Shown: piece by piece, positions 1-33,525 of the stretch
How positions within the stretch are numbered: position 1 is the first letter of the stretch
Layout of the letters: each line of letters begins with the position of its first letter
From: Gammaproteobacteria bacterium
Lineage (GTDB): Bacteria; Pseudomonadota; Gammaproteobacteria; Acidiferrobacterales; Sulfurifustaceae
Direction of reading: 5' to 3'
Length of the DNA stretch: 33,525 nucleotides
NCBI GenBank assembly: GCA_016200465.1
Contig: JACQER010000104.1
Span: forward strand, 1 to 33,525
The notes under the pieces: generated by a model
What the model was told of the DNA's origin: nothing
The model's input: the letters and a program-made list of their open reading frames with translations, nothing else
Databases searched by the model: none
Made by a program: the position numbers and the translations under genes

Positions 1-1155
1 AAGGAGTCGCCGTGGCTCGGAAAGGGTCTTGGCTCCTTCGGGCTGGTTTTCCCGGCGCATCAGAACCCCCTCGATTCGAGCGCGGGCTTCATGGTCCATA
101 ACGATTACCTGCAGATCTGGCTCGAGGCGGGATTGCCGGGGCTTGTTCTGTTGCTGGCGATCTACATTTCCGCTTTCGTGTTGTTCATCAGGGCGCTGCG
201 TAACCGGCGCCTGAGCCAGGCACGAGTTCTCGAGATCACGGGAATATTCACCGGCTTGCTTGTCGTCGCGTTGCACAGCTTCGTGAACTTCGATCTTTAT
301 GTTCTGCCCACGTTATTGGTGGCCGGCGTGATACTGGCGCGATTCCATGAGCTGACGACGGCAGGGTCGGGCACGGATGCTTGGACTTTCAAGCCGACAC
401 GTTACCTTCGTTTGGGAGTTTACCGGACGGTCGTATCGCTCGTGGTGCTGACTGGCGTCGTTTACTGGTTGTCGCATGCGCTTGCGAACTATGCCATCCA
501 GGAGGCCGTGCATCTGGCCAGCGCCGGCGAGCTCGACGCGGCCGACGAGGCGTTGTCGCGCGCGCAGCGGTTATCGCCGGACTCCGAGATGACGCTGGTG
601 GCGCGCGCGGAGCTGTATCGCAACGTCATCACTGCTGCGCCGGCCTCGGCCCTCGAGGATAAGCGGCGTTTGTTCCGTTCTGCGATGGAGGCGCTCGACA
701 GGGCCGAGCAACTCAATCCGTATCGCGCGGATATTTCGTTTCTGCGCGCACGGCTGCAGTGGCTCGTAAAGGACATGGCCGGAGAGGACTGGAAAGAGAA
801 AATGGTGCGCGACTACGAGCGCGCCATTCAGCTTCAACCGCGTTTCTTCACCGCCCGGACCGAACTCGCGGTATTCCGGCTCGAACAGGGCGAATACGAC
901 AAGGCGCGTCAGGTACTCGAGCGGGGAATGGCTTACAACTATGTCGGCCAGGAGCGGGTGTTTCCTTACTATCGTTTGACCGCCGCTCTGCGACGCAAGG
1001 CAGGCGATGTGAATGGCGCCAGGGAGCTTGATATGCGCATCGCGGACATATCGAGCGTTCCACCGGAAAAGCGTCCTTTGCCCCTGGATCAGGTCAAATT
1101 CTTCTCGTTTTATGATCTCTGGCACTGGGTTCTGGGACGGCTGGGATGGGTTTGA
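1..1155 (+). CDS. O-antigen ligase / PglL-like membrane glycosyl-transfer protein, 3' part
   Basis: The reading frame is open from the first base, so the 5' end lies outside the window; 384 codons remain. The visible N-terminal part has the ligase-type motif VHNDYLQIWLEAGLPG (codons about 31-46), typical of the Wzy_C family (O-antigen ligases, O-antigen polymerases and PglL/PilO-type protein O-oligosaccharyltransferases). Three hydrophobic segments follow (about codons 45-64, 80-111 and 140-160). The last roughly 220 residues are a soluble helical tail with TPR-like spacing (GELDAADEALSRAQRLSPDS; YERAIQLQPRFF). In this family such tails face the periplasm. Position directly upstream of pseudopilin genes suggests, by inference only, transfer of a glycan to pilins rather than to lipid A. 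The family call is fairly sure; the acceptor is unknown. Confidence 0.75.
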   Translation, partial: KESPWLGKGLGSFGLVFPAHQNPLDSSAGFMVHNDYLQIWLEAGLPGLVLLLAIYISAFVLFIRALRNRRLSQARVLEITGIFTGLLVVALHSFVNFDLYVLPTLLVAGVILARFHELTTAGSGTDAWTFKPTRYLRLGVYRTVVSLVVLTGVVYWLSHALANYAIQEAVHLASAGELDAADEALSRAQRLSPDSEMTLVARAELYRNVITAAPASALEDKRRLFRSAMEALDRAEQLNPYRADISFLRARLQWLVKDMAGEDWKEKMVRDYERAIQLQPRFFTARTELAVFRLEQGEYDKARQVLERGMAYNYVGQERVFPYYRLTAALRRKAGDVNGARELDMRIADISSVPPEKRPLPLDQVKFFSFYDLWHWVLGRLGWV

Positions 1156-1164
1156 TTCAGCCCG

Positions 1165-1180
1165 CGGCATGGCTTTTGCT
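1165..1180 (+). promoter_or_regulatory. sigma-54 (RpoN)-like -24/-12 promoter before the first minor-pilin cassette
   Basis: CGGCATGGCTTTTGCT has the -24 GG (1166-1167) and -12 GC (1178-1179) separated by exactly 10 bases, with a full TTGCT at -12 and 5/7 matches to TGGCACG at -24. The start of transcription would be near 1191, giving an approximately 215-nt untranslated leader before the ATG at 1407. RpoN control of pilin genes is well known (PilR-RpoN). No activator site was identified, so this is a pattern match only. Confidence 0.45.
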
Positions 1181-1406
1181 AGAGTTTAGAGAGAATGCTC
1201 CACCGATATATCGGTTGAACAGGGTGGATGCAATGTGAATGGACCATGAGTATTCGGTTCTGCCTGATCGAATTCGCGGTGACGGATGAGTTGTCGCCGT
1301 GGCAATTGTTTTCCCGTGCAAAGGTCGTTCGCGCAAGCAATTTGCGCCGATGTGTTTGTCTCGAGCGGCGAACCGATATCGTGAAGACAGGCAGGGTAAT
1401 CGTGAC

Positions 1407-1922
1407 ATGATCAGGTTGCATACGGCATTCCGAAGGGGAATTTTTCCGCAGGCAGGATTCACGCTTGTCGAAATCGTCGTGGCGATTCTGTTGATCGGCA
1501 TCCTGGCGTATTCCATTATTCCGCGATACCAGAACCGGGGCGTCTTCGATGTCAACGCGCAGGCGGAGCAGCTGGCGAGCGACATCCGCTATACCCAGTC
1601 GCTGGCCATGACCAGCGGGCAGCGCAACCGCATCAATCTCGCTGCCGCCTCGTATCAGATCACTACCAGCGCTGGCGCGCCCTTGGCGCACCCGGCGACG
1701 GGTTCCACAGTCGCGATTTCGCTCATCAACGTTTCGCTCAGCGGCTACAATCCTCCACTCACCAACAACTACATCGCTTTCGATGGGAAAGGGATTCCCT
1801 ACACCGACGTAGTAGCCGGCACTCCGCTCGGTGCGAACGCCACCATCACGCTTAGTGCAACCGGTGCCTCATCGCGTCAGGTCGTGGTGTCGCCGCAGAC
1901 GGGCAGGGTCCTTGTCCAATGA
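1407..1922 (+). CDS. type IV pseudopilin, GspH/FimT/MshC-like (cassette 1)
   Basis: Predicted 171-residue minor pilin. The ATG at 1407 is chosen because it places a short basic leader (MIRLHTAFRRGIFPQA) before the prepilin peptidase site G-FTLVE, with a purine-rich stretch (GCAGGG) about 10 bases upstream. The frame is open to 1299 but the added residues look non-coding. After cleavage the mature protein would begin FTLVEIVVAILLIGILAYSI, the hydrophobic stem helix of type IV pilins, followed by a GspH-like segment (LASDIRYTQSLAMTSGQRNR) and a beta-rich body ending VVVSPQTGRVLVQ. It most resembles MshC. It overlaps the next gene by 4 bases (ATGA), so the two are probably translationally coupled. 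Likely role: minor or initiating subunit of an MSHA-type pilus. Confidence 0.8.
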   Translation: MIRLHTAFRRGIFPQAGFTLVEIVVAILLIGILAYSIIPRYQNRGVFDVNAQAEQLASDIRYTQSLAMTSGQRNRINLAAASYQITTSAGAPLAHPATGSTVAISLINVSLSGYNPPLTNNYIAFDGKGIPYTDVVAGTPLGANATITLSATGASSRQVVVSPQTGRVLVQ

Positions 1923-2344
1923 AAACGTATTTTCATGTTCGCGGCGTGACGCTGGTCGAACTGATCGCGTTCATTATTATCGTGGGTGTTCTGGTTTCCG
2001 GCGTAATCGGCGGTGTCAGCACCACGATGCGCGGCAGCGCTACTCCCAAGCAGATCACGCAGGCCTTGCAATACGCCCAGGAACGCATGGAACTGATCCG
2101 GGCACAGAAAGACCGTCTGGGTTTCGCCGGTTTCACGGCCGCGACCTTTGATCCCTGCCTGACCGGTTCCACGCATCCTGCCTGCAGCTCCACGCCCGGA
2201 TATAACGTAGCCGTTCCGCCGCTGGATGTGACCGGCGCCTGCATGGGTAACGACGCGAATTACAAGTGCATCACGGTGACCGTGACCGACGCCACCACGG
2301 GTGCGCAACTCGCGCAACTGATCTCCGCCGTGGCGAATTACTGA
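1919..2344 (+). CDS. type IV minor pilin, MshD/PilV-like (cassette 1)
   Basis: 141 residues with a very short leader (MKTYFHVRG) and the cleavage motif G-VTLVE, then a hydrophobic helix (LIAFIIIVGVLVSGVIGGV). The following ITQALQYAQERMELIRAQK region is typical of MshD/PilV-type minor pilins. Four cysteines lie in the globular half (near residues 78, 88, 105 and 115), plausibly forming disulfides in the periplasm. The start overlaps the upstream stop as ATGA. The second cassette has a counterpart at 6712-7188. Minor-pilin assignment is firm; the exact Msh letter rests on gene order. Confidence 0.8.
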   Translation: MKTYFHVRGVTLVELIAFIIIVGVLVSGVIGGVSTTMRGSATPKQITQALQYAQERMELIRAQKDRLGFAGFTAATFDPCLTGSTHPACSSTPGYNVAVPPLDVTGACMGNDANYKCITVTVTDATTGAQLAQLISAVANY

Positions 2345-2345
2345 C

Positions 2346-2927
2346 ATGTTTTTTCATACCGACATTTCTCGCAACGCGGCTGGCACCGGTGCGGCGTCAC
2401 CACGGCCCGTGATCCGGAACGCGGGGTTCACGCTGGTCGAGTTTATCGTGGTCATCATCCTGGTGGGGATCATATTCGGCTTCGGGAGCACGCTGATCGG
2501 CAGGGTTTTCAGTTCCTATGCCTTGAAGCAGGACACCACCGACGCCGACTGGCAGGCCAAGGTCGCGCTGGAGCGCATGGCGCGCGAGTTGCGCATGGCG
2601 CGCACCGCCTCGGCGGCCGATCTCGACATCGCTTCGTTGACGCAGATCCGGTTCGTGGACACGGATGGCAACGGCGTCTGTTTTTATCGGAACGCGGCGG
2701 CCAACCGCCTGATGCGCAGTGCCGACGGCCCCGCGACCGCGTGCGGCACGACCGGTCCGCAGGTGCTGGCGGACAACATCACCGCGCTCGGATTCAGCTA
2801 CTGGAACAATGCCGGCACGAACACGGCGGCGGTGGCCAGCGTTTATTACATCACCGTGTCCGTGACCGTGGCGGAAGGAGCCTACAACAACGCCTTCCGC
2901 ACCAACTTGCGGCCGAGGAATTTCTGA
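2346..2927 (+). CDS. type IV minor pilin, MshO/PulJ-like (cassette 1)
   Basis: 193 residues. A leader of about 27 residues ends at the prepilin peptidase site G-FTLVE (RNAGFTLVEF), followed by the stem helix IVVIILVGIIFGFGSTLIG. The segment WQAKVALERMARELRMARTA is the GspJ/MshO hallmark, in which a long helix carries LxRMxRELR. A beta-rich C-terminal half contains two cysteines. It starts one base after the preceding stop and its own stop overlaps the next start. It is shorter than the mshO copy in cassette 2 (7188-8154) and lacks that copy's GE-VRLLYQVHV ending, so the two have diverged considerably. Confidence 0.78.
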   Translation: MFFHTDISRNAAGTGAASPRPVIRNAGFTLVEFIVVIILVGIIFGFGSTLIGRVFSSYALKQDTTDADWQAKVALERMARELRMARTASAADLDIASLTQIRFVDTDGNGVCFYRNAAANRLMRSADGPATACGTTGPQVLADNITALGFSYWNNAGTNTAAVASVYYITVSVTVAEGAYNNAFRTNLRPRNF

Positions 2928-4189
2928 TGTCTTTCCCGACGAATAATTTTTCGAGGCAACGGACTCTTGCGCCGCGGTTGATCGGCAGGCAGCGCGGTTT
3001 CCTGCTGTTGACCGCGGTGGTGCTGATCGTCGTGGTGGCGCTCATCCTGAGCGTGATGGTGTACCTGTCCGCGGCTTCCACCCGCTCTTCGGGAAAATTT
3101 CTCGCCGCCCAGCAGGCGCTTTTCATCGCCGGCAGCGGCCTGGAGCGCGGCACCCGTTTTCTGGTTTCGCCGGTGCTTGCCGAGCGATTGACCTGCGCCG
3201 CCGTCACCGGAAACGCGAACCTCACCAACGTCGCTTTCGCGCAGGGGCAATTCACGGTCAACGCCGGCAACGCCGGGACATCATATTATCCCGTGACCAC
3301 CCTGCGCTTGGCTCTCGGCAGTGCCGACAACACTGTGCCGGTGAACAGCCTCGCCGGGTTCGCGCCGGCCTGGCGCGTGCTGATCGACCGCGAGGCGATC
3401 GACTACAGCAAAACCGAGCCGGCCAATGACACGATCTGTGGTGGAGCTGGCCGCGCGCCGTGCCTGGTGGGTGCGCAACGGGGCCGCGACGGCAGCGTGG
3501 CGGTGGCGCATGTCACCGGTGCGCCGGTGGGACAGTATCAGTGCGATTTGCGGTCCCAAGGTGGAGTCCCCGACCTGGCCAATGCCCGCGGCAAACGCCT
3601 GGTGCAAAAAAGCGTGCAGTTGCAGGAAGGCTGGGCCGTGGGGGCCAACGGCGTTCTTTTCCGCTGGAATGATACGACGTGGCTGAATGCAGCCTCGCCG
3701 CTCGCGACGCAGCTGAACAGCGTTTCCATGCTTTCCTATGCCGATGGATGGGCCGTCGGCAACCAGTCCGGCGGTGAAGTGATCCTGCGCTGGACCGGCG
3801 GACCCAACTGGACGCGCGTCGGTCCGACCGGGCCGATTCCGAACACCAACCTGAACAGCGTCTATTGCGTCGCCAGCAACGATTGCTGGATCGTCGGCAA
3901 CCAGTCCGGCGGTGAAGTGATCCTGCGCTGGAATGGCGCGGCGTGGAACCAGGTGGGTCCCTCGACGGCCATACCCAATGTCAGCCTGCGCAGCGTCTAT
4001 TGCACCAAGTCCGATGATTGCTGGATCGTGGGCGACCAGTCCGGCGGTGAATTGCTGTTGCACTGGGATGGCACCGCCTGGGCCCGCCTGCCGGCCTCGG
4101 GCGCACTTCCGAACCAGAATCTCCGCGGCATCTGCATCGTCGGATCACGCCAGCGCCCGCAGGCGGCATGGCGCGAAGTTTTCCAGTGA
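2927..4189 (+). CDS. large PilX/MshP-like pilin with C-terminal Trp-rich propeller-like repeats
   Basis: 420 residues from the ATG at 2927, which overlaps the previous stop. The N-terminus has a basic leader ending QRG-FLLLTAVVLIVVVALILSVMVYL, a PilX/MshP-style stem in which Phe follows the cleavage Gly and no Glu is present at +5. Residues about 130-215 form a module with IDREAIDYSKT, CGGAGRAPC and QYQC that recurs in the next gene. From about residue 235 come repeats of the form W-x-VG-NQSGGEVILRW-G-x-W, about 45-46 residues apart, three of which are closely similar. They resemble bladed, kelch/YCF48-like beta-propeller repeats. The protein ends AAWREVFQ. Most minor pilins are 150-200 residues, so this looks like a pilin stem fused to a binding or adhesive head. 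The ligand is unknown. Confidence 0.7.
   Translation: MSFPTNNFSRQRTLAPRLIGRQRGFLLLTAVVLIVVVALILSVMVYLSAASTRSSGKFLAAQQALFIAGSGLERGTRFLVSPVLAERLTCAAVTGNANLTNVAFAQGQFTVNAGNAGTSYYPVTTLRLALGSADNTVPVNSLAGFAPAWRVLIDREAIDYSKTEPANDTICGGAGRAPCLVGAQRGRDGSVAVAHVTGAPVGQYQCDLRSQGGVPDLANARGKRLVQKSVQLQEGWAVGANGVLFRWNDTTWLNAASPLATQLNSVSMLSYADGWAVGNQSGGEVILRWTGGPNWTRVGPTGPIPNTNLNSVYCVASNDCWIVGNQSGGEVILRWNGAAWNQVGPSTAIPNVSLRSVYCTKSDDCWIVGDQSGGELLLHWDGTAWARLPASGALPNQNLRGICIVGSRQRPQAAWREVFQ
3754..4060 (+). repeat. in-gene direct repeats encoding Trp-rich propeller-like units
   Basis: A 41-base segment (3754-3794) recurs exactly at 3892-3932, 138 bases later. A third, diverged copy begins at about 4027, 135 bases after the second. 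All are in frame and encode the VGNQSGGEVILRW unit (VGDQSGGELLLHW in the third). The multiples of three and the conserved peptide show these are protein repeats. The exact 41-base identity points to recent duplication or gene conversion. Confidence 0.85.
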
Positions 4190-4197
4190 AGCGTTTC

Positions 4198-6111
4198 GTG
4201 TCCCACATGAATTCCATTTCCCGGCAACGCGGTTTTCTGCTGGTGACCGCGGTGGTGCTGATCATCATCGTTAGCTTGATTCTGACCGTTATGGTGTTCC
4301 TGGGCGCGACCGGAACCGATTCCAGCGTCGTGCATTCGCAGTCCGGGCAGGCGCTGTTTGCCGCGGAATCAGGCATGGAGCGGGCATTACGGGGTTTTTC
4401 CAAAGAGGGCACTGCCTGCGCGAACCTCACTTATAACAGTACCCTCTCCGCGGGCGCGACGACGGTGGCGTTTGCGACGGCCGGTACCGTGAATGCCCCG
4501 GCGAGCACAACGTTGTCCGCGAATATCAACGCGACCACGGCGATTATTCCGGCGACCAGTATCACTGGCTACGCTTCGCATGGCCGCATAACGATTGACG
4601 CCGAGAGAATCCAATACCAGGGTACATCCACCAGTGCTGTGGTCTGCGGTACTGCCCCGTGCTTCACCGGTACTGTTCGCGGTGTCGCGGGCACGCCCGC
4701 CGCCAGCCACAACATTAACGCTGTCATCAGGCAAAATCAGTGCGTGATCCGGGCCACCGGAACCAGCGGCAACACCACGCGCGCGATCGAGCGCGCGACG
4801 ACGATCTCGGATGGTACGGACGCGATGATGGCGTACGCCAAAGACTCACCCGCGGCTTCGGTCGGAATCCCGTTCTTCCGGATATGGGACAACACCACCT
4901 CGAGCTGGAGCGCGGAACAGTCCGCCACCAGCGTTGGCGCTGGCCGAATCATCCAATACGTGGTGCTGAAGTCCGCGCGTACGCGCAACGAGGTGATTTT
5001 AGGCACCCAGGACAGCACGGGCGATATTCGGGTGCAGGTATGGAATGGGACGGTATGGAGCGCGACGTCGTTCGTGGCAAATGTTGGTTCAGATACCACC
5101 TATCGGGGGTTTGACATTGAATACGAAACGAACGGAGACAGAGCCGTCCTTGTCTACAACAACGGCGCGAACAGCAATCTGAACTACTGGATCTGGAACG
5201 GCTCGGCCTGGTCCGCCCAGCCCAGTGTCGCCATGCCTATCGTCGGCAGACCGCGCTGGGTCGAACTCGCGCCGCATCCCGATCCGGCGAGCAATGAGAT
5301 TGTCATGCTGGTTCTCAGCAGTTCGTCCGAGATTTATGGCATGCGCTGGGGCGGCAGCGCATGGAGCAACATGGGCATTGCTCTTTCCTGGGATGTAGCG
5401 GTGATCACGTCCCGCAAGATCATTGATGTCGCCTATGAACAGCAATCCGGACGCGCGATGTTCGTGTGGGGCACGGCCGCCGCCGCGGGGTTTAAGTACC
5501 GGTTTTGGAATGGGGCGGCATTGACGGCTACCCAGAATTTTATATTTACGTCTTCAGTGCTCGCCGGTACGTCAAATTGGGTGCGGGTGGCGCCGAATTT
5601 GTTCTCCAACGAGATCATGTACGGGGTGCAGGATTCCGCGCGCGATCTTCATACGGCATATTGGAATGGCGCCAGTTGGATCGAAGGCCCCCGCCATGAC
5701 AGTAACGTCGAAAACGCGGCGAGCCGAAATTTCGATCTGGTATTCGATACGAACCCCGCCAGAGCAGGGGACGCCTGGCTCGTTTGGGGGTCACGTATCA
5801 GTACCGATTTCGCGCGCCGCCGGCAATGGACCGGCGGTGCCTGGAGCGGCACGATCACCAACTTCGCCGACGACGTTGCGCTGACACAACTGGCGGCTCA
5901 TCCCAATTCGGGATGGCTGTTTGCCGGTCTTTATGGGGATTCCACAGGCACCGCACGCAATTTGGTCGAGTATCATTACAATGGCGGTGCTTGGACTCAG
6001 ACGTCTATTTGGGGCGGTCCGGTAATAGCGGACCCCGTCCAGGAGCGGGTTTACCTCTCCCCGACACGTTTCGGGCTGGGTATCTATGATTGGGTGGAGA
6101 TTTTTCCATAA
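4198..6111 (+). CDS. very large PilX/MshP-like pilin with W-N-G-x-W repeat head
   Basis: About 637 residues. The GTG at 4198 is preferred because GAAG lies 6 bases upstream and it gives a short leader (SHMNSISRQRG). An ATG at 4168, overlapping the previous gene by 22 bases, and an ATG at 4207 are alternatives. The stem G-FLLVTAVVLIIIVSLILTVMVFLG is nearly the same as in the preceding gene. Residues about 120-190 repeat its module (ITIDAERIQYQGTS, CGTAPC, IRQNQC). The rest contains many W-N-G-x-x-W-like units (VWNGTVWS, IWNGSAWS, RWGGSAWS, YWNGASWI, QWTGGAWS, HYNGGAWT), consistent with a beta-propeller or similar bladed head. It ends YDWVEIFP, matching the AAWREVFQ end of its neighbour. Probably a tip or surface adhesin of the pilus; substrate unknown. 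Confidence 0.7.
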   Translation: MSHMNSISRQRGFLLVTAVVLIIIVSLILTVMVFLGATGTDSSVVHSQSGQALFAAESGMERALRGFSKEGTACANLTYNSTLSAGATTVAFATAGTVNAPASTTLSANINATTAIIPATSITGYASHGRITIDAERIQYQGTSTSAVVCGTAPCFTGTVRGVAGTPAASHNINAVIRQNQCVIRATGTSGNTTRAIERATTISDGTDAMMAYAKDSPAASVGIPFFRIWDNTTSSWSAEQSATSVGAGRIIQYVVLKSARTRNEVILGTQDSTGDIRVQVWNGTVWSATSFVANVGSDTTYRGFDIEYETNGDRAVLVYNNGANSNLNYWIWNGSAWSAQPSVAMPIVGRPRWVELAPHPDPASNEIVMLVLSSSSEIYGMRWGGSAWSNMGIALSWDVAVITSRKIIDVAYEQQSGRAMFVWGTAAAAGFKYRFWNGAALTATQNFIFTSSVLAGTSNWVRVAPNLFSNEIMYGVQDSARDLHTAYWNGASWIEGPRHDSNVENAASRNFDLVFDTNPARAGDAWLVWGSRISTDFARRRQWTGGAWSGTITNFADDVALTQLAAHPNSGWLFAGLYGDSTGTARNLVEYHYNGGAWTQTSIWGGPVIADPVQERVYLSPTRFGLGIYDWVEIFP

Positions 6112-6184
6112 TGCAGCGTTCTCAATGGGGCAATTCTTTATTTTCGGGTAATTCCGTCAAGGCAGTCGGCAAGGAATCCGCCTG

Positions 6185-6715
6185 ATGCGGACTCTTTCGC
6201 CAATATCAGTCAAGTTCACAGAGCATGGGACCCGCGGTTTGACCTCGGTTATCACCGGCTGCACCAAAGGCTTCACCCTCGTCGAGATGATCGTGACGCT
6301 GATCATCATCGCGTTGATCGCGGCGGTGAGCGGCCCGCTTTTTTTCAACATCAACACCTTCCGCGAGAGCGGGTTTTACGACGAAACGCTCTCCGCGATT
6401 CGCTACGCGCAGAAATACGCGGTGGCGAGCGGCTGCACCGTGCGCGTGCAGACCACCGCGACCGGGTTCACGCTCTACCGGCCCGCCGCTGTCGGCAACT
6501 GCAATACGCCGGGCTCCTATACGACGCCACTGACTGACCCTTCCGGCAACGCCACGACATTCACGCGCACCGCCCCGGACGGCGTGGCGCTTTCGGTGGC
6601 GGATTTCACTTTCACCGCCAGCGGCACCGCTTCGGTCTCGCCCTCGATCGCCATCACCGTCGGCAGCCGGCAGTTGACCGTCATCGGCGAGACCGGCTTC
6701 GTGCAGGCGCAATGA
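6185..6715 (+). CDS. mshC: type IV pseudopilin MshC-like (cassette 2)
   Basis: 176 residues; AAGGA lies about 10 bases before the ATG. A 28-residue leader precedes KG-FTLVEMIVTLIIIALIAAV, a standard prepilin peptidase site and stem helix. ETLSAIRYAQKYAVASGCTV is the GspH/FimT/MshC segment, and the protein ends with RQLTVIGETGFVQAQ, like the end of the cassette 1 homologue. Two cysteines (in SGCTV and GNCNT) are spaced for a disulfide. It overlaps the next gene by 4 bases. The order C-D-O-P-Q from here matches the classical MSHA minor-pilin block, which supports the symbol. Confidence 0.82.
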   Translation: MRTLSPISVKFTEHGTRGLTSVITGCTKGFTLVEMIVTLIIIALIAAVSGPLFFNINTFRESGFYDETLSAIRYAQKYAVASGCTVRVQTTATGFTLYRPAAVGNCNTPGSYTTPLTDPSGNATTFTRTAPDGVALSVADFTFTASGTASVSPSIAITVGSRQLTVIGETGFVQAQ

Positions 6716-7188
6716 AGCTCATGCCATTCCGCTCCCGTTTGCGCGGCGTCACCCTGGTGGAGCTGATCGTCTCCATCGTGGTGATCGGCACGGCGCTGGC
6801 GGGCATATTGGTGGTCATCGTGCGCAATGTCAGCGCCAGCGCCGATCCCCTCATCTGGCATCAGGCCGTAATCGTCGCCGAAGCCTATCTCGAGGAGGCG
6901 ATGACCAAGCAGTTCACCGACCCGAATCCTCCCGAAGGCGGTGAGACGCGCGCGACCTACGACGACGTTCTGGATTACAACAACATCGTTGCCGAATCCC
7001 CGCCGCGCGACCAGAACGGCAGCCCCATCGCGGCGCTGGCGGGTTACTCGGTGAACGTGCAGGTGACCACCGAGGCGTTGAACGACATTACTCTCGCCAG
7101 CGGCAATGCCGTGCGCATCCAGGTGACGGTCACGACACCCACCGGTGGCAGCGTCGTCGTCAGCGGCTATCGGACGAATTACAACTGA
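6712..7188 (+). CDS. mshD: type IV minor pilin MshD-like (cassette 2)
   Basis: 158 residues with leader MKLMPFRSRLRG before VTLVELIVSIVVIGTALAG, then the WHQAVIVAEAYLEEAM segment characteristic of MshD/PilV-type minor pilins (AxAYLEE). No cysteines. The ATG overlaps the mshC stop (ATGA), and its own TGA overlaps the mshO start by one base. This tight packing indicates one transcription unit. The paralogue at 1919-2344 shares the stem but little of the globular part. Confidence 0.8.
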   Translation: MKLMPFRSRLRGVTLVELIVSIVVIGTALAGILVVIVRNVSASADPLIWHQAVIVAEAYLEEAMTKQFTDPNPPEGGETRATYDDVLDYNNIVAESPPRDQNGSPIAALAGYSVNVQVTTEALNDITLASGNAVRIQVTVTTPTGGSVVVSGYRTNYN

Positions 7189-8154
7189 TGCGCGGATTCG
7201 ATAACCTCTCGAATGCAAGTTGCGTGCGTCGCAGCCGCGGCGTGAGCATGATCGAGCTCATCATCGTCATTACCATCAGCGGGATCATCGCCACGATCCT
7301 GGGGGTCGTCCTGGTGCGGCCGATTCAAGGTTACGAAGCGCAGGTACGCCGCGCGCAACTGGTCGACGCCGCGGAAATGGCGGTGCGCCGCCTGGGACGG
7401 GACATCCGCCAGGCATTGCCCAACAGCGTGCGCGTGCGCGACGCCCTCGGCAACACGAACAACGTGAACTGCTCGGCCACGGGCGCGGTCTGCACGATCG
7501 AGATGCTCAACACTCTGGACGGCGCGCGTTATCGGGAGGGACCGGGCAATATCGGTCACGACCATGGACCGACGCAGTACCGGCTGAAGGTTCCCGGAAA
7601 CGATAATAACGGTTTCAATATCGTCGGAGAGTTCCAGAATTTCCGACCCACGTTGCCATTTACTTCGACTTCGGAGCGCCTCGCGATCTATAACCAATCG
7701 GCCACCGGCGCCACCAGCGCCTATGCCGACGCGACGCTCGCGGCGGGCCCGTATGTGATCACCAATCCCAATGCACCGGCGAACACGAAGTTCATGTTGC
7801 AAGACGACGGCGGTGGAGATGAATGGCGGATCACGCCGTCCGGCAACCCCAATTTCAATTTCCGCTGGGCTTCGCCCAATCAGCGAATTTTCATCGTCGA
7901 CACGCCGGTGAGCTATGGCGAACGGCAACATCACGCGTTACTGGAATTATTCCATTACCGCCGCCCAACAGAGCGCGCCGGCCGGCGGCACCAGCGCCTT
8001 GCTCTCAACGCCGGTCACGGCCTGCAGCTTCAGCTACTCGCCGGGCACGAACCAGCGCGCCGGGCTCGTGACGCTCGACATTACCATCGCCGATGACGCC
8101 AGCGGCGAGCAGGTCCGGTTGCTGTACCAGGTGCACGTGGATAATTCCCCATGA
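7188..8154 (+). pseudogene. mshO: mshO-like minor pilin interrupted by a frameshift near 7917
   Basis: Frame 1 starts at the ATG at 7188 with leader ...RRSRG and stem VSMIELIIVITISGIIATIL. It continues through the MshO helix (AEMAVRRLGRDIRQALPNSV) to FIVDTPVSY at about 7916, and then turns into Arg/His-rich sequence with no pilin character, stopping at 8096. The expected continuation, ANGNITRYWNYSITAAQ ... RAGLVTLDI ... GEQVRLLYQVHV, is found in the +1 frame from about 7918 to the TGA at 8154, which overlaps mshP as ATGA. One extra base (or loss of two or five) near AGCTATGGCGAAC explains this. It may be a true mutation or a sequencing error. If restored, the protein would be about 321 residues, close to usual MshO length. 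Confidence 0.8.
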
Positions 8155-8603
8155 CGCGTCATGCCTCCATCCGTGGAAAACACGAGCGGGGTTTCGCCCT
8201 GGTCGCGGCCATTTTCATCGTCGTGGTGCTGGCGATGCTCGGGATCATGATGGTCACGATCGGCGGCATGCAGCGCGCCACCGCGAGCGTGGCGGTGCAG
8301 GGCGCGCGCGCGTTCTACGCCGCGCGCTCCGGAATCGAATGGGGGACTTTCGGGGCACTCAACAACACCGTGGCCACGTGCGGCAACGCCGCCTCCACGC
8401 CGACAACGAATACTTTCGCCCTGACGGTGTCCGGCCTTAACGGATTTACCGTGTCCGTGGTTTGCAGCTATACCACGCACCGCGAGCGCAACGATACTTA
8501 CAATGTGTATGTGATCAACTCCACGGCAACCTCGGGCAGTTTCGGGGACGCTGATTATGTTTCGCGCACCCTTCAGGTCACCGTGACCAATGCCCAACCC
8601 TAA
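8151..8603 (+). CDS. mshP: MSHA biogenesis protein MshP (PilX-like pilin)
   Basis: 150 residues; leader MTRHASIRGKHERG followed by FALVAAIFIVVVLAMLGIMMV, then GARAFYAARSGIEWG, the 'A-x-x-AARSGIEWG' signature of MshP/PilX-type pilins. A short beta-rich body has two cysteines (ATCGN, VVCSY) and ends RTLQVTVTNAQP. It overlaps the mshO stop by 4 bases. Compared with the two giant PilX/MshP-like pilins of cassette 1, this copy has the normal family length and no repeat head. Confidence 0.85.
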   Translation: MTRHASIRGKHERGFALVAAIFIVVVLAMLGIMMVTIGGMQRATASVAVQGARAFYAARSGIEWGTFGALNNTVATCGNAASTPTTNTFALTVSGLNGFTVSVVCSYTTHRERNDTYNVYVINSTATSGSFGDADYVSRTLQVTVTNAQP

Positions 8604-8726
8604 AACGTGCTGCATTGACCGCGTTTCACCGTTGTTCGCCGCTTTTTGGGCTATCCTTGAAAGAGGGGCCGTGCACTGCCGCCCGACTTGGGCCGTACAT
8701 CAGGTTCTGCATTTGATCGCATCAAC

Positions 8727-11700
8727 ATGACCAGTATGCTTTCAACGGGCGTTGAATCTGTATCCCGCATGGCAAGGATTATCAGCCCGGTTCTGGTCCT
8801 GCTGTTGGCGACAGTTTTGACGGTCGCACCATCCGAGGCGGCCGTGACTTTCCGCTCCGCTGCCTCCGCCAGTTCGGCATCCTCCACGCCCACGCGTTTC
8901 TATATGCAGAACGCGGCGCCGGACGTCACCGTGGCGACCCACCGCGGTGCCTGGGACGTCACGGGTTCGGTGCTGCAACGCAAGCTGGCGCGCACCAAGT
9001 CGGGCGCCATTGCCACCAAGGCCGTCGCCGAGGCCTCGGCTACCAACAACTACGACGTGCTCATGCTCAAGTTTGTGAGCGAGCCGATCACTGCCGCGCA
9101 GACGATCACGGGTACGCTCAACTGGATCGTGGGTGATCAGGAGTCGAGCAACAACATGAACGCCAATTGGCACGTCCATGCCTATGTCACGCAGGGCGAT
9201 ACCGATAACCTGCGCGGCACGCTGATCACCGACTATACCGAGGCCGCCGGCACCAACGAGTGGCCCACCACCGCGGTAGGCGATACCCCGAACGGTGCCG
9301 CTGCCGTTGCGCTTTCTTCGGTCGCTGTGTCCGCCAACGATCGCATCGTCATCGAGGCCGGTTACGTGGCCCGCAACAGCGTGACCACGAACTATACCGG
9401 CACCTTGTGGTACGGAGGCACCAGTGCGACCGATCTCACCGCGGGCGGGGATGAAACCAGCTTTCCGGGCTGGTGGGAGTTCAGCCAGGATCTGTTCAGC
9501 GTCAGCGCTCTCACCATTCCCAAGCCCGCCGGCACCCTCACGGCGGACGTGATGATCGCCTCGATCAGCGTCACGCCGAGCACGATTACCATCACGCCGC
9601 CCGTGGGTTGGACTTTGATCTCGACGGTGACCCAGAGCAGCGCCACCACGAGCAAGCTCGTCACCTATTACCGTGTCGCCGGTGTGGGCGAACCGGCCAG
9701 CTATTCCTGGGGTTTCTCCGGCGGGACACACAACGGCGCCGTCGGCGGCATCGCCAGTTTCAGCGGTGTGGACAATCTGGCGCCGATCGACGCGCAGGCG
9801 GGCACTCCCACGGTCAGCGCCACCAGCCATACCGCACCGAGCGTCACGACCACGCAATCCAACGGCATGCTGGTGACGGTTCACGAATACGCCAGCTCCG
9901 GGACATGGACGCAGCCCGGGACGATGACCGAGGCTCTGGATGTGGCTTCACTGACACCGAACAACGCCAGCGGCATCTCGATGGAAATGAATTACGAAAC
10001 CCGTCCCACGGCCGGCGCCACCGGAACACGTCAGGCCAACGCCAGTACCACCGCCGACAGCGGTGCGACTCAATCGGTGGCGCTGAAGGCCGCGCCCCTG
10101 GTCTGCTACACCGACAACTTCAACCGCGCCAACGGTTCGCCCGGCAGCGACTGGGTCGTTTCCAGCACCAGCGGAGGATTCGGCAATCCGGTCATCGTCA
10201 ACAATCGTTTGCGCCTGACGGATGCGACCGGCAACGTCGCGACCATGGCGACCCTGCAGCGCCTGTTCCCGGGATCGGGCAACCGCATCGAGGTGGATTT
10301 CGATCACTTTGCTTATGGCTTCTCTGGTTGCGCGGCTGACGGCATCGCCGTCACGCTTTCGGACAGCGCGGTCACGCCGGTTCCCGGCGGCTATGGCGGC
10401 TCCCTGGGCTACGCCCAGCGCACGGGCATCAATGGCTTTGCCGGCGGCTGGCTCGGGATCGGAATCGACGAGTACGGAAATTTCTCCAACCCCACCGAAG
10501 GGCGCTCGGGCGGCCCCGGGTTCCGGGTCGATTCCGTCGCGGTGCGTGGTTCCGGCTCCGGCACCACCGGCTATGCCTATCATGCCGGTACCAACACCCT
10601 GACCCCGCAAGTGGACAACAACGGCGCGGCCGTCCCGCCGCATCACTACCGCATCATCGTCGACCATTCCAATGGCGTGAACGCGATGGTGTCGGTCGAA
10701 CGTGATACCGGCGCCGGCTATGTCACGCTCGTGGCGCCCTACGATGCCAAGGCCCAGGCGGGCCAAGCCGCGGTGCCGACCGGCTGGCTGCTGTCCTACA
10801 CCGGCTCCACCGGTGGCTGCAACAACATTCATGAAATCGATAGTCTGCAAGTCTGCGCGACGTCGCAGACGTCGATGACCGGGATTCATCATTTCGACAT
10901 TACTGTCGGGCCCTCGGCGAGCACCTGTTCGCCACAAAGCGTCACGATAGTGGCCCGGGACATATCGAACAATATATTGACCGGCTACACCGGCACCGTC
11001 CAGATCACCACCTCCACCTCACATGGCGACTGGTCGAAAGTAAGCGCCGGTGGCACGCTCACGAACGGCACGGCGGACGACGGCGTCGCGACCTACACCT
11101 TTGTTGCCGGTGACAACGGGATTATCACGCTCGGGTTCACTAATACCCACGCGGACGATCTCACGTTCAACGTCACGGATGTCGCCGTGCCGAGCTCGAG
11201 CACGACGTCTTCGGTGACCACCAGCTTTCGTGATAGCGCCTTTGTCATTACGCCGGATACGATTCAGATCGCCGGGCGCAATCAGAACATGACGGTGGCT
11301 CTCTACACCAAGGTCGGTGGCAGTTGTACCCCCGACACCAACTATACCGGCGCCCGGACTCTGGACGCTTGGCTCACGCTCGATCCGAGCCATCCCGCCG
11401 GCGCCACCGTGCCCACGATCGGTGCCCTGACCCTGCCGACCTCAGCGCCGGCCTCGAACCCGGCGTCGAACAACCTCACGCTGACTTTCACTGCGGGTGT
11501 TGCGAGCTTCGCTTTGGCCACCACCGACGTCGGCCGGTACGTTCTCAATATGCGCGACGATACGCGCACCTACGCCACGGCGGTGGACCTCGGCGGCGCC
11601 AGCAGCAGCATCACCACGCGCCCGTGGTTGCATGTCGCGGTCAGCGGCAATCCCGGCGCCAGTGCTGCTACGGGCACGGTCTTCACCTCGGCCGGCACCG

Positions 11701-12968
11701 ATTTCAGCGCCACCGTGCGCGGCGTGTTGTGGCAGGCCGCCGACGACGCGAACAATGATGGCATTCCCGACAGCGGCGCGAACCTCGTCGACAATACCGC
11801 GGCGCCGCGATTCGCCTGGGATACTGTTCTTTCACCCACGATACCGTTTACACCCGCCACTCCCTCCGACGCGCCGGCAGGTACCGGAACGGCCGGCACG
11901 CTGACTCGCGGATCCGGGGGCAGTACGGTCACGCAGGCGAGTTTCAGCAGCGGTTCCGCGACCGTCACGGACTGGCGTTACAGTGAGGTCGGCAGCTTCA
12001 CCCTGCGCGCCACGGCGAGCAACTATCTCAACAGCGGAATCAACGTGGCGACTGACAACGGCGTGGTCGGCCGCTTCACGCCGGCCTATTTCGACGTCGC
12101 CCGCATCCACGGCTGCCCCGTGGGCGCGGACCCCCTGTTGTTTACCTATTCCGGTCAGCCGTTTACCGTTACCGCCACCGCGCGCGCCGCGAACAGCGGT
12201 GCGGTGACCTTGAACTACGACGGCACGCTCGGCTTTGCCAAGGCCACGACCATTTCGGATGCCGGCAACGCCGCTAATTTCACGAACAACGTTCTCGCGG
12301 CCGCCAATTTTTCAGCCGGTACCCGGACCCAGAGCACCGTGACTTACACCTTCCCCGCCAAGGAGACCGCGCCGGCCACGCTGACGCTGCGCGCCGTTGA
12401 CACGGACAGCGTCAGTTCGGCCGGTCACACCGAAGAGCAAACGCAAATACGCAGCGGGCGCGTGCATATTTACAACGCCTACGGCTCCGAACTCGTGGAC
12501 CTGCTGGTATCGACGCGAGTGGAGTATTACGAAGACACGACCGTCACCGCGCCCGCAACTATTCCTCCCATCACCGGCTGGATCGCGAATGGTGGCGACA
12601 GCTGCAGCAGCGTGGGTCTGAGCGCCCTCAGTAATTTCCAGGGAAATCTCGCATCGGGAGAAACCTGCGTGCAGGACACCGGCAGTCCCGGTGTCAGCGG
12701 TCAAGGCTGCGCCGCCGCCGGACCGCTGGCACCGGTGAACGAACGTTACCTCGCCTTGCCTTCAGCGGGCGATTACAACCTTTACCTGAAAGCACCGGGT
12801 GCCACCAACGATGGCAGTGTGGACGTGACCGCCAACCTGGCCACGAAAACATGGTTGCGCTACGACTGGAACGGGACGGGCTCAGACGTTGACCCGACGG
12901 GCCAGGCCACTTTCGGTCTTTATCGCGGCAGCCCGAAGCATATCTACCTGCGCCAACGCTACAACTGA
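8727..12968 (+). CDS. mshQ: MshQ-like giant surface protein with ConA/LamG-like domain and DUF6701
   Basis: About 1413 residues. The start is uncertain: the ATG at 8727 is chosen, the ATG at 8769 would begin right at the signal peptide (MARIISPVLVLLLATVLTVAPSEA), and no good Shine-Dalgarno sequence precedes either. After signal cleavage (about residue 38) there is a beta-rich region of unknown family (40-260), a segment with PKPAGTLTADVMIASISV (260-455) and a concanavalin/LamG-like jelly roll starting DNFNRANGSPGSDW (about 459-710). Ig-like regions follow (HHFDITVGPSASTCSPQSV onward, 720-1110). The C-terminal DUF6701 (about 1115-1413) runs from YFDVARIHGCP to FGLYRGSPKHIYLRQRYN, the signature end of MshQ. 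It is secreted and likely displayed with the MSHA-type pilus; carbohydrate binding is an inference from the jelly roll. Confidence 0.8.
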   Translation: MTSMLSTGVESVSRMARIISPVLVLLLATVLTVAPSEAAVTFRSAASASSASSTPTRFYMQNAAPDVTVATHRGAWDVTGSVLQRKLARTKSGAIATKAVAEASATNNYDVLMLKFVSEPITAAQTITGTLNWIVGDQESSNNMNANWHVHAYVTQGDTDNLRGTLITDYTEAAGTNEWPTTAVGDTPNGAAAVALSSVAVSANDRIVIEAGYVARNSVTTNYTGTLWYGGTSATDLTAGGDETSFPGWWEFSQDLFSVSALTIPKPAGTLTADVMIASISVTPSTITITPPVGWTLISTVTQSSATTSKLVTYYRVAGVGEPASYSWGFSGGTHNGAVGGIASFSGVDNLAPIDAQAGTPTVSATSHTAPSVTTTQSNGMLVTVHEYASSGTWTQPGTMTEALDVASLTPNNASGISMEMNYETRPTAGATGTRQANASTTADSGATQSVALKAAPLVCYTDNFNRANGSPGSDWVVSSTSGGFGNPVIVNNRLRLTDATGNVATMATLQRLFPGSGNRIEVDFDHFAYGFSGCAADGIAVTLSDSAVTPVPGGYGGSLGYAQRTGINGFAGGWLGIGIDEYGNFSNPTEGRSGGPGFRVDSVAVRGSGSGTTGYAYHAGTNTLTPQVDNNGAAVPPHHYRIIVDHSNGVNAMVSVERDTGAGYVTLVAPYDAKAQAGQAAVPTGWLLSYTGSTGGCNNIHEIDSLQVCATSQTSMTGIHHFDITVGPSASTCSPQSVTIVARDISNNILTGYTGTVQITTSTSHGDWSKVSAGGTLTNGTADDGVATYTFVAGDNGIITLGFTNTHADDLTFNVTDVAVPSSSTTSSVTTSFRDSAFVITPDTIQIAGRNQNMTVALYTKVGGSCTPDTNYTGARTLDAWLTLDPSHPAGATVPTIGALTLPTSAPASNPASNNLTLTFTAGVASFALATTDVGRYVLNMRDDTRTYATAVDLGGASSSITTRPWLHVAVSGNPGASAATGTVFTSAGTDFSATVRGVLWQAADDANNDGIPDSGANLVDNTAAPRFAWDTVLSPTIPFTPATPSDAPAGTGTAGTLTRGSGGSTVTQASFSSGSATVTDWRYSEVGSFTLRATASNYLNSGINVATDNGVVGRFTPAYFDVARIHGCPVGADPLLFTYSGQPFTVTATARAANSGAVTLNYDGTLGFAKATTISDAGNAANFTNNVLAAANFSAGTRTQSTVTYTFPAKETAPATLTLRAVDTDSVSSAGHTEEQTQIRSGRVHIYNAYGSELVDLLVSTRVEYYEDTTVTAPATIPPITGWIANGGDSCSSVGLSALSNFQGNLASGETCVQDTGSPGVSGQGCAAAGPLAPVNERYLALPSAGDYNLYLKAPGATNDGSVDVTANLATKTWLRYDWNGTGSDVDPTGQATFGLYRGSPKHIYLRQRYN

Positions 12969-13050
12969 GCTGTCTCTTCCCTCTCTTGATCCGGGCCTGC
13001 CCGCAGAAATAAAGCGGACTTGGGCCGAACCCAAAAACTTCGCGTTTTTC

Positions 13051-13139
13051 CTAGGTTTTCCCCGATTTTGGACCTGGAAAACCGCATTGACAACAGTGGG
13101 TTATTGAACGATTCTTAACTTGAATCTCAGAAAACCTAG
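13051..13139. repeat. 10-bp inverted repeat bracketing a possible promoter
   Basis: CTAGGTTTTC at 13051-13060 and its exact reverse complement GAAAACCTAG at 13130-13139 flank 69 bases in the space between mshQ and mshI. The arms are too far apart for a terminator and no T-run follows. They could be paired operator half-sites or chance. Confidence 0.35.
13087..13115 (+). promoter_or_regulatory. possible sigma-70 promoter upstream of mshI
   Basis: A perfect -35 hexamer TTGACA (13087-13092) is followed after 17 bases by GATTCT (13110-13115), a weak -10 with three of six matches. It sits inside the 10-bp inverted repeat. The sigma-54-like site downstream is the stronger candidate for mshI. Confidence 0.25.
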
Positions 13140-13164
13140 CCATTTCGCAAGCTGTCAGGGGTTT

Positions 13165-13180
13165 TGGCTGTGTTTTTGCA
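13165..13180 (+). promoter_or_regulatory. sigma-54 (RpoN)-like -24/-12 promoter of the mshI operon
   Basis: TGGCTGTGTTTTTGCA: GG at 13166-13167 and GC at 13178-13179 with exactly 10 bases between, a TGGC core at -24 and full TTGCA at -12. Predicted transcription start is near 13190, about 14 bases before the AAGGAG ribosome binding site and 27 before the proposed mshI start. A second element of this geometry precedes the first minor-pilin cassette at 1165-1180. Confidence 0.45.
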
Positions 13181-13203
13181 TGGCAATGGGAGTGTTTCGG
13201 GAT

Positions 13204-13219
13204 AAGGAGAATTCCCCTG
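13204..13219 (+). promoter_or_regulatory. ribosome binding site that points to a CTG start for mshI
   Basis: AAGGAG (13204-13209) is a full-strength Shine-Dalgarno sequence. With 7 bases of spacing it meets CTG at 13217, in frame with mshI. No ATG, GTG or TTG lies in frame at a usable distance; the first ATG (13241) is 31 bases away. Confidence 0.55.
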
Positions 13220-14149
13220 TTACCGTTTCTGAAAAAAAGGATGCTCCCCGGTCTGACCGGCGTGGGGCTGCGACCGGATGGTGTTTGTGTGGTGCGCGTC
13301 GAGCGCACGACCGGACGCATGCCGTCCGTCACGCTGGTGGATTTCCGTCCCTGGGGTGACCAGGGGCAGGACAAGGTTCTGGCGCGCGTCGCGGCCGATT
13401 ACGACCTCGCGCGCTCGCGTTGCACCACCATTCTCGATCCGAACGAATACACGCTGTTGCTGACCGAGGCGCCGGACGTGCCACCCGACGAGCTGCGCGC
13501 CGCGATCCGCTGGCGCATCAAGGATTTGATCGATTTTCACATCAACGACGCGACGCTGGATGTCTTCGACCTGCCGGGCGAGAAAGCCTCTGGTCGTGCA
13601 CGCTCGATGTACGCCGTGGCCGCGCGCAGCACCGCCATTCAGAAACGCGTGGATATGATGACCGCGGCCGGCATCAATCTGGATGTCATCGACATTCCGG
13701 AGATGGCGCAACGCAACCTGGCTTCGCTGCTGCCGGACGACGCGAAAGGAGTTGTCCTGCTGTCCTTCACACCGGGCGGCGGACTGATCACCATCACCAG
13801 GCAGTCTGAAATATACCTGAGCCGCGGCATCGACATCGGGCTCGACATGTTGAAACAGTCGCAGGATACCGCCGGGCTTTTCGACCGGATCGCGCTCGAG
13901 GTGCAACGCTCGCTCGATTATTACGACAGCCATTTCCGCCAGGCGCCGATCAACACGGTGGCGCTGGCCCCGATGCCCGTGGAGGTTCCGGGATTGGTGG
14001 ATTACCTCAAGGCCAACCTCAATGCCAACGTGCTGGTCATGGATTTGACGCAGATCATGCAGTGCGACGTGCAGTTGCCTCCGGCGATGCAGTCGACCTG
14101 CCTCGGTGCACTGGGCGCAGCGTTGCGACAGGAGGAGAAGTCGCTGTGA
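13217..14149 (+). CDS. mshI: MSHA biogenesis protein MshI (PilM-like)
   Basis: About 310 residues if translation begins at CTG 13217, giving the N-terminus LLPFLKKRMLPGLTGVGL with the initiator read as Met. Starting at the ATG at 13241 would remove the first eight residues, including the LPFLKKR stretch that normally opens MshI. The body matches the MshI/PilM actin-like fold: GLTGVGLRPDGVCVVRV, LRAAIRWRIKDLIDF, MYAVAARSTAIQKRVDMMTAAGI, and IALEVQRSLDYYDSHF near the C-terminus. It acts at the cytoplasmic face of the inner membrane, scaffolding the PilN/PilO-like proteins encoded next. Its stop overlaps the next start (GTGA). The family call is firm; the start codon is an inference. Confidence 0.82.
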   Translation: MLPFLKKRMLPGLTGVGLRPDGVCVVRVERTTGRMPSVTLVDFRPWGDQGQDKVLARVAADYDLARSRCTTILDPNEYTLLLTEAPDVPPDELRAAIRWRIKDLIDFHINDATLDVFDLPGEKASGRARSMYAVAARSTAIQKRVDMMTAAGINLDVIDIPEMAQRNLASLLPDDAKGVVLLSFTPGGGLITITRQSEIYLSRGIDIGLDMLKQSQDTAGLFDRIALEVQRSLDYYDSHFRQAPINTVALAPMPVEVPGLVDYLKANLNANVLVMDLTQIMQCDVQLPPAMQSTCLGALGAALRQEEKSL

Positions 14150-14760
14150 GCCAGCAGATCAACCTTTATCAACCGATTTTCCGCAAGGAGGAGAAAAAAT
14201 TCTCCACGGTGGCCATGCTCCAGGCGATGGGGCTGGTGGTGGTCGGCGTTGTCGCGCTCTACGCCTACACGTGGTGGCAGATCGGCGCCCTGAAGGATGA
14301 CCTGAAGCGTGCCGAACAGCAGCATGCCACCGCCGCCAAGCGCCTTGCCGATGCAACGCAGAAATTCGGTCAACGCACGGGACCGAGTTCTCTCGACACC
14401 GAAATCACGCGTCTGGAAAGCGAGATCGTCGCCAAGCAGCGCATCCAGGAAATTCTCCGGAGCGGCATCTTCAGCAACACGCGCGGGTTTTCCGATTACT
14501 TTGTTTCTTTTGCGCGTCAATACACTCCCGGGGTGTGGCTGACGGGATTCGATATCACCGGCGCGGCAGAGCAGATGACGCTTGCCGGGCGCAGCACGAA
14601 TCCGGAACTCGTTCCGCGCTACATGCAAAAGCTGTCCGCCGAGAAAACGCTCTCCGGAATCGAATTCCGGGTTTTCCAGATGAATCGGCCGGCAGCCGAC
14701 GCCAAGGAACCGGACGCGCGTTATGTCGAGTTCCAGGCAAGAACGGGCAATCCGGGCTGA
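14146..14760 (+). CDS. PilN-like inner-membrane assembly protein of the MSHA system
   Basis: 204 residues from the GTG at 14146, which overlaps the mshI stop and has AGGAGGAG 8 bases upstream. N-terminal QINLYQPIFRKEE is the PilN/GspL-type 'INLY' cytoplasmic hook that in type IV pilus systems docks onto PilM, here MshI. One membrane helix follows (about 22-43, MGLVVVGVVALYAYTWW), then a periplasmic coiled coil (LKDDLKRAEQQHATAAKRLA) and a ferredoxin-like PilN domain (VWLTGFDITGAAEQMTLAGR). In some MSHA loci this gene is unnamed or treated as a second mshI part, so no symbol is given. Only two bases separate it from mshJ. Confidence 0.82.
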   Translation: MSQQINLYQPIFRKEEKKFSTVAMLQAMGLVVVGVVALYAYTWWQIGALKDDLKRAEQQHATAAKRLADATQKFGQRTGPSSLDTEITRLESEIVAKQRIQEILRSGIFSNTRGFSDYFVSFARQYTPGVWLTGFDITGAAEQMTLAGRSTNPELVPRYMQKLSAEKTLSGIEFRVFQMNRPAADAKEPDARYVEFQARTGNPG

Positions 14761-14762
14761 CC

Positions 14763-15440
14763 ATGCAAATCGATCACCTGAAAATGCAGTTCAAAGGATT
14801 CACCGACCGGATCGACGCCATGTCGCTGCGTGAGCGTGGCCTGATTTTCGTCACGCTTCTCGTGGCCCTGTATTTTGTGGCCGTGAACATGTTGTTTGGG
14901 CCGGTCTACACCGAAAAGGACCGGTTGCAGAAACAACTCGACCAGCGGCACGAAGAGACTCGACTGCTGGAGACGCGGGTGCAGAACATTACCGTCGGCG
15001 ATGCGAGCAGCCCGGAGGAAACCAAGCGCCGGAAAATCGCTTCGCTGCAGGAAAACCTGAAATCAATGGACGTGGCGCTTGATCGCGCGACCGCCGGGTT
15101 GGTGCCGCCCAGGGAAATGGCGAAACTGGTCGAGCAGATGCTGGTGAAAAACCACGGCCTGGAAGTGATCAAGATGGAAAGCCTCCCCTCTGCGCCGCTG
15201 CTGGAAGCGGGCGCGGAAACCGATGGGAAGGCCAGTGAGTCGATGGTTTACAAGCACGGGATGAGGATAGAGCTCAAAGGTAATTACCTCGATATCCTGC
15301 GCTATCTGCGGTCGTTGGAAGGCCTCGAATGGAAGGTTTTCTGGGGACAGGTGACATTGCAGGCTGAAAAATATCCGGTCTCCAGGGTCAGTTTGCTGAT
15401 CTATACCCTCAGCACTCATCAGGGGTGGATCGGATTATGA
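14763..15440 (+). CDS. mshJ: MSHA biogenesis protein MshJ (PilO/GspM-like)
   Basis: 225 residues from the ATG at 14763. Layout: short cytoplasmic N-terminus with SLRERGLI, one membrane helix (IFVTLLVALYFVAVNMLF, about 28-45), a periplasmic coiled coil (KDRLQKQLDQRHEETRLLET) and a C-terminal PilO/GspM-like domain (YKHGMRIELKGNYLDILRYL; KVFWGQVTLQAEKYPVSRV). It would pair with the PilN-like protein to form the inner-membrane alignment complex between MshI and the MshK/MshL outer part. Its stop overlaps the mshK start by 4 bases. Confidence 0.85.
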   Translation: MQIDHLKMQFKGFTDRIDAMSLRERGLIFVTLLVALYFVAVNMLFGPVYTEKDRLQKQLDQRHEETRLLETRVQNITVGDASSPEETKRRKIASLQENLKSMDVALDRATAGLVPPREMAKLVEQMLVKNHGLEVIKMESLPSAPLLEAGAETDGKASESMVYKHGMRIELKGNYLDILRYLRSLEGLEWKVFWGQVTLQAEKYPVSRVSLLIYTLSTHQGWIGL

Positions 15441-15883
15441 AATTCGCTCTTGGCACGAAACTTGATACAAATGGCTACAGGAAAGCCGGCCCATGGTTAA
15501 TGGCCGGTCGGGCCGCGGTGATGCTGGCCTGTGTGGCGGGGCATGTTGCCGCAAGCCAGGCGAACGATTCGCTGGCCGGACTCGCGGACCCGACGCAACC
15601 AGCGTACAGCGGTGCAACGGGCGGAGCTGTAGCGCAAAAACCGGCGGGCCCGATGCTGCAATCGACTTTTATCTCGACGAGCCAGCGTCGCGCCGTGATC
15701 AGCGGCAAGACCTATGCAATCGGCGATAAATTTGGCGGCGCCGTGATAACGGAAATTCAACCGTATGAAGTGGTGATGAAGCGGGCAGACAAGGAATCGC
15801 ACCTGCGTTTATTGCCGAAATTGGCGAAGGAAACCCTGTTCGTGAAAGTTCCGGCGAAAAGCCAAGAAGGCGGGCAAAGATGA
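15437..15883 (+). CDS. mshK: MSHA biogenesis protein MshK (PilP/GspC-like)
   Basis: 148 residues from the ATG at 15437, which has AGGGGTGGA 7 bases upstream and overlaps mshJ as ATGA; a GTG at 15425 is less likely. A signal or anchor segment (LMAGRAAVMLACVAGHVAAS) is followed by LADPTQPAY, the DPT(R/Q)P motif of MshK, and a small beta domain (RRAVISGKTYAIGDKFGG / VITEIQPYEVVMKR) like the GspC/PilP homology region. It should sit in the periplasm and connect the inner-membrane complex to the secretin encoded next. It overlaps mshL by 4 bases. Confidence 0.82.
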   Translation: MKFALGTKLDTNGYRKAGPWLMAGRAAVMLACVAGHVAASQANDSLAGLADPTQPAYSGATGGAVAQKPAGPMLQSTFISTSQRRAVISGKTYAIGDKFGGAVITEIQPYEVVMKRADKESHLRLLPKLAKETLFVKVPAKSQEGGQR

Positions 15884-17574
15884 GATGGACACATAACATC
15901 GGAACGACGACCCGGCGCATGCTGACAGCAGCGCTGGCCATGTTGTTGGCGGGATGTCAGAGTGTTTCTCCCGGCTGGCGCGACTCTGTGATCGCCAGCG
16001 TGGACGACAGCCTGTCGCAGGTACGCGTCGACAAGAGCGGCAAAGCGGTTCCGGCGGACGTAAGCCGCGCGTTGTTGCCGCCGATTGAAATCAATCTTCC
16101 GCAGGGCGGAGCGGTTCCGCTCGAACCGCGCTTCGACCTCACCGTGCACAACGCGCCGGCACGCCAGGTGTTCATGGGACTGGTGGAGGGCACGCCATAC
16201 AGCATGATTCTGCCCCAGGATGTGCACGGCACGATTTCGCTGAACCTGAAGGAAGTGAGCGTGCCCGAAGCGCTGAGTGCCATCCGCGATGTCTATGGCT
16301 ATGAGTACCGTCGCGAGGGTAACCGCTTTTTCATCCTCGGTAACGACATGCAGACGCGGATGTTCCCGGTGAACTATCTCAATCTTTCGCGCAAGGGGCT
16401 TTCCGACACCCGGGTGTCGGCGAGCGGTCTGAGCGCGACCGGCGGCACGGCGGGCAGCACGGGTTCGACGAGCTCGGTGTCGTCAAGCAGCGGTGTGCAG
16501 ATTCAGACGCAGACACAGGCGGATTTCTGGAAAGATTTGAGCACGGCGCTGATGGCCATTGTCGGTTCCGAGGGGGGAAGGAAGGTGATCGTGAATCCCC
16601 AAGCGGGAATCGTCGTGGTGCGGGCCATGCCGGATGAGCTGCGTCTGGTCCAGGACTATCTGGGCGTGACCCAGACGAGCATGAACCGCCAGGTGATCCT
16701 CGAAGCCAAGATCGTGGAAGTGCAGCTCAAGGACGGGTTTCAGAGCGGCATCAACTGGGCGGGCATCGCGTCGTCCGCGGGCCGCACTTATACCGTCGGC
16801 CAGGTCGGCGGCGGCAAGTCGCTCAGCACCACAGGATTGAGCGAGATCGCCGGCAACACCGGTAACCTCAATCCGACCACGGGCACGTTCAGCGCGATCT
16901 CCGGAACCAACAGTTCTGCCTTCGGCGGCGTGTTCACGCTGGCGGTGAAATCGCAGAATTTCGCTGCGTTTTTTGAGCTGCTCAAGACGCAGGGCGATTT
17001 GAATGTTCTTTCCAGCCCGCGCGTTTCCACCATGAACAACCAGAAAGCGGTGATCAAGGTCGGCACCGATTCCTATTTCGTGACCAAGCAGGACACGACG
17101 GCCAGCACGGTCGCGGGCGGGTCGCCCACGGTATCGACCGATCTGTCGCCGTTCTTTTCCGGCATCGCTCTGGACGTGACGCCGCAAATCGACGAGGCCG
17201 GCAACATCAATCTGCATATCCATCCCTCGGTGAGCGAGGTGTCGGAGAAGCTGATCACCGTGGCGTCGAACCAGACCATCTCTACGGCGCTCAGCTCGGT
17301 ACAGGAATCGGACAACATCGTGCGCGCCACCAGCGGCCAGATCATCGTGATCGGCGGCCTGATGAAGGAGGCGAGCACGGACGATAACGCTTCGGTGCCG
17401 ATCCTGGGAGACATCCCGCTGGTGGGCAACCTCTTCAAGCACAAGAAAGTGACGCGCATCAAACGGGAACTGGTGATCCTGCTCAAGCCGACCAGCATCA
17501 ATAACGGTCAGGACTGGAGCGACGCGGCCGGCGAGTCGCAGGAGCGCATCCGCAAAATTCGCGTCGGTTCCTGA
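15880..17574 (+). CDS. mshL: MSHA secretin MshL
   Basis: 564-residue outer-membrane secretin through which the pilus passes. A lipoprotein signal ends LLAGC, with the lipidated Cys at residue 26. An N-terminal STN-type domain spans about residues 85-150 (VFMGLVEGTPYSMILP ... VPEALSAIRDVYGYEY), followed by FPVNYLNLSRKG and a Ser/Thr/Gly-rich linker (about 180-207). The secretin N1-like and pore domains cover about 215-550, with LEAKIVEVQLKDGFQSGINW, VLSSPRVSTMNNQKAVIKVG and the closing VPILGDIPLVGNLFKHK ... ELVILLKPTSI. Length and motif order are normal for MshL/PilQ-type secretins. Four-base overlap with mshK. Confidence 0.92.
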   Translation: MRWTHNIGTTTRRMLTAALAMLLAGCQSVSPGWRDSVIASVDDSLSQVRVDKSGKAVPADVSRALLPPIEINLPQGGAVPLEPRFDLTVHNAPARQVFMGLVEGTPYSMILPQDVHGTISLNLKEVSVPEALSAIRDVYGYEYRREGNRFFILGNDMQTRMFPVNYLNLSRKGLSDTRVSASGLSATGGTAGSTGSTSSVSSSSGVQIQTQTQADFWKDLSTALMAIVGSEGGRKVIVNPQAGIVVVRAMPDELRLVQDYLGVTQTSMNRQVILEAKIVEVQLKDGFQSGINWAGIASSAGRTYTVGQVGGGKSLSTTGLSEIAGNTGNLNPTTGTFSAISGTNSSAFGGVFTLAVKSQNFAAFFELLKTQGDLNVLSSPRVSTMNNQKAVIKVGTDSYFVTKQDTTASTVAGGSPTVSTDLSPFFSGIALDVTPQIDEAGNINLHIHPSVSEVSEKLITVASNQTISTALSSVQESDNIVRATSGQIIVIGGLMKEASTDDNASVPILGDIPLVGNLFKHKKVTRIKRELVILLKPTSINNGQDWSDAAGESQERIRKIRVGS

Positions 17575-17606
17575 AACATGACATCCATGGGAAGCAGGTG
17601 ACAGAA

Positions 17607-18551
17607 ATGTACGGAACGCATTTCGGGCTGCAGGAACTGCCGTTCACCATCACGCCGGACACGAGTTTTTTCTTCGCCCATTCCTCGCATCAGGAGGCGT
17701 TGAACACGCTCCTGGTGGCGGCGCGCAGCGGCGAGGGCTTCATGAAGGTGATCGGCGAGGTCGGCACCGGCAAGACCCTGCTGTGCCGCAAGTTCATGAG
17801 CTCGCTCGATCACCGCGAGTTCGTCACCGCCTATATTCCCAATCCCTATCTGCAGCCGATGACGCTGCTGCTGGCCGTGGCCGACGAGCTCGGCATCAAG
17901 TATCCGCAGCACATCAACCAGCATCAGCTGCTCAAGCTGCTCAACCGCTATCTCATCGACGCTTACGCCGAAGGCAAGCGCGTGCTGGTATGTCTGGACG
18001 AGTCGCAGGCGATTCCGCTCGAAACGCTGGAGAGCCTGCGGCTGCTGAGCAACCTGGAAACGGAGCGGCGCAAGCTGCTGCAGGTGGTGCTGTTCGGCCA
18101 GCCGGAACTCAACACACGTCTCGACAATCCGTCGATCCGTCAGCTCAAGCAGCGCGTGAGTTTCGCCTGCCAGCTGTCGCCGCTCTCCCTGAGCGAGGTC
18201 GAGTTCTATATTTCACACCGGCTGGCGGTGGCGGGTTACCGCGGGCCGCGGCTGTTCGCGCACAAGGTGGTCAAGCAGATTTACCGTGCCAGCAACGGCA
18301 TTCCGCGGCTGGTCAATATCCTCGCGCACAAATCGCTCATGGCCGCTTTCGGCGAGGGCGCGCGCACCGTCACCGAGCGGCACGTGCGCATGGCGGTGGC
18401 GGACACCGAGTCCACGCAGGGCATGTGGACCGTGAAGGCGAAAATACTCAAATACCTCACGGCACTGGTGCCGTTGGCGGTTATCGGTTGCTTTACCCTT
18501 GCTAACCTCGCGCTTCACGGCGGCGCATTGATCACAGGCGGTTCCATGTGA
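17607..18551 (+). CDS. mshM: MSHA biogenesis AAA ATPase MshM (ExeA/GspA family)
   Basis: 314 residues from the ATG at 17607. The open frame extends to a GTG at 17598, but MYGTHFGLQELPFTITPDTS is the usual family N-terminus and AGGTGA lies 5 bases before this ATG. Walker A GEVGTGKT is at residues 50-57, and Walker B VLVCLDE has the acidic pair D131-E132. The FGQPEL and RQLKQRVSFAC motifs are those of ExeA/GspA ATPases. A single C-terminal membrane helix (LTALVPLAVIGCFTLANLAL) replaces the longer peptidoglycan-binding tail of GspA. Family role: helping install the secretin in the cell wall. GTGA overlap with mshN. Confidence 0.9.
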   Translation: MYGTHFGLQELPFTITPDTSFFFAHSSHQEALNTLLVAARSGEGFMKVIGEVGTGKTLLCRKFMSSLDHREFVTAYIPNPYLQPMTLLLAVADELGIKYPQHINQHQLLKLLNRYLIDAYAEGKRVLVCLDESQAIPLETLESLRLLSNLETERRKLLQVVLFGQPELNTRLDNPSIRQLKQRVSFACQLSPLSLSEVEFYISHRLAVAGYRGPRLFAHKVVKQIYRASNGIPRLVNILAHKSLMAAFGEGARTVTERHVRMAVADTESTQGMWTVKAKILKYLTALVPLAVIGCFTLANLALHGGALITGGSM

Positions 18552-19984
18552 GCCTGATCAATAAAATGCTCCAGGATCTGGAGTCGCGCAAGAACGCCCA
18601 GGCCGATGCCGCGAGCAAGAAAACCGTTTACGAGGATCTCAAGCCGGTCAAGGCTTCGGCCTTCCGCGCGCCGTCGAGCAAGCGGCTGGGCATGATGGTG
18701 CTGGCACTGGCGCTCGTCGGTGGCGGCGCCTATGCCTGGATGCAATGGGGCGAGCAATGGCTGTCGGGTGGGTCGGTGACGGTTAAAACGCATCCGGTCG
18801 TGGCGCACAAGGCGCCACCCAAGCCCGCGCCGACGCCGGCTGCCGTCACTCCGGCTCCGGCGACGAAGGAAACACCCGTTGTCCAGGCAGCAGTGACCGC
18901 GACGGAAAAACCCAAGGAAACGCCGGCGACCAACGCGCCGATGGCGAACGCCGCCGAGGCTCCCAAGGCCGCGCCGATGACCAACGCCGTTCCCGCGCCG
19001 GCACCGGTCGAACCGAAAAATATTTCCGCTCCCGAGCCGAAAGCCGCGCCCATTGCCGGGAACGGTTACTGGACGGTGGCGAAAGGCGAGACGCTTTACA
19101 GCATTTCCACCAAGACCGGCATTGATCTCTGGGATCTGTCGAAGTGGAATCGTCTCGGAAGCAATCATGTCATCCATCCCGGTCAGCGCCTGCGCCTGAC
19201 CCCGCCGGATTCATCCGGCGCGAAGTCCGCTGCATCGTCGGATGGGGATAGCGAGAAGAAGGAGACGACGAAAAAAGCCAAGGTCGCCGTTGCCTCCGTA
19301 AAAAAACCGGCCACGAAGAAAATGCTTCCTGAAGCCGCGGCGTCGTCAGGTTCCGGGGAAACCTCCGCGGACAACGGCGTCATGGATAAAAAACTCAAAC
19401 CGCTCAGCCCGGAAGAACGAGCCGAGAGCGAATACCGTCAGGCGGCGAGTCTGTTGCAGAAGGGACGCGCGGCCGAGGCCGAGAAACGTCTCAGGGCCGC
19501 GCTCAATATCAGTCCGGAACACGCTGCGTCGCGCGAGCTGCTTGCCGGACTGGCGCTGCAGAACGGTCGCTGGCACGAGGCGCAACAGATTCTGGAGCAG
19601 GGCATCGAGAAGGTGCCGGCGCATTATCCGTTCGCGCTGTTGCTGGCCCGGATCCAGATCGAACACGGCACGGATCAGAAGGCGCTCGCCGTCATGGAAG
19701 GCAGCCAGCGAGCCGGTGCCGGCAGCGCGGATTACATGGCGTTCCTCGGGGAACTCTACCGGCGAGTCGGCAACCATGCCGAGGCGATCAAGGCGTACAC
19801 CGAGGCGATCAAGCTCAATCCGCAGGAAGGTCGTTCATGGGTCGGCATGGGCATCTCGCTCGAGTCCGCGCAGGACTGGAAAGCCGCCGGTGAGGCCTAT
19901 CAGCGCGCCATCGAAACCGGGTCGCTGGATGACGGCTTGCTGAATTACGCCCGCCAGCGACTGACCGCGGTCAAGAACAAGTAA
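18548..19984 (+). CDS. mshN: MSHA biogenesis protein MshN with LysM domain and TPR repeats
   Basis: 478 residues starting at GTG 18548. MSLINKMLQDLESRK is the MshN/GspB-type N-terminus, followed by a membrane helix (47-66, GMMVLALALVGGGAYAWMQW) and a Pro/Ala-rich periplasmic linker (about 80-170). A LysM domain covers about 174-218 (YWTVAKGETLYSISTKTG ... HPGQRLRLTPP), then a Lys/Ser-rich spacer and TPR repeats from about 295 to the end (AEAEKRLRAALNISPEHA; AIKAYTEAIKLNPQEG). LysM binds peptidoglycan and is not part of the classic Vibrio MshN description as remembered, so this version may tether the apparatus to the wall itself, partnering MshM. It is the last gene of the msh run; mshE and mshG do not follow. 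Confidence 0.85.
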   Translation: MSLINKMLQDLESRKNAQADAASKKTVYEDLKPVKASAFRAPSSKRLGMMVLALALVGGGAYAWMQWGEQWLSGGSVTVKTHPVVAHKAPPKPAPTPAAVTPAPATKETPVVQAAVTATEKPKETPATNAPMANAAEAPKAAPMTNAVPAPAPVEPKNISAPEPKAAPIAGNGYWTVAKGETLYSISTKTGIDLWDLSKWNRLGSNHVIHPGQRLRLTPPDSSGAKSAASSDGDSEKKETTKKAKVAVASVKKPATKKMLPEAAASSGSGETSADNGVMDKKLKPLSPEERAESEYRQAASLLQKGRAAEAEKRLRAALNISPEHAASRELLAGLALQNGRWHEAQQILEQGIEKVPAHYPFALLLARIQIEHGTDQKALAVMEGSQRAGAGSADYMAFLGELYRRVGNHAEAIKAYTEAIKLNPQEGRSWVGMGISLESAQDWKAAGEAYQRAIETGSLDDGLLNYARQRLTAVKNK

Positions 19985-19994
19985 TACTGCGCCG

Positions 19995-20024
19995 GTAGTC
20001 ACGCTAGCTCTGTTTGCTGCGCTC
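19995..20024 (-). repeat. inverted, diverged copy of the bioF-leader repeat, beside the comF 3' end
   Basis: Read on the minus strand, this 30-base stretch (GAGCGCAGCAAACAGAGCTA onward) matches the repeat unit at 20807-20836 in 24 of 30 positions without gaps. It lies between the mshN stop and the comF stop. No clear terminator is seen in this 52-base convergent gap. Confidence 0.5.
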
Positions 20025-20036
20025 GCTATCAATCGT

Positions 20037-20732
20037 TCAAGCGCGCGCCACCACCCACACCCTCACCTCCACGGCTCCGCTTCGGAGCAGGCTGTCCGCC
20101 AGCGCATCGGCCGTGTGTCCACTCGTCATCACGTCGTCCACGATCGCCACGCGCTGGCCGGCAAACGCCGGTCCGGCCGTGAATGCGCCGCGTACGTTCC
20201 CGCGCCGCCGATCCCGCGGAAGTTCCGTCTGTGGTGTCGTCGCACGGATGCGCTGCGCGTCTTTCCAGTTGAGCGGCAGCTCCAGCGCGCGCGCCACGAA
20301 GCGGGCGATTTCAAGCGACTGGGTGTAGCCGCGTTCGCGCAGGCGCGAGGAGTGCAGCGGCACCGGCACGACCGTGTCGGGAAGCGGATCGTTCAGCGCC
20401 TGAAGATAAGCCGCGAGATATTCTCCGAGGAGCCGCGAGAGTTCGAGGCGACCGTGGTATTTGAGATTCTGGATCAGCCTGTCCACCGGTGCGGCATAAC
20501 GAAATGCCGCGCGCGTGAAGACAAACGCCGGAGGGTCTTTTTGGCACTCGCCGCAAGGCGCGCGATCGGCGCCCATGACGGCGCCATGCGCTGCGCAGCG
20601 AGGACAGGCTGCTTCCACGCGCGGCAGCGAACGTTCGCATTCCGGACAGAGATTTTTACCTGCCGGGGCGCGGGCCGCGCACAGCAGACAGCTTGTCGGC
20701 CAAAATCCCGGCTGCCATTTCCATATGCTCAT
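20037..20732 (-). CDS. comF: ComF family phosphoribosyltransferase-like protein
   Basis: 231 residues on the minus strand. The N-terminal zinc-ribbon region has four Cys pairs (C15/C18, C29/C32, C43/C46, C60/C63). The phosphoribosyltransferase domain contains the double-acidic PRPP loop VAIVDDVMTSGHT (195-207) and the ComF motifs VPVPLHSSRLRERGYTQS and RIRATTPQTELPRDRR. ComF/GntX proteins support natural DNA uptake or use of DNA as a nutrient; the enzymatic substrate is unsettled. The start codon at 20730-20732 abuts the BirA-like operator. ComF divergent to or next to the biotin operon is a recurring arrangement in gammaproteobacteria. Confidence 0.9.
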   Translation of the reverse strand: MSIWKWQPGFWPTSCLLCAARAPAGKNLCPECERSLPRVEAACPRCAAHGAVMGADRAPCGECQKDPPAFVFTRAAFRYAAPVDRLIQNLKYHGRLELSRLLGEYLAAYLQALNDPLPDTVVPVPLHSSRLRERGYTQSLEIARFVARALELPLNWKDAQRIRATTPQTELPRDRRRGNVRGAFTAGPAFAGQRVAIVDDVMTSGHTADALADSLLRSGAVEVRVWVVARA

Positions 20733-20763
20733 GTAAACCTATTACATAATATTATGTTGACTG
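20731..20763 (+). promoter_or_regulatory. BirA (biotin repressor) operator-like site
   Basis: The left half ATGTAAACC (20731-20739) matches the TTGTAAACC consensus at 8 of 9 positions. After 15 bases the right half TGTTGACTG (20755-20763) matches GGTTTACAA at 5 of 9. Half-site spacing agrees with known gammaproteobacterial bio operators. It overlaps the comF start codon on one side and the -35 of the bioF promoter on the other, so bound BirA would be expected to block both. Confidence 0.5.
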
Positions 20764-20784
20764 ATACCGACGACCGTCTAAACT
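20757..20784 (+). promoter_or_regulatory. sigma-70-type promoter of the bioFHCD operon
   Basis: TTGACT (20757-20762, 5/6 to consensus), 16-base spacer, TAAACT (20779-20784, 4/6). The -35 lies inside the right half of the BirA-like operator. Transcription would begin near 20791 and leave a leader of about 165 bases before bioF. Confidence 0.45.
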
Positions 20785-20806
20785 GCTGCTATTAAATAAG
20801 CCGTGC

Positions 20807-20890
20807 GAGCGCAGCGAGCAGGGCTGGCGTCAATACGGTAAGACGAGTGAGCGTAACGAGCAAGGCTACAGTTAATACCTCAGACGAGTT
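20807..20890 (+). repeat. tandem 42-bp direct repeat in the bioF leader
   Basis: Two imperfect copies of 42 bases (20807-20848 and 20849-20890). Each begins GAGCG-A-CGAGCA-GGCT, continues GT-AATAC, and ends with AGACGAGT. The first 30 positions agree at 23 sites. An inverted third copy lies at 19995-20024. The stretch keeps an open frame toward bioF but the encoded residues do not look like BioF. Confidence 0.65.
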
Positions 20891-20954
20891 TGTCCTATTC
20901 ACGTCCACATCTGAACTCCATGCTTCGTCACCGATCCCCGCGTCACGCGTTTTC

Positions 20955-22106
20955 ATGAAGATACTCGAACAGGAGCTGGCGCGGCGCCGCGCGCAGCATT
21001 TGTATCGCGAACGCCTCGTGCTCGATTCGGCGCCAGGCGTCGAAGTCCGTGTCGATGGAGAAACGCTGCTGTCGTTCTGCAGCAATGATTATCTGGGTCT
21101 GGCGAATCACCCGGACGTCGTTGCCGCGTTCCGCGCCGGCGCCGAGCGCTACGGCGTGGGCGCCGGGGCGTCGCATCTCGTGAGCGGTCACAGCCGCGCT
21201 CATCATGTCCTGGAAGAGGAATTGGCCGACTTCGTCGGCGCTGAGCGCGCGCTGCTGTTCTCCACCGGCTACATGGCGAATCTCGGCGTGGCCAGCGCGC
21301 TCATGGAACGGCACGATGTCATTTTCGAGGACCGCCTCAATCATGCCTCGCTGATCGACGCCGCGCGTCTGACCCGGGCCAAAGTCAGCCGCTATCCCCA
21401 TGCTGATACCGCGCGGCTCGCGGAAATGCTCGCATGTACTCAAAAACTTGGCATGATCATGACCGACGCTGTTTTCAGCATGGACGGGGACATGGCTCCG
21501 TTGGCTGAACTGGTCTGCCTGGCCTCGAAACACGGCATGCGGCTGCTGGCCGACGACGCCCACGGCATCGGCGTGCTGGGAAAAAACGGGCGGGGATCAT
21601 TCGAGCACCTGGGAATGACGCCGGCCCCGCCGACGATACTCATGGCCACTCTGGGCAAGGCGTTCGGCGTTTTCGGCGCCTTCGTGGCCGGCGAAGCGGC
21701 GTTGATCGAGACCCTGATCCAGCGGGCGCGTACTTATATATATACCACCGCCTTGCCCCCGGCCGTGGCCGAGGCCACCCGCGCCAGTCTCCGGATCGTG
21801 CGCGCCGAGAGCTGGCGGCGCGAGCGCCTGCGCGCACTGGTGGCAAGGTTCCGCGCCGGGGCGGAGAAACTCGGCCTGGTCCTGATGGATTCAGCGACGC
21901 CGATTCAGCCGGTGATTTTCGGTGCATCGGAAAAAGCGCTGGAAGCCAGCCGCCGGCTGCGCGAACACGGCATCCTGGTGCCCGCGATCCGTCCGCCCAC
22001 GGTGCCGGAAGGTTCGGCGCGCCTGCGCGTCACTTTTTCCGCGGTGCATCAGGAGGCGCAGGTGGACCGGCTGCTCGAGGCGCTGGCCACGGCGAAAACG
22101 GCATGA
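20955..22106 (+). CDS. bioF: 8-amino-7-oxononanoate synthase BioF
   Basis: 383 residues from the ATG at 20955; MKILEQELARRRAQHLYR is the normal BioF N-terminus, whereas the open frame to 20847 adds non-conserved residues. A strong Shine-Dalgarno sequence is not visible. BioF is a PLP enzyme that condenses pimeloyl-ACP with alanine to give KAPA (8-amino-7-oxononanoate) in biotin synthesis, in the cytoplasm. Seen motifs: SNDYLGLANHP, GAGASHLVSGHSRAHHVLEE, VFSMDGDMAPL, DDAHGIGVLG, and the Schiff-base lysine K235 in ATLGKAFG. It is first of four overlapping bio genes; bioB, often directly upstream, is not present. Confidence 0.95.
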   Translation: MKILEQELARRRAQHLYRERLVLDSAPGVEVRVDGETLLSFCSNDYLGLANHPDVVAAFRAGAERYGVGAGASHLVSGHSRAHHVLEEELADFVGAERALLFSTGYMANLGVASALMERHDVIFEDRLNHASLIDAARLTRAKVSRYPHADTARLAEMLACTQKLGMIMTDAVFSMDGDMAPLAELVCLASKHGMRLLADDAHGIGVLGKNGRGSFEHLGMTPAPPTILMATLGKAFGVFGAFVAGEAALIETLIQRARTYIYTTALPPAVAEATRASLRIVRAESWRRERLRALVARFRAGAEKLGLVLMDSATPIQPVIFGASEKALEASRRLREHGILVPAIRPPTVPEGSARLRVTFSAVHQEAQVDRLLEALATAKTA

Positions 22107-22870
22107 CTCTATATTATGAGCAACATGGCCGCGGGCCCGACGTGGTGCTGGTGCACGGGTGGGGGCTGCACGGCGGCATCTGGAGCGATGTCGCGCGTGA
22201 ACTGTCGGCGCGGTACCGGGTGACGGTGCCCGATCTGCCCGGTCACGGACGCTCGCGCGATTTTCAACCGCAAGAATTCACGCCGGAAGGCTTGGCCGGG
22301 GAAGTGCAACGCGTGCTTCCCGGCCCGGCGGTCTGGATCGGGTGGTCGATGGGAGGATTCGTGACCCTGGCCGCGGCGCAACGCGCACCACAAACAGTGA
22401 CAAAGCTGGTGCTGGTCGGCGCCACGCCGAAATACGTCCAGTCGCCGGACTGGCCGCATGCCATGTCGCCCACGGTGCTGGATCAGTTCGCGCTCAATCT
22501 CGAGCAGGATTATGTCGCCACGCTCGAGCGTTTCCTGAGCCTGCAAATGGCTGCCGGCGAGGACCGCAGCGTGCTGCGGCGCCTGCGCGACGAGATGTTC
22601 CGGCACGGCCACCCGCCTGCCGAAGCGCTGCACGAAGGTCTGCGACTGCTCAAGCAGGAGGACCGTCGCGCCGCGCTTCCCGGCATAGCGGTGCCGACAC
22701 TGGTCGTGCACGGCGAACGCGACCGCATCACGCCGGTCGGCGCGGCGCGATTCCTGGCCGCGCAAATGCCGCAAGCGCAGCTGGAGCTGGTGCCCGCGGC
22801 CGGGCATGCGCCGTTTCTTTCGCACGACGCGTATTTCCTCGACAAGCTGAAGAGCTTCCTGCATGGCTGA
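22103..22870 (+). CDS. bioH: pimeloyl-ACP methyl ester esterase BioH
   Basis: 255-residue alpha/beta hydrolase starting on the bioF stop (ATGA). It removes the methyl group from pimeloyl-ACP methyl ester, ending the disguised fatty-acid elongation begun by BioC. The oxyanion region is VHGWGLHGGIW. The nucleophile elbow GWSMGG has S82, D207 lies in HGERDRIT and H235 in AAGHAPF, giving a complete catalytic triad. The length equals the Pseudomonas/E. coli enzymes. It overlaps bioC by 8 bases. Confidence 0.94.
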   Translation: MTLYYEQHGRGPDVVLVHGWGLHGGIWSDVARELSARYRVTVPDLPGHGRSRDFQPQEFTPEGLAGEVQRVLPGPAVWIGWSMGGFVTLAAAQRAPQTVTKLVLVGATPKYVQSPDWPHAMSPTVLDQFALNLEQDYVATLERFLSLQMAAGEDRSVLRRLRDEMFRHGHPPAEALHEGLRLLKQEDRRAALPGIAVPTLVVHGERDRITPVGAARFLAAQMPQAQLELVPAAGHAPFLSHDAYFLDKLKSFLHG

Positions 22871-23738
22871 GTTGCCGCCGCTCGACAAGCGCCGCATACG
22901 CGAGTCTTTCGGACACGCCGCGGATACCTACGACGCGGTGGCGGTGCTGCAGCGTGAAATCGCCGACCGCCTGCTGGCGCGGTTGGAAGTGGTGCGGCTC
23001 GAACCGCAGTGGATTCTCGACATCGGTTGCGGAACGGGTTACGACGTCAGGGAGCTCGCGCGGCGTTATCCCCGCGCGCGCGTGCTGGGTCTCGACATCG
23101 TCGAAATCATGGCGCACCGCGCGCGTCGTAAATCCGGCCTGTGGCGCCGACTGACCGGCCGTTGTGCGTTTGCCTGTGGCGACGCCGAACGACTGCCGTT
23201 CGCGCCGGCTTCCGTCGACATGATCGTCTCCAATCTTGCCTTGCAATGGTGCGACCCGCGGACGGTGTTCGCCGAGGCGCGGCGCGTGCTGCGTCCCGGA
23301 GGTTTGCTGATGTTCACCACCTTCGGGCCGGATACGCTGCGCGAGCTGCGCGACGCCTGGCGCGCGGCCGACGACGCGCCGCACGTGCATGACTTCATCG
23401 ACATGCACGATCTCGGCGACATGCTGATGCACGCCGGGTTTGCCGATCCGGTCATGGACATGGAATCGTTCACGCTGACTTACGACAGCGTGCGGGACGT
23501 GATGCGCGATATCAAGCAGCTTGGCGCTCATAACGTGGCGCGCAACCGCGCGCGCGGGCTGACCGGCAAAGCGCGATTTGCGCGCGTCCGCGCGGCCTAC
23601 GAGGCGCTCGCGCACGACGGAAAAATTCCCGCGACCTACGAGGCGGTATACGGCCACGCCTGGACGCCGGAAACCGAGCCGGCGCGCGAGGGCGTGGCGG
23701 TGGTGCCGGTCGCTCGCATCCGGCGGAAATCGTCATGA
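22863..23738 (+). CDS. bioC: malonyl-ACP O-methyltransferase BioC
   Basis: 291-residue class I SAM-dependent methyltransferase. It methylates malonyl-ACP so that the fatty-acid synthesis machinery can build the pimeloyl chain. Motif I DIGCGTG is at residues 53-59, the acidic end of strand 2 is LGLDIVEIMA, ACGDAERLPF is motif II-like, and SNLALQWCDP is the BioC signature. RRVLRPGGLLMFTTFGPDTLRELR follows, as usual in BioC. Its start lies within the bioH 3' end. The C-terminal tail of about 20 residues is Arg-rich and unremarkable. Confidence 0.94.
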   Translation: MAELPPLDKRRIRESFGHAADTYDAVAVLQREIADRLLARLEVVRLEPQWILDIGCGTGYDVRELARRYPRARVLGLDIVEIMAHRARRKSGLWRRLTGRCAFACGDAERLPFAPASVDMIVSNLALQWCDPRTVFAEARRVLRPGGLLMFTTFGPDTLRELRDAWRAADDAPHVHDFIDMHDLGDMLMHAGFADPVMDMESFTLTYDSVRDVMRDIKQLGAHNVARNRARGLTGKARFARVRAAYEALAHDGKIPATYEAVYGHAWTPETEPAREGVAVVPVARIRRKSS

Positions 23739-23748
23739 ACGGCGGCTG

Positions 23749-23829
23749 GCCCCGTACCTCGGTCGCTTTGTCAGGGCGCGAGATTCGGACAAGGGAGAAG
23801 ACAATATGATGCAATCCGAGGTACGGGGC
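23749..23829. repeat. perfect 14-bp inverted repeat enclosing the bioD ribosome binding site and start
   Basis: GCCCCGTACCTCGG (23749-23762) is the exact reverse complement of CCGAGGTACGGGGC (23816-23829). The 53-base loop contains the AGGGAG ribosome binding site (23792-23797) and both candidate ATG codons (23806, 23809). The right arm is inside the first codons of bioD. In RNA the arms would form a very stable stem at the base of the initiation region. Confidence 0.7.
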
Positions 23830-24522
23830 TGGTTCATCACCGGAACCGATACCGGCGTCGGCAAGACCCGGGTTTCGTGTCTGCTGCTCGAAGCGCTGGC
23901 GCGCGAGGGCAAACCTGCCGTGGGCATGAAGCCGGTGGCGAGCGGCTGTCGCGTCACCGCCGCCGGACCGCGCAGCGAGGATGCCGAAATGCTGCTTGCC
24001 GCGAGCGATGTTGTCGTCGATTACGCCGACGTCAATCCCTATGCATTCGTCCCGGCGATTGCGCCGCTTCTTGCTGCGCATGAAACCGGCGTCGACATCC
24101 GGCTGGAAAAAATTCTCGAAAGCTTCCAGCGTCTGCAGCGGGCGGCTCCGTGGATCGTGGTCGAAGGTGTGGGCGGGTGGAAAGTACCGCTCAGCGAAGG
24201 CGTGACGACGGCGGATGTGGCGCGCGCCCTGCGTTTGCCGGTGATTCTCGTCGTCGGTCTGCGCCTGGGTTGTCTCAATCACGCGCTGCTGACGGCGGCG
24301 GCCGTCGAACGTGACGGCATGACGCTCGCCGGGTGGATCGCGAACCAGATCGATCCGGCCATGACGCACGCGGAAGAGAATGTCGTCGCGTTGAGGGAAA
24401 GAATCGAGGCGCCGCTGTTGGCACGATTCCCGTATCGGAATGCGGATGATCGAGGCGCGCCGCCGCCGGCGTTCGAACATGAAACGATAATGCATCTCAC
24501 TTCTATGCCAGGACGAATATGA
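23806..24522 (+). CDS. bioD: dethiobiotin synthetase BioD
   Basis: 238 residues from the ATG at 23806, with AGGGAGAAG just upstream; the ATG at 23809 is equally possible. The frame upstream is open but overlaps bioC and is not BioD-like. It catalyses ATP-dependent closure of the ureido ring of dethiobiotin. The P-loop GTDTGVGKT is at residues 13-21, the KPVASGC motif follows, NPYAFVPAIAPLLAA is the substrate segment, and VEGVGGWKVPL is the conserved 'VEGAGG' loop. A Pro/Ala-rich tail ends the protein. Unlike its partners it is separated from the upstream gene, by 67 bases that carry one arm of a long inverted repeat. Confidence 0.93.
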   Translation: MMQSEVRGWFITGTDTGVGKTRVSCLLLEALAREGKPAVGMKPVASGCRVTAAGPRSEDAEMLLAASDVVVDYADVNPYAFVPAIAPLLAAHETGVDIRLEKILESFQRLQRAAPWIVVEGVGGWKVPLSEGVTTADVARALRLPVILVVGLRLGCLNHALLTAAAVERDGMTLAGWIANQIDPAMTHAEENVVALRERIEAPLLARFPYRNADDRGAPPPAFEHETIMHLTSMPGRI

Positions 24523-24620
24523 CTGACTGAATCGGTCGGTTGAGTCGTGGCGGGCGCTGCTGAATCGCCTGAAAAACACCTGTTTTTTGCTTGATTCACG
24601 TATTGCGGCGATTTGACGCA

Positions 24621-24629
24621 TGTGATAAT
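24621..24629 (+). promoter_or_regulatory. extended -10 promoter candidate for the oxidase cluster
   Basis: TGTGATAAT is TGn followed by GATAAT (5/6 to TATAAT). No good -35 is present (TATTGC at 24601-24606, 17 bases upstream). Predicted start of transcription is near 24636, about 13 bases before the FNR-like box. Confidence 0.4.
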
Positions 24630-24646
24630 TTGCGCGCGCCAAAATG

Positions 24647-24677
24647 GCTTGATCCAGATCAATGATCTGGATCAAGC
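24647..24677. promoter_or_regulatory. 31-bp palindrome with FNR/ANR-type box
   Basis: Two perfect 15-base arms, GCTTGATCCAGATCA and TGATCTGGATCAAGC, flank a single central A. Bases 24649-24662 read TTGATCCAGATCAA, a perfect TTGAT-N4-ATCAA FNR/ANR/DNR box. The mirror half (24662-24675) is a second box with one mismatch. A one-base loop argues against a terminator hairpin. Being downstream of the likely start site, it would act in repression, consistent with shutting off an aa3-type oxidase at low oxygen. Confidence 0.6.
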
Positions 24678-24715
24678 GGTGAAATCCGGATTATTTGCGG
24701 CGGGCGTGGGTAAGG

Positions 24716-25210
24716 ATGGATGCGCGCTATACGCCTGAAAAAGATACCGGCGAGGGCCAGAGTCTTCTCATACGCCCGAACCGATCACTTTCCCTCCGTG
24801 GGATGGCGATGATGTTCGCGGGGCTGACCGTCTTCGCCCTTATCGTCAGCGTGGGTTTCTGGCTGGCGGGCGCCTGGTTGGTGTTGCCGTTCGCTGGCCT
24901 CGAGCTCGTGGTGGTGGGCGCGGCGCTGTACCGGCTGGTTCGTCACCGCGACGATCATGAGCGGGTCGCGATCGACCGGGACCGCATCACGATCGTCCGG
25001 CGTCGCGGCGGCCATGAGCGGCACGATCAGTTTCAGCGCTACTGGGTGAAAGTAAACCTGGAGCGGAGGCGGGGATGGTATCCCTCGCGGTTGCTGGTGG
25101 GTTCACACGGATGTTGGGTGGAAGTCGGCGCCGACGTCAACGAAGAAGAACGCGAATTACTGGCGGTGCGACTGCGCAAAATCCTGCGCCGGCCGGCCGG
25201 GAACGAATGA
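24716..25210 (+). CDS. DUF2244 membrane protein at the head of the cox operon
   Basis: 164 residues from the ATG at 24716; a TTG at 24695 in the same frame is possible. Two closely spaced membrane helices (about 28-72, MAMMFAGLTVFALIVSVGFW and LVLPFAGLELVVVGAALYRL) are followed by a cytoplasmic domain with the DUF2244 pattern RDRITIVRR, FQRYWVKVNLER, PSRLLVGSHGCWVEVGADVNEEER. The function is unknown; the family is repeatedly found beside coxB/ctaC, suggesting a link to oxidase assembly. The stop overlaps an alternative coxB start (25207). Confidence 0.8.
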   Translation: MDARYTPEKDTGEGQSLLIRPNRSLSLRGMAMMFAGLTVFALIVSVGFWLAGAWLVLPFAGLELVVVGAALYRLVRHRDDHERVAIDRDRITIVRRRGGHERHDQFQRYWVKVNLERRRGWYPSRLLVGSHGCWVEVGADVNEEERELLAVRLRKILRRPAGNE

Positions 25211-25251
25211 GCGGTTTGAAAGATTTCGATATTCAGCTACGGGAGATTGGC

Positions 25252-26406
25252 ATGTTCATAAGACATATAAGGCGGTTTTCAGGCATCGTATCCCGCCTGA
25301 TCCTGGGTCTGGGTCTGTGGTTGTCGGCCCCGGCGGTGTTCGCGGAATACGCGTTGAATTTCCAGAAACCCGTTACCCCCGTCGCCCACAGGATTCTCGA
25401 GCTGCATAACATGATCCTGCTGATCTGCGTGATCATATTCGTGCTCGTGTTCAGCGTGATGTTTTATTCGATCTTCGCCCACCGCAAGAGCCGCGGCTAC
25501 AAGCCGGCCAAATTTCACGACAACGCCACCCTCGAGGTCGTCTGGACCGTCATTCCGTTTCTGATCCTGGTGAGCATGGCCATCCCGTCCACCGCGACGC
25601 TGCTTGAAATGGACGACACCAGCAAGTCCGATCTGACCGTCAAGATTACCGGCTATCAGTGGAAGTGGAAATACGATTATCCCGATCAGGACGTGAGTTT
25701 CTTCAGCACGCTCGCGACGCCGCGCGACCAGATCGAAAACAAGGCCGCCAAGGGTCAGCACTACCTGCTGGAAGTGGACAACCCGATCGTGGTACCGGTC
25801 GGCAAGAAAGTCCGTTTCCTCATTACCGCCAATGACGTGATTCACTCGTGGTGGGTGCCGCAGCTCGGCATCAAGAAAGACGCCATTCCCGGCTTCATCA
25901 ATGAATTCTGGACCCGCGCCGACGAAGTCGGCAGCTTCCGCGGACAATGCGCGGAGCTGTGCGGCAAGGACCACGGTTTCATGCCCATCGTCGTCAGCGC
26001 CGTAAGCCCGGAAGACTTCACCAAGTGGGTCGCCATGCAGAAGGACAAGGCCGCTGCCGAGTCCGCGAGCGGTGCCAAGACCTGGAGCAAGGACGAGCTG
26101 ATCGAGAAGGGCAAGAAGGCCTATGCCACCACCTGCGCCGCCTGTCACGGTGCCGAAGGCAAAGGTATCCCGGGCGTGTTCCCGGCGCTCGAGGGCAGCA
26201 AGATCGCCACCGGCCCGGTGGACGAGCACATCAAGACGGTGCTGCACGGCCGCGCCACCGGCAAGTTCGGTGCCCAGATGCCGGCGTTCGCGGCGCAGCT
26301 GAGCGACGCGGACGTGGCGGCCATCGTCACCTTCGAACGCAACGCCCTCGGCAACAAGGCCGGCGACGTCGTGCAGCCGTCCCAGGTCAAGGCCCTGCGC
26401 AAGTAA
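25252..26406 (+). CDS. coxB: cytochrome c oxidase subunit II with fused cytochrome c domain
   Basis: 384 residues from the ATG at 25252, which has GGGAG 6 bases upstream and begins a clean signal peptide (LGLGLWLSAPAVFA, then EYALN); the ATG at 25207 would add 15 residues. Two membrane helices precede the periplasmic cupredoxin domain. CuA ligands are visible: H198 (DVIHSWW), C233 and C237 (CAELC), H241 and M244. From about residue 280 a cytochrome c domain carries the heme-binding CAACH (C295, C298, H299) and axial M343 (QMPAF). This makes it a caa3-like subunit II that brings its own electron donor. It precedes coxA by 30 bases. Confidence 0.95.
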   Translation: MFIRHIRRFSGIVSRLILGLGLWLSAPAVFAEYALNFQKPVTPVAHRILELHNMILLICVIIFVLVFSVMFYSIFAHRKSRGYKPAKFHDNATLEVVWTVIPFLILVSMAIPSTATLLEMDDTSKSDLTVKITGYQWKWKYDYPDQDVSFFSTLATPRDQIENKAAKGQHYLLEVDNPIVVPVGKKVRFLITANDVIHSWWVPQLGIKKDAIPGFINEFWTRADEVGSFRGQCAELCGKDHGFMPIVVSAVSPEDFTKWVAMQKDKAAAESASGAKTWSKDELIEKGKKAYATTCAACHGAEGKGIPGVFPALEGSKIATGPVDEHIKTVLHGRATGKFGAQMPAFAAQLSDADVAAIVTFERNALGNKAGDVVQPSQVKALRK

Positions 26407-26436
26407 CGAACCGGATTCCGACAGGAGATACCAAAA

Positions 26437-27996
26437 ATGTCAGTTGATCATCACGCAGAACATCCCACCGGCATTTCCCGCTGGTTGTTCACCACCAACC
26501 ACAAGGACATCGGCACCCTGTATCTGGTGTTCTCCTTCATCATGGCCATCGTCGGCGGCATCATGTCGCTGGTGATCCGCTCCGAACTGTGGCAACCGGG
26601 CCTGCAGCTGGTGGAGCCGAACTTCTTCAACCAGATGACCACCGTGCACGCGCTGGTCATGATCTTCGGTTTCGCCATGCCGGCGTTCGTGGGCCTGGCC
26701 AACTGGATGATCCCGATGATGATCGGCGCGCCCGACATGGCGCTGCCGCGCATGAACAACTGGTCGTTCTGGATCCTGCCGTTCGCCGCGACGCTGCTGA
26801 TCATGTCGCTATTCATGCCGGGCGGCGGCCCATCCGGTGGCTGGACGATCTATCCGCCGCTGTCGGTGCAGGGTGGCATCGGCGTCGACTTCACGCTGCT
26901 GGCCATCCACATGCTCGGCATTTCCTCGATTCTCGGCTCGATCAACATCATCGCCACGGTGCTCAACATGCGCGCGCCGGGCATGACGCTGATGAAAATG
27001 CCGATGTTCGCGTGGACCTGGCTCATCACCGCGTTCCTGCTGATCGCCGCCATGCCGGTGCTGGCCGGCGCGGTGACCATGCTCATCACCGACCGCCACT
27101 TCGGCACGCACTTCTTCGACGCCGCCGGTGGCGGCGACCCGGTGCTGTTCCAGCACGTGTTCTGGTTCTTCGGCCATCCCGAGGTATACATCCTGGTGCT
27201 GCCGGCGTTCGGCGTGTTCTCGCAGATCATCCCGACGTTCTCGCGCAAGCCGCTGTTCGGCTACGCCTCGATGGTCTACGCCACGGCCTCGATCGCGTTC
27301 CTGTCGTTCATTGTCTGGGCGCATCACATGTACACGGTCGGCATGCCCATGGCCGGCGAACTGTTCTTCATGTACTCGACGATGCTGATCGCGGTGCCAA
27401 CCGGCGTGAAGATCTTCAACTGGGTGTCCACGATGTGGCGCGGCTCGATGACCTTCGAGACCCCGATGCTGTGGGCGCTCGGTGGCGTGTTCACGTTCGC
27501 CGTCGGCGGCTTCTCCGGACTGATGCTGGCGATCACGCCGGCCGACTTCCAGTACCAGGACACCTATTTCGTCGTGGCCCACTTCCACTACGTGATTTTC
27601 GGCGCCACGATCTACGGCCTGTTCGCCGCGATCTATTACTGGCTGCCGAAGTGGACCGGGCACCTGTACAACGAGACCCTCGGCAAGTGGCACTTCTGGC
27701 TCACCACCATCGGTATCAACCTGACGTTCTTCCCGCAGCACTTCCTCGGGCTGGCCGGCATGCCGCGGCGCATCCCCGACTACGCGTTGCAATTCACCGA
27801 GTTCAACCAGTGGTCCACGGTCGGCGCGTTCTTCACGATCGCCTCGCAGCTGATCTTCTTCTTTATCGCGATCCGGGCCATGAAGGGCGGCGCCAAGGCG
27901 ACCGACCAGGTCTGGGAAGGCGCGGACGGTCTGGAGTGGACGCTGTCTTCGCCGCCGCCGTACCACAGCTTCGCCGTGGCGCCCAAGGTCAAGTAA
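26437..27996 (+). CDS. coxA: cytochrome c oxidase subunit I
   Basis: 519 residues (family about 520-560), preceded by AGGAG 9 bases upstream. It is the catalytic heme-copper subunit that reduces O2 to water and pumps protons. Ligands are in place: H71 (TTVHALVMIFG) and H384 for heme a; H382 (HFHYV) for heme a3; H247, H296 and H297 for CuB. HPEVY gives the cross-linked Y251 and the E249 position typical of A1-type (D-channel Glu) oxidases. About twelve membrane helices are predicted. Very GC-rich third positions create long shadow frames on both strands here. Confidence 0.97.
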   Translation: MSVDHHAEHPTGISRWLFTTNHKDIGTLYLVFSFIMAIVGGIMSLVIRSELWQPGLQLVEPNFFNQMTTVHALVMIFGFAMPAFVGLANWMIPMMIGAPDMALPRMNNWSFWILPFAATLLIMSLFMPGGGPSGGWTIYPPLSVQGGIGVDFTLLAIHMLGISSILGSINIIATVLNMRAPGMTLMKMPMFAWTWLITAFLLIAAMPVLAGAVTMLITDRHFGTHFFDAAGGGDPVLFQHVFWFFGHPEVYILVLPAFGVFSQIIPTFSRKPLFGYASMVYATASIAFLSFIVWAHHMYTVGMPMAGELFFMYSTMLIAVPTGVKIFNWVSTMWRGSMTFETPMLWALGGVFTFAVGGFSGLMLAITPADFQYQDTYFVVAHFHYVIFGATIYGLFAAIYYWLPKWTGHLYNETLGKWHFWLTTIGINLTFFPQHFLGLAGMPRRIPDYALQFTEFNQWSTVGAFFTIASQLIFFFIAIRAMKGGAKATDQVWEGADGLEWTLSSPPPYHSFAVAPKVK

Positions 27997-28014
27997 GGCG
28001 TATCCGCAACCACG

Positions 28015-28671
28015 ATGACCGACGCCATGCACGACGGAAACAGGCAGCCGCAGGACGTCCGGACGACGGCTAACCGCCGGCTGGCGCTGAAACTCGCCGC
28101 GGTGACGCTGGCGATGTTCGGCTTCGGTTATGCGCTGTCGCCGATGTACGATGTGATGTGCAAGGCCCTGGGGATCAATGGCAAGACCGGCCGTACCGAC
28201 GCGCAGACTGTGGCGGCACAGCCCGTCGACCTGACCCGCACGGTCACCGTCGAGTTCACCGGGCTCGCCACCAGTGGGCTGCCGTGGGAGTTCAAGCCGC
28301 TGGTAAGAAAACTGGAACTGCATCCGGGCGAGACCCGCGAAGTGAAATACCTGGTCCGCAACCTGGCCAAGGAGGAGATCACCGGCCAGGCCATTCCCAG
28401 CGTCACGCCCGGCGAAACGGCGCCGCACTTCAAGAAGATCGAATGCTTCTGCTTCACGCGCCAGACCCTGAAGCCGGGCGAGACGCGCGAGATGCCGGTG
28501 CGTTTCGTCGTCGACGCCGGGCTGGACAAGGACGTGCAGACCATCACCCTGTCGTATTCGTTCTTCAACATCGACAAGGTGTCGGCAGAGAAATACGGCG
28601 GAACCTCCCTGGCGCAGGCCGGCGAGCACGACGCGCACCACGACCACGCCCATCCGGCGCCCGGCGGCTGA
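28015..28671 (+). CDS. ctaG: cytochrome c oxidase assembly protein Cox11/CtaG
   Basis: 218 residues. One N-terminal membrane helix (LALKLAAVTLAMFGFGYALSP) includes the conserved 'SPMYDVMCKALGINGKTG' region. A periplasmic immunoglobulin-like domain follows with PWEFKPLVRKLELHPGE and the copper-binding CFCF motif (C144, C146), and it ends near SYSFFNI. Cox11 delivers copper to CuB of subunit I. The last 15 residues are His-rich (HDAHHDHAHP), an extra that could hold metal but is not part of the core family. The start is 18 bases after coxA, with an ATG at 28027 as an alternative. Confidence 0.93.
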   Translation: MTDAMHDGNRQPQDVRTTANRRLALKLAAVTLAMFGFGYALSPMYDVMCKALGINGKTGRTDAQTVAAQPVDLTRTVTVEFTGLATSGLPWEFKPLVRKLELHPGETREVKYLVRNLAKEEITGQAIPSVTPGETAPHFKKIECFCFTRQTLKPGETREMPVRFVVDAGLDKDVQTITLSYSFFNIDKVSAEKYGGTSLAQAGEHDAHHDHAHPAPGG

Positions 28672-28713
28672 GCGAGACAAAACGATTCTATAAATGAGAA
28701 AGAGGATATAAGC

Positions 28714-29589
28714 ATGTCCACTGCCAATTCCAATTACTACCTGCCCAATCCGAGCGCCTGGCCGATCATCACTTCGGCCGGACTGTTCTCGCTGGCGCTG
28801 GGCTTCATCCTGCTGATGAACAACATCCAGGCGGGTCCCTGGTTCATGCTCACCGGCGCCGCGATCATCGTGTACATGATGATCCGCTGGTTCGGCCAGG
28901 TGATCGGCGAGAGCGAGAGCGGCACCTACAACGCCCAGGTGGATCGCTCGTTCCGCTGGGGCATGGCGTGGTTCATCTTCTCCGAGGTCATGTTCTTCGC
29001 CGCCTTCTTCGGCGCGTTGTTCTACGTGCGCCAGTTCGCGGTGCAGTGGCTCGGCGCCGACGATCTGCTCTGGCCCGGTTACGATGGAACCTGGCCGACC
29101 GCCGGCCCGAAGGGTCTGGTTCCGGTTCCCGCGGGCACGATCCCGGGCGCGAACCAGTTCTCGCCCATGGGCGCATGGGGCATTCCCGCGATCAACACGC
29201 TGATCCTGCTGACCTCGGGCGCGACCGTGACCTGGGCCCACTGGGGCCTGCTCAAGGACAACCGCGCCCAGCTCATCACCGGCCTGTTCCTGACCGTCGC
29301 CCTGGGCATGACCTTCATCGCGTTGCAGGCTTTCGAATACGTCCACGCCTACACCGAGCTGGGTCTGACGCTCAAGACCGGTGTGTACGGCGCCACCTTC
29401 TTCATGCTTACCGGTTTCCACGGCTTCCACGTGACCATGGGCACGATCATGCTGATGGTGATTCTCGGGCGCGCGATCGCGGGTCACTTCCGCTCGGATC
29501 ATCACTTCGGTTTCGAGGCTGTGGCCTGGTACTGGCACTTCGTGGACGTGGTCTGGCTCGGCCTGTTCATCTTCGTGTACTGGCTCTGA
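28714..29589 (+). CDS. coxC: cytochrome c oxidase subunit III
   Basis: 291 residues with AGAGGA upstream of the ATG. Seven membrane helices are expected. Motifs: N-terminal YYLPNPSAWPI, FIFSEVMFFAAFFGALFY (with the conserved Glu), TSGATVTWAHWGLL, LQAFEYVHAY, FFMLTGFHGFHVTMG and the final WYWHFVDVVWLGLF. All are standard for CoxC. An Ala/Gly/Pro-rich loop near residues 115-155 is longer than in mitochondrial COX3, as common in proteobacteria. It is the last gene before a strong terminator. Confidence 0.96.
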   Translation: MSTANSNYYLPNPSAWPIITSAGLFSLALGFILLMNNIQAGPWFMLTGAAIIVYMMIRWFGQVIGESESGTYNAQVDRSFRWGMAWFIFSEVMFFAAFFGALFYVRQFAVQWLGADDLLWPGYDGTWPTAGPKGLVPVPAGTIPGANQFSPMGAWGIPAINTLILLTSGATVTWAHWGLLKDNRAQLITGLFLTVALGMTFIALQAFEYVHAYTELGLTLKTGVYGATFFMLTGFHGFHVTMGTIMLMVILGRAIAGHFRSDHHFGFEAVAWYWHFVDVVWLGLFIFVYWL

Positions 29590-29610
29590 CGCGTCATCAC
29601 GCACCGTAAC

Positions 29611-29644
29611 AAAAAAGGCGCTGCCGGATGGCAGCGCCTTTTTT
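29611..29644. terminator. strong bidirectional intrinsic terminator after coxC
   Basis: AAAAAAGGCGCTGCC (29611-29625), loop GGAT, then the exact complement GGCAGCGCCTTTTTT (29630-29644). The GC-rich stem has an A-run on one side and a T-run on the other, so it can serve coxC on the plus strand and the small convergent gene on the minus strand. Confidence 0.92.
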
Positions 29645-29696
29645 CATGGAACAGGATCGAATCAAGAAATCCTGCAAATCCTGTCTATTCGGATTT

Positions 29697-29912
29697 TCAG
29701 CGGAACAGGTGCAGTCCTCCGGGCGGGATGACGCCGAAATGAAATCCGGCCATCAGCATCACGAACAGCGTGAGCGACAGCCCGATGCGCCAAGTCAGCG
29801 CCTGCGCCGTGCGTTTTCCGCGCCCCTTGTCCTTGAACAGGAACACGAGAGCCGAAAACAGGCTGGCCAGGATGAGCAACAGCATCACGATAACCACGAT
29901 CTTGATGAACAT
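29697..29912 (-). CDS. DUF2909 small twin-transmembrane protein
   Basis: 71 residues from the minus-strand ATG at 29910-29912. The frame extends upstream to 29987 but MFIKIVVIVMLLLILASLFS is the usual start of this family. Two membrane helices (about 3-25 and 44-63) are joined by the basic loop FKDKGRGKRTAQALTWRIG, which is the family signature. It is habitually encoded opposite to and between coxC and SURF1 in gammaproteobacterial oxidase clusters. The function is unknown; an oxidase-assembly role is an inference from context. Confidence 0.85.
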   Translation of the reverse strand: MFIKIVVIVMLLLILASLFSALVFLFKDKGRGKRTAQALTWRIGLSLTLFVMLMAGFHFGVIPPGGLHLFR

Positions 29913-29920
29913 CGGGAATT

Positions 29921-29974
29921 CCGGGGAAATGACCGAAGCTGCATTATAATGCATGCCGTCATGAATTTCCCCGG
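29921..29974. promoter_or_regulatory. nested dyad in the divergent DUF2909/SURF1 spacer
   Basis: The palindrome GCATTATAATGC (29941-29952) reads TATAAT on both strands, so it can be a -10 for either gene. It is enclosed, almost centred, by the perfect 10-bp inverted repeat CCGGGGAAAT (29921-29930) and ATTTCCCCGG (29965-29974). No good -35 was found in either direction. The symmetry suggests a shared operator/promoter. Confidence 0.45.
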
Positions 29975-29989
29975 CGATCCGGTTCACGC

Positions 29990-30739
29990 ATGAGTTTCCC
30001 GCACCAATTCCGGCCGGGATGGGCCCCGAGCCTGGCGGTGGCGGTGCTGCTGCCGCTGTTTCTGTACATGGCCTGGTGGCAGCTGCAGCGCGCCGAGGAA
30101 AAACGCGAGTTGCAGGCGGAATACGACGCGCGCGCCGTCGGCCCGACGGTCAAGGTCGAGGCGCGCGTGCAGCGACCCGAGGAACTGCAGTTCTACCGGG
30201 TCGTCGCCCGGGGTTATTACGAGACGTCGTACCAGGTGCTGGTGGACAACCGCGTGCATCAGGGGCAGGTCGGTTACGAGGTGGTCACGCCGCTGCGGCT
30301 GCCGGACAGCGACGTACGGCTGCTGGTGAATCGCGGCTGGGTGCCGCTCGGCGAGGACCGCGGTCACCCGCCGGCGATCGATCCGCCCAAGGGCCTGCAG
30401 GAAATCGCCGGCATCGCCACGGTGCCGGCGGAGAAGCCGTTCACGCTGGGCAAACCGGAGCCGCTCGATCGCGGCTGGCAGCTGGTATGGCAGCACCTGG
30501 ACATGGCGCGTTACCGCGCGGCGGTGCCGTTCCCGGTGCAGCCGGTGGTGGTGCTGCTCGATCCGGAAAGTCCCGCCGGCGGTTTCGCGCGCGGCTGGAG
30601 CCGGCTCGACGCCGGCATCGCGGTGCACAAGGGGTACGCCTTCCAGTGGTTCATGATGGCCGGCGCGCTCGTCGCGGTTTATATTTTCGTGGGCCTGCGC
30701 CGGCGACGCGCGGACGATGAGGAGGAACGCAAGTCATGA
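29990..30739 (+). CDS. surf1: SURF1-family cytochrome oxidase biogenesis protein
   Basis: 249 residues with membrane helices at both ends (about 14-30, AVAVLLPLFLYMAWWQLQRA; and 222-240, WFMMAGALVAVYIFVGLRRR) and a large periplasmic part between. Typical motifs: GYYETSYQVLVDNRVHQGQVGYEVVTPLR, LVNRGWVPLG, and near the end HKGYAFQWF. SURF1 supports heme a insertion into subunit I. The ATG has no clear Shine-Dalgarno sequence and lies just downstream of the divergent dyad. It overlaps the next gene by 4 bases. Confidence 0.92.
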   Translation: MSFPHQFRPGWAPSLAVAVLLPLFLYMAWWQLQRAEEKRELQAEYDARAVGPTVKVEARVQRPEELQFYRVVARGYYETSYQVLVDNRVHQGQVGYEVVTPLRLPDSDVRLLVNRGWVPLGEDRGHPPAIDPPKGLQEIAGIATVPAEKPFTLGKPEPLDRGWQLVWQHLDMARYRAAVPFPVQPVVVLLDPESPAGGFARGWSRLDAGIAVHKGYAFQWFMMAGALVAVYIFVGLRRRRADDEEERKS

Positions 30740-31347
30740 AGGAACCGGTCAATCCGTCGCGCTCGCGCCGCCGCGTGCTGCTGATCGCGGCGTTGTTCGC
30801 GCTGCCCGTGATCGTCTCGTACGCGCTGTATCTCGGCGGCTGGCGTCCGGCCTCGACCGGCAATCACGGCGAGCTGGTGCAGCCGGCGCGGCCGCTCGCC
30901 GACGCTGCGGTCGTTCTTTTAGACGGCAAGCCGATGCGCTTCAGCGAGCTGCGCGGCAAGTGGACGCTGGTGACGTTCAGCTCCGCGGAATGCCTGAAAC
31001 CCTGCGAGCGCAATCTCACCAACATGCGCCAGGTGATCGCCGCGCAGGGCAAGGACGCCGAACGGGTGCAAAGCGTGCTGGTGGTCACCGATGGCAAGGC
31101 ACTCGACTGGTTGCGTTACGCCGTCAAGGATTATCCCGGCATGCGCGTCATCACCGGGCCGGCGGATTCGGTCGCCGCGCTGGCGCGCGAGTTCACGCTG
31201 CCCGCCGGCAATCCGCTCGACAATCTGAACCGCGTGTATCTGGTGGACCCGCTCGGCAACCTGATGATGAGCTACCCGGCCGACGCCGATCCGAGCGGCA
31301 TGCGCAAGGACCTGGCGCGGCTGCTGCGGGTGTCGCAGATCGGCTGA
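30736..31347 (+). CDS. membrane-anchored SCO-like thioredoxin-fold protein of the cox cluster
   Basis: 203 residues: one N-terminal helix (RRVLLIAALFALPVIVSYAL), then a periplasmic thioredoxin-like domain. The ELRGKWTLVTFSSAECLKPCERN segment carries C86 and C90 (CxxxC, as in SCO proteins); NRVYLVDPLGNLMMSYP stands where SCO proteins have the strand with the third copper ligand His, and no His is seen there. This suggests a relative that handles thiols rather than holding copper by the full SCO site. It starts on the SURF1 stop (ATGA). In similar clusters it lies just before ctaA/cox15; here an untranslated 114-base gap and ctaB follow, with a GC-rich imperfect hairpin at about 31350-31371. 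Confidence 0.75.
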   Translation: MKEPVNPSRSRRRVLLIAALFALPVIVSYALYLGGWRPASTGNHGELVQPARPLADAAVVLLDGKPMRFSELRGKWTLVTFSSAECLKPCERNLTNMRQVIAAQGKDAERVQSVLVVTDGKALDWLRYAVKDYPGMRVITGPADSVAALAREFTLPAGNPLDNLNRVYLVDPLGNLMMSYPADADPSGMRKDLARLLRVSQIG

Positions 31348-31461
31348 GCGCGGCCCCGCCGGCGCGGCCATTTTCTGAGAAAACCCCTTGATTCAAGCCA
31401 TGAACTGACTTGATCTTATACATACCATGTTTGGCAACGATTGCGTAGAATACCGCGCCCA

Positions 31462-32412
31462 ATGGAACCTGTAAGCAAAACGCATCCGCCCGTCGTCGAG
31501 GCGAACCCGCGCCGGTTCGCGAGCTTGGCTCGGGAATACTACGAGCTGACCAAGCCGCGCGTGGTGTCGCTCATCATTTTCACCGCCGTGGTCGGCATGT
31601 TCCTGTCCACGCCGGGAGCGATGCCGCTGTCGGCCTTGCTGCTCGGCACGCTCGGCATCGCGCTCGCTTCCGCTTCGGCGGCGGCGATCAACCAGATTCT
31701 CGACCAGCATTTCGACAGGGGCATGCTGCGCACCAGCCGCCGGCCGCTGCCCACGGGCACGCTCACCACGCGCGAGGCGTTGCTGTTCGCGCTCATCATC
31801 GGCGTGGCCTCGATGGTGATCCTGGTGCTGTGGGTCAACATGCTCACCGCCGTGCTTACGTTCATTTCGCTCATCGGCTACTCGATCATTTACACCGTGT
31901 ATCTCAAGCACGCCACGCCGCAGAACATCGTCATCGGCGGCGCCGCCGGCGCCGCGCCGCCGGTGCTTGGCTGGACCGCGATCACCGGCCAGGTCGCGCC
32001 GGACGCGCTGTTGCTGTTCCTGATCATCTTCCTGTGGACGCCGCCGCATTTCTGGTCGTTGGCGCTGTACCGCGAAAAGGAATACGCCAAGGTCGGCATA
32101 CCCATGCTGCCCGTCACCCACGGGCGCGAGTTCACCCAGCTGCAGATCCTGCTGTACACGGTGCTGCTGGTGGCGGTGACGATCATGCCGTTCGCCACGC
32201 ACATGAGCGGCTGGCTGTATTTCGCCGGCGCGCTCGTCCTCAACGCGGGTTTCCTGTACTACGCCGTGCGGCTGTACCGGAATTACAGCGACGAACTGGC
32301 GCGCAAGACCTTCCGTTACTCGATCAATTATCTCGCACTGCTGTTCGCGCTGCTGCTCGTCGATCACTACCGCGTTTATATCCGCGAGGCGCTTCAGTCC
32401 GCGCTGTATTGA
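31462..32412 (+). CDS. ctaB: protoheme IX farnesyltransferase (heme O synthase)
   Basis: 316 residues from the ATG at 31462; a TTG at 31441 in frame is less likely. A UbiA-family polytopic prenyltransferase that converts heme b to heme o. YYELTKPRVVSLIIFTAVVG opens the family, and the first Asp-rich motif is NQILDQHFDRGMLRTSRRPL. The second conserved block is YTVYLKHATPQNIVIGGAAG followed by FLWTPPHFWSLALYREKEYA. Eight to nine membrane helices. TAGAAT at 31446-31451 could be a -10 but no matching -35 is seen. Its TGA overlaps the next ATG by one base. Confidence 0.95.
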   Translation: MEPVSKTHPPVVEANPRRFASLAREYYELTKPRVVSLIIFTAVVGMFLSTPGAMPLSALLLGTLGIALASASAAAINQILDQHFDRGMLRTSRRPLPTGTLTTREALLFALIIGVASMVILVLWVNMLTAVLTFISLIGYSIIYTVYLKHATPQNIVIGGAAGAAPPVLGWTAITGQVAPDALLLFLIIFLWTPPHFWSLALYREKEYAKVGIPMLPVTHGREFTQLQILLYTVLLVAVTIMPFATHMSGWLYFAGALVLNAGFLYYAVRLYRNYSDELARKTFRYSINYLALLFALLLVDHYRVYIREALQSALY

Positions 32413-33002
32413 TGTTGTCACCCAGCCGTTTCTCCAAATTTTTTCTGCTGCTGGTGTTGTTCGTCGCGGCCTGCTCGCCACCCGCGCCGACGTTCAAATC
32501 CACTGACATCAGCGGCGTGGACTGGGGCAGCGGCGATTTCGAGCTGACCGCGCATACCGGCCAGCGCATGAAGGCCGCGGATTTCCGGGGCAAGGTCACG
32601 GTCATGTTCTTCGGCTTCACCCACTGTCCGGACGTCTGCCCGCCGACCATGGCGAAACTCGCCGTGCTCATGCAGCGGCTCGGCGACGACGCCAAGCGCG
32701 TGCAGGTGTTGTTCGTCACCGTCGATCCGAAAAACGACACGGTCAAGCAGCTCGCCGGTTTTGTCCCGCAGTTCAACCCGTCCTTCATCGGCCTGACCGG
32801 CAGCGACAAGGAAATCGCCGCGGTCGCGGCCGAATACAAGGTCGCTTACGGCCCAAACCCCAAGAACTCTGCACTCGTCGATCATTCCACCGGCATGCTT
32901 ATTAAGGATGCCAGGGGGAAGTTACGGTTGCTGGTGAAGAATGACGTGCCGGTGGAGGATTTGGAGCATGATGTGAGGGTGCTGTTGAAAGAGAAGAATT
33001 AA
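32412..33002 (+). CDS. SCO1/SenC/PrrC copper chaperone, lipoprotein
   Basis: 196 residues from the ATG at 32412, overlapping the ctaB stop as TGATG. A lipoprotein signal ends LFVAAC with C21. The thioredoxin-like domain has GKVTVMFFGFTHCPDVCP with copper ligands C72 and C76 (CPDVC), VLFVTVDPKNDT and the third ligand H158 (VDHSTG). SCO1 inserts copper into the CuA centre of subunit II and completes this oxidase cluster. The long open frame upstream is a shadow of ctaB. Confidence 0.93.
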   Translation: MLSPSRFSKFFLLLVLFVAACSPPAPTFKSTDISGVDWGSGDFELTAHTGQRMKAADFRGKVTVMFFGFTHCPDVCPPTMAKLAVLMQRLGDDAKRVQVLFVTVDPKNDTVKQLAGFVPQFNPSFIGLTGSDKEIAAVAAEYKVAYGPNPKNSALVDHSTGMLIKDARGKLRLLVKNDVPVEDLEHDVRVLLKEKN

Positions 33003-33030
33003 ATTCCGTCGTCGTTATTCTTTAATGTAG

Positions 33031-33062
33031 GGTGGGTTAGGCGATTTTTGCCGTAACCCACC
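33031..33062. repeat. GGTGGGTTA hairpin, dispersed-repeat type
   Basis: GGTGGGTTA (33031-33039) and TAACCCACC (33054-33062) form a 9-bp perfect stem around 14 bases containing TTTTT. From memory, very similar 'GTAGGGTGGGTTA ... TAACCCACC' hairpins recur in intergenic regions of many proteobacteria. It is 29 bases after the SCO stop and could weakly terminate. Confidence 0.6.
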
Positions 33063-33113
33063 GAACAAACAGCTGTCATCTCCGCGAAGGCGGGACCCAG
33101 GATGTAAATGGTC

Positions 33114-33137
33114 AAAAGCCGCCGAAAGGCGGCTTTT
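33114..33137 (+). terminator. intrinsic terminator downstream of the SCO gene
   Basis: AAAAGCCGCC (33114-33123), GNRA-type loop GAAA, GGCGGCTTTT (33128-33137). The stem is perfect over 10 bp and flanked by A- and T-runs, so it can work on both strands. Just upstream (about 33078-33098) TCTCCGCGAAGGCGGGACCC resembles a REP-like dispersed motif. Confidence 0.85.
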
Positions 33138-33190
33138 CATTTTGTGTCGCCTACGGCGACGCATACTGGTGGGTGGCTGACCCACGGCAG

Positions 33191-33224
33191 GTGACTTTTC
33201 TTTGCACGGACAAAGAAAAGTTAC
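33191..33224. repeat. inverted repeat ACTTTTCTTTG / CAAAGAAAAGT
   Basis: A 14-bp stem with one G-T pair: GTGACTTTTCTTTG (33191-33204), loop CACGGA, CAAAGAAAAGTTAC (33211-33224). This motif is remembered as part of a widespread intergenic element in proteobacteria that is often mis-annotated as short hypothetical proteins. Confidence 0.65.
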
Positions 33225-33237
33225 CAAAAGAAATCCG

Positions 33238-33384
33238 CCCCGGAGCCGCCGACTGCTCCCTTCGCTTCTCGCCCGAGCGGGCGCTCGCCAACTCGTCGGC
33301 CGCACAATACGCGGCTCGACTCAGACAGGGGCTCGCTTGAATCCCCCCCCGCTCGGGCTGCGAGGCTCGGCGGCGGCTACGGGG
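33238..33384. repeat. large nested inverted-repeat element
   Basis: Three nested stems share nearly one centre (about 33312). Outer: CCCCG-G-AGCCGCC (33238-33250) with GGCGGCT-A-CGGGG (33372-33384), one mismatch. Middle: perfect GCCCGAGCGGG (33271-33281) with CCCGCTCGGGC (33348-33358). Inner: GTCGGCCGC (33296-33304) with GCGGCTCGAC (33311-33320), one bulge. Frames through it on both strands are Arg/Pro/Ser-rich with no recognisable protein. It is best read as a structured dispersed repeat, with an RNA possible. Confidence 0.6.
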
Positions 33385-33525
33385 ATTGGAAAACACCTCC
33401 GCGCGAAGGCGGGAGATGGGTTGCTCCAGCCCCGTGTCGCAAGCCGAGCACCGCCACGAAGCCGGGAGTTTTCGCGAGACTCCTGATCGAGCCCGAGGCG
33501 CGTTGTTCAGCGCCCGGCGAGTTAG
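33385..33525. other. GC-rich non-coding end of the window
   Basis: No gene recognised. CCTCCGCGCGAAGGCGGGAGA (from about 33397) again resembles the REP-like motif near 33078, and GGAGT--TCGCGA-ACTCC near 33466-33484 is a further small imperfect palindrome. The repeat tract probably continues past the window edge. Confidence 0.4.

Follow-up and report, generated by a model that had tools for sequence, protein, structure and literature searches.

Why should a single MSHA-type pilus machine be served by two adjoining sets of minor pilin genes, one ending in the secreted protein MshQ and the other in two giant pilins? The window analysed here raises this question, a stretch of 33,525 nucleotides from a Sulfuricaulis-type MAG (Acidiferrobacterales, 77 % complete, contig C185) that holds its msh locus. 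Our preferred reading, to which we assign a probability of roughly 60 %, is that one MSHA-type machine is supplied with two tip-initiation cassettes of different ancestry, one providing the last strand of its terminal pilin in trans and the other in cis.

Layout of the msh locus

The locus was read from gene calls, Pfam and NCBIfam, which agree on gene order with a first-pass annotation that had described two tandem cassettes of the order C-D-O-(P-like). All genes lie where that annotation had placed them, and as they recur as orthologues in related genomes, a chance arrangement is excluded. Cassette 1 (C1-D1-O1-X1a-X1b, 1407–6111) and cassette 2 (C2-D2-O2-P2-MshQ, 6185–12968) are both located 5′ of mshI and are followed by the machine genes MshI to MshN. 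In the following, loci with a long O (227–323 aa after trimming), MshP and MshQ are called Q-type, and loci with a short O (149–168 aa) and a terminal pilin of 150–900 aa, without DUF6701, X-type.

1–1155, forward strand: PglL/O-antigen-ligase-like membrane protein with a TPR end (Wzy_C below cut-off, plus TPR; 5′ end outside the window)
1407–1922, forward strand: C1, MshC/GspH-type minor pilin (GspH E 1.9e-7; X-type group in the tree)
1919–2344, forward strand: D1, MshD/PilV-type minor pilin (PilV model E 3.4e-4, below cut-off; X-type clade)
2346–2927, forward strand: O1, short MshO/PilW-type minor pilin of 193 aa (N-methylation motif; X-type clade)
2927–4189, forward strand: X1a, putative modular tip pilin of 420 aa with four YCF48-like repeats and the tail AWREVFQ
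approx. 4150–4186, forward strand: C-terminal tail of X1a (..QAAWREVFQ), proposed to dock as donor strand in cis
4198–6111, forward strand: X1b, putative modular tip pilin of 637 aa, head with W-N-G-x-x-W repeats, tail DWVEIFP
6185–6715, forward strand: C2, MshC/GspH-type minor pilin (GspH E 1.1e-5; Q-type group in the tree)
6712–7188, forward strand: D2, MshD-type minor pilin (D tree)
7188–8154, forward strand: O2, long MshO-type minor pilin with a frameshift near 7915, beyond which (about 7915–8154) the C-terminal part is read in another frame
8151–8603, forward strand: P2, tail-less MshP of ordinary length
about 8724–12968, forward strand: MshQ, putative secreted tip protein with C-terminal DUF6701 (PF20419 E 1.4e-81) and the tail IYLRQRYN
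13241–14149, forward strand: MshI-like (PilM-type) machine gene (family search; 77–85 % identity within the genus)
from 14140, forward strand: remaining msh machine operon with MshJ-like, PilO-like and T2SSB-like (15425–15883) genes (synteny and similarity)
15880–17574, forward strand: MshL secretin (synteny and similarity)
17598–18551, forward strand: MshM ATPase (synteny and similarity)
18548–19984, forward strand: MshN, TPR protein (synteny and similarity)

The product of the first gene is possibly a pilin glycosyltransferase, and PglL-like genes are also found 5′ of the cassette in relatives. As expected of an MSHA locus, MshI to MshN adjoin the cassettes and MshE and MshG are encoded elsewhere in the genome, each as a single copy in the assembly on contig C100, with 91 % and 87 % identity, respectively, to the S. 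limicola-like complete genome G004; the major pilin MshA lies beside MshE/G in relatives. Neighbouring genes in each cassette mostly overlap or nearly abut and the gap between X1b and C2 measures 73 bp, so both cassettes may form one operon.

X1a and X1b occupy the last place in the C-D-O set and carry a PilX-type N-terminus without Glu5 (QRGFLLL and QRGFLLV), which characterises them as MshP/PilX-type pilins. The PilX_N model scores 15.1 bits for X1b, below its cut-off of 25.5, and does not match X1a; a protein search with X1b retrieves P2 and other X pilins. Neither protein is matched by PF20419 (DUF6701) or by PF05567, and since the latter has no match in the whole 77 % complete assembly either, we rejected cassette 1 as a PilY1 kit. 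A single frameshift-split gene encoding X1a and X1b was ruled out by the separate pilin start and separate tail on each of them, and a frameshift artefact at the end of X1a by relatives ending in the same tail.

Cassette 2 had been described as closing with a normal MshP and MshQ, and both are present, the product of 8724–12968 bearing PF20419 at its C-terminus. The description needs correction upstream, as O2 lacks 14 nt at 7905–7925 compared to five relatives, which shifts the frame and removes a conserved Cys codon. Cassette 2 may therefore be inactive in the MAG, and cassette 1 might be the working tip kit of the organism beside a decaying neighbour. The deletion in a region that is in frame in five relatives and an E to Q exchange in the tail of the window's MshQ would fit this scenario, whereas P2, C2, D2 and the MshQ frame of about 1.4 k codons are all open and a frameshift in one MAG could also stem from assembly error or strain variation, so that we consider decay possible but doubtful.

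Ancestry and distribution of the two cassettes

Cassette 1 is of Msh type by locus and phylogeny and does not cluster with an unrelated pilus system, in line with the first-pass annotation. In the C tree, C1 lies outside the clade formed by FimT (100/100) and apart from GspH; D1 and O1 cluster with their counterparts in other msh loci. The same tree places C1 of the window with X-type and C2 with Q-type genes, although X-type C is not monophyletic, six rows of another branch and two of genus g14 falling on the Q side. With X and Q labels assigned from locus content, X-locus and Q-locus genes part on one branch both in the D tree (46 rows, 100/100) and in the O tree (47 rows, 100/98).

A local duplication, in which one msh cassette was copied in tandem within this lineage and the copies then diverged and grew their heads, was the origin suggested in the annotation; it fell with these trees. 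It could draw on the same gene order occurring twice, adjoining and on the same strand, and adjacent cassettes do arise, as seen in genome G016, where contig C27 (L119) carries a Q-type cassette twice in tandem, each copy complete (C-D-O-P-MshQ) and with its own MshQ. AU tests nevertheless reject Sulfuricaulis clades uniting C1+C2 (p = 1.6e-35), D1+D2 (4.5e-6) and O1+O2 (1.5e-4), placing the divergence of the cassettes long before the genus Sulfuricaulis, and other families hold either cassette alone. This makes a local duplication highly improbable; the phylogenies instead indicate that the cassettes are old alternatives brought together, with D and O lineages that separate cleanly by locus type across the Gammaproteobacteria.

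To follow both cassettes, about 80 loci were read after searching with X1b as protein query, with a profile of nine X proteins, and for MshI and DUF6701. Both cassettes occur in the window, G004 and G005, and probably in L238, the end of which matches the start of C2. G001 carries cassette 1 only, immediately 5′ of mshI. MshQ was found in G002, G003, G006, G007 and G008, and protein and profile searches did not find X there, an absence that is provisional because G002, G003 and G008 are less than 90 % complete and several of the contigs stop close to the cassette. In genus g24 (G040, G044), the msh locus contains C1-, D1- and O1-like genes but lacks X, which occurs elsewhere as an orphan of about 605 aa. 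Such orphan giant X pilins (L027, L028, L030) measure 604–611 aa and lie beside a LysR-like gene, away from the X-less msh loci.

The distribution also bears on the idea that both cassettes build one joint tip complex, with the cassette-1 pilins under or beside the cassette-2 tip. The likely single operon and the single machine would suit such a complex, but many otherwise complete msh loci have just one cassette, so neither needs the other, and each cassette comprises a full C-D-O-P/X set; we judge a joint complex quite improbable. Two alternative tip complexes for one machine, as envisaged in the first-pass annotation, are in our view a reasonable reading given the pilin-borne heads, the lack of an MshQ in cassette 1 and the single MshE/MshG pair in the assembly.

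A C-terminal tail on pilins and secreted tip proteins

X1a and X1b end in AWREVFQ and DWVEIFP, and MshQ proteins in IYxRExY (IYLRERY, IYWREKF, IYIREPW), whereas MshP ends right after the strand with the invariant VxR. Residues W632 and E634 at the extreme C-terminus of X1b are invariant in an alignment of nine X proteins. Among the terminal pilins of X-type loci, 34 of 39 show the tail pattern, as do 36 of 37 MshQ proteins, compared to 0 of 25 MshP, 1 of 201 C, D, O and MshI proteins and 0 of 118 other window-type genes, counts that are only descriptive as the regular expression was drawn after seeing the same data. The tail IYLRQRYN of the window's MshQ is a near miss that falls outside the expression due to Q in place of E. 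PilY1 proteins from the same taxonomic order end in SWRQLK, SWRELQ or TFWYDE; comparable W-containing tails were seen in 13 PilY1-type proteins and in 0 of 11 PilX.

Of the five X-locus pilins without the tail, three (L021, L024, L238) precede a secreted protein that ends in PWREQYQ, NWREVFQ or PWREEFR; the C-termini of L148 and L231 are unusual. Tailed secreted proteins of 554, 588 and 629 aa are encoded in G004, G001 and L238; a Pfam scan of these 554–629-aa proteins gave no clear domain. Judged from the protein sequences, the rule would be that a tail-less pilin is accompanied by a tailed secreted protein, while a tailed pilin stands alone.

The position of the tail becomes apparent from head-less X pilins of 152–194 aa in genera g14 and g16, in which a linker of roughly 4 to 30 residues separates VxR from the tail that follows, a position taken by the head in the long X pilins. 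The earlier description of cassette 1 as carrying the large head on the pilin itself thus holds for the head and was incomplete in that an MshQ/PilY1-type C-terminal tail is present as well.

Concerning the heads, that of X1a matches YCF48 proteins both in a profile search (8am5, E 1.1e-5) and with Foldseek (5ojp, 9.4e-7, with low TM-scores), which makes X1a a modular pilin in the sense of Pelicic, i.e. a pilin module plus a recognisable fold. YCF48-like propeller heads are found in X1a and most relatives. X1a contains four WAVG-type repeats, near-identical at the DNA level at 3754 and 3892 (3754–3930) and likely prone to changes in repeat number; its count of about four is too low for the usual closed propeller. 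In G005 and G013, a dozen or more repeats are present. The designation as giant repeat-bearing pilins accordingly suits X1a better than X1b, whose repeats are looser and whose fold is not assignable from a poor model. AlphaFold2 gave a mean pLDDT of 74 for X1a (tail 33) and of 55 for X1b (tail about 28), and left the tail unplaced in both. Searches of solved structures returned no match for MshQ and 3hx6 only for a PilY1 relative.

For Myxococcus PilY1, a published model has the last eight residues joining PilX as an additional strand (PMC11046646), and strand addition between PilY1 and PilX has been reported for further complexes (PMC13190605). As the PilY1 tail is modelled as a β-strand that completes PilX, we propose that the cassette-1 pilins hold this strand in cis. 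In each cassette, the C-D-O minor pilin trio would carry a PilX/MshP-type pilin in last place at the tip, and this pilin appears to require one further C-terminal strand for its fold. In cassette 2, MshP ends after the penultimate strand and the C-terminal tail of MshQ would supply the missing one. X1a and X1b bear the tail on their own chain, with the head inserted in the loop before it, so that each could act as a functional fusion of MshP and MshQ; their heads, a YCF48-like propeller in X1a and propeller-like repeats in X1b, may be adhesive. The likely role of the tail is to fasten the head to the pilus, and the cell would gain two kinds of tip able to start the same pilus. Gene content, the separate ancestry, the distribution of the tail, its place behind the pilin in sequence, the shuffling of heads and the one MshE/G pair of the assembly are observed; strand docking, tip location, adhesion and the expression and use of both kits are what we infer.

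Alternatively, the tail might be a C-terminal export, sorting or stability signal common to tip proteins. Its placement at the very C-terminal end of pilins and secreted non-pilins alike, as well as the unplaced tail in the AlphaFold2 models, would be compatible with a signal. However, tail-less pilins end just before the tail position and have a tailed partner, which a sorting signal would not need, and in the published model the PilY1 end serves as a strand within PilX (PMC11046646), making a mere signal unlikely compared to the proposed donor strand.

Known pilus tips and exchange of heads

Cassette 2 shares gene order, a DUF6701 MshQ and adjoining msh machine genes with Vibrio-type MSHA (MshC-D-O-P plus MshQ). 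The window differs in that a second, differently built cassette without MshQ precedes it. The FimU/FimT-PilV-PilW-PilX-PilY1 set of type IVa pili has the same roles by order, and its PilY1 has a tail like those of X1 and MshQ and its PilX none; the X1 pilins, unlike this set, lack PF05567 and unite pilin and head in one chain. ComZ of Thermus thermophilus and GspK of type II secretion resemble X1 in that an inserted head interrupts the pilin fold. The ComZ head sits exactly between the last pilin strand and the one before it (PMC6561018), an arrangement that fits the sequence layout of X1, although AlphaFold2 left the X1 tail unplaced. ComZ, to which we found no sequence match of X1, has a β-solenoid and serves DNA uptake, whereas X1 combines propeller-like heads and an MSHA context with a tail common to secreted tip proteins. 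PilB and PilC of Streptococcus sanguinis likewise carry a large functional module on a small pilin and are probably tip-located (PMC8179133), but there the module follows the pilin via a short loop, while in X1 the conserved tail comes after the head. Several tip kits per machine are known from Myxococcus xanthus with its three minor-pilin/PilY1 clusters (PMC13190605); those kits all include a separate PilY1, whereas here one kit would work in cis and one in trans. Judging by its title and its citation in PMC13190605, the preprint by Ellison et al. (2026) on strand complementation in tip initiation complexes may already cover the strand principle; for MshQ, we found no tip-structure study in the literature.

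The proposed arrangement bears on how adhesins attach to pilus tips and why only some pili need a PilY1-like protein. A tail on secreted tip proteins and head-bearing pilins, and not on ordinary last pilins, would provide a simple rule, readable from sequence, as to which protein completes which. With this rule, tip proteins can be predicted in unannotated loci, the 554–629-aa secreted proteins being an example, and strand completion becomes testable by deletion of a few residues.

Between genomes, C1, D1 and O1 keep 64–77 % identity, in contrast to the X heads, which are unrelated. Similarity to stretches of MshQ was seen for certain X heads, namely those of L117 and L031 (1e-7) and L023, which matches the MshQ of L183 at 3e-20, a value that the common WAVG-type repeats may inflate; MshQ loci with heads resembling some X heads are L183, L113 and L141. 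At the DNA level, L225 and L238 are 88 % identical before X, 90 % within the first 149 bases after the X start region and 94 % after X. Between these shared stretches, L225 encodes a tailed pilin of 897 aa versus a tail-less pilin of 326 aa plus a tailed secreted protein in L238, a pattern such as a recombinational format switch would leave. It is worth mentioning that the contig of L238 is titled Gallionella sp. and that its C1 is nearly identical to that of a Sulfuricaulis MAG, pointing to misbinning or recent transfer.

With about even odds, MSHA tips may come in two interconvertible formats, with the last strand either in trans (on MshQ or a 554–629-aa secreted protein) or in cis behind an inserted head; loci would switch by recombination and share heads, and Sulfuricaulis would keep both formats for one machine.

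Further variation in tip genes was observed. Two tailed MshQ genes lie behind one minor-pilin set in L114 (G006) and side by side in L180 (G300). In L149 and L151 (G282, G166), FimT-PilV-PilW-PilX-like minor pilin genes are found a few kb from MshQ and MshI. Between MshP and MshQ in G006 (L114, 3032–3559) and directly after MshP in G019 (L034, 7321–7851) lies an ECF-type sigma factor gene, a position that suggests local control of the tip protein.

Follow-up and report, generated by a model that had tools for sequence, protein, structure and literature searches.

Two adjacent modular minor pilins of an MSHA-type pilus locus share a C-terminal motif that may complete the pilin fold in cis or in trans

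Results

Organization of the pilus locus

The window (the whole stretch of DNA analysed, 33,525 nucleotides) holds an MSHA-type pilus locus of an Acidiferrobacterales MAG in which two PilX/GspK-like minor pilins, P0001 and P0002, are encoded next to each other (Table 1). They are the last proteins of a FimT-PilV-PilW-type minor pilin cassette with three minor pilins upstream, and the start codon of P0001 overlaps the stop codon of the preceding minor pilin gene (TGATG). An MshL secretin gene and PilM- and PilN-like genes are located downstream of the pair in the same type IV pilus locus.

Table 1 Features of the pilus locus and of the modular pilins P0001 and P0002.
Feature	Position	Strand	Evidence or remark
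Upstream minor pilins, cassette of P0001/P0002	1299-2927	+	N_methyl and GspH matches (Pfam)
GspH/FimT-like minor pilin	1299-1922	+	
PilV/MshD-like minor pilin	1919-2344	+	
PilW/MshO-like minor pilin	2346-2927	+	
P0001, modular PilX/GspK-like minor pilin, 420 aa	2927-4189	+	ORF (start ATG 2927), translation, homologues
P0001 stem (GFLLLTAVVLI..), residues 24-79	2996-3163	+	hydrophobic helix, position 5 not Glu
P0001 beta module (four conserved Cys, final pilin strands preceding the head)	3164-3625	+	conserved in nine proteins
P0001 head, four W-rich blades	3626-4117	+	blades at residues 234-259, 263-303, 309-347 and 354-391
P0001 segment NLRGICIVG, additional blade strand 1 following the final blade	4118-4144	+	
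P0001 C-terminal tail AWREVFQ	4166-4186	+	alignments A1 and A5 show invariant W415 and E417
P0002, second modular PilX-like minor pilin, 634 aa	4207-6111	+	ORF (start ATG 4207)
P0002 head, about 7-8 W-bounded repeats of ~52 aa	4822-6066	+	low-confidence model, pLDDT 49
P0002 C-terminal tail DWVEIFP	6088-6108	+	sequence
Tail-less MshP/PilX-like pilin, second cassette	8151-8603	+	PilX_N E=0.0032; end RTLQVTVTNAQP
MshQ-like non-pilin protein	8688-12968	+	Pfam DUF6701 E=1.4e-81, residues 837-1422; C-terminus IYLRQRYN

Pilin stem and cysteine-containing module

A class III signal and a hydrophobic N-terminal helix without Glu5 are present (QRGFLLLTAVVLIVVV..), and the AlphaFold2 model of P0001 places a helix at residues 17-79. 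P0001 and P0002 stayed below the cut-off of the Pfam family PilX_N (10.9 and 15.1 bits vs. 25.5 bits), which was passed by the close relatives L058 (25.8 bits) and L089 (26.2 bits); in addition, P0001 gave a weak match to GspK (E 0.006). The stems of the two proteins had been described in the initial annotation as nearly identical (GFLLLTAVVLI and GFLLVTAVVLI); they are similar, but with 57% identity over 56 aa they fall short of near-identity, and the full-length proteins are ~30% identical. The common Cys-containing module was recovered in an alignment of nine proteins, in which C90, C171, C179 and C206 are invariant. The end of this module in P0001 holds the final pilin strands that precede the head (QYQC..RLVQKSVQLQ, residues 203-232; the model shows strands at 206-213 and 223-230).

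Heads with propeller-type repeats

The W-bounded repeats noted in both proteins are real but of two different kinds. P0001 has four units of ~45 aa each, which scored 21-52 bits with a blade model, whereas the ~52 aa units of P0002 are weaker (at most 8.5 bits). In P0001, repeated four-stranded blades are present according to model strands and blade-model matches, the Pfam Rax2 propeller was matched slightly under the cut-off (E=4.6e-6; in the relative L059 it is above the cut-off) and a fold search with the head model retrieved GH74, YCF48 and lectin propellers. The head model of P0002, although of low confidence, also matched propellers in the PDB (AAL, 7.7e-7; PHL, 9.8e-7; sortilin). The two head models thus match solved propellers, and the proposal of a bladed fold was not refuted. 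A PDB sequence search with P0001 returned designed Trp-rich beta-trefoils (E 1.8e-4); this similarity was attributed to repeat composition and a beta-trefoil was rejected, since fold matches and blade counts favour propellers. Both proteins join a pilin stem to a module that is unspecific to pilus biology, as modular pilins do.

Ten further proteins have stem, module, repeats and tail together, which bears out the expectation that homologues with stem plus repeats exist; their sources are Acidiferrobacterales and other Gammaproteobacteria as well as a Myxococcales bin, and no relatives were found in the viral contigs searched. Seven relatives have exactly 7 blades (six counted by the blade model, the seventh, L265, by eye from sequence), two have 14 (G013 with 14 model matches, G005 with 13 model matches and 14 by eye) and one has 12. 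Counts of 7 or 14 are as expected of closed propellers. Since P0001 has 4 blades, compared to 7 or 14 in most relatives, it falls short of the number for a closed ring, and a closed propeller is not demonstrated for it. An assembly collapse as cause of the low number is conceivable but not obvious, because blades 2-4 share 70-83% identity in the first 60 bases of each. Blade 1 of P0001 begins at strand 2 (EGWAVG) and the absent strand 1 comes after the last blade, as is also seen in the relatives; judged from the sequence, this NLRGICIVG segment is likely the velcro closure of the head.

A common C-terminal tail

As proposed before, P0001 and P0002 end in a common W-x-E-hydrophobic-aromatic motif (AAWREVFQ and YDWVEIFP). 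Related loci contributed 370 distinct ORFs with a length of 200 aa or more; 40 of them have W-x-[EQ] in their last 10 residues, and 36 of these 40 are PilX-type, PilY1 or TailSec proteins. Internal 10-mers contain it with a frequency of 0.7%, so only 2-3 ORF ends would be expected and the tail is not a product of chance. A strict DNA pattern (WRE-hydrophobic-[FY]-[PQ]-stop) gave, over 369 genomes of the class, a total near the background of the reversed pattern, and its matches that could be assigned to an ORF lay at gene ends only in the window and in G004. W-x-[DEQ] ends are also found on PilY1 proteins and on non-pilin secreted proteins. In most of a class-wide sample, which was picked partly by ORF length, the PilY1 C-terminus is GRQSWRQL-like; four PilY1 proteins in the census described below have a W at the C-terminus but do not fit the strict motif. 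The C-terminus of DUF6701/MshQ is related but only loosely similar (YLRERY). The solved structure of GspK (3CI0) has FSVLWHQ as last residues, which align with LxWQE of other GspK proteins.

The tail directly follows the head, and a C-terminal closing strand is frequent in propellers; the tail could therefore serve to close or cap the propeller instead of the pilin. We regard this as very unlikely: a likely closing strand (DLNGIxLxG) is already present ahead of the tail, tails of the P0001 type are also located behind unrelated heads (L065, L066, L068), and the tail is found on LamG-like heads and even on headless pilins of ~150 aa which end in TAWAQQ.

Fused and split forms

Five tail-less PilX proteins belong to the same family as P0001 and P0002. 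They end where the head would start, precisely at the end of the pre-head segment of the beta module of P0001, and the next gene in each case encodes a secreted non-pilin protein (TailSec); these partners end in WREVFQ, WREQYQ, WREEFR, WREVFQ and WREIFQ. The stem of P0002 is nearest to two such split forms, the tail-less PilX of G001 (70%) and G004 (62%), which are from the same genus. A TailSec profile search of the 369 class genomes gave matches in one genome only, and the PilY1/PilC domain PF05567 was matched neither in P0001 and P0002 nor in the genome of the window.

In a census of 75 PilX loci, 38 of 39 tailed pilins had no tailed gene directly downstream, the next gene being unrelated or encoding a further pilin, whereas 31 of 36 tail-less PilX were followed by a tailed non-pilin protein, a class which owes much to the canonical PilX-then-PilY1 gene order; for one MshP, DUF6701 is located further downstream. 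The association was significant by Fisher's test (p = 9e-15), with the reservation that the sequences are not independent, the loci being phylogenetically correlated, and that one locus (L069) was corrected by hand.

Two other readings of the tail were considered. It could be a C-terminal recognition signal, e.g. for a periplasmic chaperone, the secretin or an export step, on all tip-bound proteins, and indeed an identical short motif ends both pilins and Sec-exported non-pilin proteins with unrelated folds. Such a signal would be expected on a tail-less PilX and its partner alike, but the census shows a complementary distribution; moreover, GspK, a membrane-inserted pseudopilin, bears the motif in its last residues inside the folded domain of the solved structure. 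Hence, we consider a recognition signal unlikely. Ordinary divergence is the other reading: the ends of PilX, GspK and PilY1 would be aromatic by happenstance, and the proteins plain modular pilins without any cis/trans relation. Modular pilins are widespread (PMC8179133) and family-specific conserved ends are conceivable, but no domain is recognised as common to TailSec, DUF6701 and PilY1, and yet these proteins coincide in ends such as WREVFQ, YWREKF and SWRELF, and the most similar stems occur in split and fused forms within one genus. This makes ordinary divergence very unlikely.

Discussion

Given the observed architecture, the motif with its distribution and the complementary gene content, we consider it probable that P0001 and P0002 sit at the tip of an MSHA-type type IV pilus as pilins with a built-in adhesin, and that their tail is the last pilin strand. 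The hydrophobic stem would anchor the proteins at the pilus tip, the head would probably bind glycans or surfaces, and the W-x-E-hydrophobic-aromatic tail would fold back to the pilin domain as last beta-strand, thereby complementing it in cis. In the split relatives, the strand that completes a tail-less PilX would be supplied in trans, from the C-terminus of a secreted tip protein encoded separately (PilY1, MshQ/DUF6701 or TailSec); the separation of head and tail from the pilin in these relatives suggests that the tail locks the adhesin onto the pilus tip. That the last residues close the pilin fold after the inserted head had been proposed in the initial annotation. Cis/trans complementarity, the split orthologues and the alignment with solved GspK support this proposal well; the structural models do not, since the tail of P0001 was not placed (pLDDT about 30) and the whole model of P0002 is unreliable (pLDDT 49). 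Overall, the earlier interpretation is partly supported, with heads that match propellers and homologues that exist, and the architecture is less unusual than was assumed, as modular pilins occur commonly (PMC8179133) and in ComZ the head precedes the last strand (PMC6561018).

Beta-strand addition between PilX and PilY1 is already known as a prediction from published models for Myxococcus xanthus and Neisseria (PMC11046646, PMC13190605), and a 2026 preprint by Ellison on strand complementation is cited in PMC13190605. As in that tip complex, where the C-terminal strand of the adhesin is predicted to complete the PilX sheet, the PilX gene is found immediately before PilY1, and PilY1 ends in W-x-[EQ] in our sample; unlike there, P0001 and P0002 have stem, head and strand on one polypeptide, and their heads are not PilY1. 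ComZ of Thermus thermophilus, compared here by architecture, is a GspK-like tip pilin whose head sits ahead of the final pilin strand, as is proposed for P0001 and P0002, but this head is a DNA-binding beta-solenoid (PMC6561018). The pseudopilin GspK/XcpX of type II secretion (3CI0, 5VTM), which P0001 resembles by its weak profile match and terminal residues, is a tip pilin with a domain inserted into the sheet; unlike the heads described here, this domain is alpha-helical and lies between strands 3 and 4 (PMC6561018). PilB and PilC of Streptococcus sanguinis also combine a minor pilin with an adhesive module shown at the tip; their modules are of the vWA or lectin type, that of PilB is grafted via a short loop, and the available portions of the two papers describe no common C-terminal strand motif (PMC8179133, PMC9934059). 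The YCF48, GH74, AAL and PHL/PLL propellers, the top structural matches of the head models, are without pilin attachment and only 10-22% identical, and P0001 has merely four blades.

In the literature searched, the exchange between cis and trans, the motif common to these proteins and the TailSec partner all appear to be new, and no paper on DUF6701 was found. We lean slightly towards the broader view that type IV filament tips use a W-x-[DEQ] C-terminal strand as a general connector: any adhesin with such an end could complete a PilX-type pilin, in cis if fused to it or in trans if separate, so that pilin and adhesin could be fused or split freely in evolution. If this is true, DUF6701/MshQ and TailSec would act in MSHA-type pili as tip adhesins that complement the pilin in trans, like PilY1. 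Current research asks how adhesins are retained at type IV filament tips and what completes the tip pilin before it is assembled. A strand that is naturally swapped between one chain, as here, and two, as in relatives of the same genus, would be evolutionary evidence for strand complementation, the W-x-E-type tail would offer a short sequence test for tip proteins, and DUF6701 would gain a proposed role.

Two adjacent pilins with repeat heads

The source of the contig is a metagenome-assembled genome (homologues named Sulfuricaulis and Acidiferrobacterales belong to its genus and family); the contig, 33.5 kb, is complete in the window and carries an MSHA-type pilus locus (Table). P0001, a PilX/GspK-like minor pilin, and its neighbour P0002 were found as the initial annotation had described them, in their ORFs and translations. 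Over 56 residues their stems share 57% identity; after the predicted cleavage site they read FLLLT and FLLVT, without Glu5. Both stayed under the cut-off of Pfam PilX_N, close relatives were over it. Part of the module shared by both, residues 91-176 of P0002, matched phrog_7578 (E 5.8e-5), a phage family of unknown function, and the module may therefore be common to pilins and phage proteins. The MshO-like pilin of cassette 2 has an apparent frameshift near 7900, either a sequencing error or real: in the listed ORF the last part is Arg/His-rich nonsense, and a normal C-terminus (..TLDITIADDASGEQVRLLYQVHVDNSP) continues in another frame. Downstream of the pilus locus, matches to an aminotransferase, an alpha/beta hydrolase and a methyltransferase, which we read as a biotin-type set, precede a cytochrome c oxidase cluster.

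Features of the contig and TailSec genes of related loci
Feature	Locus	Position	Remark
Minor-pilin cassette 1	window	1299-6111	P0001 and P0002 at its end
P0001	window	2927-4189 (+)	420 aa
P0002	window	4207-6111 (+)	634 aa
phrog_7578 match	window	4480-4735	in P0002
Minor-pilin cassette 2	window	6185-8603	
MshO-like pilin	window	7188-8096	in cassette 2
DUF6701/MshQ-like protein	window	8688-12968	
MshL secretin	window	15880-17574	
PilM-like and PilN-like proteins	window		same pilus locus
Genes downstream of pilus locus	window	20847-31391	
COX2, COX1, CtaG, COX3, SURF1	window		within 20847-31391
TailSec	L065	7309-9060	
TailSec	L066	6981-8642	
TailSec	L094	4158-5900	
TailSec	L096	3879-5663	
TailSec	L097	8811-10553	

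The W-rich heads differ in type: P0001 has 4 WAVG-type blades, P0002 longer W-bounded repeats that were barely detected by a blade model made from relatives and used to count head units. This model found 7 units in each of six relatives (G040, G044, G046, G054, L089, L090), 14 in G013, 13 in G005 (14 by eye), 12 in G021 and 4 in P0001; L265, a relative from another family, has 7 blades by eye. One seven-bladed propeller would yield a count of 7, and two would yield 14. Blade 1 is without its first strand; this strand recurs once after the last blade, just ahead of the C-terminal tail, which from the sequence would be the usual velcro arrangement. The Rax2 C-terminal propeller of Pfam matched the relative L059 over cut-off and P0001 marginally. 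The AlphaFold2 model of P0001 (pLDDT 73.5) had GH74, YCF48 and lectin propellers as structural matches, and the best matches of the poor P0002 model (pLDDT 49) were nonetheless overwhelmingly propellers. Since P0001 has only 4 blades, its closed propeller form is uncertain.

A C-terminal tail proposed to work in cis or in trans

An alignment of nine proteins shows no variation at the W and E of the tail. Within the same genus and order, this ending also stands behind heads of a quite different kind (AWREDYQ, AWREVYQ, AWREVFP and AWREQVS in L065, L066, L068 and L145), and headless pilins of ~150 aa in genus g14 likewise carry it (TAWAQQ). In PilY1 clusters of g14 (L156, L157, L158), an ORF upstream of PilX, 418-449 aa long and probably PilW-like, also ends W-x-Q (DIWGQ, VIWDQ). 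GSWRDF or similar ends pilins of ~350-450 aa across many gammaproteobacterial families; a widespread group of such PilX_N proteins (L247-L272) is apparently self-complemented, and one genome, G090, has a GSWRDF-type PilX_N protein and a tail-less PilX with PilY1 ~6 kb apart. In a class-wide sample (L184-L243), PilY1 ends mostly GRQSWRQL[KR] and DUF6701 proteins end IYxRExY, YWREKF, YWREILQ and similar, with the signature (I)Y-x-R-E-x-[YW] or YWRE.

Five PilX of the P0001/P0002 family lack the tail and end exactly where the head would start. Directly after each lies a gene for a Sec-exported non-pilin protein of ~550-600 aa, termed TailSec, ending WREVFQ, WREQYQ, WREEFR, WREVFQ or WREIFQ. Two species of the genus to which the window belongs carry such pairs, as do an acidobacterium, a betaproteobacterium and Gallionella. 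TailSec is rare, occurs in Gamma-, Beta- and Acidobacteria bins, adjoins a tail-less PilX in 5/5 cases and had no clear match in Pfam (best NPCBM_assoc, under cut-off). The two stems closest to P0002 (70% and 62%) come from two of these split forms; thus, one genus has fused and split states with the closest stems.

The loci studied contain 370 distinct ORFs of 200 aa or longer; 40 of these end W-x-[EQ], and 36 of the 40 are PilX-type, PilY1 or TailSec (internal background 0.7%). When the census was widened to more PilX loci, no tailed gene lay directly downstream of 38 of 39 tailed pilins, the sole exception being P0001, followed by P0002, also a tailed pilin. A tailed PilY1, DUF6701 or TailSec directly followed 31 of 36 tail-less pilins; the exceptions were four PilY1 that have a C-terminal W yet lack the strict motif, and one MshP with its DUF6701 genes further downstream. 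L069 was corrected by hand because the script had chosen the wrong overlapping frame. The Fisher p of 9e-15 is a description and not a probability, since the sequences are related and the pilX-pilY1 gene order is already known.

The tail is best read as the last pilin strand. With a GspK profile, LxWQE close to the C-terminus of GspK proteins aligns with FSVLWHQ, which ends the solved GspK 3CI0, and published AlphaFold-Multimer models add the C-terminal strand of PilY1 to PilX (PMC11046646), extended to four complexes (PMC13190605). We infer this step, since in the AlphaFold2 model of P0001 the tail remained unplaced.

Modular pilins are already known, as are PilX-PilY1 strand addition and the insertion of a head ahead of the last strand. 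In the open-access library searched, preprints aside, we saw no account of PilX-like pilins with W-rich propeller heads, nor of TailSec, nor of a W-x-[DEQ] end common to cis-tailed pilins, PilY1 and TailSec; fused and split forms in one genus were likewise not described there. Among the structural neighbours of the heads are sugar-binding lectins and the assembly factor YCF48, which point to no single ligand; that a tip pilin bears so large a head implies that the head is displayed at the tip of the pilus and serves in binding.
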